Under the pieces are notes generated by a model. That model saw only the letters and a list, made by a program, of their open reading frames with translations, did no database searches and was not told the origin of the DNA. Both the position numbers and the translations under genes were made by a program. Below, in pieces: positions 1 through 64,000 of a stretch of 64,000 bases of DNA (position 1 is its first letter; the number at the start of each line of letters is the position of its first letter). Source of the stretch: Hyphococcus luteus (GTDB taxonomy: Bacteria; Pseudomonadota; Alphaproteobacteria; Caulobacterales; Parvularculaceae); assembly GCF_002943565.1 (NCBI RefSeq), contig NZ_PJCH01000006.1, positions 62,001 to 126,000 of the forward strand. The letters run 5' to 3'.

Positions 1-513
1 AATGAACTCGCGGTCCCGAAACATGTTGAACATGCCCGGCGCATTGTTCGCCGCGATAAAAAGCGCGCGCTTGTTTGTCGAATTGATCAATCTGTAATTG
101 ACATTGGGTGGAATGCGGAACATCGAGCCCGGCTGCCACTCGAAATTGTGGCGATATCCCGTTTTTTCGTCGCTCCAGATTTCGACAGTCCCCCGCCCTT
201 CTACGACAATGAAAAATTCATGATAGAGATGTTTTTCCGGCTCCGTCGATTTGGCGGGCGGAATTTCCATCACATACATGCCTTTAGAGCCTTCGAGCCC
301 GTCGAGATAGAGAAATTGGCCGCGCGCGCCGCGCCGCGGCCAGTCGCCGAGCTCCAGCTCTCGCGTGTCGCGCACGCCAATGCCCCGGAAGACGGGTATC
401 CCTTCTTCCTGCATGAAAATTTCATACCCGGTCTTTTGCCGCTCCCAGCGTTTCAGTCCGGCGTTTTCTTCGCCTTTCGGCGCTTTATAACTTTCGAGTT
501 TCATATCAGTCAT
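1..513 (-). CDS. Cupin-domain protein (C-terminus beyond the window)
   Basis: The frame is open from an ATG at 513 down to base 1, giving 171 residues, so the gene continues outside the window. It reads as a single-domain cupin in this part. Around residues 78-108 a strand runs into K-H-L-Y-H-E-F-F-I-V-V-E-G-R-G, which is the cupin motif 1 pattern with two His (about 95 and 98) and a Glu (99) able to bind a metal. The start overlaps the stop of the upstream EutA-like gene by 8 bases, so the two are probably translationally coupled. Cupins include dioxygenases, isomerases and pure binding proteins, and the visible part does not decide among them. The pairing with an EutA-like protein is the best clue to its role. 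Confidence 0.8.
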   Translation of the reverse strand, partial: MTDMKLESYKAPKGEENAGLKRWERQKTGYEIFMQEEGIPVFRGIGVRDTRELELGDWPRRGARGQFLYLDGLEGSKGMYVMEIPPAKSTEPEKHLYHEFFIVVEGRGTVEIWSDEKTGYRHNFEWQPGSMFRIPPNVNYRLINSTNKRALFIAANNAPGMFNMFRDREFI

Positions 514-2023
514 GAGAATGGGCCTGCTGTTTTACCGAACTTGCGAAAAGCAACGACTTGATGACAACAGGCAGCGCTCCGCTCGCGGGAAGCAATTCGC
601 CTGCATCGATGTGATCGAATTCATGAACGTGGACGCCATCCAAGCACACGACGCCTCGCGCGTTTCCGGCGATTTCGCTAAGCCGCGCTCCAAAAACGCC
701 GGCGACATCGCCGTCGATGACAACCAGAAATGGCGAACCTTCTCTGAGCCGGGGCGACAATGCATCGTGGACAGCTAAGGCTGCATCGCCAAGACGGCTA
801 TAGGTCGCCGGGCCCCGCCAGGCAAAGGCCACGCCCGGACATGTTGTCGCCGCGCCTCCCTCTAACAAGGGAAGCGCATCAGCGATCGACTTTTTGAAAC
901 CTTCGCCGTCGATAGCGTCATCGCCGAGATCGAATTTCGGTCTCAGAATGGGCGCATTGCGAATCGGAAGCAGACTTGGATCTGAGACAAAAATCGTATT
1001 GCCGGTAAGCTGTACGCTGTGCTGCGCAACGCCGAGCACTGTCGCGCGAATTCCCCGATCGAACGGAACGAGCTCCACGTCTGTTTTATCGACCTCACGG
1101 CGCAGGGCCTGGCCTAACAAAAGCCCGAGATCGCCGAATGTGCGGGTCTCACGGCCATATATATATTCCGAAACGCCGCCGGCAAACAGAACAGCGTCGA
1201 TATGCGGCGCAGCCCCCTCTTCATAAAGCGGATCTGTGCGCAAAAGGGATTGGCCGCGCGGCGGTTCTTCAAGAATATTGACGTAACGCAGCACATTGCG
1301 GGCCAAAGCGCCCGCGATTCGCTCGGCGATCTCCGGCTTTAGAGGTTCTCCCTCCCAAAGATCGAGATCGAGGTCTTCGCGCACTTTGCGAGCCGGTTCT
1401 TCGATCTGGACAATGACGCCTTTTTCATCCGTTTTTACGACCCGCGCGCCGACATCAAGGGCGCAAAGACCGATAAGCTCGCCGTTACGCCAAACAGAAA
1501 TTTTTGTCGTGCCGCCGCCGACATCGATATGCGCGAGGACCCCCTCCATTCCGGCGGAAACCGCCGCGGCGCCGACTCCGGCGGCGGAGAGCCGCGTCTC
1601 GAGAAGATCGCCGGCCGAAACAGCGACGAATTTTCCGGAATCATCGGCGACAGCGTCTGCAATTGGCCGTGCATTCTGCGAGGCAAGCGCAAGGCCCGTC
1701 AAAATCACGGCGCCGCTGTCTACGTCGCCCGGTTCTATCTCTGCGTTTGCGTATTCTTCATCGATAAACGCGCCAAGGGCTTTACTGTCGATCACGCCGG
1801 GCGCGGAATATGGCGTGAGTATGACTTTGGATTCATGCAGCAGCTTGCGCTCGGCAACCACGTAATGCGCATCTTCACGGACCAGCGTTATGCCTGAAAA
1901 CGCAAGCTGCGATGTGGACGAACCGATGTCGAAACCGACTGTCGTCAGACTGATTGTATCGCCGGGCGATGCTAACGGATCTCCGAGATCGTGATAATGC
2001 TCCCATGGCGCATCATGCGGCAT
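506..2023 (-). CDS. EutA-like ASKHA ATPase (ethanolamine ammonia-lyase reactivase family)
   Basis: The 505-residue protein has two actin-like phosphate-binding motifs: D-I-G-S-S-T at 32-37 and D-V-G-G-G-T-T-K at 167-174. Spacing and overall layout match EutA, the ATP-dependent chaperone that swaps damaged cobalamin out of ethanolamine ammonia-lyase; the length is close to that family. No EutB, EutC or other adenosylcobalamin enzyme gene is in the window, so the client is unknown. It lies 23 bases downstream of the Asp-box propeller gene and overlaps the partial cupin gene, so the three form one minus-strand operon. Family assignment is fairly secure. Activity on ethanolamine ammonia-lyase is inference, and a different partner is quite possible here. 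Confidence 0.75.
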   Translation of the reverse strand: MPHDAPWEHYHDLGDPLASPGDTISLTTVGFDIGSSTSQLAFSGITLVREDAHYVVAERKLLHESKVILTPYSAPGVIDSKALGAFIDEEYANAEIEPGDVDSGAVILTGLALASQNARPIADAVADDSGKFVAVSAGDLLETRLSAAGVGAAAVSAGMEGVLAHIDVGGGTTKISVWRNGELIGLCALDVGARVVKTDEKGVIVQIEEPARKVREDLDLDLWEGEPLKPEIAERIAGALARNVLRYVNILEEPPRGQSLLRTDPLYEEGAAPHIDAVLFAGGVSEYIYGRETRTFGDLGLLLGQALRREVDKTDVELVPFDRGIRATVLGVAQHSVQLTGNTIFVSDPSLLPIRNAPILRPKFDLGDDAIDGEGFKKSIADALPLLEGGAATTCPGVAFAWRGPATYSRLGDAALAVHDALSPRLREGSPFLVVIDGDVAGVFGARLSEIAGNARGVVCLDGVHVHEFDHIDAGELLPASGALPVVIKSLLFASSVKQQAHSHD

Positions 2024-2046
2024 TGCGCACCGCCCGCCTGTATTTT

Positions 2047-3234
2047 TCAGGCATTGGTTTTGTATTCCTTGTCGGCAAGCCCCTCCGCCCGCCGCTCCGC
2101 TTTGGCTTCTTCTTCAATCCTTTTTTTCTCTTCCGCAGAAAGAAAATGACGATAATGCCGCGCTTTCGAAACCGGCGGCAAACCGCTTGCGATCCGGGCC
2201 CAGTTCTCGCCGCCATCTTCGGTTCCGAATACTTCGCCGACCGCTGTGCCCGCATAAAAGGCGAGCCCCTTTGGCGAAGAATGCATCGCCATAGCTTCTA
2301 TATTGCCCTCGATCGGATCAGGCAGGCCGTTCATTTGTTCCGCCCATGTGCGGCCGCGATCATGGCTGACAATGAAGCCGGGAAAGGCGCCGCCTTCGAC
2401 GCGCCAGGTTTCGGGCGCATCGCCGGCGCCGCCCAAATAAACCGTGTCGTCGTCACGCGGGTCCAGGAAAAGCGGGTCCGGATAGCCGACGCGATCCGTA
2501 CGCTTTTGCTGATGCTCCCATGTCTTGCCGCCATCCTCCGTGTAATAGAGGCCGTCTCCGGTAGATAAGTGAATTCGGTTCTTATCGGAGCGCGCAACCG
2601 CCACACGGTGAACATCCCGATAAAAGCTGTCATCCTCAGAGGCGTATGCATCGAGTTCGCGCCAGCTCTTGCCGTCGTCTTCAGATTTCAATAGCGCGCC
2701 CTGCTCGACCAACGCATAGATGCAGCCCGGCTCAGCAGGGTTTAATGTCATGCATTTAACATGTGCGATATGCGGCGGCGGCGGAAACGTCCACTTTTCT
2801 GTGCCCGGCACTTTGTTCAGCGCCGACAACTCTTCCCAGCTTTCACCGAGATCGCGGCTGCGATAAAGGGCGGGCGGTTCAACCCCTGCATAAAGAATTG
2901 TCTCGCCGTCGCGCTGCTCGGATGCGAGAGAATATACGTGAGTCTTATCAATGCCTGAGAAACGCGGCGTCCAGCTTCGCCCTTCATCCTCACTGACAAA
3001 GATTCCGCCTTCCTCGCCGCGTCCATGGATCCCGGCGAACATCAGCCCAGAGCCCTCGTCGTAAAGCAGCGAACTGATATGGCGGTCTTCAAGTCCGCGC
3101 GCCTCAGCGCGCCACTCTCCGCTTGCATCGCGCAGCAAGGCATGAACGCCGCGCAACGTGCCAACGAAAAGCTTGTCTACGGGCTCGACGCCCTCGGTCT
3201 GATTCTGGCCATTCGGCGACAGGCAGGCAATCAT
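2047..3234 (-). CDS. Asp-box (BNR/sortilin-like) beta-propeller protein
   Basis: This protein of 395 residues contains at least six Asp-box motifs of the S/T-x-D-x-G-x-x-W type: SEDEGRSW, SRDLGESW, SEDDGKSW, TEDGGKTW, SHDRGRTW and TEDGGENW. That indicates a six- or seven-bladed propeller of the sialidase/YCF48/sortilin superfamily. No signal peptide is visible, so it is probably cytoplasmic. An ATG at 3270 also opens the frame, but the ATG at 3234 has GGAGG 6 bases upstream and is preferred. The last ~30 residues are a charged helix (EEKKRIEEEAKAERRAEG). It is first in an operon with the EutA-like and cupin genes, and an operator-like element lies just upstream. Function is unknown; catalytic sialidase residues are not evident. 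Confidence 0.8.
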   Translation of the reverse strand: MIACLSPNGQNQTEGVEPVDKLFVGTLRGVHALLRDASGEWRAEARGLEDRHISSLLYDEGSGLMFAGIHGRGEEGGIFVSEDEGRSWTPRFSGIDKTHVYSLASEQRDGETILYAGVEPPALYRSRDLGESWEELSALNKVPGTEKWTFPPPPHIAHVKCMTLNPAEPGCIYALVEQGALLKSEDDGKSWRELDAYASEDDSFYRDVHRVAVARSDKNRIHLSTGDGLYYTEDGGKTWEHQQKRTDRVGYPDPLFLDPRDDDTVYLGGAGDAPETWRVEGGAFPGFIVSHDRGRTWAEQMNGLPDPIEGNIEAMAMHSSPKGLAFYAGTAVGEVFGTEDGGENWARIASGLPPVSKARHYRHFLSAEEKKRIEEEAKAERRAEGLADKEYKTNA

Positions 3235-3260
3235 CGTCCACCTCCAATTTATCTCTGTTT

Positions 3261-3288
3261 TGACTAACACAATTGGATACTATTTTGA
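3261..3288. promoter_or_regulatory. Operator-like element upstream of the propeller/EutA operon
   Basis: An AT-rich block reads TGACTAACAC followed by AATTGGATACTATTTTGA. The 16 bases ATTGGATACTATTTTG recur exactly at 32113-32128. This is one copy of the cluster-wide element proposed to be bound by the GntR regulators. Confidence 0.55.
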
Positions 3289-3331
3289 AAGGCGGATAAC
3301 AGCGGATTTCATTGGAAATCCATCAGAATCC

Positions 3332-3363
3332 AAAAAAAAGCCCTGCGGGCGGACCCGCAGGGC
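3332..3363 (-). terminator. Rho-independent terminator of TonB receptor 1
   Basis: A perfect 10-bp stem (GCCCTGCGGG / CCCGCAGGGC, 3340-3349 and 3354-3363) with a 4-base loop. On the minus strand it is followed by a run of eight T. It sits about 60 bases past the receptor stop codon. Confidence 0.92.
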
Positions 3364-3422
3364 AAGTCAAGGAAGGTGCAATCTCCCGCCGACTTCCCGG
3401 CAGCCGATTGCAACCACTCAAC

Positions 3423-6278
3423 TCAGAATGCTTTTCTGAGCTGAAAAGTGACCAGCCGCCCGAGAGCGCTGCCATAGGAAGGATCGAACAGGACACCAGG
3501 CGAAGTGTTGTTCAGCACCAATGGAGGATCCTGGTCGAAGACATTCTGCACAGCGAAAACAAACGTGATGTCGTTCGCCGGCGCCCAGTCGAACATGTCC
3601 TCTGTACGATAAACCAGCGACAGATCGACAGTCGTATAAGAGTCGATGTCCGTAGCCGACGGCACGGCGCTGAACTTCGATTCTATTTCATAAGAATTCG
3701 TGTAGTTGAGGAAGACAGTGCCGGAGAACCGCCCCATATCGGCGCCAGCTTCCAAACGTCCCCTGAAATTCAGCGGATAACCGAAATTATTGACTTGCTC
3801 TGACAGAGGAAGGAATGGCGTCGCTGCTTCCTCATAGTTCAAAACATAGGTTGCAAGCGCGCCGAAACGCAAGCCGCCAAAGTCCGTATCAAGATTATAG
3901 CGCGCTGAGAAGTCGAGACCGTCTGTCTTCACAACGCCGACATTGTTCCGGCGGCCATCGATTACGGCGATCACCGTATTCGGATCGCTCGACCCGGGAA
4001 GCGGAAGCCGGAACGCCGTTTCATATTGAGTGAAAAGGCCCGAAACCTCCGGCACCGGCGCCGCCGCCGCAAGCGCGGCGAGGACGGCGTCGAATTCCGC
4101 CATGGAAACTTTCGACGAAGAGAAGAATCGCGGATTCCGAAGCACAAAGGCGTCATAGCCCGGATCGCTGAGCGCAGCCGAAGCGCCGGCGTTGAAGGCG
4201 GGGAAATCGACTTTGCCCTCATATTTCACATTGTAGTAAGTGAGATCGACCGTAAGCCCTTCGACCGATGGCGGCGTCCACTCAATTCCAAGAGACCATG
4301 TGCGCGCCGTTTCCGGCCCGAGAGCGCTGTTCCCGCCGACAATGTAAGTCACCGGTTGGGAACCTGCGCCGCCGGTATAACTCGCATCCGTAATGGTGGA
4401 GCCCGCGGCGACGCGCGGCAACAACGCCGCTGTGGAGGCCGGGTTATTGTCAGCGAGGCTGGGCGCGCGGAAAGACGTCCCATAGCTGCCGCGAATCTTC
4501 ACCCCTTCAACCGGGACCCAGTCCACCCCGATTTTCGGATTCGTCGTGCTGCCGAAGTCATTATAATCTTCAAAGCGCACAGCCGCGGAGATGTTAAGCG
4601 ACTGGACCATCGGCATTGCGTTGCCGGAACCAACCACGGGCAAGTACAACTCGCCGAAGGCTGCCTTGACCTTGCGCGCCGGGCTGGGCGTAAGAGTTGT
4701 CGATTCCGGTCCGCGCGTATTGCCAGTGACGATATTGACGAACACGTCTTTATAATATTCGCCGCCAACTGCGATGCTGACATCGCCGCCGGGCACGGAA
4801 AAAATGGGGCCGCCTAAATTCGCCGAAAAATGGGTGCGGTCGAATTCGAAACCGGTTTCATTAAAGCCCTGAATATAGGAAAGAGTTTCGGGGCTGTTGC
4901 ATCCGGGCGTGCCGTCGCAGAAAGGGTTGAACGCCGGAACGGAGCCTACAGACCCCGCCAGGACCTCTGCAAGCCGCGAACCGCGGATCAACGTGTCATT
5001 GTTCGAACGGTTTTCGGAATGCCCTTTCGCGCCGAAAAACTCTCCGCTCCATTCATGGGGCAGGCTGAAACGCAGACCAAATACGCCATTATAGACTTCT
5101 TCATAGCCGAACCGGCGATCTCCCCCGAAATCCTGCACATAATTATACTGCACCGTCAGCGCGCCGGAGCACATGATCCCGTAAGGGTTCGTGAAAGGCG
5201 CATTTGCAGCGTTGCAGGGACTATAAGGGTTGGTGTCCGGGACAGTCATGGTCTGCCCGACGCGACCGGTCTGATCGATCTCGAACTCGCGGTTGGAATA
5301 GAAACCGTCGCCGAAAAGTTCGACCCCCTCAAACAATTGCTGATAGAAGTTGAACACGACATTGTCCTGATCGATTTCAGGACTTGCATCTGCTTCGAGC
5401 CAGATATTCGTGCGATTCACGCTTGTCGACAGATCCGAGAGATTGACATCGCCGCCGCCGCCCGACGGAATGCCGTAAATATCGTTTCCGACGACAACGT
5501 TCCCGGGAATGGCGAATGTTGAGGACGGCGCTCCGCCATAGGACGAGAAGTCGTCGCTATAAAGGTCCGGGCGTTGCGTGGCTTCCAGATGATCGCGGTG
5601 AAGGTGCTCGGCCGCCACCATAAAGCCGCCCGTATCCCATTCCTGGCCAAAGACGCCGCTGATATCCCAGCGCTGCGCGCCATCGACAAATCCGAAACCG
5701 GACTTGATTTCCGCGCCGTCAAAAGGTTTGCGCATGATATAGTTGACCACGCCGGCGATTGCATCGGACCCGTAGATTGCTGATGCGCCGTCGGCGAAAA
5801 TTTCGATGCGCTCCATCGCAATCAACGGAATCGTCGCAGAGTCGAAAACCTGCATGTTCGGCCCCATCGGCGGGACCCGGTGATTGTTGACCAGACTGAG
5901 CGTCGCCGCGGTGCCAAGACCGCGCAAATTCGGCGAATTTGTATATGTCGTATTGAGCGTCTCACCCTGGACTTCACGTCCGCCGGCGCGGTTTTCCGTT
6001 CCCGCGAATGACAGCACCTGCGGTGATTTGCGCAGCAGATCGGCGGAACTTGTCAGACCGACATTGTCGATATCCTCCTGGCCTATAGCCTGAACATTCG
6101 ACCCGACGGGATCGATTCCCTGAATGCGCGTTCCGGTTACGACGAGTTCGTCTTCGACTTCCTCGTCCTGTGCAATAGCTGGCGCAGCAAACGCCAGCGC
6201 GATTGCCGACACCGTCATTCCCAACATGCCTGGCCGACAGCTAGAAACGGCGATTCTCTTTTCTGCCTTCTTTGTCAT
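3423..6278 (-). CDS. TonB-dependent outer-membrane receptor 1
   Basis: About 951 residues. The N-terminus has a signal peptide ending near A-P-A-I-A-Q, then an acidic TonB-box-like stretch and ELVVTGTRIQGIDPVGSNV leading into the plug domain (about residues 60-180). A large beta-barrel ends in the aromatic C-terminus LRKAF, typical of outer-membrane proteins. The family is the large iron/sugar/polymer-type TonB receptors common in Caulobacterales and sphingomonads. The ATG at 6278 has a GAGG-type site 8 bases upstream; a GTG at 6293 is the alternative. The gene is monocistronic with its own terminator and an operator-like element upstream. A close paralogue lies at 42878-45754. Inferred role is uptake of the substrate of the surrounding catabolic genes. 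Confidence 0.93.
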   Translation of the reverse strand: MTKKAEKRIAVSSCRPGMLGMTVSAIALAFAAPAIAQDEEVEDELVVTGTRIQGIDPVGSNVQAIGQEDIDNVGLTSSADLLRKSPQVLSFAGTENRAGGREVQGETLNTTYTNSPNLRGLGTAATLSLVNNHRVPPMGPNMQVFDSATIPLIAMERIEIFADGASAIYGSDAIAGVVNYIMRKPFDGAEIKSGFGFVDGAQRWDISGVFGQEWDTGGFMVAAEHLHRDHLEATQRPDLYSDDFSSYGGAPSSTFAIPGNVVVGNDIYGIPSGGGGDVNLSDLSTSVNRTNIWLEADASPEIDQDNVVFNFYQQLFEGVELFGDGFYSNREFEIDQTGRVGQTMTVPDTNPYSPCNAANAPFTNPYGIMCSGALTVQYNYVQDFGGDRRFGYEEVYNGVFGLRFSLPHEWSGEFFGAKGHSENRSNNDTLIRGSRLAEVLAGSVGSVPAFNPFCDGTPGCNSPETLSYIQGFNETGFEFDRTHFSANLGGPIFSVPGGDVSIAVGGEYYKDVFVNIVTGNTRGPESTTLTPSPARKVKAAFGELYLPVVGSGNAMPMVQSLNISAAVRFEDYNDFGSTTNPKIGVDWVPVEGVKIRGSYGTSFRAPSLADNNPASTAALLPRVAAGSTITDASYTGGAGSQPVTYIVGGNSALGPETARTWSLGIEWTPPSVEGLTVDLTYYNVKYEGKVDFPAFNAGASAALSDPGYDAFVLRNPRFFSSSKVSMAEFDAVLAALAAAAPVPEVSGLFTQYETAFRLPLPGSSDPNTVIAVIDGRRNNVGVVKTDGLDFSARYNLDTDFGGLRFGALATYVLNYEEAATPFLPLSEQVNNFGYPLNFRGRLEAGADMGRFSGTVFLNYTNSYEIESKFSAVPSATDIDSYTTVDLSLVYRTEDMFDWAPANDITFVFAVQNVFDQDPPLVLNNTSPGVLFDPSYGSALGRLVTFQLRKAF

Positions 6279-6334
6279 GATGCATTCCCTCACCCATATT
6301 GCCCGCTTTATTGCGGATTATGCGGAGCATCATA

Positions 6335-6366
6335 TTATTGTATGCTATATTGGTATACTATCTTAG
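6335..6366. promoter_or_regulatory. Operator-like element upstream of TonB receptor 1
   Basis: TATTGTATGCTATATT runs into GGTATACTATCTTAG. The 17 bases ATATTGGTATACTATCT (6347-6363) recur exactly at 38703-38719, upstream of the ferredoxin/LigAB operon. Such long identity between two unrelated promoters in AT-rich islands supports a shared regulator. Confidence 0.6.
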
Positions 6367-6532
6367 CTACATAAATTTTAGCCGATATGTATTTTTTGAA
6401 GAGGTGTGGCGTTTTCACATCCCTCGGCTGTCATTAAGAAAGAAGGCCGTAGGCTGAATATTTGCGCAAAAAGTCAGATAGCCTTCGCATGACGCGAAAG
6501 CATTCATACATACAGATGCAGCGCCGCAAGCC

Positions 6533-7771
6533 TTACCGGCGCAAGCCCGAAAAGCGGCTTGGCGGCAAATCAAGCGCAATACGGCCATAACCGCTTGCCG
6601 CCTGATCCCAACCGAAGGCGGTATGAGCGGTCGACGAGTTTGCATCGCGCCAGAAGCGTTGGATGGGCGACCCGTCGTAAATCCCAGAGCCGCCGGCTGA
6701 TTCAAAAAGCTTTGTCGTCGCGTAGCGAGCCTTTTGAGCTGCGTAAGCAAGGTTGCGCTGCATGCGCGCGCGTTCCAGCGGTGTCAGAATGCTCATGTCG
6801 GAGGCGTTATCGAGTTTACGCGCATCGGCCAAAATAAGCGTCGTCGCCGCTTCGATATCTGTCGAGCATTCAGCCAATCGCGCAAATAAAGACCCGCTTT
6901 CACCCGCCTGATCGGGATCCATTGCCCCGAACTTCTTTTTTAAGCCTTCGAGAGAAACCTCGAGCGCGCCTGCAGCCATGCCCAATGGCGCGCCGATTAA
7001 AGAAAACGGAAGCGCGACGGGAAACGGCGCTGAATAAACCGCGGTCTCTTTGTGAATCTCTGCGCCGGGCGTCGTGCCTTTCATGATATCGGCCGAAAGA
7101 ACCGTCCGGTATTCAGGAATAAACGCGTCTTTTATTCGTATGGATCTGCTTCCCGTGCCGCGCATCCCGGCAGTGTGCCAGTCATCGACAACCTCAACTT
7201 CGCTCATGGGAATCAGGAAGTAACGGGGTTCAAGAACGTCATCGTCCCGCTTGACAGCACAACCGACGACAACCCAATCCGCGAAATCCACGCCGCTGCA
7301 AAATCGTCCCTCTCCGTTCTTCAAGCGATAGCCATCTTGTTCGACTGTAACCTCGCCTGACAAACGAAATACCGAAGCGGTAAGAGACTGATCTACGGAA
7401 AAGACCTCGTCCTGCGCCTGTTGCGGAAACAGTGCGACCATCCAGTTATGCCCGGCAAGAACCCCGTAAACCCAGCCAGTCGAGCCGCAAGCAGAAGAAA
7501 GCGCACGCGTAACCTCTACCAGAGGGGCGAAGCCTTTTTCCATGCCGCCATAGGCCCGCGGAGTCATGAGCGCAAAGAGTGAGGCTTGTTTGAGTTCGTC
7601 GATGGTTTCCGATGCAACCCGCCGATTTTTGTCGACCTCCGCCGCGCGTTCTCGAATCGCCGGCATGAGCGCCGCCACATCCCGCAAAATGCTTTCTTCA
7701 TCGACGCCGGCCTCGGGCGCGGGACCAACGGCGGCATTTTTCTTCAAGACAGCCTCTTGATTAACGCCCAC
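6533..7771 (-). CDS. Flavin-dependent monooxygenase, acyl-CoA-dehydrogenase fold (HsaA/HpaH-like), copy 1
   Basis: A protein of 412 residues with the acyl-CoA dehydrogenase fold, but closest in pattern to the oxygenase component of two-component flavin monooxygenases (HsaA, p-hydroxyphenylacetate hydroxylase C2). Landmarks shared with the paralogue at 32243-33466 include GSTGWVYGVLAGH, the region FCSGVDFADW, and GMRGTGSRSIRI. These enzymes use reduced flavin from a separate reductase to hydroxylate aromatic rings. The frame opens at a TTG (7807), but a GTG at 7771 has AGGGAGG 8 bases upstream and gives a length matching the 407-residue paralogue. No reductase lies next to it; the one at 33497-34141 could serve both. 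It is divergent from the MFS operon, with two operator-like elements between. Confidence 0.85.
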   Translation of the reverse strand: MGVNQEAVLKKNAAVGPAPEAGVDEESILRDVAALMPAIRERAAEVDKNRRVASETIDELKQASLFALMTPRAYGGMEKGFAPLVEVTRALSSACGSTGWVYGVLAGHNWMVALFPQQAQDEVFSVDQSLTASVFRLSGEVTVEQDGYRLKNGEGRFCSGVDFADWVVVGCAVKRDDDVLEPRYFLIPMSEVEVVDDWHTAGMRGTGSRSIRIKDAFIPEYRTVLSADIMKGTTPGAEIHKETAVYSAPFPVALPFSLIGAPLGMAAGALEVSLEGLKKKFGAMDPDQAGESGSLFARLAECSTDIEAATTLILADARKLDNASDMSILTPLERARMQRNLAYAAQKARYATTKLFESAGGSGIYDGSPIQRFWRDANSSTAHTAFGWDQAASGYGRIALDLPPSRFSGLRR

Positions 7772-7819
7772 TATCGCCGCCTCCCTCTTGCGCGGAGCCT
7801 TTGGCAACCGCTCATCTCA

Positions 7820-7842
7820 AAATCGGATACTCTTTTGCATAT
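7820..7842. promoter_or_regulatory. Operator-like element, divergent region, site 1
   Basis: AATCGGATACTCTTTTGCATATT differs from the sites at 3272 and 32113 at few positions and shares ATACTCTTTTG with the minus strand of 24233-24256. It lies between the HsaA-like gene and the MFS operon. Confidence 0.5.
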
Positions 7843-7945
7843 TATTTTTCCCGCCGTCAAGTGGCTCGGCGCACGCTGAAATGCGGAAATATGTTTAATT
7901 TTCAACTATTTAGACTGTCTTTCGCCGGAAAAGTCGGTGAGTTGC

Positions 7946-7966
7946 TTTTATACAATTTTGTATGCA
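7946..7966. promoter_or_regulatory. Operator-like palindrome, divergent region, site 2
   Basis: ATACAA-TT-TTGTAT (7950-7963) is a perfect inverted repeat with 6-bp arms. It resembles the TTGTATACAA-type operators known for GntR regulators of the FadR/VanR class. It lies about 60 bases before the MFS start codon. Confidence 0.55.
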
Positions 7967-8025
7967 CTCTTGCCTTCGGACCTGAAAAACAAAGCCAAAC
8001 CGGTCTCGGGAGGAAGATTCACCAC

Positions 8026-9414
8026 ATGAGCGACGCCAATACACCGCCCGCCGTCAATATTGCGGCCTTGATCGACGATGGAGATTGGGCCGGCTACCAG
8101 AAACTCATCGTGGCGCTGGCGGCGCTCGCCTTCATAGTCGACGGACTGGCCAATCACGTGCTTGGCTTGGCGATCCCTGCACTGATTGCCGATTGGGGAG
8201 AGCAGCGCGACGCCTTCGCAAAAGTGGCCGCGCTGAGCATGGCTGGCGTCGGCATCGGCGCGGTGTGCGGCGGCGCTTTAGGCGACCGATTCGGGCGCCG
8301 GTTCGGCCTCATTCTCAGCATTGCCGTCTTCGGCGCAGCGACTCTGGTTGCGACACTGGCAGTGAATACGCACCAGTTAATGTGGATTCGTTTCATTGAC
8401 GGCCTTGCCCTAGGCGCCGCGATTCCCAATGGCGCAGCGCTGGTTTCGGAATTCACGCCGGCGAAACGCCGTCCGATCGCGATTGCTCTCGGCATGGTTT
8501 TTATTCCTGTCGGCGGATTTTTATCGGGCGTGCTCGGGTCTTTCGTCCTGCCTGTGCTCGGATGGAAGGGATTATTTTTAATTGCGGGCGCCCTTTCAAT
8601 GGGCGTCAGCGCGCTTCTCTTCGCCGCGTTGCCGGAATCACCGCGCTTTCTCTCACGATGTAAAGACCGCCGAAAAGAGTTGCTGACTGTTTTAAGACGC
8701 TGCAAATACGAAATTGCAGACGATGCTGAACTGATTGACGAAGAAGCGACGACCGCTTCCGCTTCGGTCAAAGAGCTCTTCGGCGCCGGCATCCGGCGCG
8801 ACACGCTGGCCCTCTGGATTGCCTTTTTCTTCTGCCTGCTTGGCGCTTATGCGGTCTTCAGCTGGGTTCCCACCATGCTTTCCGAGCGTGGATTTAACTT
8901 GGCCCAGACCAGCGCCGGCATGACCGCCTACAATCTTGGCGGCTGCATTGGGGGCGTCTTTTCCGGGTGGATCATTATCTCGATAGGCACACGGAACATA
9001 AGCTATATTATCGGCGTTGGCGGCGTCTTGAGCGCGCTCCTGCTCGCCATTCTCCCGCTCGATCCCAGGGCAGGCCTTCTTGTTCCTGCAATCGCGCTTG
9101 TCGTTATGGGCGTGTTTTCCGCAGGCCTGCACAACCTGGTCTACACGCTTGCGGCGACAATTTATCCGCCTACGGTTAAAGCGACGGGTGTCGGCGCCGC
9201 CGCTGGTCTTGGCCGCCTCGGCGCGGTCGCAAGCTCTTTCGCCGGAACGATCGCCCTCACTGCTGGCGGATCGACGGGGTATTTCGTCCTGATCGCCGTC
9301 TCAACGATGATCTCCGTCACTGCAGCGGCCTTCGTATCACGCCAAATTCCGCCTAATCGCGAACCTGGCGGGACGCCGCTCTTTGCAAAGACGCCCGCTC
9401 TCGAACGGAATTGA
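8026..9414 (+). CDS. MFS transporter, aromatic acid:H+ symporter (AAHS/PcaK-like) family
   Basis: 462 residues with about 12 hydrophobic segments. The loop 2-3 motif GDRFGRRFG and the LPESPRFL motif after TM6 are characteristic of the sugar/aromatic-acid porter group, and the overall pattern fits the AAHS family (PcaK, BenK, MhpT-like). The frame extends upstream to 7801, but the ATG at 8026 begins a normal N-terminus and has GGGAGGA about 12 bases upstream. It is the first gene of a plus-strand operon; the next gene starts 4 bases after its stop. The inferred job is inner-membrane uptake of an aromatic acid or related carboxylate. The specific substrate is not readable. Confidence 0.87.
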
Positions 9415-9418
9415 TCCG

Positions 9419-10951
9419 ATGGGCAGGCTGGATGGAAAAACAGCGCTGATCACCGGCATCGCCAGCGGCCAGGGACGCGCTGCAGCGCTGCTCTTTGCAA
9501 AGGAAGGCGCGCGCGTTTTCGGCTGCGATATCGATCAGGCCGGCGCAGATAAAACCGTCGATCTCGCCCGCGAGGCGGGATGCGAAATCAACTCAGCCGC
9601 GCCTGTCGATCTTTCTATCGAGAAAGAAGCGGCCGCATGGGTCAAGGAAACGGCAAAACGCGCCGGACGCATCGACATTCTTTACAACAATGCCTCGCAT
9701 GGCCGCGTCGGCCCTTTTCCCTCAATGCGGACGGAGACATGGAATTTCACTATCCGCAATGAGCTAGACCTCATCTTTTTCGTTACCCAGGCGGCCTGGC
9801 CTTATCTGATGAAAAACGGCGGCTCGATCATCAACACCGGCTCGATCATCGCACGCCGCGGCAATGACATGCCCATGTCCGCCCATGGCGCCGCGAAGGC
9901 CGGCGTGCATGCGCTCACCGTTCATATGGCGCTCGAGGGCGGCCCCTTCGGCATTCGGGTCAATACAATCAGCCCCGGCCTCATCCGCGCAGGCGGCCTC
10001 GGCGAAATGATGGATGACCCGTTCACCAATCTGCACAAACAGATTGAAACTTCGCCGCTCGGACGCGTCGGCGAACCGGAAGACGTCGCGCCGCTCGCCG
10101 TTTTCCTTGCCTCTGACGAGGCCTCTTACATCACCGGGACGGAAGTCGTCGTCGACGGCGGACAGTCTCTGGGGCTTGGCATGTCGTTTGAAAAACCGCA
10201 ACCGGTGGATCTCAGCGGCGGCGAAAAAATTCTCATCGACACGGGAGATGGGGAAGCGGATGCTTTTCTGTTTTTGCCGAAAAACAAAAATCAAAGCCCC
10301 GGCGTCATTCTTTATACAGATATTATGGGCGTGCGCCCCGCATTCAAGCGCATGGCGGAACGGCTCGCAAACGCCGGTTTTGCAGTTCTCCTTCCAAATC
10401 TGTTTTATCGCGTCGCCGAACCGTTCAATCCTCCGCTATCCGTACACCGCTCCGTCGATTTCGGACGCCTCCTCAATATCGCCAGCACCCTGAACCGGGA
10501 CCTGCTAGAGCGCGACGCCGGCGCTTATATCGGTGCGCTGCGCGCGCATTCCGGCGTCAAAAACACCGCGCTTGGATGCGTCGGCTATTGCATGAGCGGC
10601 GCCATGGCGATGTGGACCGCCGCCGCCTATCCCGCCGAAATCGGCGCGGTTGCAAGTTTTCATGGAGGCCATCTGTCCACGGATGCGCCTGACAGTCCGG
10701 ACCGCCTTGTTGCGGAGAAAAAACCCAAAGCAACTTTTTATTTCGGTTGCGCCGAAACGGACCCGTTCATGAAGCCGGAGGCGATCACATCCCTTAAAGA
10801 GCGGCTCGCCGCAGCAGGCTTGGAAGCGGAAACTGAAATCTATGATGGGACATATCATGGATTCGCGATCGAAGACGCTTCTTATGACAAGGCGGCGAGC
10901 GAACATCACTGGTCGCGTCTTGTCGATTTTCTGAAGAACGCAATCGGCTGA
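9419..10951 (+). CDS. Fused short-chain dehydrogenase/reductase - dienelactone hydrolase
   Basis: A 510-residue two-domain protein. Residues 1-255 form an SDR: the cofactor motif T-G-I-A-S-G-Q-G at 12-19, N-N-A-S at 90-93, Ser142 and Lys160. The catalytic Tyr position is His156 (S-A-H-G-A-A-K), so the usual Y-x-x-x-K is broken. Residues 265-510 form a dienelactone-hydrolase domain with nucleophile Cys391 in G-Y-C-M-S-G, Asp448 and His480 in Y-H-G-F, a complete C-D-H triad. DLH enzymes open dienelactones in ring-cleavage pathways. The single frame spans both domains without interruption, so this is a real fusion. The ATG at 9419 lies 4 bases after the MFS stop. The first domain may be a binding or non-canonical dehydrogenase module. 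Confidence 0.9.
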
Positions 10952-10969
10952 TAAAACGGGATCCGGTTT

Positions 10970-12064
10970 ATGACGCAGAACAAGAAGCTGAAACTCGGGG
11001 TCTTCGCATTCAATCTTGACGGCGGTTTTACAGCGACGACTGCGCCTGAGCGGTATCAACTTTCATGGGACAATGTGCTCGATGTGGCGCGCGCCGCCGA
11101 CGAAGGCGGCCTCGATGCGCTTATTCCGCTCGGACGCTGGAAAGGACTCGGCGGAAAAACGGATTTTCAGGGTAAAAACTATGAAACCCTGACATGGGCG
11201 GCGGGGCTGGCCGCCTCGACAAAACGCATCAATGTCTTTGCGACGGTCCATGCGCCGGTCATCCACCCAATCGTCGCCGCCAAACAATGCGCCACCATCG
11301 ATCACATTTCCGGCGGGCGTTTCGGCCTCAATGTCGTTTGCGGGTGGAACCCGGCTGAGTTCGCCATGTTTGGCTCTCCGGTGATGAGCGCGGACGCCCG
11401 CTACGACTATGCGCGCGAATGGGTGGAGATCGTGCGGCGCCTGTGGACGGAAGAGAAACCATTCGATTTTGAGGGCGCCTATTTCAAGGCGGCGGGAGCA
11501 ATTTCAAAACCGCTTCCGATCGCGCGTCCGCATCCGCCGATCATGAACGCCGGCCGCTCGCCGGACGGCATGCGCTTCGCCGCGCAATACGCCGATCTAG
11601 CCTTTCAGGATGTTCTTGAAAAAGACTTCGACGAAACCCGGTCCCGCGTCGCCGAACTCCGCCGCATTGGACGCGAGGAGTTCGGCCGAGAATTCGAAGT
11701 CTGGACAAGCGCCTGGATCATATGCCGGCCCACGACAAAGGAAGCGAATGAATTTTATCGTCACGCCATTCATGATTACGGCGATTTCGACGCGCTGAAA
11801 GGCTTGCCGCCTTCTCTCATTCCGTCACCGGAAACCACGCCGCCGGAAATCCTTAAAGAGATTCAACACCGCGCCCTCGCCGGTTTCGGCGGCGCGCATA
11901 TGATCGGCTCGCCCGAGGAGATCGCCGAGAAGCTCAAAGCGTTCTCTGACGCAGGCTTCGACGGAACCGTGATGACCTTCATTGACTATCAGCGGGATGT
12001 GCGCGGCTTCATCAAGGATGTCCTGCCGCTGCTTGAACAGGCGGGTCTCCGCCAACCCGCATAG
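10970..12064 (+). CDS. LLM-class flavin-dependent oxidoreductase (bacterial luciferase-like monooxygenase)
   Basis: 364 residues with the TIM-barrel pattern of reduced-flavin monooxygenases: an N-terminal KLGVFAFNLDGG strand, the segment around ISGGRFGLNVVCGWNPAEF, and a C-terminal GSPEEIAEKLKAFSDAGFDG repeat typical of the family. Relatives include SsuD, RutA and the alkane or dibenzothiophene-sulfone monooxygenases. They need FMNH2 from a separate reductase; the only candidate in the window is at 33497-34141. It follows the SDR-DLH gene by 18 bases and ends the MFS/SDR-DLH/LLM operon; the convergent aldo/keto reductase gene ends 4 bases further on. Substrate unknown; a ring-opening or heteroatom oxygenation step is possible. 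Confidence 0.85.
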   Translation: MTQNKKLKLGVFAFNLDGGFTATTAPERYQLSWDNVLDVARAADEGGLDALIPLGRWKGLGGKTDFQGKNYETLTWAAGLAASTKRINVFATVHAPVIHPIVAAKQCATIDHISGGRFGLNVVCGWNPAEFAMFGSPVMSADARYDYAREWVEIVRRLWTEEKPFDFEGAYFKAAGAISKPLPIARPHPPIMNAGRSPDGMRFAAQYADLAFQDVLEKDFDETRSRVAELRRIGREEFGREFEVWTSAWIICRPTTKEANEFYRHAIHDYGDFDALKGLPPSLIPSPETTPPEILKEIQHRALAGFGGAHMIGSPEEIAEKLKAFSDAGFDGTVMTFIDYQRDVRGFIKDVLPLLEQAGLRQPA

Positions 12065-12068
12065 CGCT

Positions 12069-13133
12069 TTATGCGACAGGATAGCCGGGTTCGTCAATTT
12101 CATCCGCATGGCCGGCGGATCCCAGATTGCGCACGAGATCGCTCGCAAGCCAATCATGGGGATAGCCAAGCACAATTGCGCTCGCCGCATCGAGGCGCTG
12201 GACATGCGTCTCGTCGAGCGTCATTGCAAAGGCGGCAAGATTTTCTTCAAGCTGTTCAAGCGTTCTGGCGCCGATAATCGGAATAATCGACGCCTTGCGC
12301 TTTGCGTTCTGCGCGCGAACCCAGCCGAGCGCAACTTGCGCCGCGCTTGCGCCGGTCTCCTTCGCGACAGCCTCCACCGCATCAAGAATGGCCGTCTCGC
12401 GCGGTCCGGCCTCTTTAAGGACGCGCCCTCCCCCCTTGCTCATGCGGCTGTCAGCGTTTTCCTGTTTTCGATATTTTCCACTTAACAGTCCTCCCCCGAG
12501 GGCCGCCCAGGCCATAACCCCTATTTCCAGCCCTTCCGCCATAGGCAACAATTCACGCTCAATGGACCGCTCTGCGAGACTGTATTCCGCTTGAATGCAT
12601 GCAACTGACGGCCCATGCGTCGCCTCGGCCAGCGTCGCGGCGCGCGCGATGCGCCAGGCCGGGAAGTTGGAAAACCCTGCATAGAGCGCTTTTCCCGCCG
12701 ACACGACATCCTCGAAGCCCCGCAAGATCTCCTCAACCGGCGTAACGCCGTCGTCGAAATGAACCTGGAATATATCGACCCTGTCGGTCCGCAGACGCCG
12801 GAGGCTTTTCTCCAGCGAACGGAGCATGTTTTTGCGGCTTGCGCCGGTCTTCGAGACGGAATGCGTGCGCCCCGGGCCGCCGCCATACTTTGTGCTGACC
12901 ACAAAATGATCGCGGTCGGTCTCAAGAAAGCCGCCGATGAGGCTTTCCGATTCCGAGTTCTGGTAGCCGTCGGCGCAATCCAGAAAATTGCCGCCGGCTT
13001 CTGCATAGCGGTTGAAAATCTTGCGCGCTTCTTTTTCTTCAGCGCCCCAGCCCCAGGCCGTTCCAAAAGTTGCGGTCCCAAGCGCAGCCTCGCTGACGCG
13101 CAATCCGGTTCGGCCCAGGAGCTTGTAACGCAT
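12069..13133 (-). CDS. Aldo/keto reductase
   Basis: 354 residues. The catalytic tetrad is visible as Asp52 and Tyr57 (D-C-A-D-G-Y), Lys82 (V-S-T-K-Y) and His125 (F-Q-V-H-F). The layout matches the AKR11/AKR-like 'oxidoreductase, aldo/keto reductase family' group that reduces or oxidises small carbonyls with NADPH. The ATG at 13133 has AAGGAAAG upstream; an ATG at 13148 directly after the previous stop is the alternative. It is the last gene of the GMC oxidoreductase/MetE-like operon, so it probably handles the same metabolite. Confidence 0.88.
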   Translation of the reverse strand: MRYKLLGRTGLRVSEAALGTATFGTAWGWGAEEKEARKIFNRYAEAGGNFLDCADGYQNSESESLIGGFLETDRDHFVVSTKYGGGPGRTHSVSKTGASRKNMLRSLEKSLRRLRTDRVDIFQVHFDDGVTPVEEILRGFEDVVSAGKALYAGFSNFPAWRIARAATLAEATHGPSVACIQAEYSLAERSIERELLPMAEGLEIGVMAWAALGGGLLSGKYRKQENADSRMSKGGGRVLKEAGPRETAILDAVEAVAKETGASAAQVALGWVRAQNAKRKASIIPIIGARTLEQLEENLAAFAMTLDETHVQRLDAASAIVLGYPHDWLASDLVRNLGSAGHADEIDEPGYPVA

Positions 13134-13148
13134 GCCGCTTTCCTTCAT

Positions 13149-14351
13149 CTAGCTTGCAGACCGGCTCCGACCCCATAACTCATCGCTGGCAAGCCGCGCT
13201 CCTTCGGAGAGCATTTTCAGTTTCGCCCACTGGATGCTCGGATGCACGCGACGTAAAAACGGACTCTGTGCGAAGCCACAATCCGTCCCGGCCATGACAT
13301 TCTCACGGCCAACGAGCCTTGCAAGCCGGGAGAGACGGTCCGCGACAAGCTGCGGGTGCTCGACGACATTGGTCGCGTGACTTACGACGCCGGGAACAAG
13401 CTTGCGGCCGGGCGCGGGCTTGCGGGACTCCCATATCCGCCATTCATGCTCATGACGCGGATTGGCCGATTCAAAAAGATAGTGTCCGACATTGAGGGTC
13501 AGCACGAGATCAACCAGATATTCGAAAGGCACATCGAACATATGCGGGCCGTTCCAGCTGCCCCAGCATATATGATACCGGGTTTTTTCCGTTGGTATGC
13601 CTTCCAGCGCATGATTCAGCGCATCAATACGCATCTGCGCCCAACGCTGATATTCCTTGACCGACTTAGGCGGCACCATGCGCTCAAACTGAGTCGTCAT
13701 GAACGCATCATCGATCTGCACGCTAAGCCCTGCATCGACGACGGCCTTGTACTCTTCGCGAAGAACCTCCGCGAGCGCGAACAAGAACTTCTCTTCAGTC
13801 CCGTAATATTCGTCCTTGACGTTGGGAAGAGCACTCGCAGGGGCGACACATGGCAAAAAAGCGCCTTCGACATTCGCTGCACCGGCAGCGGCTTTTAAAT
13901 TGTCGATGTCGCGCCGCACCTGATCATAGCCGGTGTATTTCAATGGCTCGTCGCATATCACCCTCATGCGGCGGCGGCGCGTAAATCCCACATTGTCGTA
14001 CTCTGCATAAAAGTCCGCAAACGACTCCCTGTCGGGTCCGCCCAGCGGGCTCAGCATCGGATCTTTTTCCTCTTCCGGCGTCATTTCACGCTGGCGGATG
14101 CCGGTCATGCGGCGATGAATATAGAACGCCCAGTTGACGCCCTTGCCATATTCGCCGTCGCTTACGACGTCGATACCAGCGTCAGCCTGTTTGCGCACGA
14201 CGTCTGCGATGCTGTCTTTCAAGCAGGTTTCGTAGGCGCTTTTGTTATAGTCAGCGCCATCCTCGATGGCGCGCAGATATTTCACCAGCCCTTCCGGCCG
14301 GACAAGGCTGCCCACATGCGTGGCGAGAATACGATCTTGCGTTTGCGTCAT
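13149..14351 (-). CDS. Cobalamin-independent methionine synthase (MetE C-domain) family protein
   Basis: 400 residues, about half the size of MetE, corresponding to the C-terminal catalytic barrel alone. The N-terminal ATHVGSLVRP and the DAGIDVVSDGEYGK segment are hallmarks of the stand-alone family. Likely zinc ligands are the His/Cys of H-I-C-W-G and the Cys in G-T-D-C-G-F near the C-terminus. Characterised members of this fold act on thiols, either transferring methyl groups to homocysteine or adding coenzyme M to epoxides. The start overlaps the GMC oxidoreductase stop by one base (TAATG) with GGGAG 8 bases upstream. In this catabolic context a methyl-transfer (demethylation) or thiol-adduct role is inference. 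Confidence 0.83.
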   Translation of the reverse strand: MTQTQDRILATHVGSLVRPEGLVKYLRAIEDGADYNKSAYETCLKDSIADVVRKQADAGIDVVSDGEYGKGVNWAFYIHRRMTGIRQREMTPEEEKDPMLSPLGGPDRESFADFYAEYDNVGFTRRRRMRVICDEPLKYTGYDQVRRDIDNLKAAAGAANVEGAFLPCVAPASALPNVKDEYYGTEEKFLFALAEVLREEYKAVVDAGLSVQIDDAFMTTQFERMVPPKSVKEYQRWAQMRIDALNHALEGIPTEKTRYHICWGSWNGPHMFDVPFEYLVDLVLTLNVGHYLFESANPRHEHEWRIWESRKPAPGRKLVPGVVSHATNVVEHPQLVADRLSRLARLVGRENVMAGTDCGFAQSPFLRRVHPSIQWAKLKMLSEGARLASDELWGRSRSAS

Positions 14352-16021
14352 TAGCTCAACTCCCTGATTGCGTCTTTTCTGTTATATTGGCTGTAGCGCT
14401 CAGGCGCGTTCTGAACGCCGTTCCTGTCGTCCAAAATCAATTGCGCCGCTTTTTCCGCGATCATGATGACCGGCGCATTGGTGTTGCCGCCAACAACCCG
14501 CGGCATAACCGAAGCATCAGCAACCCGCAGTTTCGCTATGCCGCGCACGCGCAAGCGCGCATCCGTCACCGCATCGGGGCCGACGCCCATAGCGCACGCG
14601 CCGGCGGAATGATGCGCTGTGACGACAGTGCGGCGGTGAAGGGCGTCGAGCGCTTCGTCAGTTTCAATGCCGGGGCCCGGCCACAATTCTTCGCCGATCA
14701 GTTCCGATATGGGCGGCGTCCGGAAGAATTCCCGCAGACGGCGCACGGCGCGGCGAAGAACGGCGCGGTCCTCGGGCGCCTCCAATAGATTAAGTCTTAT
14801 TCGCGGCGGCGCTTTTGGATCGGCCGAACGAAGCTTCACCCAGCCCCGGCTTTCAGGATGAAGCATTACCGCCATGGCCGACATGACATGACCGATGCCT
14901 TTGCGGAAGGGCGGCATCCAGATGCGCGAATCGATTCCGGTTGGATAAAAATTAGCCTTGATGTCGGGGCGGTTGAGTCCATTCTTCGTGCGCATGAAGC
15001 CCATGCCTGTAATGGGAAGCTGCACGGCGTCGCCGGAACGGGAAAACATCCACTGCGCGGTCGTCAGCGCAAGCCGGTCGAAGCGAAGGCGTGATTCAAA
15101 CCCTACAGGGCGGGTCAGCGAATAACCTACGCTGGTTATCGGATGCTCCTGAAGGTTGCGGCCGACCCCGGGCAGATCATGCACCGGCGCAACCCCGGCC
15201 TCATGCAATTCGTCAGCCGGGCCGACCCCGGACAGCAGGAGCAGTTGCGGGGAGTTAAAGCTGCCGGCGCACAGAATGATCTCGGCTTCAGCCCGGGCTG
15301 TCTCGACTTTGCCGCCATGCTCATACTCAACAGCGACGGCTTCGCATTTTTCGATAAGAATACGCCGCGTCAGCGCGCGCGTCTTCACAGTAAGATTCGG
15401 CCGACTAAGCACAGGGCGCAGAAAAGCCGCTGATGTTGAGGCTCTGCGTCCCTTGTCAACAGTGAACTCCGCAGGCGCGAATCCTTCCGCAATGTCTCCA
15501 TGATGGTCGTCGAGAACATCGTAGCCAAGCGCGCGCGCGGTCGACATGACGCGCGGAAAAATTTCATCGTCAGACCGCATCTTCGAGACGGCAAGCGGGC
15601 CGTCCCCGCCGTGATGCGCCCCCTCCCCGCGCCAGTTGCGCTCCGAACGCAGAAAATACGGCAGGACGCTTTCAAAGTCCCAGCCGGAAAGTCCGAGATC
15701 GGCCCATTCATTGTAATCGTCCGGGTGCCCGCGCGAATACACCATGCCATTTATGGATGACGTGCCGCCGAGCGTTTTGCCTCGCGGCAGCATCACTCGC
15801 CGATCATCCGCGAAAGGTTCGGGTTCGCTCTCGTAGTTCCAGTTGTAAGCGCGCTCTTTCATTACCTTCAAGAATGCGAGCGGCATGGCCATGAGCGGAT
15901 GGTTGTCAGGTCCGCCGGCCTCAAGCAGCAAAACCCGGATTGACGGGTCTGCGGACAGGCGGTTCGCCAAAACACACCCCGCCGAACCGGCTCCGATCAC
16001 AATATAGTCGTAATCCGCCAA
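14351..16021 (-). CDS. GMC-family FAD oxidoreductase (choline dehydrogenase/alcohol dehydrogenase-like)
   Basis: About 556 residues. Residues 3-30 contain the FAD-binding Y-I-V-I-G-A-G-S-A-G motif, and the GMC signature 1 region includes RGKTLGGTSSINGMVYSRG. The C-terminal catalytic part has the His of HHSAGACAMG and the Asn of GGNTNAPVIMIAEKAA. GMC enzymes oxidise primary alcohols to aldehydes, and some cleave or oxidise aryl alcohols. A GTG at 16036 opens the frame, but a TTG at 16021 has GAAGGG 7 bases upstream and gives the normal family N-terminus; this choice is uncertain. First gene of an operon with the MetE-like and aldo/keto reductase genes, divergent from the MBL/aldehyde dehydrogenase operon. 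Confidence 0.88.
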   Translation of the reverse strand: MADYDYIVIGAGSAGCVLANRLSADPSIRVLLLEAGGPDNHPLMAMPLAFLKVMKERAYNWNYESEPEPFADDRRVMLPRGKTLGGTSSINGMVYSRGHPDDYNEWADLGLSGWDFESVLPYFLRSERNWRGEGAHHGGDGPLAVSKMRSDDEIFPRVMSTARALGYDVLDDHHGDIAEGFAPAEFTVDKGRRASTSAAFLRPVLSRPNLTVKTRALTRRILIEKCEAVAVEYEHGGKVETARAEAEIILCAGSFNSPQLLLLSGVGPADELHEAGVAPVHDLPGVGRNLQEHPITSVGYSLTRPVGFESRLRFDRLALTTAQWMFSRSGDAVQLPITGMGFMRTKNGLNRPDIKANFYPTGIDSRIWMPPFRKGIGHVMSAMAVMLHPESRGWVKLRSADPKAPPRIRLNLLEAPEDRAVLRRAVRRLREFFRTPPISELIGEELWPGPGIETDEALDALHRRTVVTAHHSAGACAMGVGPDAVTDARLRVRGIAKLRVADASVMPRVVGGNTNAPVIMIAEKAAQLILDDRNGVQNAPERYSQYNRKDAIRELS

Positions 16022-16077
16022 TTTCCTTCCCTTCACCGCCCGCCAGAATTACGGGGATTGCATTCTTCTTTTCATGG

Positions 16078-16107
16078 TTTATACCAGAATGTATGCATTT
16101 TAGTAAG
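16078..16107. promoter_or_regulatory. Operator-like element between GMC and MBL operons
   Basis: TTTATACCAGAATGTATGCA then TTTTAGTAAG. It has the GTATGCA/TATACC half-sites seen in the other elements but is one of the weaker matches. It sits in the only gap between two divergent operons, so it could serve both. Confidence 0.4.
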
Positions 16108-16151
16108 ACAATCTTCAAACTGCGGCGTCTTTCGCAGGAGGATGAGCGCCC

Positions 16152-17006
16152 ATGCTGAAATGGCGCATTGGCGACATCACGGTAACCCGCATCGTCGATA
16201 TGGAAGAGCCCCATGCCGACGGCGCTTTTTTGATGCCCGACGCCACCCGCGAAGCGGTCGCGGCTATTGACTGGCTGCGTCCGAATTTCGCCGATGAGGA
16301 GGGGAACATCAAAATGAGTTTCCACGCCTTCGTCGTGGAAACGCCTTCCGTCACGATCATGGTCGACACTTGCATCGGTTCCGACAAAGACCGCGGCGGC
16401 GGGCCTATGGACAAGTTGAAGACGCCGTTTCTGGAAAACCTTGCCGCCGCAGGATTCTCACCCGAGGATATCGATGTCGTCCTGTGCACGCATCTACACA
16501 TAGATCATGTGGGCTGGAACACGCGTCTCGTCGACGGGCGCTGGGTCCCGACCTTTCCGAAGGCGCGCTATCTTATGGGCAGGACTGAATTCGATTTCTG
16601 GCGCGATCAGGAATTCGACCAACTGCACCAACTTGTTTTCGACGATTCCGTACGCCCCGTCTTCGAGGCCGGCCTTGTCGATCTTGTCGAGACCGATCAC
16701 AAAATTTGCGAGGAAGCCCGACTTGTTTCGACGCCCGGGCACACGCCGGGCCATGTGAGCGTCGAACTCGAATCGAAGAACGAGCGCGCCTTCATTACCG
16801 GCGACATGGCGCATCATCCATGCCAGCTCGCCCACCCCGAATGGGCCACCAATTTCGACAGCGACAAGTCGCAATCCACCGATACGCGCCGCCGCGTTTT
16901 CGCCGAACTTGCCGGCAAGCCTGTACTGGTGCTTGGCACTCATTTCGCCGAGCCCACGGCCGGACGCATCGTCCGGGACGGCGACGCTTTTCGACTCAAA
17001 ACCTGA
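16152..17006 (+). CDS. Metallo-beta-lactamase-fold hydrolase
   Basis: 284 residues with the metal motif T-H-L-H-I-D-H (His114, His116, Asp118, His119), the downstream His of S-T-P-G-H-T-P-G-H, the Asp of I-T-G-D-M, and a terminal G-T-H-F. This is the quorum-quenching-lactonase/arylsulfatase-like branch of the MBL superfamily. No signal peptide is seen. AGGAGG at 16137-16142 precedes the ATG. It begins a four-gene plus-strand operon with aldehyde dehydrogenase, a mini-protein and an MFS exporter. A lactonase or ester hydrolase acting on a pathway lactone is the most reasonable guess. Confidence 0.88.
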   Translation: MLKWRIGDITVTRIVDMEEPHADGAFLMPDATREAVAAIDWLRPNFADEEGNIKMSFHAFVVETPSVTIMVDTCIGSDKDRGGGPMDKLKTPFLENLAAAGFSPEDIDVVLCTHLHIDHVGWNTRLVDGRWVPTFPKARYLMGRTEFDFWRDQEFDQLHQLVFDDSVRPVFEAGLVDLVETDHKICEEARLVSTPGHTPGHVSVELESKNERAFITGDMAHHPCQLAHPEWATNFDSDKSQSTDTRRRVFAELAGKPVLVLGTHFAEPTAGRIVRDGDAFRLKT

Positions 17007-17021
17007 ACGAAACATTGCGTT

Positions 17022-18449
17022 ATGAAGCAGGCTGACAGGCATTTCATCAATGGCGCATGGCGTGCGTCTAAAGGCGACACGCAGTTTCCTGTCGTCAATC
17101 CGGCAACGGAAGAAGAATTCGGGTCCGTTGCCCTCGGCGCCAAGAGCGATATCGACGACGCCGTCGCAGCCGCCAAAGCTGCATTTCCCGGCTGGTCGCA
17201 AACGACACGCGCCGAACGCTGCGCCTATATCGAGCGCATTTTGCAGGCTTATGAGAAAAAATCAGAAGCGATTGCGCAAGCGCTGACGCAAGAGATGGGC
17301 GCGCCTCTCCGTCTCGCCCGTCAACAAGCCGCCATGGCGATGAGGCACATGGAAATTGCGCTTGAGGTTCTCGACGCCTTCGATTTTGAGACGATAGAAG
17401 GCGGCTGTAAAATCCTTCGCGATCCGGTTGGCGTCAGCGGCGCCATCACGCCCTGGAACGCGCCCGCAAGCCAGCTCATCTGCAAAACCGCGCCTGCTTT
17501 CGCCGCCGGCTGCGTTGTTATTGCAAAACCGAGCGAGCACGCGCCTTTCTCTGCGCGTCTCGTCGCCGAAGCGATCGCCGAAGCCGGTCTGCCCGACGGC
17601 GTCTTCAATCTGGTATTCGGAAACGCCGCCGCCGGGGCTGCGCTGAGCGCGCACCCCGATGTGGATATGATCTCCTTCACGGGCTCCGCCGCCGGCGGCG
17701 GCGCGGCCGCGCAAGCCGCCGCGCCCACGATCAAACGCGTTCATCAAGAGCTTGGCGGCAAAGGCGCCAATATCATTCTCGACGATGCGGACATCGAAGC
17801 GGCGGTCAAGACGGGCGTCGCTGCAATGATGTTTCATAGCGGCCAGACCTGCGGCGCGCCCAGCCGCATGCTTGCGCCGCGGCGGTTTTACAAGGACATC
17901 GTTGAAATCGCTGTCAGCGCTGCGCAGGCGCTTGTGGTCGGCGATCCCCTGAACGAAGGCACTGAGCTCGGCCCGCTCGCCAACCGCCCGCAATATCAGC
18001 GCGTTCTGGCCATGATCGCCGCCGGCGAGAAAGAAGGCGCGCGGCGCGCCGCCGGCGGACAGAGGCCCGGCGGCCTGGATAAAGGCTTCTTCATAAAACC
18101 GGTCATATTCACCGACGTGGAGCCGACCATGACAATCGCACAGGAAGAAATCTTCGGGCCGGTTCTGTGCATTATACCTTATGAAGATGACGATGAAGCG
18201 GTCGCCATCGCAAACGGCACGCCGTTCGGGCTAACCGGTTACGTTCAGTCTTCCGACGCGCAACGCGCCGCCCGCGTCGCCGCGCGATTGAGGGCGGGAT
18301 ATGTATCCATAAACTATCCGCCCATTGACTTCCGGGCCCCTTTTGGCGGCTATGGGCGCTCAGGCAACGGACGCCAGTTCGGCGTTTACAGCCTCGAATC
18401 TTATCTTGAAACAAAGGCGATCATTCGCGCCGCCCCATGGGATGCGTAA
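17022..18449 (+). CDS. NAD(P)-dependent aldehyde dehydrogenase
   Basis: 475 residues, normal for the family. General base Glu243 sits in Q-E-L-G-G-K and nucleophile Cys277 in G-Q-T-C-G-A-P-S-R; the oxyanion Asn is in PWNAP and the IFGPV motif is present near residue 380. It oxidises an aldehyde to a carboxylic acid, plausibly the product of the divergent GMC alcohol oxidase or aldo/keto reductase. It begins 15 bases after the MBL-fold gene. A vanillin/benzaldehyde-type or short-chain substrate cannot be separated by inspection. Confidence 0.9.
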   Translation: MKQADRHFINGAWRASKGDTQFPVVNPATEEEFGSVALGAKSDIDDAVAAAKAAFPGWSQTTRAERCAYIERILQAYEKKSEAIAQALTQEMGAPLRLARQQAAMAMRHMEIALEVLDAFDFETIEGGCKILRDPVGVSGAITPWNAPASQLICKTAPAFAAGCVVIAKPSEHAPFSARLVAEAIAEAGLPDGVFNLVFGNAAAGAALSAHPDVDMISFTGSAAGGGAAAQAAAPTIKRVHQELGGKGANIILDDADIEAAVKTGVAAMMFHSGQTCGAPSRMLAPRRFYKDIVEIAVSAAQALVVGDPLNEGTELGPLANRPQYQRVLAMIAAGEKEGARRAAGGQRPGGLDKGFFIKPVIFTDVEPTMTIAQEEIFGPVLCIIPYEDDDEAVAIANGTPFGLTGYVQSSDAQRAARVAARLRAGYVSINYPPIDFRAPFGGYGRSGNGRQFGVYSLESYLETKAIIRAAPWDA

Positions 18450-18478
18450 CAAAAAGCCTTTCTACGATGGAGAAACAA

Positions 18479-18721
18479 ATGAACCTCAAAACAATCCTGG
18501 CGACCTTGTTTGCATCAATTGCGCCCGCCGCGGTTTACGCCCATGGCGGACATGAACACGCCGAAGGCGCAACGCATGCACTCGCTCACTTCGCCATCTC
18601 AGCCGCAAAATGGTCGCCGTTGATTGTGGTCATGGCTGTCGCCGCGATCGTGCTGTTCAAAATAGCCGGATCCTCAAAACGTCCTGATAAAAACAGCGCA
18701 GCAGATAACGAACGGCGCTAG
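18479..18721 (+). CDS. Small exported His-rich single-span membrane protein
   Basis: 80 residues. A signal peptide ends near A-A-V-Y-A and exposes A-H-G-G-H-E-H-A-E-G, followed by more His (T-H-A-L-A-H-F), one hydrophobic span (about WSPLIVVMAVAAIVLF) and a short charged tail. The clustered His residues could bind a divalent metal, as in the N-termini of HupE/UreJ-like proteins, but the protein is much smaller than those. GGAGA lies about 5 bases before the ATG. It lies between aldehyde dehydrogenase and an MFS exporter in one operon. Not assigned to a known family. Confidence 0.7.
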   Translation: MNLKTILATLFASIAPAAVYAHGGHEHAEGATHALAHFAISAAKWSPLIVVMAVAAIVLFKIAGSSKRPDKNSAADNERR

Positions 18722-18745
18722 ACGCTTCGCGCACAAAAGGACGCC

Positions 18746-19957
18746 GTGACGTCCGCATTCGCACCCGGCCTTGCAAGCAGGCAAAAACTGACGGCGTTGC
18801 TCGCCGGGCTGATGGCGGTCGCGCCGCTGTCGATCGATCTATATTTGCCCGGCCTCGACCACATGGCCGCGGAGTTCGATGCAAGCGCGGAAGCGGCGCA
18901 GGCCACTGTCGCCATCTATCTCGCCGGACTTGCTTTCGGTCAATTCGCCTATGGGCCCGCTTCCGACCGTTTAGGCCGCCGCCCGGTGCTGATTCTTGGC
19001 CTTGCGGTCTATACGGCCGCCTCTCTCGCCTGCGCATTGGCCCCGGCTATCGGCGTAATGATTGGCGCACGGTTCGCGCAGGCGCTTGGGGGTTGCGCTT
19101 GCATGGTGATTATCCGGGCCGTGATCCGCGACTGTTTCGATCATCAGGAAGCGGCGCGCTTTTTCTCACTGCTCGCGCTTGTCGCCGGCGCCGCGCCGGT
19201 GCTCGGCCCGCTTTTCGGCGGCTTTCTCGTCGCCGCTTCCGGATGGCGGATCGTCTTCTTTCTGCTTTCCGCCTTTGGCGCGGGTCTAGCGCTGGCGGTT
19301 TTCTTGATGCTGCCCGAAACGCGATCGGAAGCAACCCGCAGTCGCGCGCGCAGCGAAAACCCTTTCAAAGCTTACGCAGCCTTACTGAAGATACCGGGAT
19401 TTCGATCCTACCTCGTCGCGACCGGCATGAACCTCGCTGCCATGTTCGCATATATCGCAGCAAGTTCGCCGGTTCTGTCCGGCCTTTTCGCCCTTACGCC
19501 GATCGAATTCGGTTTTGCTTTCGCCGCAAATGCCGCCGGCCTTGTCGCCGGCAGTCAGATCAACCGCATATTGCTCAAACACCGGCGCGCAGACTGGCTT
19601 TTGAAGAAAATGGGGCTCGCCGGCGCCGTGCTCGCGGGCGTGCTTTGCATGGCGTCCCTTTTCGGCGCGCATGCGCTTTGGGTCGTGCTTGCCTGTTTTT
19701 TCGCAACCACCACTTTAGTCGGCATGATACAGGGCAATGTCACCGCCGGCGCGCTGTCCGTGGATCCTGAGCGCGCGGGCTCGGCCTCGGCGCTCCTGGG
19801 CGGCGCTTCGTTCTTTTGCGGAACGGCCGCAGCATTCGCCTCAGGCGCCCTGTTCGACAACACCGCGCGCCCGGCGCTCCTGGTCATGACGGCGTGCCTC
19901 GCAATATCCGCCGGCGCCGTGTTCTTACTCAAAAACAACAGGCCCGGCGTGGTTTAA
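18746..19957 (+). CDS. MFS drug-efflux transporter, Bcr/CflA family
   Basis: 403 residues with 12 predicted spans. The N-terminal LSIDLYLPGL and the loop motif GPASDRLGRRPVL are typical of Bcr/CflA. The motif-C-like stretch GAAPVLGPLFGG points to an antiporter. The start is a GTG at 18746 with AAAGGA 5 bases upstream. It ends the MBL/aldehyde dehydrogenase operon. Likely exports a toxic aromatic or aldehyde intermediate, or an overflow product. Confidence 0.88.
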   Translation: MTSAFAPGLASRQKLTALLAGLMAVAPLSIDLYLPGLDHMAAEFDASAEAAQATVAIYLAGLAFGQFAYGPASDRLGRRPVLILGLAVYTAASLACALAPAIGVMIGARFAQALGGCACMVIIRAVIRDCFDHQEAARFFSLLALVAGAAPVLGPLFGGFLVAASGWRIVFFLLSAFGAGLALAVFLMLPETRSEATRSRARSENPFKAYAALLKIPGFRSYLVATGMNLAAMFAYIAASSPVLSGLFALTPIEFGFAFAANAAGLVAGSQINRILLKHRRADWLLKKMGLAGAVLAGVLCMASLFGAHALWVVLACFFATTTLVGMIQGNVTAGALSVDPERAGSASALLGGASFFCGTAAAFASGALFDNTARPALLVMTACLAISAGAVFLLKNNRPGVV

Positions 19958-20013
19958 GGCCGTGATCAAGCGAAATCGGGCTCCGATCTCGCCTTGCAGC
20001 TAAAAATACGATA

Positions 20014-20040
20014 TATTGACTAAACAAATTGTATAATAAT
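20014..20040. promoter_or_regulatory. Operator-like element upstream of the TAXI receptor gene
   Basis: ATTGACTAAACAAATT then GTATAATAATT. TTGACTAA matches the TGACTAAC half seen at 3261, and AATTGTATAAT matches the TTTTGTATAAC half at 32123 and 45861. The TTGACT and TATAAT boxes are only 10 bases apart, too close for a sigma-70 pair, which favours an operator. Confidence 0.5.
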
Positions 20041-20052
20041 TTGGAGGGGAGA

Positions 20053-21126
20053 ATGATCCGCGCTCAAAACCTTATCGCCGCCGCCTGTCTGTTGTTCGCA
20101 GCGCCCGTCATGGCGGAACAAAGCGGCGGCCCCGTCGGCGAAACGATTGAAGTCGGCGACACTGGCTGGGCGAATAAACGCCCGGTTTTTGCTGCGGCTT
20201 GCCCCCAAGGCTGTCCATGGGGCGAACTCGGCGAGTTCCTGAAAGAAGCGATGGCCGGCTATGGCTACGACATCGTTTTGTGCCGCAACTGCAATCGCGA
20301 CCGGGCGCCGCGCCTCGTCTCCGAAGCCGGCGCCCCGCCTGCGCTGCAGGAAAGCGATCTGGAACACGGCACGAAAACGCGTTTCGACGCTCCGGTGGAT
20401 TTCGGCATAACGGCAAGCGGCATGCTCGCAGACGCTTATCACGGCCGTGGCGTTTACGCTAAAGACGGACCTTATGAAAATCTGCGTCTCATCGCTCGCA
20501 TTGAAGACCCGACTTTTCTTTTGGCCGCCGTGCATCCCGACAGCGACATCGCCAGCCTTGACGACATTCGCAAAAACAAAACGCCAGTGAAAATTCTCGC
20601 ATTCGGACAGGGCGCGAACGAAGTGCTCGCCTATTACGGCCTGACCAGAGAAAATGTGGAGAAATGGGGCGGATCAATAAATCTCGGCATGGGAGCGGAT
20701 GCGGATACCGAATTTGACGTCATCATTGACGACCTCGCCAGCCCCGCGCAGAATCTTGAAAGCGTCCACTGGACGAATCTCAGCTATGCTCACGATCTCG
20801 TCTTTCTGCAACTTCCGGACGCGCTGCTGGAAGACCTGGCCGCCCAAGATGACTATCAGCACGTGACCGTGAAATGGGGGCTTCTCCGGGGCGTTGATCG
20901 TGAAATCGAGACCGTTGGCCGCAACGGAGAAGCGTTTTTCGCCCGGGCCGATACGCCGGACGGCGCCGCTTACGATATCGCGAAAGCCATTGACGAGGCC
21001 CGCGGCGATCTTATTTGGCTGATTCGCCGGTATTCACTGGAGCCGCGCGCCGTCTTCAAGAATCAGGGAGTGCCCCTGCATCCTGGAGCGGAACGCTATT
21101 ATCGCGAACGGGGCTATATCAAGTAG
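20053..21126 (+). CDS. TAXI-type TRAP solute-binding protein (orphan)
   Basis: 357 residues beginning at an ATG preceded by GGAGGGGA. A signal peptide ends at P-V-M-A. The overall pattern (periplasmic binding protein with D-D-I-R-K-N-K-T-P-V-K near the middle and a C-terminal helix/Tyr-rich tail) fits the TAXI subgroup of TRAP receptors. Unusual features are four Cys near the N-terminus, C50-x3-C54 and C77-x2-C80 (R-N-C-N-R-D-R), probably disulfide-bonded. No TRAP membrane permease gene is near. It might pair with a permease elsewhere, or act as a sensor or chaperone for the substrate. Its own operator-like promoter places it in the regulon. Confidence 0.72.
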   Translation: MIRAQNLIAAACLLFAAPVMAEQSGGPVGETIEVGDTGWANKRPVFAAACPQGCPWGELGEFLKEAMAGYGYDIVLCRNCNRDRAPRLVSEAGAPPALQESDLEHGTKTRFDAPVDFGITASGMLADAYHGRGVYAKDGPYENLRLIARIEDPTFLLAAVHPDSDIASLDDIRKNKTPVKILAFGQGANEVLAYYGLTRENVEKWGGSINLGMGADADTEFDVIIDDLASPAQNLESVHWTNLSYAHDLVFLQLPDALLEDLAAQDDYQHVTVKWGLLRGVDREIETVGRNGEAFFARADTPDGAAYDIAKAIDEARGDLIWLIRRYSLEPRAVFKNQGVPLHPGAERYYRERGYIK

Positions 21127-21136
21127 GCTTCCCGTT

Positions 21137-21679
21137 TCACCAGGGAAGCTTGCTTCCATCCCAAGGAACGATGGCGCGCCGCTCGATCAGCCAGGCGCCG
21201 TCATGCTGCACGCAATCGGTGACATAATAGCCGGTCGCGCGAATGTTGCCGTTTTCGTTCGGCGCAATTTTCTCGACCTGTGTCCAATAGCAAAAAACCC
21301 GGCAGCCTTCCTTCGTGGGCTGGAACACATAGTGATCGATGAGGTGGGTCCAGATTTTATCCCCGCGAATTTCGTATACGCTCTCAATCAGCTTAACAAT
21401 CGCCTCACGCCCTTTGGTGATTTGCCCAAACGCTTCGATGGAGCCGTCCGGCGTGAAAGCGGCGGCCGCCGCTTCAGGGTCATTGCAATCATAAGCCCAG
21501 GCGTAGCGGCTGAGAAGCTCCATGATCTCCAAGCGGTCTCCGGCGCTCAGTTTTACAGCCCCGGCCGCGCTCGCCTCTTGCGACGCGCCAAACAGCCCCG
21601 CCGCACCGGCGGCGATCGGCGCGGCTGCAAATACGCGCCGGGATAAGGAGGGCCCGGCGTCGTTCGCTGAATCCGTCAT
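21137..21679 (-). CDS. Tat-exported NTF2-like/SnoaL-like protein
   Basis: 180 residues. The N-terminus has a twin-arginine signal (S-L-S-R-R-V-F, Arg14-Arg15) followed by an Ala-rich h-region. The mature part is a cone-shaped NTF2/SnoaL-like domain with R-L-E-I-M-E-L-L-S-R-Y-A and a late G-A-W-L-I-E-R-R motif. Such domains are hydratases, isomerases, lyases or ring-hydroxylase small subunits. The start codon overlaps the VOC gene stop by 4 bases (ATGA), and the two follow a Rieske oxygenase gene. It is odd that a presumed small-molecule enzyme is sent to the periplasm while its operon partners look cytoplasmic. Confidence 0.82.
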   Translation of the reverse strand: MTDSANDAGPSLSRRVFAAAPIAAGAAGLFGASQEASAAGAVKLSAGDRLEIMELLSRYAWAYDCNDPEAAAAAFTPDGSIEAFGQITKGREAIVKLIESVYEIRGDKIWTHLIDHYVFQPTKEGCRVFCYWTQVEKIAPNENGNIRATGYYVTDCVQHDGAWLIERRAIVPWDGSKLPW

Positions 21680-22098
21680 AAGTCATCCTTCCGTCTGTTG
21701 CTGAAATCCTCACTGTGTTCCGGCTCGCGATAGACCAGAATCTCCACCTTGTTGCCGTCCAGATCCTGAAACATGGCGCCGAAATAATCGGCGCGGATTT
21801 CCGGCACGAGCGCCGGTTCGGCCTCGCTTTTCGCACCCGCTTCCATCGCAGCCTCGAACAAGCGTTTCAGCGTATCCCTGTCAGGGCATGCGAAAGCGTA
21901 ATGACAATGTTGGGAATAATTTCCGGATTTCTGATGCGCCGGCGTTTGTATCCAGAACTCGGCCCGTCCGATTCCATAGCCGACAGCATCCGGCGTGAGA
22001 TCCCAAACCCGGCGCATGCCAATAACGCCGAGCACGCTGTCATAAAAGCGGGCGCTTCTCTCAACGTCTCTGATGCATATCGCCGCGTGATACAGCAT
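21676..22098 (-). CDS. VOC-superfamily (glyoxalase/extradiol dioxygenase fold) protein
   Basis: About 140 residues with the betaalpha-beta-beta-beta repeat of the vicinal-oxygen-chelate fold: Y-H-A-A-I-C-I-R-D at the start, R-A-E-F-W-I-Q-T in the middle, and F-Q-D-L-D-G-N-K-V-E-I-L at the end with a candidate metal Glu. The frame opens at a TTG (22140), but the ATG at 22098 has GAGG 8 bases upstream and begins a normal VOC N-terminus. A lyase, isomerase, resistance or dioxygenase role is possible; the single-module size argues against a classical extradiol dioxygenase. Confidence 0.8.
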   Translation of the reverse strand: MLYHAAICIRDVERSARFYDSVLGVIGMRRVWDLTPDAVGYGIGRAEFWIQTPAHQKSGNYSQHCHYAFACPDRDTLKRLFEAAMEAGAKSEAEPALVPEIRADYFGAMFQDLDGNKVEILVYREPEHSEDFSNRRKDDL

Positions 22099-22136
22099 GA
22101 GGCCGGCCTCTTCCGGCGGCGCCCAACCGGCAGGGT

Positions 22137-23180
22137 TCAATCCGCCGAGGACTGTTCTTCCGCTATGAGTTTAGACAGCATTCTGCGCACGGCGATCGGC
22201 GCCGCATCCGTTCGTAACAGGAGACGATCGAGTTCCTCATTGGAATCGCTCGTCAATAGAACCTGCTGTTGAGCTTCAATCATCGGCTCATCCTGCGTGC
22301 GGAAGGCCGTATCGAGCATGTTGAGGAGCGCCTCGTCCACTTTCGGATCGTCAAGCTTTACATTGCGCGCTTGGGCGAAGAAATAATGGCTGGTTGTTTC
22401 CGTTTCAGGCGTAATCGCGTGAACTGCAGGGATGCAAAGACCGGTCTCTTCCGGTTCGCCCGTGCGCACGGCGCCGAGATCGAAATTCAACAGGGATGGC
22501 GGAAACCATTGCATATGCGAGCGCGAATCCATGCGTTCATCATCGAAGCCGAATATATTGCGCGTGGGTCCGTTTGGGGGCTGGGCCCGGCGGATCCTTT
22601 TTGCAGTAATGCTTCGCTCGTCGCGCACCAGTTCAGCCTCGGTCCCCCGAAGGCGAGCTTCCGTGGACATGCCCGGCACGACAAAATCAGGATGCAGATA
22701 GGCGGCGTGACTTAGGTCGAGAAGGTTGTCGACAATAAGCTGGTAGTTCGCCTCCACGCGCAGATACCCGGAAACGGTCGAATAATCCGAACGTGTTAGA
22801 AACCCGAAATCGGGCAGCAACGACTCGTCCGCATTTTCCGGCGCTCCCGGCCAGATCCAGATGAATCCGTATTTTTCTATCGCAGGAAAACTGCGCACCT
22901 GCGCTGCGCGCGGAATTTCATCGTAGTGCGGATTATAGACGCAAGCGCCGTCCGGCGAGAATTTCAGCCCGTGATAGGGACACTCGATATTGTCGCCATG
23001 GGCCGCGCCTCTCGAAAGCGGCGCACAGCGATGGGGGCAGCGGTCGTGAAGCGCCGCGGGAGAACCGTCTGTCTTTCGATAAATCGCCACCGGCGCGCCG
23101 AGCAGCATTCTACCGAAAGGCTTGTCCTCAACTTCCGAGGAATAGGCCGCCGCATACCAGCAATTCTTGAGAAAGGTCAC
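22137..23180 (-). CDS. Rieske non-haem iron oxygenase, VanA-like (aromatic O-demethylase family)
   Basis: 347 residues. The Rieske [2Fe-2S] ligands are Cys48, His50, Cys67 and His70 (C-P-H-R-C and C-P-Y-H-G). The mononuclear iron site is in D-N-L-L-D-L-S-H-A-A-Y-L-H. The short length, N-terminal F-L-K-N-C-W-Y-A-A-A and P-x-P-type Rieske layout match vanillate O-demethylase oxygenase and related monooxygenases of the same subgroup. The start is a GTG at 23180. It needs electrons from a reductase; none is adjacent, but a ferredoxin gene is at 38777. It leads an operon with the VOC and NTF2-like genes, with an operator-like element about 40 bases upstream. Confidence 0.9.
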   Translation of the reverse strand: MTFLKNCWYAAAYSSEVEDKPFGRMLLGAPVAIYRKTDGSPAALHDRCPHRCAPLSRGAAHGDNIECPYHGLKFSPDGACVYNPHYDEIPRAAQVRSFPAIEKYGFIWIWPGAPENADESLLPDFGFLTRSDYSTVSGYLRVEANYQLIVDNLLDLSHAAYLHPDFVVPGMSTEARLRGTEAELVRDERSITAKRIRRAQPPNGPTRNIFGFDDERMDSRSHMQWFPPSLLNFDLGAVRTGEPEETGLCIPAVHAITPETETTSHYFFAQARNVKLDDPKVDEALLNMLDTAFRTQDEPMIEAQQQVLLTSDSNEELDRLLLRTDAAPIAVRRMLSKLIAEEQSSAD

Positions 23181-23217
23181 TGTCCGTTACCCTATCGACG
23201 CTCTGTCCTCACCCAAA

Positions 23218-23248
23218 CTTGTTAGACAATTTGGTATACCACTTCAAG
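23218..23248. promoter_or_regulatory. Operator-like element upstream of the VanA-like operon
   Basis: CTTGTTAGACAATTTGGTA then TACCACTTCAAG. It contains TTGTTAGAC and the 10-bp palindrome TGGTATACCA, the clearest single example of both halves of the cluster-wide element. Confidence 0.6.
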
Positions 23249-23270
23249 AATTGAATCTCGCCGCACCGCC

Positions 23271-24116
23271 TCAAAGACAATACACCGCAGACGCCGCGCC
23301 GCCGAGCATAAGGGCGCGCTCCTCCACGCTGAAGGCGGCCGTCGCTTCGAGGGCGAGTCCCACCATGTCCCCATAAGCGCCAGGCGATTGAGAGATATCC
23401 GATCCCCACATCAGCCGCTCGCAGCCAAAAAGAGTCGCGAAATTCGCCAAAATCTCGCCCGCCGGAATGCCCTCGCTTTTGAGGCGCCCCAGCGGAATAG
23501 TGGTGAATTTCAAGTAAATCTCGTCATAATCCGCCATAGCTCTGACAAGATCATCGACGCCCCCCTCGCCTTCCAGTTCGATTGCTCCATTCGCGAGATG
23601 ATCCACCACCACGGGCAGGCCGCGCACGCCCTCAAGCATCTCCAGCATAAGCGGTATTCCCGCCTCGCGATTCCAGGGAAAGAAGTGAACGCAAAGCGGC
23701 AACCCATGATCCGCGCAGGCCCGCCAGACCTTCTCGGCCGTCGGCCCGGCGACCCAGTCGAAGCTTTCCTCGCCTATTTTCGCCATCAGCCTGAAGCCGG
23801 CCGCGCCTTCCCTGGCGAGGGCGCGCACCATTGCGCCAGCCCCCTCGCTGCGCCCGTCCACGGCGCAGACAGGAACCAAGCGCCCGCCTGAAAGTGAAGC
23901 TGATTCAAGGAGATAGCTATTATCGAAGCGGTAATATTGGGTCCTTTGAACGATCAAAGACCGCGCAACATGAACGTCATCCATTTCCCCGAGCAGACGG
24001 CGCCATGTCATGGGCCCGTCCTCGGCCTGAAGCGCCGCACGATAAGCTTCGGAAACAGCCGGAAACCGGTCGGGCTCGTCGGAAACCACATGCGCGTGGC
24101 TGTCGATGATGTGCAT
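23271..24116 (-). CDS. Amidohydrolase-superfamily (amidohydrolase 2) protein, LigI/decarboxylase type
   Basis: 281 residues. The N-terminal H-I-I-D-S-H-A-H motif supplies two metal-binding His; the later V-V-D-H-L-A-N-G and M-W-G-S-D-I-S-Q motifs supply the His and the metal/catalytic Asp typical of this family. Relatives include 2-pyrone-4,6-dicarboxylate lactonase (LigI), 4-oxalomesaconate hydratase and amidohydrolase-type decarboxylases. ATG at 24116 has GAGG 8 bases upstream; a further upstream ATG at 24152 is less likely. Monocistronic, between its own operator-like elements and the VanA-like operon. It could supply the lactonase step missing next to LigAB, but this is inference. Confidence 0.83.
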   Translation of the reverse strand: MHIIDSHAHVVSDEPDRFPAVSEAYRAALQAEDGPMTWRRLLGEMDDVHVARSLIVQRTQYYRFDNSYLLESASLSGGRLVPVCAVDGRSEGAGAMVRALAREGAAGFRLMAKIGEESFDWVAGPTAEKVWRACADHGLPLCVHFFPWNREAGIPLMLEMLEGVRGLPVVVDHLANGAIELEGEGGVDDLVRAMADYDEIYLKFTTIPLGRLKSEGIPAGEILANFATLFGCERLMWGSDISQSPGAYGDMVGLALEATAAFSVEERALMLGGAASAVYCL

Positions 24117-24150
24117 TGTCTGCGCCTCTGTCGCGGAATTGAAATTCTGC

Positions 24151-24178
24151 ATAATATTCTACATTTTCGTTAGTCATT
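24151..24178. promoter_or_regulatory. Operator-like element upstream of the amidohydrolase gene
   Basis: On the minus strand it reads AATGACTAACGAAAATG then TAGAATATTAT; TGACTAAC matches 3261-3268. It lies 35-60 bases before the amidohydrolase start. Confidence 0.42.
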
Positions 24179-24232
24179 TTAATAGAGGCTGATGATTGCG
24201 ACTTTGACACAAAGCCATCTCCGAGACATTAT

Positions 24233-24256
24233 ATCTATACAAAAGAGTATAATATT
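24233..24256. promoter_or_regulatory. Operator-like element upstream of the MDR dehydrogenase gene
   Basis: The minus strand reads AATATTATACTCTTTT then GTATAGAT, sharing ATACTCTTTTG with 7820-7842. Divergent region between amidohydrolase (-) and MDR dehydrogenase (+). Confidence 0.48.
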
Positions 24257-24383
24257 CGAATGCGGCGTCAAAACAATTCCAAGTTGAAAAGACCTGCAGG
24301 CATATAAACTTAGGGTTGCCCGGACGTCTCAGCGTAAAGACGCGCCAACCGTGGGCCCGCATCCTGGGGAGAAAGAGGCTGAA

Positions 24384-25493
24384 ATGAAAAGCCCGGTGCG
24401 CGCGAGCGTCAAAACTGACATCGAGACATGCGAGATTCGCGAATTCGAACGCCCGGAAATACCGCCCGGCGCAGGGCTGCTGAAGGTCGAATGCGCCGGC
24501 GTTGGTGGCAGCGATCCGGAAATGTACCGCAAGCCGAATACGGCCCCCTGCATTATGGGGCACGAAAATGTGGGCGCAGTCGAAGAGCTGGGCGAAATCG
24601 CCGCCAAACGCTGGGGCCTTAAGAAAGGCGATCGCATCGCCTTGCATGAATATCTTCCCTGCTGGCGCTGTGAATGGTGCCTGCAGGGCGATTTCCGCCT
24701 TTGCATGGAAGCCGATTTTTTCAACGTGAAGGACAGATTCAACACGGTCCGCTACGGCACCTGCAACGCCGATATCGCCCCGCATCTCTGGGGCGGTTTC
24801 GCCGAATACATGTATCTTGCGCCAAACGCCGTCATTCATAGGGTTCCCGACGGCATGAATGCGCGCGTCGCCACGCTCGCTATTCCTCTCGGCAACGGCG
24901 TCCAATGGGCGGTGCTGGACGGCGGCGCAAAGTTCGGCAGCCATGTTCTTGTCTTCGGTCCCGGACAGCAGGGACTTGGTTGCGCCCTTGCCGCAAAAGC
25001 CGCAGGCGCGCAAACCGTCATCATCGCCGGGCTGACCCGCGACCGCGCGCGTCTCGACGTCAGTCTGAAACTCGGCGCCGATATAGCCGTCAATACCGAA
25101 GAAGAGGATTTGTCAAAGGCGGTCATGAAGGCCACGGGCGGGCGCGGAGTCGATGTGGTGGTCGACACGACCGGCGACCCGTCGGGCGAAATCGCGGAGC
25201 AGGCCATCGCGCTTTCGGCAAAGGGGGCCTGGCTCAGCCTCAACGGCCTCGGGCAATCGGCACCGATCGGCGAAATCAAAAAGCGCTATCTCACTGTCAA
25301 AGCGCCGCGCGGCCACAGTTACCGCGCAGTCGAATCAGCCCTTAAATTAGCCGCCTCCGGTCGGTGGCCGGTCGAACTTTTATGTTCTCACGACTACGGC
25401 CTTGAAGATGTCCACAAAGCAGTGCTGGCCACTGCAGGCCGCCATGTTGACAACGCTATTCACGTGACGGTCAGCCCTTGGAAAAAGGCTTAG
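24384..25493 (+). CDS. Zinc-type alcohol dehydrogenase (MDR superfamily) lacking the catalytic Cys
   Basis: 369 residues. The catalytic domain has the G-H-E motif (His60-Glu61) and the structural-zinc cysteines 93, 96, 99 and 107 in P-C-W-R-C-E-W-C. The Rossmann domain has GPGQQGLG. The usual first catalytic zinc ligand, Cys in C-G-x-C-G-S-D, is replaced: here C-A-G-V-G-G-S-D with Gly41, and the following His is absent too. It may therefore bind the catalytic zinc differently or not at all. The ATG at 24384 has a purine-rich GGGGAGAAAGAGG upstream; 24351 is an alternative ATG. The GntR regulator gene 1 starts 44 bases after its stop, probably in the same transcript. Confidence 0.85.
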   Translation: MKSPVRASVKTDIETCEIREFERPEIPPGAGLLKVECAGVGGSDPEMYRKPNTAPCIMGHENVGAVEELGEIAAKRWGLKKGDRIALHEYLPCWRCEWCLQGDFRLCMEADFFNVKDRFNTVRYGTCNADIAPHLWGGFAEYMYLAPNAVIHRVPDGMNARVATLAIPLGNGVQWAVLDGGAKFGSHVLVFGPGQQGLGCALAAKAAGAQTVIIAGLTRDRARLDVSLKLGADIAVNTEEEDLSKAVMKATGGRGVDVVVDTTGDPSGEIAEQAIALSAKGAWLSLNGLGQSAPIGEIKKRYLTVKAPRGHSYRAVESALKLAASGRWPVELLCSHDYGLEDVHKAVLATAGRHVDNAIHVTVSPWKKA

Positions 25494-25537
25494 AACAACT
25501 CCATAATAGAAAACGCTAAATTTGGACTTTCAAACCT

Positions 25538-26185
25538 ATGACGGCCAAGACCTCACCGAACAAAATCGTCGACACATTGCGCTCCATGATCATTCGAGGC
25601 GCATTGGCGCCGGGCGAGCATCTGGGACAGGCGGAACTCGCAAAGCGATTCGGCATGAGCAAGGTGCCGGTCCGCGAAGCGTTGAAGCAACTCGCAGCAG
25701 AAGATCTTCTCCAGCACGATCACAATCGCGGATATTTCGTTAGCAAACTGTCGCTCGACGAAGCCAAGCAGCTCTACCGGCTACGCCGCTGGATCGAGGC
25801 CGAGCTGCTCGCCGGCGTGCGCTGGCCGACGGACGAGGAACTCAAAGATTTCCGCCGCGGCTTTGAAGAGCTTGACCGTCTCGCCGATATGCGCGACCGG
25901 CTTGGCTGGGCGGCGGCGCTTGAACAATTGCGGCGCTCGATTTTTGAATTGTCGCCGGAAAAAGTGCTGCTGCGCGAGGCGCTGCGATTATGGTCGCTCA
26001 CCGACCGCTATCGCGCCGTCCTTCCCGGTGATAAAAGCGGAAGTCCCGAACGCGCGCTGGTGGACGCCCTAGAACGCCGTGATCGCTCGGCACTGTTGAG
26101 CAAGTACCACGCAGACCGGGACCGCGTAGAAAACCTGCTGATTTCGGTTTTGGGGGACGCCTCCGCCGACACCGCCATGCGCTGA
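25538..26185 (+). CDS. GntR-family transcriptional regulator 1 (FadR/FCD type, degenerate ligand site)
   Basis: 215 residues. The N-terminal winged helix (residues 5-72) has the GntR signature L-A-K-R-F-G-M-S-K-V-P-V-R-E-A-L, followed by an all-helical FCD domain. The FCD metal ligands (one Asp, three His) found in most members are largely missing: the helix reads A-L-E-Q-L-R-R-S-I-F where an Asp/His pair is expected, and only a late His (K-Y-H) remains. It may sense without metal or bind DNA constitutively. A paralogue is at 28653-29390; the two share R-L-W-S/T-L-T-D-R. Encoded behind the MDR dehydrogenase. Candidate binder of the cluster-wide operator. Confidence 0.88.
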   Translation: MTAKTSPNKIVDTLRSMIIRGALAPGEHLGQAELAKRFGMSKVPVREALKQLAAEDLLQHDHNRGYFVSKLSLDEAKQLYRLRRWIEAELLAGVRWPTDEELKDFRRGFEELDRLADMRDRLGWAAALEQLRRSIFELSPEKVLLREALRLWSLTDRYRAVLPGDKSGSPERALVDALERRDRSALLSKYHADRDRVENLLISVLGDASADTAMR

Positions 26186-26190
26186 GCTTT

Positions 26191-26988
26191 TCACGCTGGA
26201 AAACCGAAAACGCGAATCGCGTTTCCGCCGAAGATCGCACTGGAATCGGCGCCGATTTCGCGCCACGCATTCTGCGCCCATTCAAGCGCCTGCGCATAGC
26301 CTTCACGCGCCGCGACCGGCGGAAAGTCGCTTCCCCACAGTAGTCTTTCGTCGCCGAAGGCGGCGCGCGTTCTTTCCAGAATGCTGTGCACGCCATCGAG
26401 TTCGAGAGGGTGCTCATCGCCCTGATCGAATGACTTGCGCCTCGGCGCAAGCTGACCGAGGCCCGGAACTTTCAGAAGAACATTGGGAAGCGCAGAAAGC
26501 GCCAGCACTTTCTGCATCATGGCGTCACGGTCGCCGACATCAGGTCTGGCGAGCCCGCCAAGATGCTCAAGCACGATCATAAGATGGGGACAGGCCCGGG
26601 CCGCTTCCTCAAGCGAACCGTCCACGAACTGCGCCGCAGGAGAGACGCAACTGACGGCCATGCCGAATTCTTCCGCCGCACGCCATGGGCCGAGCGAATC
26701 TCCTTTCGCAGCGCGAAATCCGGGCCGAAAACGCAGGCCGGCCGCACCCGCATCGGCCGCTTTTTCCATTGCCCCCCGGGGATCGTCGCATTCCGGGTCG
26801 ATCGCCGCCACAAAGCGGAATCGGTCGGGATGTGCGGCGCAGGCGCTCATCATATCATCATTTTCGACGGCGCCGAGAAGCTGCACAAGCACGGCCTTAT
26901 CGACGCCGCAACGATCCATCTGAAAGAGCAGCGTTTCGACCGGCTCATACCAGCGGGTCGAAACATGGCAATGCGCGTCAACAATCAT
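26191..26988 (-). CDS. Amidohydrolase-superfamily protein, possible lactonase or decarboxylase
   Basis: 265 residues with the N-terminal M-I-V-D-A-H-C-H-V metal motif, an internal V-L-E-H-L-G-G-L motif and L-L-W-G-S-D-F-P-P near the C-terminus, the classic amidohydrolase-2 pattern. The compact size and A-I-D-P-E-C-D-D-P-R-G-A segment resemble LigI-like pyrone-dicarboxylate lactonases. It starts 6 bases after the stop of a phthalate-dioxygenase-like gene, so the two form an operon and should act in sequence. A non-oxidative decarboxylase acting after ring dihydroxylation is an equally valid alternative. Confidence 0.83.
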   Translation of the reverse strand: MIVDAHCHVSTRWYEPVETLLFQMDRCGVDKAVLVQLLGAVENDDMMSACAAHPDRFRFVAAIDPECDDPRGAMEKAADAGAAGLRFRPGFRAAKGDSLGPWRAAEEFGMAVSCVSPAAQFVDGSLEEAARACPHLMIVLEHLGGLARPDVGDRDAMMQKVLALSALPNVLLKVPGLGQLAPRRKSFDQGDEHPLELDGVHSILERTRAAFGDERLLWGSDFPPVAAREGYAQALEWAQNAWREIGADSSAIFGGNAIRVFGFPA

Positions 26989-26994
26989 CCGCGG

Positions 26995-28263
26995 TCAGGC
27001 GGCGCTTGAAATGTCGGCGCGAAATTCATTCGGCAGCGGCAATTCTTTTTTCCACTCAGATGTTTTGGGGAATGTGAAGGTTTCGGCTGTCACTTGCGAC
27101 CAGTCGATATGCGCAGTAGCTGCTTTCGGCTTTTCGCCTTCCTGCAGCGCCGCCGCCGCGCGCATCACCGCCCGCCGCCAGGCGACGACCGCCATATCCG
27201 ACCGGCCAAGATGTTCTTTGGTGCGATCAAGAATCGGCCCCTGCGTTTCGCTAACCGCATGGTCCTGAGTAACGACGCCCACAATGCCCGAGAGATTTTC
27301 AGTTTTCATCATGTCCCGGTCCTGTTTATACCAGTTGTCCTTATTAACAAGCTTGCGGAAGTTCTCGTCGTGCCAGTGCCCACCCTCTTCATTGCGATGC
27401 TCGCGGTCGATTTTATACTTCTCGTCAAAAAACCACTGAATGTGCCAGGTCGAATAGTCGTCGCGCGGCACAAAGGCGTTGACTAGCCGCCGTTCGCGCC
27501 GGAATTCAGGGGCATTCCCGCCATCGGGCGGGATGAAAGTCCAGAATGGCAGCACCACCTGCGTCACCCGCGCATGAGACATCTCCTCATTCAGCGATCT
27601 GACGGCGCAATAACGCAAACCGTAATTCGTCATTTCCACTTCGAGCTTCGGCCGGAGATCTTTTTCGTGCGGATATTTTGCTTCATGGGTCCAAGGACTT
27701 GAGCGGTGCAGCACGCCCGCATGCGCGGAGTCGACCGTTCCTTCCACCGCCTGGGCGTAATTGCAGTCTTCCATCAACTTGAAAGGTTCGGCATGCCCTT
27801 CTTCCATGGACAACCAGGGAAACTCGGGAAAGACCGGCTTTTCCTCCGCCGGCCCCATATAGGTCCAGACCATCCCGCCGGCGACATGCACCGGATAGGA
27901 TGTCACGCGCATGCGCTTCGCCAATCCCGATCCCTCCGGCTCCGTTGGCGTGTCGACGCATTGTCCGTTCACGTCGAATTTCCAGCCGTGATAGAGACAG
28001 CGCAGCCCGCATTCTTCATTAACCGCAAGCGCGAGCGACGCCCGCCGATGGGGGCAGTGTTCGTCGAGCAGACCGATCCGCCCTTCAGTGTCGCGAAACG
28101 CCACCAGGTTTTCCCCGAGCAGCCGGACCCGAACCGGCTTGCCGTCCCTTTCAGGAAGTTCGCTTTCGAGGAGCGCCGGCAGCCAGAAGCGGCGCATCAG
28201 TTCTCCCATGGGCGTGCCGGGGCCAACGCGCACCAGAAGCTCGTTTTCTTCGCGTGAAAGCAT
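26995..28263 (-). CDS. Rieske aromatic-ring-hydroxylating oxygenase, phthalate 4,5-dioxygenase-like
   Basis: 422 residues. Rieske ligands are Cys70, His72, Cys89 and His92 (C-P-H-R and C-L-Y-H-G-W). The mononuclear iron motif appears as E-G-T-V-D-S-A-H-A-G-V-L-H. The N-terminal start (L-S-R-E-E-N-E-L-L-V-R-V-G-P-G-T-P-M) and G-x-L-M-R-R-F-W-x-P match the phthalate 4,5-dioxygenase group, which uses a separate reductase. Members act on phthalate, chlorobenzoate and various non-phthalate aromatics. No reductase gene is adjacent. Operon with the amidohydrolase at 26191. An operator-like element overlaps its promoter and that of the divergent small gene. Confidence 0.9.
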   Translation of the reverse strand: MLSREENELLVRVGPGTPMGELMRRFWLPALLESELPERDGKPVRVRLLGENLVAFRDTEGRIGLLDEHCPHRRASLALAVNEECGLRCLYHGWKFDVNGQCVDTPTEPEGSGLAKRMRVTSYPVHVAGGMVWTYMGPAEEKPVFPEFPWLSMEEGHAEPFKLMEDCNYAQAVEGTVDSAHAGVLHRSSPWTHEAKYPHEKDLRPKLEVEMTNYGLRYCAVRSLNEEMSHARVTQVVLPFWTFIPPDGGNAPEFRRERRLVNAFVPRDDYSTWHIQWFFDEKYKIDREHRNEEGGHWHDENFRKLVNKDNWYKQDRDMMKTENLSGIVGVVTQDHAVSETQGPILDRTKEHLGRSDMAVVAWRRAVMRAAAALQEGEKPKAATAHIDWSQVTAETFTFPKTSEWKKELPLPNEFRADISSAA

Positions 28264-28277
28264 GGCCAGACTCCTCT

Positions 28278-28315
28278 ATTGTTAGTCAAAATAGTATTCT
28301 ATATGTGTTAGACAT
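28278..28315. promoter_or_regulatory. Operator-like element between Rieske gene and small ORF
   Basis: CTATTGTTAGTCAAAATAG then TATTCTATATGTGTTAGACAT. The minus strand contains ATACTATTTTGACTAACA, sharing ATACTATTTTGA with 3277-3288 and TGACTAACA with 3262-3270. A second TGTTAGAC follows, so two adjacent sites are possible. Confidence 0.55.
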
Positions 28316-28343
28316 TAAACTCCAGCCGAAAAAAGGGCAATCC

Positions 28344-28658
28344 ATGGATCTGGACGATATCTGCGACATTGAGGCCGTCTCCCGGCGGACGCTTGAGGCA
28401 ATGACCGAGCGAATCCGCGCGTCCCGGTCGGAAGAGCACTTCATTTACCGCGAGGCCGAGCTCGACCAAATCTGGCGAATCATAGGCGCGCGCGCCGAGG
28501 AAAAGCGCCGCGACAGCCAAGCCCGGCGGGATCTCGCAGCCCTGCAAAAGGCTGTGCATCAGGCCCATGACCTGATCGGCCTCAACCCCCAGCCGATCGC
28601 TGCGGCGGGAGTGCTGCGCCAGGCGCTTGCCTCATTCGACGGGGAGATCGATTTATAG
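28344..28658 (+). CDS. Hypothetical small helical protein
   Basis: 104 residues, rich in Arg, Glu and Ala, apparently all helical (e.g. A-E-E-K-R-R-D-S-Q-A-R-R-D-L-A-A-L), with no signal peptide, membrane span or recognisable motif. AAGGG lies 6 bases before the ATG. It is divergent from the Rieske/amidohydrolase operon and its last 6 bases overlap the 3' end of GntR gene 2 on the other strand. I do not recognise the family. Reality of the gene is supported by the ribosome site and coding-like composition only. Confidence 0.6.
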   Translation: MDLDDICDIEAVSRRTLEAMTERIRASRSEEHFIYREAELDQIWRIIGARAEEKRRDSQARRDLAALQKAVHQAHDLIGLNPQPIAAAGVLRQALASFDGEIDL

Positions 28659-29390
28659 GCTGCGATATTCGAGAGTTTCGAGCACCAGCTCCTGAAAAGC
28701 ATGGCGCCGCTCCCGGCGCACGGCCAGCAGTTTTTCCCTGTCTTTTTGAGCCAGAGCTTCAACCAGATTATGTTTGTTGACGATATTACGCTCTGCGCTC
28801 TCTCTGCGCGGCATTGGAAGGATCGCCCGAAAGCGGTCCGTCAACGTCCATAATCGCATCGCTTCATTGACGATGATCTTGTTCGGCGACAAATTGAAAA
28901 TTTCTTCGTGTATGCGCCGGTGTTCATCCCACCAGGACAGACGGTCGCCTTCGTCCAGAAGCTTCTCGAGGCGCGCCGCATGCGCGCGCAGAACATTCAG
29001 TTGCGCCTTAGTCGGCCACTCGATCGTCGTCAGGAGTTCGTCTTCGATCAGATCGCGCATGCGGAAAAGCTGGCGCGCTTCGTCGCTCGACAGACGCGCG
29101 ACAAAGAACCCGCGATTGGGATCGTGATCGACGATGCCTTCCGAACTAAGAAGCTTCAGGGCCTCTCGAACGGGCACCCGGCTTGCGTTGAATTGTTCGG
29201 CAAGCTCTTTTTGTCCGAGCCTCAGTCCCGCCGGGAGCGCGCCCCGGGCGATCATCCCCCGCAGCCTGTCCGCGATCTTCACGGGGACAGCGACGGTTAA
29301 TTCTTCCATTTCCTGCAAGTGGCCCTCAATCGATATTTGGATATCGGACCGTATTACACTGTTGTTAGAAAATTGAACAGATTCTCTCAT
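28653..29390 (-). CDS. GntR-family transcriptional regulator 2 (FadR/FCD type)
   Basis: 245 residues from the ATG at 29390, which overlaps the stop of the YciI gene by 4 bases (ATGA). An ATG at 29309 would give 218 residues and align better with GntR regulator 1; in that case 29310-29390 would hold a promoter, and an operator-like TTGTTAG element is indeed there. The winged helix has L-A-E-Q-F-N-A-S-R-V-P-V-R-E-A-L. The FCD domain keeps likely metal ligands: D-E-H-R-R-I-H, then N-K-H and R-R-H-A-F. It is the last gene of the LigJ-like/RraA operon and is the best candidate effector-responsive regulator for the cluster. Confidence 0.88.
   Translation of the reverse strand: MRESVQFSNNSVIRSDIQISIEGHLQEMEELTVAVPVKIADRLRGMIARGALPAGLRLGQKELAEQFNASRVPVREALKLLSSEGIVDHDPNRGFFVARLSSDEARQLFRMRDLIEDELLTTIEWPTKAQLNVLRAHAARLEKLLDEGDRLSWWDEHRRIHEEIFNLSPNKIIVNEAMRLWTLTDRFRAILPMPRRESAERNIVNKHNLVEALAQKDREKLLAVRRERRHAFQELVLETLEYRSL
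29352..29378. promoter_or_regulatory. Operator-like element at the start of GntR gene 2
   Basis: ATTACACTGTTGTTAG then AAAATTGAAC, a TTGTTAG half-site. It lies inside the 5' end of the longer reading of GntR gene 2 and suggests autoregulation from an internal promoter. Weak match. Confidence 0.35.
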
Positions 29391-29680
29391 CGCGCTGCTG
29401 GCGGCTTCATTGCCGCAATCCGGAAGGGACGAACACTGACCAGGCGCAGCACGCCATGTCCCACGAATGGGTCGGACGCAGCCAAGTCACTGGCGTCCTT
29501 CAGGTTTTCCGCCTCAAGGATCACTACGCTGCCATTCGGATCTCCCTGATCGTCGAGCAGCGGCCCGGCCAGAGGCATCTTCTCGCCAAGCCCCTTGCGG
29601 TAGGCGATGTGGTCGGCGCGTTTCTCCTCCCGCGCCTCGGGATTTCCGAGCTCCTCATATTCCACGAGAAAATGCGGCAT
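29387..29680 (-). CDS. YciI-like (dimeric alpha-beta barrel) protein 1
   Basis: 97 residues, starting with M-P-H-F-L-V-E-Y-E and containing the A-G-P-L-L-D-D, V-I-L-E-A-E and A-S-D-P-F-V motifs of the YciI/muconolactone-isomerase-like family, including the conserved Asp-Pro. Characterised relatives include a chloro-hydrolase-like TftG and small isomerases. A strong GGAGGAG site lies 9 bases upstream of the ATG. It follows the RraA-like genes and overlaps the GntR gene. A second YciI protein is at 60413. Confidence 0.88.
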   Translation of the reverse strand: MPHFLVEYEELGNPEAREEKRADHIAYRKGLGEKMPLAGPLLDDQGDPNGSVVILEAENLKDASDLAASDPFVGHGVLRLVSVRPFRIAAMKPPAAR

Positions 29681-29714
29681 GGGCGTACTCCTCCCTCTCG
29701 TCAAACAAGCCCGC

Positions 29715-30371
29715 TCAATCTTTGCGTGTCTGCAAAGAATGATAACGGTGCTGGCGGCGCGCCTCATCGAGGCGCATGCCGCTGCGCGCCGCTTCGCGGA
29801 TGCTGTCTTCGGCCGCGGCGATTTCCGCTGCAATATCCAAAATCCGGTTCTCGTGGCTGCGCGGGATGACGATAACGCCGTCGGCGTCGCCGCGCATGAT
29901 GTCGCCCGGGGCCACGCGCGCGCCGCCGATATTCACAGGGCGTCCCATTTCCTCGACCTGTACGCGATCCTTGCCCGTGCGCATCCAGTGGCCGCGGCTG
30001 AACACCGGATATCCAAGCTTGCGGCAAAGCGCGACGTCCCGACTGACGCCGTCGATCACCGTGCCGGCGATTCCGCGCCGGTGAGCGATTTCAGTCAGGA
30101 TATCGCCCCAGATGGTCGCATCTTCGCGGCCGCCATTATCAATGACCACAACCTCGCCGGCCGGCACATCGTCAATATAATCGCCGACCGTGCCGGGCGG
30201 CGTCGACGCAGGTCCGCAAATCATGGTGAACGCGCGCCCGGTCATCTGAAACGCATCGGAACGCCCGGCAATCTTGTAGCACTGACCGACAATGCCGAGC
30301 CGGTCGAGCGCGTCGCTCAGGGTCGCCGTATCGTATTCCGCCGCGCGTTTGACATTCACGTCTTCCGCCAT
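29715..30371 (-). CDS. RraA-like (HMG/CHA aldolase-fold) protein 1
   Basis: 218 residues. The RraA fold is indicated by T-A-T-L-S-D-A-L near the N-terminus, the G-D-Y/W-I-D segment, the central R-G-I-A-G-T-V-I-D-G-V-S-R-D motif that normally carries the Arg/Asp of the metal and substrate site, and a late A-P-G-D-I-M-R-G-D-A-D-G-V strand. Known activities in the fold are class II pyruvate aldolases (4-hydroxy-4-methyl-2-oxoglutarate aldolase), oxaloacetate decarboxylases and the RNase E regulator. In this context an aldolase or keto-acid decarboxylase is more likely. AGGAA precedes the ATG; the paralogue upstream ends 4 bases before. Confidence 0.85.
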   Translation of the reverse strand: MAEDVNVKRAAEYDTATLSDALDRLGIVGQCYKIAGRSDAFQMTGRAFTMICGPASTPPGTVGDYIDDVPAGEVVVIDNGGREDATIWGDILTEIAHRRGIAGTVIDGVSRDVALCRKLGYPVFSRGHWMRTGKDRVQVEEMGRPVNIGGARVAPGDIMRGDADGVIVIPRSHENRILDIAAEIAAAEDSIREAARSGMRLDEARRQHRYHSLQTRKD

Positions 30372-30375
30372 TTCG

Positions 30376-31041
30376 CTATTCCTTCGCCAGCATGTGCTCG
30401 TAATCGCCGCCAAGCACCGCCGAGATCGATTTCCCCTCGCCGATCGCTTTCGCCATGGCCCGTTCGCGCGCCGCGATCGCTTCCGCCGCTTCGACAACGC
30501 GCAAAATGTTATCCGGTTTGATAACAATCACCGCACTGTTGTCTGCGGCAACGTAATCGCCCGGAGCGACCTCCACATCGCCGATCTTAATCGGTTCATT
30601 GAAGGTTTTTTCGACGACGCGGCCGCGCGCCGTAAAACTGGTTGTCCGATTGGTGAAAATCGGAAATTGGCAAGCCCGCGCCTCGTCGATATCGCGAACG
30701 GGCCCGTCCGCGACCACGCCAGCAACGCCGCGGCTCTTGGCCCCGAGCGTTAAAAGCCCGCCCCAGCATCCGGCTTCGACGCCGCTGCGCTGTTCGACAA
30801 CAATAACGTTGTCGGGGCCGGCGGCTTCAATCGCCTGCGTGCCGAGATGGCGCACGGGCCCCGGCGGCGGCTCACCTGGCGCCACCTTGAAGGTGACCGC
30901 CCTCCCCGCAATTCGCCCTGCGCCGGATTGCTGCGGCAGATGCGTGACGGCGCCTTTCAAGCCCAGCTTGTCGAGCGCGTCGGACAGGGCGCAGCAATCG
31001 AGCGCGCGCAGCCGGGAGAGCAACTCCGCTTGTTCCGCCAT
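30376..31041 (-). CDS. RraA-like (HMG/CHA aldolase-fold) protein 2
   Basis: 221 residues, same fold as the next gene: C-C-A-L-S-D-A-L-D-K-L-G at residues 16-27, R-G-V-A-G-V-V-A-D-G-P-V-R-D in the middle and A-P-G-D-Y-V-A-A-D-N-S-A-V at the end. In the last segment Asn-Ser replaces the more common Asp-Gly, so the two tandem copies may have different substrates or form a heteromer. It starts 13 bases after the LigJ-like gene. A third, clearly LigK-type member is at 40362-41051. Confidence 0.85.
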   Translation of the reverse strand: MAEQAELLSRLRALDCCALSDALDKLGLKGAVTHLPQQSGAGRIAGRAVTFKVAPGEPPPGPVRHLGTQAIEAAGPDNVIVVEQRSGVEAGCWGGLLTLGAKSRGVAGVVADGPVRDIDEARACQFPIFTNRTTSFTARGRVVEKTFNEPIKIGDVEVAPGDYVAADNSAVIVIKPDNILRVVEAAEAIAARERAMAKAIGEGKSISAVLGGDYEHMLAKE

Positions 31042-31054
31042 GCCTTCGCTCCGA

Positions 31055-32056
31055 TCAAATATCCAACTTAAACACTTTTTTGGCGTTGCCGGAAAAGATC
31101 ATCGTTTTCTCTTCCTCACTCAGCCATTCGAAACCCTTGATAAACGGAGCGATGTCATCGAGCGTCACGCCCGTGTCAGGATCGACCGCAGAACCGACGC
31201 CCGGACATTCCGCGCCGAAAAGGCAACGGTCCGCACCCACTGTCTTGATCAAAAGGCGCAACGCCTCTTCCGAATAAAGCACGGTGTCATAATAGAGATT
31301 GCGCATTTCTTCGATGAAATCGCCGCCTCTGCGGATTGCGGACGCTCTGAAGCGGCCCACATGAAAAGGAATAGCGCCGCCGCCATGGCTGACGACTATT
31401 TTGAGGTCTGGAAAGTCTTTGAATACGTCCGACACCAGAAGGCCATAGACGGCCATTGTCTCTTCAAGGAGGAAATTCAGCGTATAAGGAGCGCGTTCGG
31501 AACGCGATCCGGCCGAGTGAATATGCGCCGGCACGTCAAGTTCGCAAAGCTTCTCATATAGCGGATACCAATAACGGTCGCCGAGCGGCGGCGGTTCCAC
31601 GCCCGAATTCTCAAACGGATCAGGATTGAGAAGACAGCCCTTGAAGCCAAGCTTAACCACAGCGCGCTCGAGTTCGGGGAGCACGACCTCGACCGGATCT
31701 CCAGCGACCTGAGGCAGCCCCGCGACGCCAATAAAGCGGTCCGGCATGAGCTCAACCTGCCGGGCGATAATATTGTTGGATTCTTCAGTAAACCAGTGAA
31801 CGAGCTTGCCCGGTTTTTCCGAGTGCATCATCTGAAACGGGCGCGGCGAGAGCAGCTGCAGCTTCGTTCCCACACGATCGAGCATGTCAAGATGGCCGCA
31901 GGGCGCCATCTCCTTCTTGTTGGCGTAGCGCAGCAGTTCCTCATCGGAAATCTCGGGAAACTTCCGTCCGTGCTCTCCGCGATGGGATAACAACAGCGAT
32001 TTGTAGACCCACAAATCTGCGGGCGCGCTGACATGCCCGTGGCAGTCTATGATCAT
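31055..32056 (-). CDS. LigJ-like amidohydrolase (4-oxalomesaconate hydratase family)
   Basis: 333 residues. It begins M-I-I-D-C-H-G-H, has G-C-L-L-N-P-D-P-F and the segment P-P-L-G-D-R-Y-W-Y-P-L-Y-E-K-L-C-E-L-D-V-P, then V-S-H-G-G-G-A-I-P-F-H-V-G-R-F-R. These closely track LigJ, which hydrates 4-oxalomesaconate to 4-carboxy-4-hydroxy-2-oxoadipate in protocatechuate 4,5-cleavage, the substrate of the LigK-type aldolase at 40362. Related family members are aminocarboxymuconate-semialdehyde and 5-carboxyvanillate decarboxylases, so the exact reaction is not certain. First gene of an operon with two RraA-like genes, YciI and GntR; divergent from the second HsaA-like gene. Confidence 0.83.
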   Translation of the reverse strand: MIIDCHGHVSAPADLWVYKSLLLSHRGEHGRKFPEISDEELLRYANKKEMAPCGHLDMLDRVGTKLQLLSPRPFQMMHSEKPGKLVHWFTEESNNIIARQVELMPDRFIGVAGLPQVAGDPVEVVLPELERAVVKLGFKGCLLNPDPFENSGVEPPPLGDRYWYPLYEKLCELDVPAHIHSAGSRSERAPYTLNFLLEETMAVYGLLVSDVFKDFPDLKIVVSHGGGAIPFHVGRFRASAIRRGGDFIEEMRNLYYDTVLYSEEALRLLIKTVGADRCLFGAECPGVGSAVDPDTGVTLDDIAPFIKGFEWLSEEEKTMIFSGNAKKVFKLDI

Positions 32057-32110
32057 GAATTTCCGGCCCTCCCGGGACGCTCCGCCGACTTAATCTTGTA
32101 TTGCGCCAAA

Positions 32111-32139
32111 TTATTGGATACTATTTTGTATAACAATTT
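32111..32139. promoter_or_regulatory. Operator-like element between LigJ-like and HsaA-like operons
   Basis: TTATTGGATACTATTTTG then TATAACAATTT. It is identical to 3272-3287 over 16 bases (ATTGGATACTATTTTG) and continues into the TTTTGTATAAC half seen at 45861. One of the two best matches in the window. Confidence 0.6.
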
Positions 32140-32242
32140 ATGCAGCGCGGTCAATCGCCGTTCTGCAGGCGAAAAGCCGCGGCTCGGCAGCCGGCTGGGC
32201 GGCAAAGAAAACCGGGCCAGCCTGGGGAGGAATGGAGCGCAC

Positions 32243-33466
32243 ATGTCAAAATCGACGGCCAAGCAAACCGCGCCTCTGGCGCCGCCGTCAACAGGCGAAG
32301 AAGCCTTGGAGCGGGCGCGCATCCTCAAAGACGAGATTGAAGACTACGCGCCTGTTGCAGAGCGCGAGCGCAAAGTTAGCGCCGAGATCGTGGATAAACT
32401 CAACGCGCTCGGTCTTTTCAGCATTGTCGTTCCGAAGACGTTTGGCGGGGCGGAACTCGGTTTCGCCGACCTTGTCCGGGTCACGGCTCAGCTTTCCGAA
32501 TATTGCGGATCTACGGGCTGGATCTACGGCGTGCTCGCCGGACACAGCTGGATGCTCAATTTGTTTCCGCTAAAGGCGCAAGAAGAAGTCTTTGGCGCAA
32601 ACGGCGCTCTTGCCGCAACCGTCTTTCGCCTCAACGGACAGGTGGAAAAAACGAATGACGGCTTCCGGCTGACAGAGGGCGAGGGAAGATTTTGTTCCGG
32701 CATCGACTTCGCAGACTGGGTGATTGTCGGCAACGCCGTTCGTAAACCAGACGGCGGTCTCGAGCCTTACTTCTTCAACATCCCGAGATCCGACATTGAA
32801 ATAATCGATGACTGGCGCACGGCAGGAATGCGCGGCACGGGCAGCCGCTCAATTCGCATCGCCGAGGCGTTTATTCCTCAATGGCGCACCTGCCGCCTGG
32901 AAGATATGCTGAAGGGAACCGCGCCGGGCGCAGCCTTGCATGAGCGGGGCGTTTACAAACTGCCCTTTTCCGACATCGCTCCCTTTTCAATCATCGGCGC
33001 GCCGATCGGCATGGCTCGCAGCGCTGTAAAAAACGCCGCCCGCGAAGCTGCGGCAGACCTTTCCAATGCCGATGAGCTCGCAATTGCGCATCATTCGAGC
33101 AAGCTCGCACGCATCGGCGAGGCGGCGGCCGAAACCGACGCCGCAATGACCCTCGTCCTCGCAGACGTTGCACTGATTGATGCAGCCGTTTCGCGATCCG
33201 ACATTTCCGAAGAAGATCGCGCGCGCTTTCCGCGAGACTGGTCGTGGGCGGCGCAGACCGCGCGCCGCGCCGCGACAAGCATGTTCGAAATTTCCGGCGG
33301 CCGCGCGATTTATGACGGCGCGCAGATCCAGCGCATCTGGCGCGACGTCAATTCGGCCGCACAGCATTTTGCTTTTAATCGCGAAATTGCAATGCCGGCC
33401 TATGGCCGCGCCTTGGCCGGACTTGGCGACGCCGCCGGATATGCGCTGCGCACCGGCCGGCGTTAA
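32243..33466 (+). CDS. Flavin-dependent monooxygenase, acyl-CoA-dehydrogenase fold (HsaA/HpaH-like), copy 2
   Basis: 407 residues, clearly paralogous to 6533-7771: both have C-G-S-T-G-W-x-Y-G-V-L-A-G-H, G-E-G-R-F-C-S-G-x-D-F-A-D-W and G-M-R-G-T-G-S-R-S-I-R-I. These mark the oxygenase component of two-component aromatic hydroxylases rather than true acyl-CoA dehydrogenases. The frame opens at 32033, but the ATG at 32243 follows GGGGAGG and matches the family N-terminus. The flavin reductase gene 30 bases downstream is its natural partner. Expected reaction: aromatic hydroxylation with FMNH2 or FADH2 and oxygen. Confidence 0.88.
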   Translation: MSKSTAKQTAPLAPPSTGEEALERARILKDEIEDYAPVAERERKVSAEIVDKLNALGLFSIVVPKTFGGAELGFADLVRVTAQLSEYCGSTGWIYGVLAGHSWMLNLFPLKAQEEVFGANGALAATVFRLNGQVEKTNDGFRLTEGEGRFCSGIDFADWVIVGNAVRKPDGGLEPYFFNIPRSDIEIIDDWRTAGMRGTGSRSIRIAEAFIPQWRTCRLEDMLKGTAPGAALHERGVYKLPFSDIAPFSIIGAPIGMARSAVKNAAREAAADLSNADELAIAHHSSKLARIGEAAAETDAAMTLVLADVALIDAAVSRSDISEEDRARFPRDWSWAAQTARRAATSMFEISGGRAIYDGAQIQRIWRDVNSAAQHFAFNREIAMPAYGRALAGLGDAAGYALRTGRR

Positions 33467-33496
33467 CCGGCAGATCACAGAACGGAGTTTTACCGC

Positions 33497-34141
33497 ATGG
33501 CAAGCGACAATCCCCTTCTCAGGCATATGGGCGTTCAGGATTTTTTCGGGGGACTTGTGGAAGACGACGCCCCCCATGGCGAGATTCATGTCGTGGGACT
33601 GGGCGGCGCCCTGAACGAGGGAAGCTCAAGCGAGCGCCTCCTGCGCTATGCGCTTGAGCGGTGCGCCGAGCGTGGCGCAAACACGTCCATCTTCACGGGC
33701 GGCGATCTCGATCTGCCGATTTACGCGCCATTCAATGATGAACGTACAGACAAGGCCAAACGGATGATTGAAGCCTTGCGCGCTGCAAATGGGATAATTC
33801 TTTGTTCTCCATGTTATCACGGCACGGTGTCCGGCCTGATCAAAAACGCCATCGATTACGTGCAGGACATGTATAAGGACGAGGCGCCTTATTTCGAAGG
33901 CCGCGCTGTCGGGCTTATCGCCGCCGCCGGCGGCTGGCAAGCGACAGGCAGCACGTTGGCCACCCTCCGCGCCATCACACATTCTCTGCGCGGCTGGCCG
34001 ACGCCAATGGCGGTTGCGGTGAACACGTCGCTTCCGGTATTCGACGAAGCCAAGACCATAGTCGACGAACAGGTGAAAACCCAACTCGATATCATGGCCG
34101 AACAGGTTGTCACTTTTGCAGGCATGTCGGCGCGTCGCTGA
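33497..34141 (+). CDS. NADPH-dependent FMN reductase
   Basis: 214 residues with the flavodoxin-like fold of the SsuE/ArsH/NQO group: G-L-G-G-A-L-N-E-G-S-S-S-E-R supplies the flavin phosphate loop, then C-S-P-C-Y-H-G-T-V-S-G-L-I-K-N-A-I-D-Y, the hallmark of NADPH-dependent FMN reductases. It directly follows HsaA-like copy 2, the usual arrangement of a two-component monooxygenase. It is the only obvious flavin reductase in the window, so it may also feed HsaA-like copy 1 and the LLM-class enzyme. Confidence 0.9.
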   Translation: MASDNPLLRHMGVQDFFGGLVEDDAPHGEIHVVGLGGALNEGSSSERLLRYALERCAERGANTSIFTGGDLDLPIYAPFNDERTDKAKRMIEALRAANGIILCSPCYHGTVSGLIKNAIDYVQDMYKDEAPYFEGRAVGLIAAAGGWQATGSTLATLRAITHSLRGWPTPMAVAVNTSLPVFDEAKTIVDEQVKTQLDIMAEQVVTFAGMSARR

Positions 34142-34167
34142 AGCTGAAACGGCTTCTTTCGCCGCGC

Positions 34168-34407
34168 TTACTTTTTCTCACCAGCTTCAGCCGACAAACT
34201 CTTACGCGTCGCCGGTGTGTAAAGCGTTTCCGTTTCCGGCGCGGCGTCCGCTTTTCGTTTCTTCAGCCGATCCCAGATAATCGCGACAATCACGGCTACG
34301 AAACCGCATATATATCCAAAGCGCTCATAGTTGGTCATTTCGAGCGGGTTAATGCTGTGATGGTCGACATGTCCATCAAACGCGAATGCGAAAAGACTCC
34401 AATCCAT
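34168..34407 (-). CDS. Small single-span membrane protein 1 (DoxX partner)
   Basis: 79 residues: a short N-terminal part with several His (D-G-H-V-D-H-H-S-I), one hydrophobic span (Y-I-C-G-F-V-A-V-I-V-A-I-I-W) and a Lys/Glu-rich cytoplasmic tail. It starts 10 bases after the DoxX-like gene at 34417 and mirrors the 48-residue protein at 34871. No known family is recognised. Role as a subunit of a DoxX-type membrane complex is inference from the repeated pairing. Confidence 0.7.
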   Translation of the reverse strand: MDWSLFAFAFDGHVDHHSINPLEMTNYERFGYICGFVAVIVAIIWDRLKKRKADAAPETETLYTPATRKSLSAEAGEKK

Positions 34408-34416
34408 CAGTTCCTC

Positions 34417-34878
34417 CTAAAAATATTTTTTTATGTATGGAAAATTTCGCCAGATCGGCGACGGGTTCGCACGAATCTTCAGAAGCGGGAGAAAATAGCC
34501 CGAATATGCCGCAAACAGGATCAGGTGAAAAATCATGTTGCGCGTGCCCGAAGCCATAATATGCGGCAATGGCGAATGAAATGCGTTGAGAATGAAAACC
34601 GTGACCGTGACCGGAAACAGCAATATTAATGCGATAGGAACGCCGATATTGCAGATCAACATCAGGCCCGCAATCATTTCAATGATCTTCGCCACATCGA
34701 ACAGCCCCAGCGTGATTGTGACATCGATATAGGTCGCGCTCGGCGAAGGCGGCAGTGTCGGCCAGGGCCAGAAGCGCACATAATAGTTGAGCCCTGACAT
34801 CAGATTGAAACCGCCAAAGAAATAACGCACGAAGATAATTGCGTAATGCTGAAATTGCGGGCCAAACAACTTATTCAT
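34417..34878 (-). CDS. DoxX-like membrane protein 1
   Basis: 153 residues with four hydrophobic segments. The N-terminal R-Y-F-F-G-G-F-N-L-M-S-G-L-N-Y-Y and L-F-D-V-A-K-I-I-E-M-I-A-G-L-M-L fit the DoxX/DoxD-like family, linked to quinone-coupled oxidation and to oxidative-stress membrane complexes. The start overlaps the preceding 48-residue gene by 8 bases. Paralogue at 35028-35498. The operon converges on the flavin monooxygenase/reductase operon. Confidence 0.85.
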   Translation of the reverse strand: MNKLFGPQFQHYAIIFVRYFFGGFNLMSGLNYYVRFWPWPTLPPSPSATYIDVTITLGLFDVAKIIEMIAGLMLICNIGVPIALILLFPVTVTVFILNAFHSPLPHIMASGTRNMIFHLILFAAYSGYFLPLLKIRANPSPIWRNFPYIKKYF

Positions 34879-35017
34879 GACCTTCTCCGGATTCTTGTTG
34901 CGCCGTCTTGTCGGCCGGCCTGTCTTTTCTGGTCAAATCCCGCATAACAGCGACTATAACGGCGATGATCATCGCCGCGATCGGGATCAAGTCATAATAA
35001 ATTCGATAGTCCTGCAT
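34871..35017 (-). CDS. Small single-span membrane protein 2 (48 aa, DoxX partner)
   Basis: A short open frame read directly from the minus strand: ATG at 35017, TAA at 34871-34873, 48 residues. It begins M-Q-D-Y-R-I-Y-Y-D-L, has one span I-P-I-A-A-M-I-I-A-V-I-V-A-V-M and a charged tail R-D-L-T-R-K-D-R-P-A-D-K. AGGA lies 8 bases upstream. It starts 10 bases after the stop of the second DoxX gene and overlaps the next DoxX start by 8 bases, so the operon is DoxX - mini - DoxX - mini. The repeated layout is the main support for it being a real gene. Confidence 0.72.
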   Translation of the reverse strand: MQDYRIYYDLIPIAAMIIAVIVAVMRDLTRKDRPADKTAQQESGEGHE

Positions 35018-35027
35018 CACGCGCGTC

Positions 35028-35498
35028 CTAACCCTGCCCAGGCGAACCCGTCATGGGTTCGCGCGCTCCCCAGCGCCACAATGGACGCATCTCGGGACGC
35101 AGTTTCAACAGGCCTTTGTAAAACCCGAAATAGGCCGCAATGAGAAACAGATTGAGAACGAGCTCGCGGGTTCCGGTAAAAAGCGAGCGCTCGGAATGGA
35201 CGACAATCACGCTCGTGTAAAAAATCGATATGCTGATCGGCAGTTCCATGAGCAAGGCGACCGGCGTCAGAATATTTAAAAGCAATAGCGCGCCGACAAG
35301 CGCTTCAACGCCCTTGATGACGTCGAACAGGCCCATGGCCGTCATCGAATCGATGAAAGGACCGGCGAGCGGATGCGTCACCTGCGGCGACGGGAGCCAT
35401 TGAAAAAAATAATTCAGCCCTGAAAAGAGCGAATGTCCACCGAAAAAGCCCTGAGCGGCGACCACAACATACTTCGCAGGATGCGCAAGCCGGCCCAT
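35028..35498 (-). CDS. DoxX-like membrane protein 2
   Basis: 156 residues, four hydrophobic segments, with F-F-G-G-H-S-L-F-S-G-L-N-Y-F-F-Q-W and L-F-D-V-I-K-G-V-E-A-L-V-G-A-L-L-L-L-N, closely parallel to the DoxX protein at 34417 (both share F-x-G-G-x-x-L-x-S-G-L-N-Y). First gene of the four-gene DoxX/mini operon. It may channel electrons to quinone or maintain redox balance for the flavin enzymes nearby; this is inference. Confidence 0.85.
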   Translation of the reverse strand: MGRLAHPAKYVVVAAQGFFGGHSLFSGLNYFFQWLPSPQVTHPLAGPFIDSMTAMGLFDVIKGVEALVGALLLLNILTPVALLMELPISISIFYTSVIVVHSERSLFTGTRELVLNLFLIAAYFGFYKGLLKLRPEMRPLWRWGAREPMTGSPGQG

Positions 35499-35599
35499 TA
35501 GCGATTTCCCTCCGCTTTGCCGCGTCTTTGCGCGACCCCTCTCGCCAGCCTTCGCCGGTCATGTTGAAAAGTATGGATTAGCATTGAACAAAACGCAAG

Positions 35600-35629
35600 A
35601 TTGTTAGATTATATGCGCTAAACAAATTT
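35600..35629. promoter_or_regulatory. Operator-like inverted repeat upstream of the DHA2 exporter and DoxX operon
   Basis: TTGTTAG (35601-35607) and CTAAACAA (35618-35625) form a near-perfect inverted repeat around ATTATATGCG. It contains the TTGTTAG half-site of the cluster-wide element and lies in the divergent gap between DoxX (-) and MFS (+). Confidence 0.55.
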
Positions 35630-35642
35630 AAGAGTGTTTCAT

Positions 35643-37115
35643 ATGCAGGACAGACCACCGTCTCGCACCCGCGCGCCGGGCGAGACCGCTCGCAAGTCGT
35701 CTGCTGATGAAACGCCGTCTCAGCCTCCGTCCTATGCGCTGGCCTTCATCGTCGGCGCCGCCTTTTTCATGGAGGGGCTCGACACAACGATTGTCGCAAC
35801 TTCCCTGCCGCAAATCGCAAACTCAATCGACCGTTCCGCGACCGAACTCGGTGTCTTGATGACATCCTACCTTCTCAGCCTGTCGGTGTTCTTGCCGGCA
35901 AGCGGCTGGATGACGGACAGGTACGACGCCCGCCATATCTTCCTTTGTTCGATCGCAATTTTCACGCTGGGCTCTCTGATTTGCGCAATCAGCGGCTCGC
36001 TGGAGGTCATGACTGCTGGTCGGTGCATGCAAGGCGCCGGCGGCGCCATGATGACGCCGGTCGGCCGGCTTCTCCTGGCGCGCAGTTTCCCGCGCGATGA
36101 ACTGGTCCGCGCCATGAGCTACATGGTCATTCCGGGACTGATGGGGCCGATGCTAGGGCCAGTGGTCGGCGGATTCATTACAACGCACTTTAGCTGGCGC
36201 TGGATCTTTCTCATAAACCTGCCTATCGGCGCGCTGGTTTTCGCGCTCGGCTATTCGCTGATTGAAAAATTCAAAGCGCTGCATGCGCAACGCTTCGATT
36301 TCAAAGGCTTCATTTTAGCGGGAATTATGCTCGCCGCCCTCCAGACAGCGCTTGAAGTCACCGCAAATGAACAAGAACTGACTTATGTTGCGGCAGCCGC
36401 ATTCGGAATCTTCATCATCGCCGCACTGACATTATTCCACCATCTGAGCCGCACAGTTGCGCCAATTTTCGATCTCAAAGTATTCCGTCACCGCTCTTTT
36501 TCCGCCGCCGTCTTTGGCGGCGCGTTTTCACGGCTTGCGCTCGGCGCCATTCTTTTCCTGTTCCCCCTGCTGTTCCAGCTCGGATTCGGAGCCAGCCCCT
36601 TCGAGGCAGGGTTATTGCTCGGCGTACTGGCCCTCGGTCAGATGGCCACGCGCCTCATAATCGACAGATTGATAAATTACGCAGGCGTCAAGCGCACGCT
36701 CGTCGTCAACAGCGTAATTTTGATTCTCATGCTGCTTGGCGTATTGTTGCTCAGCCCAGCGACGCCAATATATCTGATTGCAACTTACCTTTTTGTCTTA
36801 GGTTTGTTTCATTCCGTGCAATTGTCGACGCTGGCCGCCCTCAACTTTTCCGGCCTGGACAGCACAGAGCTCGGTTCGGCGACGTCGATCTCATCGGTGG
36901 CGCAACGCATCTCAATGGCGATCGGCATTTCCATCGCAGCGCTTGTTCTTGGCCTGGCGTCTCCTGGCGCTGAACCGGACGCAAGCGCTTTCGTTCTGCC
37001 TTTTGTCACCATCGCCCTGCTCGTAAGCGGTTCGGTCGCAATCTTCGCCACCCTTAAACCCGAAGACGGCGGCGACCTTATTTCAAAGAAGCCACATCGG
37101 GCCTCCCAACCGTAA
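35643..37115 (+). CDS. MFS transporter, DHA2 (EmrB/QacA) family 1
   Basis: About 490 residues with a 14-span pattern. L-D-T-T-I-V-A-T-S-L-P-Q-I-A in TM1 and the motif-C segment G-L-M-G-P-M-L-G-P-V-V-G-G are classic for DHA2 drug:proton antiporters. A GTG at 35634 is an alternative start. Its last 38 bases overlap the 3' end of another DHA2 gene on the opposite strand. Export of toxic aromatic compounds is the likely role. No membrane-fusion partner gene is present. Confidence 0.88.
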   Translation: MQDRPPSRTRAPGETARKSSADETPSQPPSYALAFIVGAAFFMEGLDTTIVATSLPQIANSIDRSATELGVLMTSYLLSLSVFLPASGWMTDRYDARHIFLCSIAIFTLGSLICAISGSLEVMTAGRCMQGAGGAMMTPVGRLLLARSFPRDELVRAMSYMVIPGLMGPMLGPVVGGFITTHFSWRWIFLINLPIGALVFALGYSLIEKFKALHAQRFDFKGFILAGIMLAALQTALEVTANEQELTYVAAAAFGIFIIAALTLFHHLSRTVAPIFDLKVFRHRSFSAAVFGGAFSRLALGAILFLFPLLFQLGFGASPFEAGLLLGVLALGQMATRLIIDRLINYAGVKRTLVVNSVILILMLLGVLLLSPATPIYLIATYLFVLGLFHSVQLSTLAALNFSGLDSTELGSATSISSVAQRISMAIGISIAALVLGLASPGAEPDASAFVLPFVTIALLVSGSVAIFATLKPEDGGDLISKKPHRASQP

Positions 37116-38532
37116 CCGTCTTCGGCAGGCTCCTGAAACCGATCGCCGAAATCGCGGCGACGATGCCGAGAGCCAGTATTGCGATTTTGGTTTCGGCAAG
37201 TCCCGGGTCGGCGCCCGCGCGCCCTGTCACAGCGCCGGCGATCAAAAGTATAATGCTGACGAACGCCACGGCCAGCGCGTTGCCGAGCTGCAAACTCGTC
37301 GCTGAAACAACAGAGCTCATATTATGCTGCTCCCGCCTAATATCGACATAGGTCAGGCCGGTTGTGCCGCTAAACAGGATGCCGCGCGCCGCGCCGATTA
37401 CAACGAGAACGCATATCAACAGCGCAATAGGCTGATTGCCCGCCCCTATTGCAATAAACAGAAGCCCCCCGGCGCCGATAAACGAAGTGGCGAAAAGCGC
37501 GTTACGATAGCCAATTCTTTTAATCGCCGGCGAGACGAACGGTTTGGTTACAAGATCGCCGGCGTCCACCGCCAAGACAATGAATGCAGCCTTAAGGACG
37601 CTGATGCCGAGCCCCAACTGAAGCATGATGATGAGAACAAAGGAGAGCCCCCTGAATGCAATCCGGGCGCCAAGACCGCTGCCTATGGTGCTCATGCGAA
37701 ATGTCGGCGTGCGGAAAACAGAAAAGTCGAAAATAGGGTGTTCCGTCCGCTCGCAATGCCGGTAGGCGGCGACGCCAAGCACTGTACCGACCGTGAGAAG
37801 ACCTGCAAACAACCGATAGAATGGCGCCTCGTTGCTCACCATCCCAAGCGCCGAAATAAGGCATATAAGGGACCCGCCGACCAGCAGGAAACCGGCCCAG
37901 TCAAAGCGGCGCAGCAAACCCGACCGGACCGACGGCAGCAGGATAGCGATCATCGCCGCCGCAAGGATAGCCACGGGAATATTGACCAGAAATATAGCAC
38001 GCCAATTGAACCAGGTCACAATTATGCCGCCCAGCGGCGGGCCAAGCGTCGGCGCCAGCAGCATGGGCATGCTCACCCAGGTCATGGCGTTGAGGCGGTT
38101 CGAATCGTCTGTAACCGCCAGGAGAATGTTTCTTGCGCTGATCAACATCAAAGCAGCCGCGCCGCCTTGAAGGAAACGGCAGATGACGAAGATCGCCAAT
38201 GACGACGACAGAGCCGTCAATGCGGAAAAGAGGGCAAAAGCCGCAAGGGCGAAAAGACATCCGGTCTTCGCTCCGATGCGGTCAATCAGCCAACCGCAGG
38301 CGGGAAGCAAAATCGCATGCGCAATGTAAAACGCCGTAACGCCAAAGCTGAGCTCCATAGGCGTCACGCCAAGCGCGCGCGCAATGGGCGGTAGGGCGGC
38401 GATAAACATTGCACCGTCGAGTTGCGTCATGAATGAGGGGATAGCGATCGCAAGCGTCTTTTTGAAAAGGCCGCCCTTTCCCGTTGCATCCTCCGCCGAC
38501 ACGCCGCTCAGGCTCTCACCCGCCTCATTCAT
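37078..38532 (-). CDS. MFS transporter, DHA2 (EmrB/QacA) family 2
   Basis: 484 residues, 14-span pattern. M-T-Q-L-D-G-A-M-F-I-A-A-L-P-P-I-A in TM1 and M-L-L-A-P-T-L-G-P-P-L-G-G in TM5 match DHA2 antiporters. The protein is less Asp/Thr-like in TM1 than its neighbour, which suggests a different substrate. Convergent with, and overlapping by 38 bases, the DHA2 gene at 35643. Divergent from the ferredoxin/LigAB operon across 230 bases that hold an operator-like element. Confidence 0.88.
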   Translation of the reverse strand: MNEAGESLSGVSAEDATGKGGLFKKTLAIAIPSFMTQLDGAMFIAALPPIARALGVTPMELSFGVTAFYIAHAILLPACGWLIDRIGAKTGCLFALAAFALFSALTALSSSLAIFVICRFLQGGAAALMLISARNILLAVTDDSNRLNAMTWVSMPMLLAPTLGPPLGGIIVTWFNWRAIFLVNIPVAILAAAMIAILLPSVRSGLLRRFDWAGFLLVGGSLICLISALGMVSNEAPFYRLFAGLLTVGTVLGVAAYRHCERTEHPIFDFSVFRTPTFRMSTIGSGLGARIAFRGLSFVLIIMLQLGLGISVLKAAFIVLAVDAGDLVTKPFVSPAIKRIGYRNALFATSFIGAGGLLFIAIGAGNQPIALLICVLVVIGAARGILFSGTTGLTYVDIRREQHNMSSVVSATSLQLGNALAVAFVSIILLIAGAVTGRAGADPGLAETKIAILALGIVAAISAIGFRSLPKTVTVGRPDVASLK

Positions 38533-38695
38533 CAGTGACGTGTCTCCTCAACAGGGTCGAAAGCCGCGCGCCTGCCGCGCCGGAGCAGGTCCATAGCCGC
38601 TCGCGCTGAATGCCACAGGTTCAGACGCGGAGAGCGCAACCCGCAGCGGGCGGTCAGATAATGGCTTTTCAGCGCTCATAGCACCCCGCAAAATC

Positions 38696-38723
38696 GAATA
38701 CAATATTGGTATACTATCTGTTG
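38696..38723. promoter_or_regulatory. Operator-like element upstream of the ferredoxin/LigAB operon
   Basis: CGAATACAATATTGGTATAC then TATCTGTTGAC. The 17 bases ATATTGGTATACTATCT (38703-38719) equal 6347-6363 exactly. Confidence 0.6.
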
Positions 38724-38776
38724 ACCCCTACCTCCGGCGCCGCTACCCTTCGCAGCCTGGAAACGTGACAAGGAAA

Positions 38777-39094
38777 ATGAGCGAAATATCAGTAACTTTA
38801 CGCGACGGCTCGACCCGGACTGTGGAGGCCCAAGTCGGACAGTCCGTAATGGAGGCGGTGCGGGCCGCTGGCGTAGACGAGCTTGAAGCCATTTGCGGGG
38901 GCTGTCTCTCCTGCGCCACCTGCCATGTCTATGTCGACAAAACCGATGAATACGACCTGCCGCCGATGAGCGATGACGAAGACAGCCTCCTCGAAAGCAG
39001 TTTTCATCGGCGCGAAAATTCGCGTCTTTCCTGCCAGATAGTTTTTAATGACGCGCTCAGCGGGCTCCATGTAACCATTGCGCCCGAGGACTAG
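38777..39094 (+). CDS. [2Fe-2S] ferredoxin, adrenodoxin/putidaredoxin type
   Basis: 105 residues. Cluster ligands are Cys40, Cys46, Cys49 (C-G-G-C-L-S-C-A-T-C-H) and Cys86 (L-S-C-Q-I). The C-x5-C-x2-C spacing and the acidic D-E-Y-D-L-P-P-M-S-D-D-E patch are typical of ferredoxins serving cytochrome P450 or Rieske oxygenases. A GTG at 38765 is an alternative start. It is the first gene in front of ligA, ligB and ligK, yet LigAB needs no ferredoxin. It may serve the VanA-like or phthalate-dioxygenase-like Rieske proteins, which lack adjacent electron donors. No ferredoxin reductase gene was seen. Confidence 0.9.
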   Translation: MSEISVTLRDGSTRTVEAQVGQSVMEAVRAAGVDELEAICGGCLSCATCHVYVDKTDEYDLPPMSDDEDSLLESSFHRRENSRLSCQIVFNDALSGLHVTIAPED

Positions 39095-39113
39095 AGCGAG
39101 AAAGGCCGCCCCT

Positions 39114-39497
39114 GTGGACCTTGAAAGAAAATACAGAAATGTGCCCGGCACGACAGTGTTCGACTCTACGCTGGCCCGCAAGGGGTACCACCTTAACCAG
39201 GTCTGCGCCTCGCTCTTGAAAGATGAAAACCGTCAGCGCTTTCGAGCCAATGAGCGCGCCTATCTTGATGAGTGGAAACTAACCGAAGAACAAAAACAAG
39301 CGGTTCTCGACAGGGATTACAACCGCATGATCGCGCTGGGCGGCAATGTTTATTATCTTGCAAAAATTTTCTCCTCCGACGGCCTCAAATTTACGCATGT
39401 TTGCGCGCAAATGTGCGGCATGACGGAAGAGGACTATATCCAAATGATGAATGATGGAGGGCGCGCGCCCGCCAAAGAAAAAAACACCGGAGACTGA
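39114..39497 (+). CDS. ligA: Protocatechuate 4,5-dioxygenase alpha (small) subunit
   Basis: 127 residues starting at a GTG with GAGAAAGG about 9 bases upstream. Segments V-P-G-T-T-V-F-D, A-R-K-G-Y-H-L-N-Q-V, Y-L-D-E-W-K-L-T and D-R-D-Y-N-R-M-I-A-L-G-G-N-V-Y-Y-L match LigA of Sphingobium SYK-6 nearly motif for motif, ending with Y-I-Q-M-M-N-D-G-G-R. LigA is the non-catalytic subunit that closes the active site of LigB. It lies between the ferredoxin and ligB; ligB starts 3 bases after its stop. Confidence 0.93.
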   Translation: MDLERKYRNVPGTTVFDSTLARKGYHLNQVCASLLKDENRQRFRANERAYLDEWKLTEEQKQAVLDRDYNRMIALGGNVYYLAKIFSSDGLKFTHVCAQMCGMTEEDYIQMMNDGGRAPAKEKNTGD

Positions 39498-40355
<858 letters not shown>

Positions 40356-40361
40356 CCCCGC

Positions 40362-41051
40362 ATGAGCATTGTCGTGCAGAATATTCGCCGGCCGGCCCCC
40401 GCCCAGATAGAGCGAATCGGCCGCTTCGGGGTAGCCACTATTCATGAGGCGCAGGGCCGCACCGGCCTGATGGCCCCCTATATGAGGCCGGTTTATTCGG
40501 GAACGCGAATCGCAGGCCCGGCGGTGACGGTGACGGTGCCGCCTTGCGACAATTGGATGATCCATGTGGCGATTGAGGAATGCGCTCCCGGCGATATTCT
40601 TGTCGTCTCTCCCTCCTCCGATTGCGACGACGGATATTTCGGCGAATTGCTCGCGCGCTCGCTTATCGCTCATGGGGTTAAAGCTTTGATTATCAACGCC
40701 GGCGTGCGCGACACGGCGGAATTGAAGGAAATAGCATTTCCGGTCTGGTCAAAATGCATATCTGCGCAAGGCACCGTCAAAGAGACCCTTGGCGCGGTCA
40801 ATATGCCGATCGTATGCGCCGGCGCCCTCGTCAAGCCTGGCGACGTCGTTATCGCCGATGACGACGGCGTTTGCATTGTCGATATCGATCGGGTCGATGA
40901 AATCGCCAACCTTTCTGAGGCGCGCGAGAAAAAAGAAGCGCAAATGCGCCGGCGTCTTTGCGCCGGCGAGAAAAGCCTCGATCTGTTCAACCTTCGCGAA
41001 AAGCTGAAGGCGAAAGAAATCCGTTACATAAGTCAAAAAGACCTGCCCTGA
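40362..41051 (+). CDS. ligK: 4-Carboxy-4-hydroxy-2-oxoadipate (CHA) aldolase
   Basis: 229 residues. V-A-T-I-H-E-A-Q-G-R-T-G-L, Y-M-R-P-V-Y-S-G, D-N-W-M-I-H-V-A-I-E, N-A-G-V-R-D and S-A-Q-G-T-V-K-E-T-L-G match the LigK/GalC/ProA CHA aldolase, with the catalytic Arg/Asp in G-V-R-D and a C-terminal R-E-K-L-K-A tail. It splits CHA into pyruvate and oxaloacetate, and this class also decarboxylates oxaloacetate. It starts 6 bases after ligB. Distinct from the two tandem RraA-like proteins at 29715 and 30376, which are more divergent. Confidence 0.92.
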   Translation: MSIVVQNIRRPAPAQIERIGRFGVATIHEAQGRTGLMAPYMRPVYSGTRIAGPAVTVTVPPCDNWMIHVAIEECAPGDILVVSPSSDCDDGYFGELLARSLIAHGVKALIINAGVRDTAELKEIAFPVWSKCISAQGTVKETLGAVNMPIVCAGALVKPGDVVIADDDGVCIVDIDRVDEIANLSEAREKKEAQMRRRLCAGEKSLDLFNLREKLKAKEIRYISQKDLP

Positions 41052-41081
41052 CCAAGGGGCGCATATAAATGGGAGGCTTCC

Positions 41082-42746
41082 ATGTCGCTGATGTTTGTCA
41101 AAGGAGTACATGGCGGGGGCCATCTCTATCTTTCTTTCGCCGCGCTGTTCCTGCTTGCCGCAGCAAGTTGCAGCCAACCGCAAGAGCCTCCCGAGCAAGA
41201 TCTCGCATCTGCCGACCCCATAGGCGTCACTACACACGGTCATGTGGAAGGCGTGCGCGAAAGCCCGCTTTCGATTTTTCTCGGCATTCCGTTCGCAGCC
41301 CCGCCGGTCGACGACTTGCGCTGGCGCCCGCCCGAACCGCCGGAAAACTGGGACGGCTTGCGCGAAGCTAAAAGTTTTGCGCCCAGCTGTTACCAAAACG
41401 CCCAATATCTGGAAGCGCCCGAACACAATACGAGCGAGGACTGTCTTTATCTTAATATATGGACGCCAGCGGCATCCGCCGATGAAAGGCTGCCTGTCAT
41501 GGCCTGGATTTATGGCGGCGGCTTTGCGGCCGGCGCAACGTCAAATCCCGTGCAGAATGGCGATGAACTTGCTGCGCGCGGCGTTGTTGTCGTATCCATG
41601 GGCTATCGCGTCGGTCCATTCGGCTTTCTCGCTCATCCCGCTTTAAGCGCGGAGTCTCCGCAAGAAGTCTCCGGCAATTACGGTCTGCTCGATCAGATCG
41701 CAGCACTGAAATGGGTGCAGGACAATATCGAGAATTTCGGCGGAGATCCGGACAAAGTGACGATTTTCGGCGAATCCGCCGGCGCGATTTCGGTTTCCAT
41801 GCTTTCAACCTCCCCCCTCGCGGAAGGGCTTTTCCGCGGCGCGATTTCTCAAAGCGGCGGCTCTTTCGGCCCCACACATTCACCGCCCCTTCCCGGAGAA
41901 AATGTCCAGCGCCTCGACCAGGCCGAAGCCATCGGTATCGAATTTGCCGAGAAACTGAATGCGGCGGATATCGCTGAAATGCGCACGGTGCCTGCGGCGG
42001 ATATCCTTGCTGCGTCGTTGCCCTCACCCGACGCCCCGTTTCCAGAAATGCGGCTCAGCTGGCCAGTTCTCGACGGCTATGTCATTCTAGGCGACCAATA
42101 CGAGCTCTACGAACAAGGCGAATATAACGATGTCGCCGCGCTGATCGGCTTCAACTCCGACGAAGCTTCAATGTGGGGCGGCCAGGTGACGCCAGCTGAA
42201 TATGAAAAGGCGACTCGCGACCGTTTTGGCCCTTATGCCGAAACGCTGCTCGAGGCCTACGCCGCCGAACCCGACGACGCCACGCAGGCCTCCCGCGACC
42301 TTGCAACCGACGTCATGTTCGGCTGGCACACGCTTTCCTGGGCGAAACTCCAAAGCCGCACCGGGACGAAACCCATTTACATGTATTATTTCGCGCAACG
42401 CCCGCCCTACCCGGAAGATCATCCGTTCGCCAACGTAAAAGGCGCTCCTCACGCTGCGGAAATGCCTTATGTCTTCGATCATCTCGAGGTCTATCCGGAG
42501 ATTCCCTGGCGTCCGGAGGACGCCGCGCTTTCCGACGCAATGGCCGATTATTGGACAAACTTCGTCAAGACTCTCGATCCCAACGACGGCGAGCTGCCTC
42601 ATTGGCCGCAATTCTCCGAAAATGAGCCCCAGGTGATGATTCTTGAAAACGGCCCTCATGCCGGCGCGCTGCCCTCCTATGAACGCTACGATATCCTCGA
42701 CGACTATTTCGCCTGGCGCCGCACGCCCGAAGGCCGCCAGCCCTGA
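41082..42746 (+). CDS. Carboxylesterase type B, predicted lipoprotein
   Basis: 554 residues. The N-terminus has a hydrophobic segment ending L-L-A-A-A-S-C, a plausible lipobox with Cys30. The catalytic Ser232 is in G-E-S-A-G-A, the oxyanion G-G-G-F is near residue 146, an acidic residue is in N-S-D-E-A, and a candidate His is in K-G-A-P-H-A-A-E. This is the alpha/beta-hydrolase family that includes tannases/feruloyl esterase-like and phthalate-ester hydrolases. It lies 30 bases after ligK. A surface or periplasmic esterase could release the aromatic acid that LigAB ultimately cleaves. Confidence 0.88.
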   Translation: MSLMFVKGVHGGGHLYLSFAALFLLAAASCSQPQEPPEQDLASADPIGVTTHGHVEGVRESPLSIFLGIPFAAPPVDDLRWRPPEPPENWDGLREAKSFAPSCYQNAQYLEAPEHNTSEDCLYLNIWTPAASADERLPVMAWIYGGGFAAGATSNPVQNGDELAARGVVVVSMGYRVGPFGFLAHPALSAESPQEVSGNYGLLDQIAALKWVQDNIENFGGDPDKVTIFGESAGAISVSMLSTSPLAEGLFRGAISQSGGSFGPTHSPPLPGENVQRLDQAEAIGIEFAEKLNAADIAEMRTVPAADILAASLPSPDAPFPEMRLSWPVLDGYVILGDQYELYEQGEYNDVAALIGFNSDEASMWGGQVTPAEYEKATRDRFGPYAETLLEAYAAEPDDATQASRDLATDVMFGWHTLSWAKLQSRTGTKPIYMYYFAQRPPYPEDHPFANVKGAPHAAEMPYVFDHLEVYPEIPWRPEDAALSDAMADYWTNFVKTLDPNDGELPHWPQFSENEPQVMILENGPHAGALPSYERYDILDDYFAWRRTPEGRQP

Positions 42747-42792
42747 TAGGTGCGGCTTGTCCAAATCAGCACTCTCTGTGCGCTGCCTGCGC

Positions 42793-42825
42793 ATAAAAAA
42801 AGCCGGCGCAGTTAGCGCCGGCTTT
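42793..42825. terminator. Bidirectional rho-independent terminator
   Basis: Stem AGCCGGCGC / GCGCCGGCT with a 5-base loop (42801-42823). It is flanked by seven A on the left (T-run for the minus strand) and TTTC on the right. It can stop both the esterase operon (+) and TonB receptor 2 (-). Confidence 0.88.
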
Positions 42826-42877
42826 CAGTTGATAGAACCGGTTCTGATAAAGACGCAACCGGGCTCTGGGTGATAAT

Positions 42878-45754
42878 TTAGAACGCCTTGCTGATCTGGA
42901 TGGAGAGAACCCGTCCCAGCGGACTGTTGCGGGAATTGTCGTATTGCAATCCCGGGAAGTTCGCTCCGCCCGTTGCATTCAACACAAGCGGCGGATCGGA
43001 GTCGAATACATTCTCAACGGAGAAAGTCATATCGAGCCCGTTGAGCAGTCCCGTCGCATCCGGTGAATAGGTGATGCTGAAATCCAGAGTCGCAAAGGCG
43101 TCTATGTCCAGATACTCGTCCGGCGCCGCAGCTGGAATGAAACGGCGTTCGATATGATAGGCGTTGGCGAAATTCAGATAGAGAGAGGTCTGAACCTCTC
43201 CAAGATCGGCCGTCACTTCGCCGCGCGCGGCGAATTTTAACGGGCCGCCGAAGTAATTCACACGGTCTTCGATGGGCGCTCCGGGGGCGATCGCTTCATC
43301 ATATTTGAGCACATAAGTCGCAACCGCGCCCACGGTCCAGTCAATATTCTGCGCTGCAAAGTTATAGTACGCAGTAAAGTCAAGACCGCTTGTTTTGACC
43401 ACGCCGATATTGTTCCGGCGGGCGTCGATGATGGCAATTGTGCCGCCCGGTCCGGGCGACGGCGCAGGCCCGATAGTCAGACGATCAACCGTATCGTAAG
43501 GAGAGAAAGCCGGCTGGGCCGTTCCGTTGTTGAGGGCGTCTATGAGCGCATCGAACTCCGCTTGGGACAAAGTCGACGTAGAAAAGGCGCCCGGATTCAA
43601 AAAGACAAAGGGAGAAAGCGACGGCGTGTTGAGCGCCGCAAGCGGCCCCACATTGAAAGCGGGGTAGTCGATCTTGCCTGTGTAATCGATACGATAATAG
43701 TTCATCGAAAGCGTCAGGCCGTCGACATCGGACGGCGTCCACTCGAAACCGGCAGAATAGGTCTTGGCTTTTTCAGGCCCAAGCGTTCCGTTGCCGCCAA
43801 TGATGTAGGTCGGCGTCGTAAAACCGGGCGCGCCCATATATCCAAGCGAGGGATCGATGAGCATGGTGTCGATAGGAAATCTCGTATATGTGCCGGCTTG
43901 CGCGTTCGGGTTATTAGACGAGAGCACAGGCGCGCGAAACGACTTGCCGAAGCTGGCGTGGATGACAAAGTCTTCAAACGGCTCCCAGTTGACGCCGAAT
44001 TTCGGATTTAGAGAGTCGCCAAAGTCGCTATAGTTTTCATAGCGGCCCGCCGCGGTCAGCTCGAGACTGACAATGCCCGGCATCGAATTGGCGTCGCCGA
44101 CAAGCGGGACATATAGTTCGCCGAACGCGGCCGAGACATTGCGGCCGTTAAGCGAATGCACGCCCTCCGTCACAACCTGACTGGCGCCGGAAATGTTGAA
44201 CGAGTCGAATCTGTCCCGATAGTGCTCGCCGCCGATCGCAAGTCTGACATCGCCGCCGGTGATCGAGAAGAGAGGACCGGTGAAACTTCCCGACACCATT
44301 TTGCGTTTGAACCAGTAATTGGTCGTGCTCCATGAGTCGAGATAATCGAGCGTCGCCTGATCATTGCATCCCGGCGTGCCGTCGCAAAACGGGTTGAAGG
44401 CGGGAATGGCGCCGAAGTCCCCTGCCAGAACATTGGGAAGAGTGCCGCGGGCAGTGCCGCCATCATCCGTTCTGACGCTGTTCTTCGCTTTGCCGTAGCT
44501 GAAGTAAACATCACCCGTCCAGTCCGGCATAGGAAGGTCAAACCGGAAACCGGCCGTGCCGTTCCAGGTCTGCTCATAACCGTCGCGCAAGTGCGGACCG
44601 AGGTCGCCAAAGAAATTATACTGAACGGTGACCGGATCGGGACAAGTGATTCCATTAGCCGATCCGCCGTTGTTGCACGGGTGGTAAGGGTTCGTCACGG
44701 GAACGACGAGCGGTCCTGCCAAGGTGTCATAGGGGGTTTGCCGGATCGTAATATTGCGGCGATAAAATATGCCGTCGCCGTAAAGCTCAAACCCGGGCGC
44801 CAGCTCTTGATTGAACTTTGCGACAAAGCTGTTGGAATCGATCGCCGGCAATGCATCGGTATTCGTCCAGCGTGATTGCGTATTCGGCGACGCCAAAAGA
44901 TCGGACAGAGTCAGCGTCGTCGACGAGCCCGCAGGAATGCCCATGTAGCCCGACGGCGTCAGGATATTGCCCGGCGCGGTGGCGAGCGATAGTCCGTCCC
45001 CGCCATATTCCGAGAAATCGTCATTATAAAGTTTTGGCCGGTCAGACGCGGCGAGCGCTTCGCGATCGATGTGCTCATAGGCGACCATGATCCCGCCAGT
45101 GTCCCAAGTCTTGCCGAGCATCACCGCGGCTTTCCAGTCCATGTGGTCGTCCGCGAATCCTACGCGGCCCGAAACCTGCGCGCCGTCAAAAGGTTCGCGC
45201 ATAATATAGTTCATCACGCCGGTAACAGCGTCCGAACCATATATGGCGGAGGCGCCGTCGGCGACGATCTGAATTTGCGACAGGGCGATTGACGGCACCG
45301 TGTCCGGTTCGAAGATGTCGCTGTTGGGGCCGACCGCCGGCGTGCGGTGGCCGTTCACAAGACTCAATGTCGCCGCAGTGCCAAGACCGCGAAGGTTGGG
45401 GCTGTTGGCGTAAGAAACGTTAACAACGTCGCCTTGAAAGCCGGCGCCGCCCGCACGCCCTTCATTGCCCCCGAATGAGAGCACTTGTGGAACTTTGCGC
45501 AAAAGGTCCGCAGTGCTGGAATAGCGGCTCTTTGCGATGTCATCGCCGCCGACAGTAAGAACTTCCGAGCCGACCGGGTCGATGCCTTGGATGCGGGTCC
45601 CCGTCACCGTCACTACGTCCCGGTTCTCGTCGCTTTCGTCGTCCTGAGCGTAGACTGGCGTTAAAGCAATTATCGAAACCGCCGATGCCGATCCCAATAA
45701 CAAAGATAGCCGGCGCTGCGAACGCAGCGTCCTGTAATGATTTGAGCCTTGCAT
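42878..45754 (-). CDS. TonB-dependent outer-membrane receptor 2
   Basis: 958 residues, closely parallel to receptor 1: the plug starts with V-T-V-T-G-T-R-I-Q-G-I-D-P-V-G-S, then S-T-A-D-L-L-R-K-V-P-Q-V-L-S-F-G-G, and the barrel ends I-S-K-A-F. A signal peptide (about residues 1-37) ends near Y-A-Q. A purine-rich GGGAGGGATCAGGAA precedes the ATG. Conserved plug motifs such as A-D-G-A-S-A-I-Y-G-S-D-A are present. Together with receptor 1 it flanks the GntR-type region. Probably imports a related but different ligand. Confidence 0.93.
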   Translation of the reverse strand: MQGSNHYRTLRSQRRLSLLLGSASAVSIIALTPVYAQDDESDENRDVVTVTGTRIQGIDPVGSEVLTVGGDDIAKSRYSSTADLLRKVPQVLSFGGNEGRAGGAGFQGDVVNVSYANSPNLRGLGTAATLSLVNGHRTPAVGPNSDIFEPDTVPSIALSQIQIVADGASAIYGSDAVTGVMNYIMREPFDGAQVSGRVGFADDHMDWKAAVMLGKTWDTGGIMVAYEHIDREALAASDRPKLYNDDFSEYGGDGLSLATAPGNILTPSGYMGIPAGSSTTLTLSDLLASPNTQSRWTNTDALPAIDSNSFVAKFNQELAPGFELYGDGIFYRRNITIRQTPYDTLAGPLVVPVTNPYHPCNNGGSANGITCPDPVTVQYNFFGDLGPHLRDGYEQTWNGTAGFRFDLPMPDWTGDVYFSYGKAKNSVRTDDGGTARGTLPNVLAGDFGAIPAFNPFCDGTPGCNDQATLDYLDSWSTTNYWFKRKMVSGSFTGPLFSITGGDVRLAIGGEHYRDRFDSFNISGASQVVTEGVHSLNGRNVSAAFGELYVPLVGDANSMPGIVSLELTAAGRYENYSDFGDSLNPKFGVNWEPFEDFVIHASFGKSFRAPVLSSNNPNAQAGTYTRFPIDTMLIDPSLGYMGAPGFTTPTYIIGGNGTLGPEKAKTYSAGFEWTPSDVDGLTLSMNYYRIDYTGKIDYPAFNVGPLAALNTPSLSPFVFLNPGAFSTSTLSQAEFDALIDALNNGTAQPAFSPYDTVDRLTIGPAPSPGPGGTIAIIDARRNNIGVVKTSGLDFTAYYNFAAQNIDWTVGAVATYVLKYDEAIAPGAPIEDRVNYFGGPLKFAARGEVTADLGEVQTSLYLNFANAYHIERRFIPAAAPDEYLDIDAFATLDFSITYSPDATGLLNGLDMTFSVENVFDSDPPLVLNATGGANFPGLQYDNSRNSPLGRVLSIQISKAF

Positions 45755-45850
45755 TTCCTGATCCCTCCCAACGCGACGCTGATTTTTCTAGCGCGCCTCT
45801 ACTTCTGTAGATGGCCTGGAATCGAACAGACTTTTTCACAGCTGTCAATA

Positions 45851-45877
45851 TGATTAGTCGATTTTGTATAACCATAT
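45851..45877. promoter_or_regulatory. Operator-like element upstream of TonB receptor 2
   Basis: TGATTAGTCGATTTTG then TATAACCATAT. TTAGTC and TTTTGTATAAC match 28281 and 32123. It is the last copy seen before the TetR-controlled regions. Confidence 0.48.
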
Positions 45878-46016
45878 GTTCGGTCCGTAATGATCGAGCG
45901 CATTTGCTGCGGCGCACAAGACAGCCCAAGGCAAAGGTGCAAATTTAAATGCGGACACGGATGAACGGACGCTCTGGAAAGCGATCATGGTTGTGCACCG
46001 CAATAGATTGACCTAA

Positions 46017-46760
46017 ATGTCTGCGACCATGAACGCCTCCACAAAAACAACGCGAACCAGTCGGCGAAAAAAAACCACCAAAAAACCCTCCGTGAAGAAG
46101 CCCCGTGCGAAACGATCGAGGCAGGAACTGATCGCGGATGCTGTTATTGAGGTGCTTGGTCGCGCCGGCGCCCGCGGTCTTACCCATCGTGAAATAGACC
46201 GTTTTTTGCGCCTGCCCGACGGTTCGACATCTTATTATTTCCGCCGCAAGGACGATCTGATCGCCGCCGGCCTTGAACGGTTGAACGCACTAACGCTCGA
46301 ACGGCATCGAAAACGCTACGAGACCGTCTTCCAAAAGGCCGCCTCAAAAAAACAGGTCAAACTTAGCGATTTTGCGGAAACAGAATTCGAAACATATAAG
46401 CAATATATTAGCTCGCCTCCGCTCTATCGAAATCTTGCGCGGGTCGAGTTTTTCATCATGGCGATTCGCGACAAGTCGCTGATGGAAGCACAGCGCCGAA
46501 CAATGCAGCCTATATTCGATCTCGATGAAAAAATGTTCCGTCTGTTGGGAGCTAAAAATCCGCGTCACGCGGCCGCCGAGTATGGCGATTTCAGGCGCGG
46601 CAGCTTCATGACGTTTGTGCTCGTGCCCAACGCCGTTTTCGGCCGCGACCGCACTATCGAATACTATGAAAATGTAATCCGTAAGATCATCGCAGATACC
46701 GACAAGATGCAAGAAGACCTGCCGCTCGATGCAAATATAATAAAAACGATCGCCTCTTGA
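46017..46760 (+). CDS. TetR-family transcriptional regulator 1
   Basis: 247 residues. A Lys/Arg-rich N-terminal tail of about 30 residues (T-T-K-K-P-S-V-K-K-P-R) precedes the helix-turn-helix, where G-L-T-H-R-E-I-D-R-F-L-R-L-P and S-T-S-Y-Y-F-R-R-K-D-D-L are recognisable. The C-terminal ligand domain is unremarkable. It heads the sulfatase operon (next gene 60 bases on) and is divergent from TonB receptor 2, so it may regulate one or both. Confidence 0.87.
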   Translation: MSATMNASTKTTRTSRRKKTTKKPSVKKPRAKRSRQELIADAVIEVLGRAGARGLTHREIDRFLRLPDGSTSYYFRRKDDLIAAGLERLNALTLERHRKRYETVFQKAASKKQVKLSDFAETEFETYKQYISSPPLYRNLARVEFFIMAIRDKSLMEAQRRTMQPIFDLDEKMFRLLGAKNPRHAAAEYGDFRRGSFMTFVLVPNAVFGRDRTIEYYENVIRKIIADTDKMQEDLPLDANIIKTIAS

Positions 46761-46819
46761 CCGCGCCCCGATTCTCTACAAAAGTAGAGGAACGAAAAAA
46801 ATCGACGGGAGGGCGCAAG

Positions 46820-48208
46820 ATGCCAAGATGGGACCGCCGCAAGGTCTTGAATGTTGCGGCTGCAACCGCCGCCACGACTTCTTTTGCTCCGTTTGGCGCA
46901 TCCGCGGGTTCCAAACAAGACAAACCGAACATCCTGTTCATCATGGCCGACGATCTCGGTTATGCGGATTTGAGTTGTTATGGCCGCAGGGATTTCGAAA
47001 CGCCAGTATTAGACGCCTTAGCCGAAGACGGATTGCGTCTCACGGACTGCTACTCGAACTCGCCGGTATGTTCGGCAACGCGCCTTGCGCTCATTACAGG
47101 CAGATACCAATATCGGCTTCCTTTCGGACTGGAAGAACCCAGCCCGGGAAAGTCCGGCGCAGGATTGCCCGCAGATCATCCAACGCTTCCTTCGCTGCTT
47201 CGCGATGCTGGATATCGCACTACGCTCATCGGGAAATGGCATCTGGGATCGCCGCCGGACTATGGACCACTGAAAAGCGGCTATGACAGATTTTACGGCG
47301 TCTATGGAGGAGGCGATTATTTTCAGCACGCGCCGGAAACGGCGTCGCGCAACGACGGCGTTCTAACGGATCAGGATGAACCGTCCTTGGACGAGGGATA
47401 CATGACCGATCTTCTCGCCGATCGGGCCGTTCTGGAAATAGAAACCGCCCATAAGCACCGCAAGCCGTTTTTCATCAGCCTGCATTTCACGGCGCCGCAC
47501 TGGCCCTGGGAAGGGCCCGATGACGAAGAAGTATCGGAAAATCTCTCAAACCTTTTCCATTTCGATGGCGGCAGCATCGCCACATACGCCCGTATGGTTA
47601 AAAACCTCGATGCTAATATTGGCCGGGTCCTGCAATCATTGCGCAAGGCGGGGCTGCATCGCGATACGATCGTGGTCTTCACAAGCGACAATGGCGGCGA
47701 ACGTTTTTCCGATTCATGGCCTTTTGTCGGCGTCAAAGGAGAGGTGCTGGAAGGCGGCATCCGCGTGCCGGGTCTTATCCGCTGGCCGGGACGAATAAAA
47801 AAGGAAAGCGTTTCAGACCAGATCGTCACGTCAATGGACTGGATGCCGGTATTGCTGTCCGCTGCGGACGCGTCTCCCGATCCGGCATACCCGCCGGACG
47901 GCGTCAATCTATTGCCTGAGTTTCAGAACGGGTCGACCCGCTCGCGAAAGCTCTACTGGCGTTTTAAGGCGAACGATCAGGCCGCTCTGCGATCAGACAA
48001 CTGGAAATATCTCAGCATCGGCGGCGCCGAACATTTGTTTAATCTGAAGGAAGACGAGCGTGAGCGCGCAGACCTCAAGGAACGAAATCTCGATATCTTC
48101 GCCAGCCTCAAAGCCGACTACGAAGCCTGGAACGAAACGATGCTGCCCTATGAAGCTTCAACCTTCAGTCATGATGTGACGATGGGCAATTACAGCGACA
48201 GATACTAA
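46820..48208 (+). CDS. Tat-exported sulfatase 1
   Basis: 462 residues. N-terminal D-R-R-K-V-L-N-V is a Tat-like signal with an Ala-rich core ending near residue 30. Metal Asp44-Asp45 sit in M-A-D-D-L-G-Y. The formylglycine site is Cys84 in C-S-A-T-R, so Ala replaces the usual Pro of C-x-P-x-R, a variant that is tolerated in some sulfatases. Downstream I-T-G-R-Y-Q-Y-R-L and I-G-K-W-H-L are typical. The ATG at 46820 has GGGAGGG upstream. It hydrolyses a sulfate ester, aryl or carbohydrate. The next sulfatase overlaps its stop. Confidence 0.9.
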   Translation: MPRWDRRKVLNVAAATAATTSFAPFGASAGSKQDKPNILFIMADDLGYADLSCYGRRDFETPVLDALAEDGLRLTDCYSNSPVCSATRLALITGRYQYRLPFGLEEPSPGKSGAGLPADHPTLPSLLRDAGYRTTLIGKWHLGSPPDYGPLKSGYDRFYGVYGGGDYFQHAPETASRNDGVLTDQDEPSLDEGYMTDLLADRAVLEIETAHKHRKPFFISLHFTAPHWPWEGPDDEEVSENLSNLFHFDGGSIATYARMVKNLDANIGRVLQSLRKAGLHRDTIVVFTSDNGGERFSDSWPFVGVKGEVLEGGIRVPGLIRWPGRIKKESVSDQIVTSMDWMPVLLSAADASPDPAYPPDGVNLLPEFQNGSTRSRKLYWRFKANDQAALRSDNWKYLSIGGAEHLFNLKEDERERADLKERNLDIFASLKADYEAWNETMLPYEASTFSHDVTMGNYSDRY

Positions 48209-48219
48209 TGGAGTTTAGC

Positions 48220-49617
48220 ATGCATAACTGGAACCGACGCGCCGTACTCGCCGGCGGCGCTGCGATCGGGGCGGCTTCGATCAGCCCCGCCGCAAACGCC
48301 AAACAACAAGGCGGAGAAAAGCCGAATATTCTATTCATCATGGCTGACGATCTCGGTTACGCTGACCTGAGCTGTTACGGCAGAACGGATTTCGAAACGC
48401 CGGCGATCGATGCGCTGGCATCGGACGGCCTGCAGCTTATGCAGACCTACGCGAACTCTGCGGTGTGTTCGGCCACGAGGACCGCTCTTATTACGGGACG
48501 TTACCAGTATCGCCTTCCATTCGGGCTGCAAGAGCCGGGAGGACGCAATCTGGGGCTTCCGCCCGATCATCCGACGCTTCCGTCTCTCCTGAAAAAGTCC
48601 GGTTACAAAACTGCGCTTATCGGAAAATGGCATATGGGAGCGCCGCCTGAATACGGCCCGCTCAAAAGCGGCTATGACAGTTTTTACGGCATATATGGCG
48701 GGGGTACGGATTATTTCAGGCACTCCCCGGACAACACCGTAAGTGAAAACTACGCCGAACAAACTGTGCTGATCGACCAGGACGCGCCTGCGTTGGATGA
48801 AGGCTACCTTACGGACTTGCTCGCCGACCGTGCGATCAACATCATAGAAGACTCAGCGAAGTCGGACACGCCGTTTTTCGTCAGTCTCCACTTCACTTCC
48901 CCGCACTGGCCTTGGATCGGCCCGAATGATGAACAAGTTTCGGAAACACTGACCGATTTGAATCATGAAGATGGCGGAAATATCCGCATCTTCGCATCCA
49001 TGGTCAAAAGCATGGACGCAAACATCGAAAGAGTCCTGCACGCATTGAAGCGCGCCGGCCTCGATCAAAACACCATCGTCGTATTCACCAGCGACAATGG
49101 CGGCGAGCGTTATTCAGATGTCTGGCCGTTTGTCGGCGTCAAAGGCGAACTTCTGGAGGGCGGGATACGCGTGCCGGGGATCGTTCGCTGGCCGGGTCAC
49201 ATCAAGAAAAACCGGCGCTCTGAACAGGTTATCACGTCGATGGACTGGATGCCCACCCTGCTCGCCGCGGCGGGCGCGCAACAAGATCCTGGCTTTCCTT
49301 CCGACGGCGAGAATCTCCTCGACCAACTCACCGGGCAAGCGCCAGCCGTCGAGCGCAAACTGTGTTGGCGGTTCAAGGCGAACGAACAATCCGCGATCCG
49401 CGATGGAGACTGGAAATATCTAAAAATCGGCGGTTTCGAACATCTGTTCAACCTTGCGGAAGATGAGCGCGAGCGGGCCGATCTGAAAGACAAAGAACCC
49501 GAACGCTTCGCGCAACTGAAGACTGCGTATCAAGAATGGGATGCAACGATGCTTCCTTATCCGGAAGACAGCTACAGCCATGATGTCAAAAAGGGAAATT
49601 ATTCCGATCGTTATTAG
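48220..49617 (+). CDS. Tat-exported sulfatase 2
   Basis: 465 residues, a close paralogue of the preceding gene along its whole length. Tat signal W-N-R-R-A-V-L-A-G-G, metal site M-A-D-D-L-G-Y, Cys83 in C-S-A-T-R, and both proteins end N-Y-S-D-R-Y. An ATG at 48208 overlaps the previous stop (TAATG), but the ATG at 48220 has GGAG 6 bases upstream and starts the Tat signal properly. Tandem duplication of an exported sulfatase suggests two related sulfated substrates or positions. Confidence 0.9.
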   Translation: MHNWNRRAVLAGGAAIGAASISPAANAKQQGGEKPNILFIMADDLGYADLSCYGRTDFETPAIDALASDGLQLMQTYANSAVCSATRTALITGRYQYRLPFGLQEPGGRNLGLPPDHPTLPSLLKKSGYKTALIGKWHMGAPPEYGPLKSGYDSFYGIYGGGTDYFRHSPDNTVSENYAEQTVLIDQDAPALDEGYLTDLLADRAINIIEDSAKSDTPFFVSLHFTSPHWPWIGPNDEQVSETLTDLNHEDGGNIRIFASMVKSMDANIERVLHALKRAGLDQNTIVVFTSDNGGERYSDVWPFVGVKGELLEGGIRVPGIVRWPGHIKKNRRSEQVITSMDWMPTLLAAAGAQQDPGFPSDGENLLDQLTGQAPAVERKLCWRFKANEQSAIRDGDWKYLKIGGFEHLFNLAEDERERADLKDKEPERFAQLKTAYQEWDATMLPYPEDSYSHDVKKGNYSDRY

Positions 49618-49747
49618 CGCCTTTAAATTGGCGCCAATCTCGATCAACAAATTAATCGTATAGCCGTCGCGTCATTCCCGCGGGTCGCAACACGATAAGT
49701 TGGGTCGGGTGCGGCCGGCGTGCGTAACGCTCGCAAACGCTGCGGCA

Positions 49748-51049
49748 TTAGCGTTGCAAATGGAATACTGGCGGCGGCGGCGCCTTGAGAAGCTTGCCAG
49801 CGATCAGCGTAAAAAGGCCGGCGACAAGCGCAACCACTACCGAGATTAGCATCGCATAGCGAATAGCTTCATTGCCGTAAGCAGGCGTCAGGACGTCGCT
49901 CACCAATCCGGAAATAACGGGTCCGCCGCCTTGACCAATGATATTAGAGACAAACAAAAAGGTGGCGATCGCTACTGCACGTGTGCGCTCGTCCGACGAC
50001 GCCAAAAGGAGCGCAAATAACGGCCCGATCTGCGCCATCACCAGAAGCGTCTCAAGCGCCAACCCGACCTTCCAGAGCGAGTCGCCGCCGAATATCAAAA
50101 GAAGTTGCGCGGGAGCGATAAGCAACATCGCAAAGGCGGGCACACGATAACGCCAACGCGGATCCTTCCGACCCAGGTAAGTCGCCAACCAGCCGCCGCC
50201 AAGCCCCCCAATAATACCGCCGCCTCCACGCAAAACGCCAATAAAGCTTCCAATTTCAGTCTGACTGAGGTCATGAACGCGTGACAAAAATGTCGGCACC
50301 CAAGTATGCATCACGGCCATGTTAAGACTGATTAGCGTCCCTGCTGCGACCGCAAAAACATACGCCGGTTTTGACGCCAAGCGGGTCAGCGCCTCGCCAA
50401 GCGCAACCGGCGAAGTCGATCCAGAATGGGACGCATCCGCAATGCGTTTCGGTTCACGCACCGTCAAAAACAATATAAGCGCCAGCGCAATCCCCGGCGC
50501 GCCAGCCGCTATAAAACTCACTCGCCATCCATATTCCTCGCTGACAAAACCGAGCACAGGAAACGCAATCAGTACGCCAATTGATGTCGACGCCGCCAGA
50601 AAGCCAAGCGCGGCAGGCCGTTGCTCTGAATTGAAAAGATCAGCGATAATGGAATTAGACGGCGCAACGCTGGAAGCTTCGCCAGCGCCGAGGAGGAAGC
50701 GGGTCAACGCCAACTGCCAAGCATTGCGAACAAGACCATGACACAACGTCATGACGCTCCAAAACGCCAAGCCCGCTGCAATGATGTTCCTACGGTTCCA
50801 TCTGTCCGCCAGCGACGCAATAGGGAGCGCTGCAGTTGCATAAAATGCGGCAAAAGCAAACCCGGATAACAACCCAATTGTAGTGTCCGAAAGATTGAGG
50901 TCGCCTTTAATGAGCGGAATAAGAAGTCCAAGCAAATTTCGGTCAACAGTATTTATTGCATAAATTAGCGTAAGGAGAATAAGCGTATAGATATTAGACG
51001 GCGTCCACCCGCTCTGTGAGCCGGCATTCTTTAAATGGTTATCTGTCAT
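49748..51049 (-). CDS. MFS transporter, spinster/anion-cation symporter-like
   Basis: 433 residues with 12 spans. T-V-D-R-N-L-L-G-L-L-I-P-L-I-K in TM1 and S-L-A-D-R-W-N-R-R-N-I-I in loop 2-3 fit the Spns-like MFS group that is common in sphingomonad catabolic clusters. The frame opens at 51103, but the ATG at 51049 begins the normal N-terminus. It lies about 90 bases after the TetR gene of the CoA-transferase operon, with a 14-bp palindrome in the gap. Likely carries the acid processed by that operon. Confidence 0.87.
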   Translation of the reverse strand: MTDNHLKNAGSQSGWTPSNIYTLILLTLIYAINTVDRNLLGLLIPLIKGDLNLSDTTIGLLSGFAFAAFYATAALPIASLADRWNRRNIIAAGLAFWSVMTLCHGLVRNAWQLALTRFLLGAGEASSVAPSNSIIADLFNSEQRPAALGFLAASTSIGVLIAFPVLGFVSEEYGWRVSFIAAGAPGIALALILFLTVREPKRIADASHSGSTSPVALGEALTRLASKPAYVFAVAAGTLISLNMAVMHTWVPTFLSRVHDLSQTEIGSFIGVLRGGGGIIGGLGGGWLATYLGRKDPRWRYRVPAFAMLLIAPAQLLLIFGGDSLWKVGLALETLLVMAQIGPLFALLLASSDERTRAVAIATFLFVSNIIGQGGGPVISGLVSDVLTPAYGNEAIRYAMLISVVVALVAGLFTLIAGKLLKAPPPPVFHLQR

Positions 51050-51079
51050 CCATCCAACCCCGTGACATAGTTGTATTGT

Positions 51080-51093
51080 TCGATTTAAATCGA
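51080..51093. promoter_or_regulatory. Palindrome upstream of the MFS gene
   Basis: TCGATTTAAATCGA is a perfect 14-bp palindrome about 30 bases upstream of the MFS start. It differs from both other operator types in the window. Could be a separate operator. Confidence 0.4.
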
Positions 51094-51138
51094 CAATCGT
51101 CATGCCTGAGCGCGTGACGCCTTCACGCGCTGGCGGCT

Positions 51139-51813
51139 TTATTTGTTGTCTCTTTTTTCTTCCCGGGTTGCGGTATCCAAAAGCAAAGCCAGCTTCAAAA
51201 GTGCGGCGCGGTAACGGGCCCGAAACCGCTCGGAAAAAGCATCTTCCCCGGTCGTAATCATGACAGACTGCGGATAACTCATTGGATAAATGGTGAGAGC
51301 GACGAAAATCAGGTACAGCAAATCCGCATCTATGCCATTCGGCAGTTTTCCTTCGCTTTGAAGGTCAGAAATTATTTTCACGCGCTTAGCCACTACATCG
51401 CGCCTGTCGTCGAAATTAGTCAGATCAGAATCGTCTTTGCGTAATTTCGCTTCCAACGCTTCCCATTCGAGAAGACGCACGCGATGACGGTCTGCTGCAA
51501 AGCCATCGAAGTAAAGCTCCAAAAGCGAATAAATACTGTGCGGCGTTTCCGCCATTTCAGTCAGACGACGTTTGAATATTTCACTTAGTACAGCATCAAG
51601 AAGCCCGCGCTTGGACTCGAAAAAATGGTAAAGCATGCGGGGATTGGCTTCCGCATTGCGTGTTATCCTGTCGATCCGCGCACCAGAATATCCGTAAGCA
51701 GAAAACTCTTGCATGGCTGCGTTCAAGATACGATCGCGGCTGTTTGTTTCACGTTTTCCGCGCTTCTTTTTTGCAGCAGTTTTTTTTGGCTTTGCTTTGC
51801 GTTTACTGGCCAT
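51139..51813 (-). CDS. TetR-family transcriptional regulator 2
   Basis: 224 residues with a Lys-rich N-terminal tail (K-A-K-P-K-K-T-A-A-K-K-K-R). The helix-turn-helix reads Y-G-Y-S-G-A-R-I-D-R-I-T-R-N-A-E-A-N-P-R-M-L-Y-H-F-F-E-S-K. It is the last gene of the seven-gene CoA-transferase operon, 13 bases after the epimerase-like gene. It is the best candidate to bind the 21-base sequence shared by 57669-57689 and 60055-60075. Confidence 0.88.
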   Translation of the reverse strand: MASKRKAKPKKTAAKKKRGKRETNSRDRILNAAMQEFSAYGYSGARIDRITRNAEANPRMLYHFFESKRGLLDAVLSEIFKRRLTEMAETPHSIYSLLELYFDGFAADRHRVRLLEWEALEAKLRKDDSDLTNFDDRRDVVAKRVKIISDLQSEGKLPNGIDADLLYLIFVALTIYPMSYPQSVMITTGEDAFSERFRARYRAALLKLALLLDTATREEKRDNK

Positions 51814-51826
51814 TTAATTCTCAGCC

Positions 51827-52957
51827 CTAAGACCTCTTCGGATGCGCATAAGGATGCGCCATATCGAACTCTGGAAACTCAATGGCTTCAATATCAAGTT
51901 TTGCCCGGTCAAGAATAGAGAAAATTCTGTCCTCCAGGTCATAGCGGAAAGAATCGCGCAGCTGCGCTTCGACAGCAGCGCCGCGCTCTTTTGGATTTGC
52001 AAGATACCATTCAACGGTTCGCTGAATGCCATAAGCGAAAGGCGTTGAACTATAAGCGAGGCGCGACAAATTTGATGTATCGAGAATATGGTGGCCTGTC
52101 GTGAGCGGAAAGCGTGCATATGGCCAAGCCGGCTTGGCAAGCGCCGCTGGCGCTGAAACCATCTCCACTTCTTTCTCAAGCCCCAAAACCGCTGCGATGC
52201 TTCTGACCCATTTGCGCAAACTGAGAGGCTCGTCATCCGCACAATTGAAAATCTGCCCGGCTGACGCCGAGCGGTCGCGAATGGCGGCAAGCACAATTCG
52301 CGCGGCATTTTCTACATAGAGAACACTTTGCACAAGAAAGCCGCCCTCAGGGACGATGATGCGCCGTCGCCCGTCCAAAAGCCTGCGAATAATGCTCCAC
52401 TCTGCAGCGCCAGGCTGGCGGGGACCGTATACGCGCGGGTAACGCAAGATCGTTGCGTCAAACGCCCCATGTTGATGCGCCCAGCGGATTGCCGTGTCCG
52501 TTTCCACGACACGCGCGCCGAATTTGCCAACGGGGTCCAAGGGCATATCTTCCGGCATGGCGCGCGCTTCATCAAGATAAGCCATCGTCCAATCGCGTTT
52601 TTCACCGCTTTCAGAGGATGGGCGGACGGTCGCCGCCGGATCGATCCACCCCGGATAAAACATGCCTGCAATGGCGATGACATGTTCCACATGCCCGGTT
52701 AAGGCCTGCGCTACAAGCCGCAGGCGCCCATATTGCGCTATGGCGACGTCAAAATAACGCCCCTTCAACGCCTCCTCCAAAGGTTCCAGGAAATTCGGAT
52801 CCGCCTTGATGCGTTCGACCGGCGCGGCGAATTCAACCGGATGACGGCCGGTGTTCAGAACCGTGACATCGTGACCTTCAGCAAGAAGCGCGTCAACGAT
52901 CAGCGGACCCGTGGGGCCGCCCCCGCCAATCATCAATATGCGTTTAGCGGTAGCCAC
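51827..52957 (-). CDS. NAD-dependent epimerase/dehydratase-family protein
   Basis: 376 residues. N-terminal I-L-M-I-G-G-G-G-P-T-G-P is a Rossmann nucleotide-binding loop of the extended/atypical SDR type. A central R-Y-P-R-V-Y-G-P-R-Q-P-G motif resembles sugar epimerases, but a clear Y-x-x-x-K catalytic pair is not evident. The start is a GTG at 52957. It follows the lyase gene by 2 bases. It may be an NAD(P)-dependent reductase or dehydratase acting on a product of the pathway. Confidence 0.82.
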   Translation of the reverse strand: MATAKRILMIGGGGPTGPLIVDALLAEGHDVTVLNTGRHPVEFAAPVERIKADPNFLEPLEEALKGRYFDVAIAQYGRLRLVAQALTGHVEHVIAIAGMFYPGWIDPAATVRPSSESGEKRDWTMAYLDEARAMPEDMPLDPVGKFGARVVETDTAIRWAHQHGAFDATILRYPRVYGPRQPGAAEWSIIRRLLDGRRRIIVPEGGFLVQSVLYVENAARIVLAAIRDRSASAGQIFNCADDEPLSLRKWVRSIAAVLGLEKEVEMVSAPAALAKPAWPYARFPLTTGHHILDTSNLSRLAYSSTPFAYGIQRTVEWYLANPKERGAAVEAQLRDSFRYDLEDRIFSILDRAKLDIEAIEFPEFDMAHPYAHPKRS

Positions 52958-52959
52958 TT

Positions 52960-53823
52960 TTATCTTTCCCCTCCGCCAAACTTATCGTCTATATCGCGCC
53001 ACTTCGACAATTCGAATAATTCAGTCAGCTCGGCAAAATTCTTTGTCCCTTCGGGCAGTTCAAGTGTTCCTTGACGCAGATCGTCAAGAGCATCACAGAC
53101 AGTTTTTACAACCCGCAGCAACAAGGTGCCGGGATAAACAATAATAGAAAAGCCCATATCTTTCAGATCCTTGGGGGGAAGGATCGGCGTCCGCCCGGCT
53201 TCGGCCATATTGGCGAATTGAATGCAATCGATTTCGCCGCCGACGCGTTTGAGCTCTTCAACGCTTTGCGGAGCTTCAACAATCACGGCGTCAACGCCAA
53301 CATCAGCGAACCGGCGCGCACGCGTAATCGCATCATCAAGTCCCGTTACAGACCGCGCATCCGTTCGGCCCACAATAAAGAAATCCGAGCTGCGGCGCGC
53401 CGCAAGCGCAGCTTCCAGCTTTCTTGTCGCCACGTCCAAGGGAACAACGGACTTCCCATCCATATGCCCACAGCGCTTTGGGTTGGTCTGATCTTCCAGA
53501 ACCAGTCCGGCGACGCCCATAGCTTCATAGCTCTGCACCGTTCTTGTAACGTTTTTCACGTCTCCATAACCATCATCGCCATCGACTATGACTGGAAGCG
53601 AGGAGCCCCCCATAATGTCGCACACGCCATTAACGAACTCGCCAAAACTCAGGACGCCGACATCAGGCAGCGCATGCCTAACCCCTGCCAAAGCGAATCC
53701 GCCAATGCTGTAGACGTGAAATCCTGCTTTCTCAATCAACCGTGCCGAAAGCGCGTCATGAGCGATAGGAACGATAAGCGGATCTTCAACTTTCAACGCT
53801 TCATGTATTGTTCGGTCCGGCAT
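52960..53823 (-). CDS. Isocitrate lyase/PEP mutase-superfamily C-C lyase (methylisocitrate/dimethylmalate lyase-like)
   Basis: 287 residues. D-G-D-D-G-Y-G-D at 81-88 and the loop P-K-R-C-G-H-M-D-G-K with catalytic Cys118 mark a true lyase rather than a PEP mutase or hydrolase. Glu110-Asp111 precede it as metal ligands. Characterised relatives cleave methylisocitrate to pyruvate and succinate, or 2,3-dimethylmalate to pyruvate and propionate. The gene sits 2 bases after a LeuD-like gene, so the LeuCD-type hydratase probably makes its hydroxy-diacid substrate. Which diacid is not readable. Confidence 0.86.
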   Translation of the reverse strand: MPDRTIHEALKVEDPLIVPIAHDALSARLIEKAGFHVYSIGGFALAGVRHALPDVGVLSFGEFVNGVCDIMGGSSLPVIVDGDDGYGDVKNVTRTVQSYEAMGVAGLVLEDQTNPKRCGHMDGKSVVPLDVATRKLEAALAARRSSDFFIVGRTDARSVTGLDDAITRARRFADVGVDAVIVEAPQSVEELKRVGGEIDCIQFANMAEAGRTPILPPKDLKDMGFSIIVYPGTLLLRVVKTVCDALDDLRQGTLELPEGTKNFAELTELFELSKWRDIDDKFGGGER

Positions 53824-53825
53824 TG

Positions 53826-54491
53826 TTAAACGTCACCCATATTGAAAGAGTCATCATCGATTTTCCGTGGTCCGAAATACGCCCAACTGCGGCGATCACG
53901 ATCCCTGTTCTGAAAAGCGATAATGTCGTCTTTAAAGCGCAAAGTGGCCGCTATCGGGTCAAGCGCGTCAAGCATCGCCTGGCGATAATTTTCAGGCACC
54001 TCGAAAGCATATTCGCATCCTCCCGGGCTCACGACACGGCATTTTTCCAGATCGACGGTCACTTTGCCGGCGCCCTGCGAGGCCTCCACTTCGTCGGAAA
54101 TTCGCTCCACATCGTCTTCAGCGATAACTACCGGAAGGAAACCGTTCTTGAGCGCATTGGAATAGAAAATATTCCCAAAACTGGGCGCAATGACACATCG
54201 AAAGCCGTAATCGCGCAGCGCCCAGACGGCGACTTCGCGTGAGCTGCCACAGGCGAAATTATGTCCCGCAAGCAGAATCTTTGCATGCTGGTAGGGTGCT
54301 TTATTAAGAATAAAATCGGGCTCTTCTTCTCCATTTTCCTTATAGCGCCAGTTATAAAACAGACCCTGTCCAAAACCGCCCTTCGTTACCTTGAGAAGTT
54401 GGGCGCCAGGAATTATCGCATCCGTATCAACATTAAGCCGGCGCAGCGGCGCTGCAATTTCCGTCAATTTCCGAAATGGCTTGCGTTCCAT
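53826..54491 (-). CDS. LeuD-like small subunit of an aconitase-family hydratase
   Basis: 221 residues with N-V-D-T-D-A-I-I-P-G, F-Y-N-W-R-Y and the substrate loop G-H-N-F-A-C-G-S-S-R-E-V-A, typical of isopropylmalate-isomerase small subunits. In LeuD the loop usually reads R-E-H/N-A-P-W; here it is R-E-V-A-V-W, a change near the substrate. No other leucine-biosynthesis gene is nearby. With the adjacent LeuC-like gene it should form a heterodimeric hydratase, e.g. of the dimethylmaleate or citraconate type. The start overlaps the LeuC-like stop by one base (TAATG). Confidence 0.88.
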   Translation of the reverse strand: MERKPFRKLTEIAAPLRRLNVDTDAIIPGAQLLKVTKGGFGQGLFYNWRYKENGEEEPDFILNKAPYQHAKILLAGHNFACGSSREVAVWALRDYGFRCVIAPSFGNIFYSNALKNGFLPVVIAEDDVERISDEVEASQGAGKVTVDLEKCRVVSPGGCEYAFEVPENYRQAMLDALDPIAATLRFKDDIIAFQNRDRDRRSWAYFGPRKIDDDSFNMGDV

Positions 54492-55900
54492 TACTGATGC
54501 TCCGCAATAGCGATGCGCCCCGCCACGGCTGACGCCGCCACAGTCTCTGGGCTTGCAAGATGTGATTTAACGTTTCGTCCTTGCCGATGTTCAAAATTCC
54601 TATTGGTCGAAGAGACGACGCGCGCATGATCCGGAAATCGCTCTCCGCCCGCCCCGCCACTCATGCACAATGAACAGCCGGACTCTCTCCATTCAAAACC
54701 TGCGTCTTTGAAAATCCTGTCAATGCCTTCCGCTTCCGCCAGCCGCTTGGTTTGCGCCGAACCGGGGCTGCAAATCGCCATGACGCCTTCGGCGATCTTA
54801 CGGCCTTCCAGAACTTTCGCGGCCGCGCGCAGATCAGAAAGGCGGCTATTGGTGCAGCTACCGATGAATGCGGCGTTTATCGGCAACCCCGCAATACGCA
54901 TGCCCGGCTTTAACTCCATATAGTCAAGCGCCCGACTCATCGAAGCCTGCTCGCGCTTCGTTTCTGCTTGCGAAGGATCGGGCACGTGGTCATGGAATCC
55001 GATTACATGTTCAGGGCTTGTGCCCCATGTGACCTGCGGCGTCAGCACTGAACAATCGATATCGATTACGCGATCATACTGCGCTGAGGGATCGCTTGGC
55101 AGGCTGCGCCAATAGGAAAGCGCCATGTCCCATTGGGCTCCCTTTGGCGCATATGGCCGTCCCGCTAGATATTCATAGGTAACGTCGTCCGGCGCGATCA
55201 ATCCAAGGCGCGCCGAGAGCTCGATCGACATGTTGCAGATGCTGAGGCGCTCCTCAACACCAAGCTGTTCAATTACCGGCCCGGCATATTCTATGGCGTA
55301 GCCATTGCCGCCATCTGCAGATATTTCACCAATAAGGTGCAAAATAAGGTCCTTGGCGGTCAGTCCGCGAGGCAAAGCGCCGGTAAAATTGACGCGCATG
55401 GTCTGCGGCTTCGTCTGCACAATGCCGCCGGTCGCCATCACATGCTCGATGTCCGTGGTCCCAATGCCCCAAGCGAGCGCGCCCAGCCCCCCGATCGTGC
55501 TCGTATGACTGTCGCAGCACACAAAGACCGTTCCCGGAAGGGCGACCGCCTGCTCAGGCGCAATGACGTGGACGATACCCTGCTCCGCCGTATCAATATC
55601 GAAAAAGGAAATTCCTGTTTCACGGGCGCCGGCCCGTAATTTTTGGATGAAGTCTTTTCCATTCGGAATGATCGTATCGTCTCCACGCCCCGGAGTCGTG
55701 TCGAGCAGGTGATCGACCGTGGCGAACGTCAATTCCGGACTCAAAATCGGCCGCCGCGCATTCTTCAAGCTTTCGAACGCTACCGCTGCAAGTTCATGCA
55801 GAAAGGCGCGATCGACATGCAAAAGATAGGTATTATCGCCAAAATCCCGGATGACATGGTCACGCCAAATCTTGTCCAGCAAGGTTTCTCCGCCCATCAT
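54491..55900 (-). CDS. LeuC-like large subunit of an aconitase-family hydratase
   Basis: 469 residues. The [4Fe-4S] cysteines are in F-V-C-C-D-S-H-T-S-T, G-S-C-T-N-S-R and G-C-S-L-C-M-S-G. The G-I-G-T-T-D-I-E-H-V and S-S-T-N-R-N-F-E-H-R-Q-G motifs are typical. The length matches LeuC and DmdA. Its start overlaps the CoA-transferase stop by 4 bases. Genetic context (CoA-transferase upstream, C-C lyase downstream, no leuA/leuB) argues for a catabolic hydratase rather than isopropylmalate isomerase. Confidence 0.9.
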   Translation of the reverse strand: MMGGETLLDKIWRDHVIRDFGDNTYLLHVDRAFLHELAAVAFESLKNARRPILSPELTFATVDHLLDTTPGRGDDTIIPNGKDFIQKLRAGARETGISFFDIDTAEQGIVHVIAPEQAVALPGTVFVCCDSHTSTIGGLGALAWGIGTTDIEHVMATGGIVQTKPQTMRVNFTGALPRGLTAKDLILHLIGEISADGGNGYAIEYAGPVIEQLGVEERLSICNMSIELSARLGLIAPDDVTYEYLAGRPYAPKGAQWDMALSYWRSLPSDPSAQYDRVIDIDCSVLTPQVTWGTSPEHVIGFHDHVPDPSQAETKREQASMSRALDYMELKPGMRIAGLPINAAFIGSCTNSRLSDLRAAAKVLEGRKIAEGVMAICSPGSAQTKRLAEAEGIDRIFKDAGFEWRESGCSLCMSGGAGGERFPDHARVVSSTNRNFEHRQGRNVKSHLASPETVAASAVAGRIAIAEHQ

Positions 55901-57114
55901 TCCGCTTTCGCCGCTTTGTTTCCAGAATCAAACTTTTCGCCAAGCCATTCGCGCAATATGCTTTCGCGATCCGCATCTACCTGGCGCCCTGCAAACCGGA
56001 TGCTCCCTGGATTATTGGCGAGCTTCGCAAATACATTCGGCATCCGCACCTGACCGAGTTCGGGGTCGTCAACATCCACATAAATCGGGCGCATCTTGAA
56101 ATGCTCGTCGTCGATTATGTCCTGCATTGTGTAAACCGGCCCCACAGGCGCGCCTGTTTCGTTCAGCTTCTCCAGTGCTTCATCTCGCGTGATTGTCGAC
56201 GCCCACTCTTGAATGATTTTGTCGATGAGTTCTGCATTTTCCATACGCGCCGCGTTTGTTGAGAAACGCGGATCCGAGGCGAATTCAGAATTGCCCGTAG
56301 CTTCAAAAATGCGTTGCGCGGTAACCGGCGTGGCCCCTGATATCGCGAACCACTTGCCGTCTTTGCATTCATAGGCGCCCCTGGGCGATGCGAACTCCAG
56401 CCTGCTGCCCGCCCGTTTGGGCTCCACGCCAAATACCGAATAGTCGATGAACTGCGGACTGAGGCAACTGAACAGCGGCTCTATCAAGCTGACGTCGATT
56501 AACTCGCCTTCGCCGCTGACATGACGGCGATGCAGCGCAGCCAGCGCCGAAATACTGGCCGCCATGGCCGCGTAGGTGTCTGCAAGCGCTATAGGCGATA
56601 GAGTCGGCGGTCCATCCGGCCACCCATTCAACCCGGTGAACCCGGCCATTGATTCTGCGATCGTGCCGAAACCGGGCCTTTTTCGATAAGGGCCTTCCTG
56701 ACCGAAACCGCTGATTCGCACCATGATCAATCCAGGATTGACCTTACGCAAATCATCCCAACCAAGCCCCCATTTCTCCAATGTGCCCGGCCTGAAATTT
56801 TCAATAACGATGTCCGCTTCACGAACGAGGTCGAGAACCGTTTCACGGCCTTCCTCCGATGCGAAGTCAATGGCCAGCGTGCGTTTATTGCGCCCCACAT
56901 ACTTCCATATCAGGCTGGCGCCTTTTGCTTGCCTGCCTGTTGCGCGGGACGGATCGCCTCCCGGCCGCTCAACCTTGACGACGTCCGCGCCCAGATCGCC
57001 GAAATAACACCCGACCAGGGGCCCGGCGATTACGACGCCTAAATCTAACACTTTTACACCGCGAAGAGGACCTGACGCCGGCGGCAATTCATCGGAGGCG
57101 CTCACTCGTTCCAT
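55897..57114 (-). CDS. Class III (CaiB/BaiF) CoA-transferase
   Basis: 405 residues. N-terminal G-P-L-V-G-C-Y-F-G-D-L-G-A-D-V-V-K-V-E-R is the family hallmark; the catalytic Asp is in A-L-A-D-T-Y-A-A-M. Residues K-R-P-G-F-G-T-I-A-E-S-M fit the CoA-binding part. These enzymes move CoA between carboxylic acids, e.g. itaconate, mesaconate or succinate. Its presence suggests that one acid of the pathway is used as a CoA thioester. Its start lies 13 bases inside the NTF2-like gene. Confidence 0.9.
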   Translation of the reverse strand: MERVSASDELPPASGPLRGVKVLDLGVVIAGPLVGCYFGDLGADVVKVERPGGDPSRATGRQAKGASLIWKYVGRNKRTLAIDFASEEGRETVLDLVREADIVIENFRPGTLEKWGLGWDDLRKVNPGLIMVRISGFGQEGPYRKRPGFGTIAESMAGFTGLNGWPDGPPTLSPIALADTYAAMAASISALAALHRRHVSGEGELIDVSLIEPLFSCLSPQFIDYSVFGVEPKRAGSRLEFASPRGAYECKDGKWFAISGATPVTAQRIFEATGNSEFASDPRFSTNAARMENAELIDKIIQEWASTITRDEALEKLNETGAPVGPVYTMQDIIDDEHFKMRPIYVDVDDPELGQVRMPNVFAKLANNPGSIRFAGRQVDADRESILREWLGEKFDSGNKAAKAE

Positions 57115-57629
57115 GGCAGATCACCCGGCATTGTTCCGTTCGGAAGCTGCTTCATTCCAGCCAGGAACTGCACTTTGCGAGTATGAAAACGCCAGAATCC
57201 GTTCTCCGGCACAAACCGCACCTCCTCGGCCGCATATCCCAGCAACTCGGTGCTGTAACGGCCGATTCCCTTTCCTTCCGGCATCTTCACAAGGTCATAA
57301 AGCGAGATGACGACGCGACACTCCGCTTCGCTGCCATTCACCTGATGAAAACGAAAATTGGTCGGGGTATGCAGAGTTCGCCGACCGGGATAACTGAAGC
57401 GCACTTTTTTCATACGCTCTAACATCAGCGCCCGCCCCGTCATGGGTTCGGAGCGTCCCGCATCGTAAAGCACAACATCTTCAACATGCAGCGACATGGC
57501 CTTTTCGACCTCGCCCATATCCATGAAGTCACAAAATGCGATAAACGTCTCTTCGCAGGCCCTTATGATCGCCAGCTCCTCGGGCGTCCTCAACGAACCG
57601 AATTCATAATCCGCAAGCTTAAATGTCAC
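57102..57629 (-). CDS. NTF2-like/SnoaL-like protein
   Basis: About 176 residues from a GTG at 57629 that has AAGGAG 9-10 bases upstream; an ATG at 57662 is the alternative. R-T-P-E-E-L-A-I-I-R-A-C-E-E-T, then D-M-G-E-V-E-K-A-M-S-L-H-V-E-D-V-V-L-Y-D and a late G-F-W-R-F-H-T-R-K-V fit the SnoaL/NTF2 cone fold. No signal peptide. It is the first gene of the CoA-transferase operon and could be a small hydratase, isomerase or ring-cleavage lactonase. An operator-like element lies 40 bases upstream. Confidence 0.83.
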   Translation of the reverse strand: MTFKLADYEFGSLRTPEELAIIRACEETFIAFCDFMDMGEVEKAMSLHVEDVVLYDAGRSEPMTGRALMLERMKKVRFSYPGRRTLHTPTNFRFHQVNGSEAECRVVISLYDLVKMPEGKGIGRYSTELLGYAAEEVRFVPENGFWRFHTRKVQFLAGMKQLPNGTMPGDLPWNE

Positions 57630-57668
57630 GCGGCGACTCTCCTTAAGGCGGTTGCTCGCCATACCTTA

Positions 57669-57689
57669 TAAGTAAACATTCCCTTACCT
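57669..57689. promoter_or_regulatory. Operator-like 21-mer, CoA-transferase operon promoter
   Basis: TAAGTA-AACATT-CCCTTACCT. It matches 60055-60075 at all six bases of the left arm, the central ATT and the last seven bases CTTACCT, with identical spacing. Probable site for TetR regulator 2. Confidence 0.6.
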
Positions 57690-57739
57690 ATTCATTGCCC
57701 GCCATGTTCGTCAAGGAAGGATAGCCAGGGCAGAAAATC

Positions 57740-57771
57740 GCCCCTGCCTTGCATTCGAAAAAGGCAGGGGC
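57740..57771 (-). terminator. Probable terminator of TonB receptor 3
   Basis: GCCCCTGCCTT and AAGGCAGGGGC form a perfect 11-bp stem with a loop of about 10 bases just past the receptor stop. On the minus strand only a short T-run (GATTTT) follows. Confidence 0.65.
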
Positions 57772-57777
57772 GTTACG

Positions 57778-60036
57778 TTAAAAGTTAGCGACTGCGCGTA
57801 CGCCGAACTGCCGGGGCGCTCCGTAAACAATGCCGCCGTCAAAGCTTGAAGAATCCGACGCCTGAGAGGCGACATACAGTTCGTCAAACACATTCGTGAC
57901 ATAACCCTCGACCGTATACCGATCACTGAAGTCAAATGACAGCCGCAAGTCGACTATAGTGCGCGGGTCGAGAATGGTGTTCGGATTCGGAAAAGGCGTC
58001 GTATAAGCCAAGCTTGTGTAGCCTACCTGAGCGCGAGGCGTCATCGTGACCTCGCGCCCCAACGCGATTGCATATTCGAGGCCTGCATTGACGGTCCATT
58101 CCGGCGCAAATGGCAATACATCTCCTTGCGAAACAAAGTCGTCTCCTGCAAGCGGACAGAGCGGAGATCCGGCAGGATTATCCTCATTTGTAAGGCAGGC
58201 GTCATCGGCAAACTCGCTATGGAGGTATCCCGCGCCGAAGTTTAAGCCCAGATCGCCGAATTGGCCGAATATCTCCAACTCAGCGCCATAAGACTCCGCG
58301 CTCGCGGCATTCTGCTGAATCGGAAGCCCGGACGCAGGATCATTGCCGGAAAACTGGATGTCCGTGTAATCTGAATAGAACACGGCGCCGTTAACTCGCA
58401 GTTGTCCGTCAAGAGCGGTAAGCTTTGCACCGCCTTCATAAACAAAGTTCTTTTCAGGATCGACTTCGGGAGTGCCGGGCGTCAGGTTGATGCCGCCGGC
58501 TTTGTAACCTTTTGAAGCGCTTACATAGAGAAGCAAGTCATCCGTTGCGTGATAGTTCAGGCTCACCTTGCCCGTCCATTCCTTCGAATCGGAATCGGAT
58601 GTTACTTCGCCTGGTCCAAGCGGACGCGGGAATGCAACCCGCTCGATATCCTGACTATCCCAGCTATAGCGCGCGCCAAGCGTAAAATCCAATTTCTCTG
58701 TAAGGGAGTATGTCCCCTGCCCGAACAGAGAATAAGAAGAACTGTTGACAATAATCCGGATATCAGAATCCCGGTCGTAATAATCATCGACATGGTGATT
58801 GTCCCGGAACACAAAAGTTGGGCGCTCTTCCTCCATCATAAAGCCGCCGACAACCCATTGAAACGGCCCATCATGAGTCGAAATGAAATTGACTTCGTTG
58901 ATCAGCGTTTGCGTATCCGTTCCGGAAAACGCGACGCGGCCGGGATATAATGCGCGGTTGCCGCGCGATGCAGGCAATCCCATTGGAATCGGCAACGCCG
59001 TCGTTGTCCTGTCGCCATCCGACTGGTCACGCGCTTCGCCGTCCTGCCATGAGGTCAACGCTCTGAATTCCACCGTATCGGACAATTCATAGCGCAGCTC
59101 GCCCGAAAGACGATATCCTTCGTGTGTCAGGAACGAGCGACCGTCCTCCTGGATAACATACGGATCGGAAGACACCATATCGTTCCGGTTTTTGATTGCG
59201 GCGTTATCGGAGTCATAGTCAAAATATTCGAATCGAGCATTCAATCTGAGCCGCTCGCTGTCGTCACGGAAAGCAAAGTTCGCACGAACGCCCTCCTGAT
59301 TGAACGAGCCAGGTTCGCTCCCGCTTGGCCCCAGGTTCTCCGTAAAACTTCCGCGCTCTTCATGCACCACGGCAAGCCGCAGAGCAGCGTTTTGGCTCAT
59401 AGGCATGTTCGCCGCGCCAACGATGCGATAGCGATCGTAATTGCCAACATTGACATCAAGAGAGCCTGAAAACTCGTCAAAATCGGGCTCAGGCGTGCGC
59501 ACATAAATCGCCCCCCCGGTCGAGTTTTGCCCGGTCAGCGTGCCTTGCGGCCCACGCAGAACTTCCATGGATGCAATATCGAAAAAGCTGTGCCGGATGA
59601 ATTGTTCATGCGGGATCAACTGACCGTCGATATAGTAGGCGACCCCAGGCACCGACGACGGCGCCGTGCGAGCCAGCCCTACACCGCGAATGTTGATGAA
59701 AGTGGAGCGTGAAATCGTCGTCACCGCGATGGAAGGCGCAGCTTGCTGAATATCTTCAATGTCGTCGATCGCCCGCTTGGCGAAATCTTCCGCCGTGAGC
59801 ACGGTGACGGCGATCGGCACATCCTGGATATTTTGTTCGCGCCGCTCTGCTGTTACGACAATGCGGTCTTCGCCCGCCCCTTGCGCATAGGCGGCAGCCG
59901 GAATTCCGGCCACCAGTGAAAGACACGTTCCGCCCAGCAATTTCTTCATATTTCTCCCGCGACGCGGAAAAACCCGTCCCTTCGCCGCCGCATGCGAACG
60001 CAACAGCCCTGCCGCCTCTTTCTTTGATGCCGTCAT
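57778..60036 (-). CDS. TonB-dependent outer-membrane receptor 3
   Basis: 752 residues from an ATG with GGGAGGG 7 bases upstream; an ATG at 59949 (723 residues) starts at the compact signal peptide M-K-K-L-L-G-G-T-C-L-S-L-V. The longer form would have a 29-residue extended n-region. After cleavage near A-Y-A, D-R-I-V-V-T-A-E-R-R-E-Q-N-I-Q-D-V-P-I-A-V is the standard start of the sphingomonad-type FecA/CirA-like receptors. The barrel ends G-V-R-A-V-A-N-F. It is unlike receptors 1 and 2. Its promoter shares the 21-base operator with the CoA-transferase operon. Confidence 0.92.
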   Translation of the reverse strand: MTASKKEAAGLLRSHAAAKGRVFPRRGRNMKKLLGGTCLSLVAGIPAAAYAQGAGEDRIVVTAERREQNIQDVPIAVTVLTAEDFAKRAIDDIEDIQQAAPSIAVTTISRSTFINIRGVGLARTAPSSVPGVAYYIDGQLIPHEQFIRHSFFDIASMEVLRGPQGTLTGQNSTGGAIYVRTPEPDFDEFSGSLDVNVGNYDRYRIVGAANMPMSQNAALRLAVVHEERGSFTENLGPSGSEPGSFNQEGVRANFAFRDDSERLRLNARFEYFDYDSDNAAIKNRNDMVSSDPYVIQEDGRSFLTHEGYRLSGELRYELSDTVEFRALTSWQDGEARDQSDGDRTTTALPIPMGLPASRGNRALYPGRVAFSGTDTQTLINEVNFISTHDGPFQWVVGGFMMEEERPTFVFRDNHHVDDYYDRDSDIRIIVNSSSYSLFGQGTYSLTEKLDFTLGARYSWDSQDIERVAFPRPLGPGEVTSDSDSKEWTGKVSLNYHATDDLLLYVSASKGYKAGGINLTPGTPEVDPEKNFVYEGGAKLTALDGQLRVNGAVFYSDYTDIQFSGNDPASGLPIQQNAASAESYGAELEIFGQFGDLGLNFGAGYLHSEFADDACLTNEDNPAGSPLCPLAGDDFVSQGDVLPFAPEWTVNAGLEYAIALGREVTMTPRAQVGYTSLAYTTPFPNPNTILDPRTIVDLRLSFDFSDRYTVEGYVTNVFDELYVASQASDSSSFDGGIVYGAPRQFGVRAVANF

Positions 60037-60412
60037 GGATTCCCTCCCGTTATGTAAGTATCTATTTACTTACCTTGTATCACGGAAGAATTTACCCTGC
60101 AAGAGCAACAGGTTATGCTGCGTTGCGACAATATCTTTGTTATTGAACTTACAGCGTTTTTTGCTCCGCGAACCGAGTCGCGGCGGGCCAACTGCAAGGC
60201 AGGCATTGCATCGGCGGAGCCGGCAAGCGGGCCGCGCCACAATAGAAAATGAGAAATTATTCTGGCTGCTATTAGCGACCCGCGTTGAAGACATTTACGA
60301 TATCCAGCGCAATATCTCCCACAAACTCAGTCGGGCAGCGCCGCTACAGCCTCACAACCCGCACATGTTGCAAGGCGTAGCTTTATAGCCGCGGCCAGTC
60401 TTTGACTCTGCG
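60037..60412. other. Intergenic region without a convincing gene
   Basis: About 375 bases between TonB receptor 3 and the YciI gene. The left end holds the receptor promoter and its operator-like repeat (60055-60075). The remainder shows only short spurious frames with poor start sites; no RNA gene or terminator was recognised. Confidence 0.6.
60055..60075. promoter_or_regulatory. Operator-like inverted repeat upstream of TonB receptor 3
   Basis: GTAAGTA (60054-60060) and TACTTAC (60067-60073) form a perfect 7-bp inverted repeat with a 6-base spacer. The 21 bases TAAGTA-TCTATT-TACTTACCT align without gaps with 57669-57689. Confidence 0.65.
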
Positions 60413-60718
60413 TCACCGGGGGGCCGACGGCGCGCCGAAACGAATATCTATCGGCTCCACACGGACGATTTTCGCCAGACCGTCTTTTTGCCAGGGGTCT
60501 TCGCCGATGCGTTTCTTCACCTCTTCAATGCTGTCCGCGCGAATGATGAAAAGCACTTCCATACTGTCTTTCATCAAACCGGCCATGGCGACAAATCCGT
60601 CGGATTCGAGTTTTCGCCATATTGCGGAATGCTCTTCATAATCAGGCTGCTCGGAAGAGGGCGCAGCCTGGTCCCATGAGGCTCCGCGCTGCACGATAAC
60701 GGCGAAATGATTGGTCAT
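60413..60718 (-). CDS. YciI-like (dimeric alpha-beta barrel) protein 2
   Basis: About 101 residues: M-T-N-H-F-A-V-I-V-Q-R-G start, H-S-A-I-W-R-K-L in the first helix, A-G-L-M-K-D-S-M-E-V-L-F-I-I-R-A and the I-G-E-D-P-W-Q-K-D-G segment carrying the conserved Asp-Pro. It follows the PQQ dehydrogenase gene by under 30 bases and is probably cotranscribed. A small isomerase or dehalogenase-like role is possible; no activity can be assigned. Confidence 0.85.
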   Translation of the reverse strand: MTNHFAVIVQRGASWDQAAPSSEQPDYEEHSAIWRKLESDGFVAMAGLMKDSMEVLFIIRADSIEEVKKRIGEDPWQKDGLAKIVRVEPIDIRFGAPSAPR

Positions 60719-60747
60719 CACTATTACTCCTTCGAGGGCCAGAGGCC

Positions 60748-62850
60748 CTATTCCTCAAGCAGGCTGCGCTCGCGAAGATAGGCGCGCAGGGCTTCCAGAT
60801 CTTCAGGGGAAATGCGGTCGGCGAAATTCGGCATGCCGTTCGGCACGAGCGCTCCTTCGCGCACGACCAGTTCGAGCGAATCAAGCATCTGCGTCCTGCG
60901 CAGGTCCGGGTAACCGCCGGCGCCGACCGCAGAAGGTCCATGACATTCCACGCAATAGGTGTGGTAGATTAGCGAGCCGCGATCATAAAGTTCATCGCCG
61001 GTGAGTTTCATCGGATCAGGCGGCGACGCCTCAGGCGCCGGCGGGTCGGCGCGTTCCGGCAGACTTGCGTCCCCGTTCAGCTTGAACGCCAAGACGCGGC
61101 GTCCTTCGCCATATTTCCAGCCGAATTCTTGAGCATCGAACGCCGCCATGTTGACATAGGCGCCGCCGATTCCGGACGTGACAACGACATATTGTTCGCC
61201 ATCGATTTCGTAAGAAGCCGGCCCCCCAATCACACCGTTGCCGGCTTCACCCCGCCACAACTCTTCGCCGCTCTTTGCATCATAGGCGACCAGATAACCG
61301 TCTCCCGTTCCCTGGAAAACAAGCCCGCCGGCCGTGGTCATCGTGCCGCCCGCAACGCCGTCGGGCGCATGATGGCGCCAGACTTCGCGCTGGTTGACGG
61401 CGTCCCAGGCAAGAATGCCGCCTTTCATATTCTCAGGAAGACCGATGCGCACCGACGTGTCCATTCCTGCATTGGGATCGAATTCCCATTCACCGACCGG
61501 CGTCTCATCGTATTTCATCGAGGCTTCTATGAACGGAATGAAGGCGTAGTCCAGGTCCGGATTGAACGACATGGGCTGCCAGCTGTGTCCGCCCAGCCAT
61601 GAGGGTGAGAGATCGAAAAAGCCGTCGCCGCCGCGAGCGCGCGGATGCTCCACGGGCCGTCCGGTCTCAGGATCGATATGGCTCGCCCATGTGACCGGCA
61701 CATAGGGCTCAGCGGACAGAAATTCTCCGGTTTCCCTGTCGAGGACATAGAAAAAGCCGTTTTTCGGCGCCTGCATAATGACGCGGCGTTCTTCACCATT
61801 GATCGGCAAAGTCGCCAGAATCATATCCTGTGTCGCTGTGTAATCCCACTGGTCGCCTGGCGTCGTTTGATAATGCCACACATATTCGCCTGTATCGGCT
61901 TTAACGGCGACGATGCTGGAGATAAACAGATTGTCGCCGCCGCCGGGACTGCGCGCATTGCGCCCCCACGGTCCGCCATTTCCAGTGCCGATATAAATGA
62001 GGCCCAACTCGGGGTCGTAGGCGAATGCGTTCCAAGGATTGCCGCCGCCGCCATATTTCCACCATTCTCCGTTCCAGGTTTCGGCGGCCATTTCCATGGC
62101 TTTGGATTCGAACCCTTTGGACGGATCGCCGGGCACAATCCAAAAGCGCCACAACAATTCTCCGCTTTCCGCGTCATAAGCCGACGCAAAGCCGCGCGTG
62201 GCCTTGTCGCCGCCGCCCTGTCCGATGACGACGCGTCCGTCGAAGACGCGCGGCGCGCCTGTTATCGAATATGGCTGCGAGGGATCGAAGGTCTGCACGC
62301 TCCATACCGGATCGCCGGATTTGGCGTCGAGAGCGATCAGACGTCCATCGGCGGCGCCGACGTAAATCTTGTCTCGCCACATGGCGACGCCGCGGTTTCG
62401 TCCCCATGTCGCAAATTTCTCGCCGCGCATCTGCGCGCCCGGATCGTACCGCCACAACTGTTCTCCGCTGCGGCCGTCAATCGCATAGACGACGCCGAAC
62501 GTGCCTGTCGTATAAATTATCCCGTCCGCAATCAGCGGCGTCGATTCTATCTCACCCGGCGAGGCCAGGTCGGCGTACCAAGCAAGGCCGAGATCGGCGA
62601 CATTGCCCGCATCAATCTGCGCAAGCGGGGTGAACCGCTTTTCTGAATATGTTCGACCATGCGACAGCCAATCAGCATCCGGAGCTTTATTGGGGTCGAA
62701 GTCAGTTTCCTCTTCGACCGCCGCCGGCACCTCCTGGGGAGCGGACGCGTTCTGCGATTCGCCGCATCCAGACAAAACAGACACAAGAAAGAGAAATGCT
62801 GCGACCGGTTTGAATGCGGCAAAACCGGACCGCGAATTGAAAATAGACAT
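60748..62850 (-). CDS. PQQ-dependent quinohaemoprotein alcohol dehydrogenase, lipoprotein
   Basis: About 700 residues. Signal F-L-V-S-V-L-S-G-C makes Cys29 a lipobox cysteine. An eight-bladed propeller with W-x-Y tryptophan-docking repeats (D-G-R-S-G-E-Q-L-W-R-Y, A-K-S-G-D-P-V-W, A-K-S-G-E-E-L-W) follows; Ca/PQQ residues are in I-G-T-G-N-G-G-P-W and P-G-D-Q-W-D-Y. A C-terminal cytochrome c has C-V-E-C-H (Cys633-His637) and Met673. The vicinal Cys pair that normally sits next to PQQ is absent: residues 145-151 read K-F-A-T-W-G-R before N-R-G-V-A. It should oxidise alcohols (e.g. polyethylene-glycol-, vanillyl- or tetrahydrofurfuryl-type) in the periplasm. A GTG at 62859 is an alternative start. 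Confidence 0.9.
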   Translation of the reverse strand: MSIFNSRSGFAAFKPVAAFLFLVSVLSGCGESQNASAPQEVPAAVEEETDFDPNKAPDADWLSHGRTYSEKRFTPLAQIDAGNVADLGLAWYADLASPGEIESTPLIADGIIYTTGTFGVVYAIDGRSGEQLWRYDPGAQMRGEKFATWGRNRGVAMWRDKIYVGAADGRLIALDAKSGDPVWSVQTFDPSQPYSITGAPRVFDGRVVIGQGGGDKATRGFASAYDAESGELLWRFWIVPGDPSKGFESKAMEMAAETWNGEWWKYGGGGNPWNAFAYDPELGLIYIGTGNGGPWGRNARSPGGGDNLFISSIVAVKADTGEYVWHYQTTPGDQWDYTATQDMILATLPINGEERRVIMQAPKNGFFYVLDRETGEFLSAEPYVPVTWASHIDPETGRPVEHPRARGGDGFFDLSPSWLGGHSWQPMSFNPDLDYAFIPFIEASMKYDETPVGEWEFDPNAGMDTSVRIGLPENMKGGILAWDAVNQREVWRHHAPDGVAGGTMTTAGGLVFQGTGDGYLVAYDAKSGEELWRGEAGNGVIGGPASYEIDGEQYVVVTSGIGGAYVNMAAFDAQEFGWKYGEGRRVLAFKLNGDASLPERADPPAPEASPPDPMKLTGDELYDRGSLIYHTYCVECHGPSAVGAGGYPDLRRTQMLDSLELVVREGALVPNGMPNFADRISPEDLEALRAYLRERSLLEE

Positions 62851-63313
62851 CAGTTTCACTCGCTCCCTATTCGTGCGGGACCGCTTCCCGGGCCTTTGAC
62901 GGCCCCCTCAGGCCGCTCCGCTTTCCTTCTTGTGACCAAATCCGGTCTGAGACTCAAATTCTATCGGCCCCAATACAGACACCTGCGATCACCGACTCTT
63001 CGCTCCCGCACAATCATCTCCGTCACACATCAAGCACTCACATAAGCGAGCCAAAAAGCGGGAATACTGATTTGGCCGGGGGGCCATAGCGACGCACGAT
63101 TGCCCGTTATCTACTTAACCGGTTTTCGCGATAAAAACGCCATGGCATTGTCCAGCGACTGCCTGCTGTGCGCCCATCGGCAAGATGGCGGCTGACGCCG
63201 TTCTCTGAGACGCCGCGATTTCAGGGGATATACGAACGCATGGCTGCAAGCTCAAAGACATGAAAAGCCGACGCGTTGTCAGGCGCCGGGAATATTTAGG
63301 AAAGGGCTGGAAA
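62851..63313. other. Intergenic region, divergent promoters
   Basis: About 460 bases between the PQQ dehydrogenase (-) and the TauD-like gene (+). I see no convincing coding frame, RNA gene, repeat or copy of the two operator types found elsewhere. Confidence 0.55.
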
Positions 63314-64000
63314 TTGGGAACGCTCGAAATTAACCAGGTCGCATCCACTTTCGCAGCAGAGATCCGCGGTATTGACGCATCAAGCCCGCTCTCGGCGCGC
63401 GATCTCGACGCTCTCATCGGCGCGCTTGATCGTTACGGCGTCGTCGTCATGCCGGATCAGAACCTCACGCCCGATCAGCAAATTTCAGTGAGCGAGCAGC
63501 TGGGCCCATTGGAAAATTCCGATGAAGGAAGCCCGAGCTTCCGCAAGCTCCGTGAAAATCTGCAATATGTCGACGGACGCGTTTCGGAAATATCGAATCT
63601 GGCGCAAGGAAAAGGATTGCTTGAAGAATCCGACGTTCGCCGCCTTTTCACGTTTGCAAACCAGCTCTGGCACTCCGACAGCACATTCCGTCCAATCCGC
63701 GCGCGTTACACCACTTTGTCCGCCGTCAAGGTTCCTGAATCGGGCGGCGATACTGAGTTCGCCGACGTGGCGAGCTCTTATGACGCGCTTTCTGATGAGG
63801 ACAAGGAAGAAATAAAAGACCTCATGGGCGTCCACAGCCCGACGGTCGTCATGGAAGCCATGGGCGCGACACGCCCCGATGGCGGCGGTTTTGTCAGCGA
63901 ATACGGCACGCAGTCCCGGCCGATCGTGGACATCCACCCGGGATCCGGCCGCAAGGTTCTCAATGTGCCTTCCCACTGCTCCCATATCGAAGGCATGTCT
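63314..64000 (+). CDS. TauD/TfdA-family Fe(II)/2-oxoglutarate dioxygenase (C-terminus beyond the window)
   Basis: The frame is open to the window end, giving 229 residues. L-E-I-N-Q-V-A-S-T-F-A-A-E-I-R-G-I-D is the family N-terminus, and L-W-H-S-D-S-T-F carries the iron ligands His120 and Asp122; the second His lies beyond the window. L-W-H-S-D-S resembles TfdA (2,4-dichlorophenoxyacetate dioxygenase) and related aryloxyalkanoate or taurine enzymes. The start is read as a TTG at 63314 with AAGGG 7 bases upstream; an in-frame ATG at 63260 is possible. Likely cleaves an ether or sulfonate by hydroxylating the adjacent carbon. Confidence 0.87.
   Translation, partial: MGTLEINQVASTFAAEIRGIDASSPLSARDLDALIGALDRYGVVVMPDQNLTPDQQISVSEQLGPLENSDEGSPSFRKLRENLQYVDGRVSEISNLAQGKGLLEESDVRRLFTFANQLWHSDSTFRPIRARYTTLSAVKVPESGGDTEFADVASSYDALSDEDKEEIKDLMGVHSPTVVMEAMGATRPDGGGFVSEYGTQSRPIVDIHPGSGRKVLNVPSHCSHIEGMS

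Follow-up and report, generated by a model that had tools for sequence, protein, structure and literature searches.

Does an SDR domain that lacks its catalytic tyrosine still carry out a redox step when it is joined to a dienelactone hydrolase (DLH) domain, and is the missing tyrosine a property of the fusion or of the SDR itself? These questions are raised by a gene located in the window, as the whole stretch of 64,000 nucleotides that was analysed is called here. A first-pass annotation of the DNA had described the gene as a single frame consisting of an SDR and a DLH domain, and this description was borne out. One open frame extends on the + strand from 9419 (ATG) to 10951 (stop) and encodes 510 residues. 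Both Pfam scores were far above cut-off: adh_short_C2 matched residues 13-249 with 191.8 bits (cut-off 27), and DLH (PF01738) matched residues 281-507 with 139.9 bits (gathering cut-off 21). The features of the gene are the following.

9419..10951, + strand: SDR-DLH fusion gene, 510 aa, single frame (Pfam adh_short_C2 and DLH; full-length relatives L050, L051 and L052)
9419..10168, + strand: SDR domain, residues 1-250, DitB-type, E115/S142/H156/K160 (Pfam, alignments, codons, AlphaFold model)
9761..9763, + strand: codon of Glu115 (GAG), at the tetrad Asn position of classical SDRs (Glu in 79/80 relatives, best 80 of 334)
9884..9886, + strand: codon of His156 (CAT), at the catalytic Tyr position (His in 78/80 relatives, best 80 of 334)
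10166..10258, + strand: linker, residues 250-280 (pLDDT <50 at residues 250-263; 24-53% identity among the four fusions)
10259..10939, + strand: DLH domain, residues 281-507, triad C391/D448/H480 (Pfam PF01738; triad in 33/33 aligned DLH sequences)

In the AlphaFold model of the fusion (mean pLDDT 85, pTM 0.59) two well-predicted domains are connected by the flexible or low-confidence linker. The pLDDT of the SDR domain is mostly above 90, with values of 60-75 at residues 191-220, and His156 and Lys160 belong to the helix of residues 154-177, which follows a strand ending at residue 140. A Foldseek comparison returned SDRs throughout among the 50 of 1999 matches listed, with TM-scores of 0.85-0.94 by target and 31-38% identity.

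Textbooks define SDR catalysis by the tyrosine of YxxxK, and this residue was present in the five solved SDR sequences whose alignments to the family profile were displayed. Direct reading of the codons in the fusion confirmed the earlier statement that Ser142 (TCG, 9842) and Lys160 (AAG, 9896) are in place and that His156 stands where the Tyr is expected. A second replacement, missed at that stage, was found at the position of the tetrad Asn, which is occupied by Glu115. The fusion has the nucleotide-binding motif TGxxxGxG, the NNA motif and the catalytic Ser and Lys of a classical SDR, and it lacks the catalytic Tyr and the tetrad Asn. Since two of the four tetrad residues fail, the SDR half was not filed as a Tyr-type SDR. 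The first-pass annotation had also considered that a nearby Tyr might occupy the site; no alignment places a Tyr there, and the aligned segment contains none that could take the catalytic role.

Relatives of the SDR half were collected by scanning genome contigs with a two-fusion alignment, from which two peptide patterns gave the candidates. The best 80 of the 334 confirmed candidates, comprising three fusions and 77 stand-alone SDRs, were compared. (A pattern search with the single fusion protein gave 72 pattern matches and no relatives.) Among these best 80 of 334, position 156 was His in 78, with Asn in the fusion L052 and Gln in L075; positions 115 and 142 were Glu and Ser in 79 each, the exception being L052 with Ala115 and Thr142, and Lys160 was present in all 80. 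As many of the relatives are near-identical Streptomyces or Pseudomonas sequences, the 78 of 80 do not stand for 78 independent events. The residues G13, G17, G19, N90, N91 and A92 of the window sequence and Asp37 were present in 80/80 of the same set. Asp37, which we take to indicate NAD rather than NADP, suggests that the SDR half uses NAD. Ten further rows with at least 40% identity, eight of them new and distinct, all had Glu115 and His156; L138 is the same gene as L134, and one of the distinct rows, L136, has an in-frame stop.

The conservation of His156, which the first-pass annotation had asked to be looked at, is therefore seen mostly in stand-alone SDRs. A sequencing or frame error at residue 156 was rejected because the same His occurs in other, independent genomes, including those of the two other alphaproteobacterial fusions. 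The idea that His arose as a consequence of the fusion was rejected as well, since the stand-alone relatives share it.

Six paralogues from the same genome, with at most 39% identity, had Tyr at position 156 in five cases and Phe in one. Their residue 115 was Asn in L004, L006 and L008, Asp in L005 and L007 and Gly in L003. The last of these (C12:621439-622197) is another SDR without the Tyr, with Phe156 and Thr142 in addition to Gly115. L075 from Actinacidiphila oryziradicis (8001-8756) is an E/H-type SDR carrying Gln at 156 instead of His. A tree was calculated from 46 of the 97 sequences; near-duplicates made up most of the remainder, to which the Phe-type paralogue L003, L136 and L138 also belonged. 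L095 was taken as the same record as L010 (G407:C140). The Glu/His clade was set apart from the five Tyr paralogues with support 98/97, in a tree whose long branches were flagged by the program and in which the placement of single rows is unsure. A remote SDR, L029 (32% identity, pairwise alignment), has Glu115 together with Tyr156, so that Glu alone is no marker of the group and is not strictly tied to His.

In this analysis a DitB-type E/H subfamily was defined by Glu115, His156, Lys160 and a common clade, all of which were found for the fusion. Judged by these residues and by the tree, the SDR half belongs to this subfamily, with Glu-Ser-His-Lys for Asn-Ser-Tyr-Lys, and His156 is not a mutation but the characteristic residue of related enzymes that are widespread and have received little study. 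Among the open-literature papers listed, no title or abstract opening described SDRs with His for Tyr (HxxxK), and our searches met no member of the E/H subfamily whose activity has been measured. A 2016 comparison of more than 500 SDRs gives, in the accessible part of the paper, only four besides isopiperitenone reductase with a changed catalytic Tyr (PMC4988499). A conserved subfamily in which both Asn and Tyr are replaced, and which is partly located in resin-acid degradation clusters, is a test case for a substitute of the Tyr. If the group is active, it would be a mistake to annotate members of the E/H subfamily as inactive SDRs for want of the Tyr. The interest moves from a single unusual fusion to a whole conserved subfamily in which the catalytic tyrosine has been replaced and which was joined to a hydrolase on one occasion.

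The surroundings of the stand-alone SDRs and of the fusions L050, L051 and L052 were searched with query proteins from Massilia, Pseudomonas and Sphingomonas, so that dissimilar enzymes of the same function would be missed in the counts; some contigs end near the SDR. At the 44 proteobacterial loci a ferredoxin gene preceded the SDR in 39, an extradiol dioxygenase of the VOC kind followed directly in 41, and FAH-family and Rieske oxygenase genes were present within the stretch in 38 and 8, respectively. Other neighbours were an IclR regulator, MFS, a thiolase with an OB-fold protein, a second SDR and, at some of the loci, Rieske alpha/beta genes. These neighbours match the dit genes enumerated in the accessible part of PMC12628601 (ditA3 ferredoxin, ditB dehydrogenase/reductase, ditC cleavage dioxygenase, ditD, ditE, ditR, ditF, ditG, ditH, ditA1/A2), with the SDR in the ditB position. 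One of the loci, L085, is that of P. xenovorans LB400, for which the accessible text of PMC10710418 describes a dit cluster established by knockouts. According to the accessible text of a 2026 paper (PMC13063091), a direct link to steps exists for DitQ and DitA only, and most dit genes are functionally uncharacterized; nothing on DitB was found in the accessible parts of PMC6891630 and PMC3570484. The name DitB-type was chosen because of gene order, not because of a match to a named DitB sequence.

A VOC dioxygenase was found beside the SDR in none of the 33 actinobacterial stand-alone loci, and the ferredoxin, VOC-type extradiol dioxygenase, FAH and Rieske alpha/beta genes were found in none of the three fusion loci searched. 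The dit-like neighbours are thus not a feature of the whole subfamily, and since no such dioxygenase was found adjacent at the 33 actinobacterial loci, the subfamily seems wider than resin-acid degradation. A search at E 1e-15, covering up to 8 kb on either side of the SDR, detected no DLH homologue at any of the 77 loci with a stand-alone SDR.

The search for the same architecture in other genomes, another check proposed at the outset, yielded three further fusions, all full-length matches: L050 from a marine alphaproteobacterial MAG (62% identity over the fusion length), L051 from a Hyphomonadaceae MAG (60%) and L052 from Streptomyces iakyrus (49%). When 200 genomes of the order were searched with the DLH half, 37 had a match and one other fusion was obtained (G512), with which L051 was taken to be the same record (also L041). 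G460 was rejected as a further fusion; its DLH lies in a 543-aa frame, and the adjoining SDR is in another frame and of the Tyr type. The remaining DLH matches of this search had frames of at most 387 aa, too short for both domains. No other full-length match was found in 61 other genomes of the family, in 59 genomes of the family of G512, or in 386 genomes of the class and 397 of the phylum (three best candidates scored per genome, overlapping draws). None of 30 matching plasmid records covered 80% of the fusion query. Relatives of the SDR half were themselves uncommon in the order (6/200 genomes at E 1e-45), and among the open-literature papers listed no title or abstract opening described an SDR-DLH fusion. 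By these searches the fusion is real but rare.

In the tree the SDR halves of the four fusions formed one clade (support 98/97). The three alphaproteobacterial fusions have kept E115 and H156 as well as the nucleotide-binding motif, Asp37, Ser142 and Lys160. In all six pairs of fusions the SDR half was more conserved than the DLH half (65-76% versus 57-67% identity among the alphaproteobacterial ones), which argues against a decaying passenger.

The DLH half had been described as possessing a complete Cys391-Asp448-His480 triad. This was verified by reading the codons (TGC 10589, GAC 10760 and CAT 10856) and by alignment, in which all 33 DLH sequences had the Cys-Asp-His triad. Asp301 was likewise present in 33/33, at what is presumably the position of Glu36 in classical DLH. 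The sole NCBIfam match of this half, YghX hydrolase, was far below threshold (59.9 bits, cut-off 460). An unfused SDR was found within the 1.5-kb flanks of two of 29 stand-alone DLH loci (L029 and L039); when three longer stretches were checked, one of them, L042, had an SDR adjoining the DLH. In L039 and L042, which come from the same order of bacteria, a Tyr-type SDR with Gln at 115 lies beside the DLH, with about 77-88 bases between the aligned parts. Because unfused pairs of this type occur elsewhere in the order, SDR plus DLH is, as far as gene positions tell, a recurring though uncommon partnership drawn from different SDR branches.

The following genes of the window were found to have homologues near the other fusions.

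10970..12064, + strand: LLM flavin monooxygenase (Pfam Bac_luciferase), directly downstream of the fusion; L050 and L051 have a homologue at this place too
8026..9414, + strand: MFS transporter, ending 4 bases before the fusion ATG (start codon 8026 chosen); in L051 a homologue lies about 4 kb away from the fusion
41082..42746, + strand: carboxylesterase, 30 kb from the fusion here; a homologue immediately follows the LLM gene in L051 and lies about 6.5 kb away from the fusion in L050
3423..6293, - strand: TonB-dependent receptor, so named by the appearance of its sequence; in L050 a homologue lies 1.8 kb away from the fusion

The LLM gene starts 18 bases after the fusion in the window and about 2 bases after it in L051, and in L050 it overlaps the fusion end; the products are 56% (L051) and 54% (L050) identical to the LLM of the window. 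Judged by these positions, the gene order fusion-LLM is conserved in three alphaproteobacteria. No family match assigned the downstream LLM to Baeyer-Villiger-type chemistry. Relatives of the LLM on plasmids were inspected in 7 of 82 records, five of them annotated. A Caballeronia plasmid has SDR and DLH genes within 6 kb of the LLM relative, and on a Variovorax plasmid an SDR and an isochorismatase-type hydrolase gene directly follow the LLM; three of the five annotated loci have no SDR-hydrolase pair.

Some other genes of the window were recorded. At 52960-55900 isocitrate lyase/PEP mutase-like, LeuD-like and LeuC-like genes stand in a row. Their homologues are the third to fifth genes after the LLM gene on the plasmid of Variovorax sp. 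RA8 (L139), which suggests a shared pathway; the genes are reminiscent of those for dimethylmalate lyase and dimethylmaleate hydratase, two enzymes of nicotinate degradation. The gene at 39501-40355 encodes a class III extradiol dioxygenase beta subunit of the protocatechuate 4,5-dioxygenase kind (NF009903, 480.6 bits, cut-off 317) and is followed by a gene that is RraA-like by sequence appearance. Weak, below-cut-off matches to Rieske oxygenase families were seen at 22137-23180 and 26995-28263. Two adjacent genes at 46757-49617 are sulfatase-like in appearance and lie near a TonB-receptor-like gene (42878-45754).

The S. iakyrus copy differs from the other fusions. The fusion (8001-9584 in L052) is followed by a 52-aa LLM fragment (9726-9881; E 8e-10 in a 3.5-kb search), so the fusion-LLM pair was probably once present there too. 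In this fusion the DLH triad is intact, yet residues 115, 142 and 156 are Ala, Thr and Asn. Because E115, S142 and H156 are missing, the redox step may be dispensable in the S. iakyrus protein; the cassette may be decaying, or only the hydrolysis may be needed. The alphaproteobacterial copies with intact E/H and the Streptomyces copy without it, both with the hydrolase triad, form a natural pair for comparison.

The reading that we favour, and hold tentatively, is that the fusion is a bifunctional enzyme, an NAD-dependent dehydrogenase and a cysteine lactone/ester hydrolase, which would cooperate with the LLM oxygenase as part of a short catabolic cassette. The cassette would consist of the MFS transporter, the SDR-DLH fusion and the LLM flavin monooxygenase, with esterases and a TonB receptor in the region. 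The SDR half would act as an NAD(H)-dependent dehydrogenase with a Glu115-Ser142-His156-Lys160 active site. His156, poised by Lys160 and Glu115, would take the proton of the substrate hydroxyl while the hydride passes to NAD+; the proton could be transferred directly or, as His is shorter than Tyr, possibly through a water. In the DLH half, an alpha/beta hydrolase, Cys391-His480-Asp448 would be used to open a lactone or an ester. The LLM would most likely act between the two, and we infer the following order: a putative alcohol substrate would be oxidized to the ketone by the SDR, the LLM would insert oxygen or open the ring oxidatively, and the lactone or ester would be hydrolysed by the DLH. 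It is possible, if doubtful, that a broad bacterial SDR subfamily, including the dehydrogenases of dit clusters, uses Glu-Ser-His-Lys, with His for proton transfer and Glu for the tetrad Asn, and that in one branch a single fusion to a cysteine lactone hydrolase took place, which would let one protein cover the first and last steps around the LLM oxygenation. Coupled redox and lactone hydrolysis had been proposed in the first-pass annotation because of the fusion and the changed active site. The coupling is plausible and fits the neighbourhood, with the LLM directly downstream in the three alphaproteobacterial fusions; the changed active site is not peculiar to the fusion, since stand-alone SDRs carry His156.

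With the Tyr gone, the SDR half might not oxidize alcohols but catalyse another reaction, for instance a non-redox step or the reduction of a conjugated double bond. The Asn and the Tyr are both changed at the same time, and in isopiperitenone reductase of mint Glu at the Tyr position goes with ene reduction (PMC4988499, accessible text). This precedent, however, has Glu and not His, and the proteobacterial stand-alone relatives occupy the ditB position, flanked by genes for a ferredoxin and a ring-cleavage dioxygenase, at a place where dihydrodiol oxidation is expected; we consider other chemistry rather unlikely. The grouping with DitB-type enzymes would also agree with a dit-like function, in which the SDR would rearomatise a cis-dihydrodiol and the DLH would split the lactone or ester to which cleavage of the ring of this compound gives rise, and the window does contain the extradiol dioxygenase beta subunit and the two weak Rieske matches. 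The fusions, however, form a clade outside the proteobacterial dit group in the tree, the constant partner is the LLM monooxygenase, and no dit neighbour was found at the three fusion loci searched, which makes this function unlikely for the fusion.

A catalytically dead SDR half, serving as scaffold or ligand-binding domain for the hydrolase, corresponds to the structural or sensor role of the first-pass annotation. The absence of the canonical Tyr and the altered S. iakyrus fusion with its intact DLH triad would agree with it, and for S. iakyrus such a role may hold. For the alphaproteobacterial fusions, which keep the motif, Asp37 and the E/H tetrad, it is not supported: E115, S142, H156 and K160 are conserved in both Proteobacteria and Actinomycetota, mostly in stand-alone enzymes, and the SDR half is the better conserved one. 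As a general explanation a dead SDR is quite improbable. A chance fusion or an assembly artefact might be suspected from the rarity of full-length matches in the family, class and phylum genomes, but this was refuted by the same architecture, with an LLM gene or fragment downstream, in three further, separately assembled genomes, and its probability is negligible. The preferred reading remains a dehydrogenase and a hydrolase in one protein.

Compared with known systems, the SDR half shares the fold and the nucleotide-binding motif with classical SDRs such as 7-alpha-hydroxysteroid dehydrogenase and FabG, but has Glu-Ser-His-Lys where these have the tetrad Asn-Ser-Tyr-Lys. The DLH half has the domain score and the Cys-Asp-His triad in common with the dienelactone hydrolase family, whereas its best solved relative is weak (3f67, E 1.4e-11). 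The best solved and family matches of the downstream LLM are monooxygenases of the RutA/SfnG type; as it scores 161 bits for RutA (cut-off 498) and 182 bits for SfnG (cut-off 383), it belongs to neither. Isopiperitenone reductase of mint shows that the catalytic Tyr can be replaced in nature (PMC4988499, accessible part), but it is a plant enzyme with Glu at this position and does not represent a broad bacterial subfamily, whereas the fusion has His. A close parallel is offered by DitB of the dit cluster for abietane diterpenoids (resin acids) in Pseudomonas and Paraburkholderia: the enzymes in the ditB position are about 44-51% identical to the SDR half and share E115, S142, H156 and K160 with it. 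DitB is a stand-alone protein encoded beside a ferredoxin and a ring-cleavage dioxygenase, whereas the fusion carries a DLH domain and is encoded beside an LLM monooxygenase.
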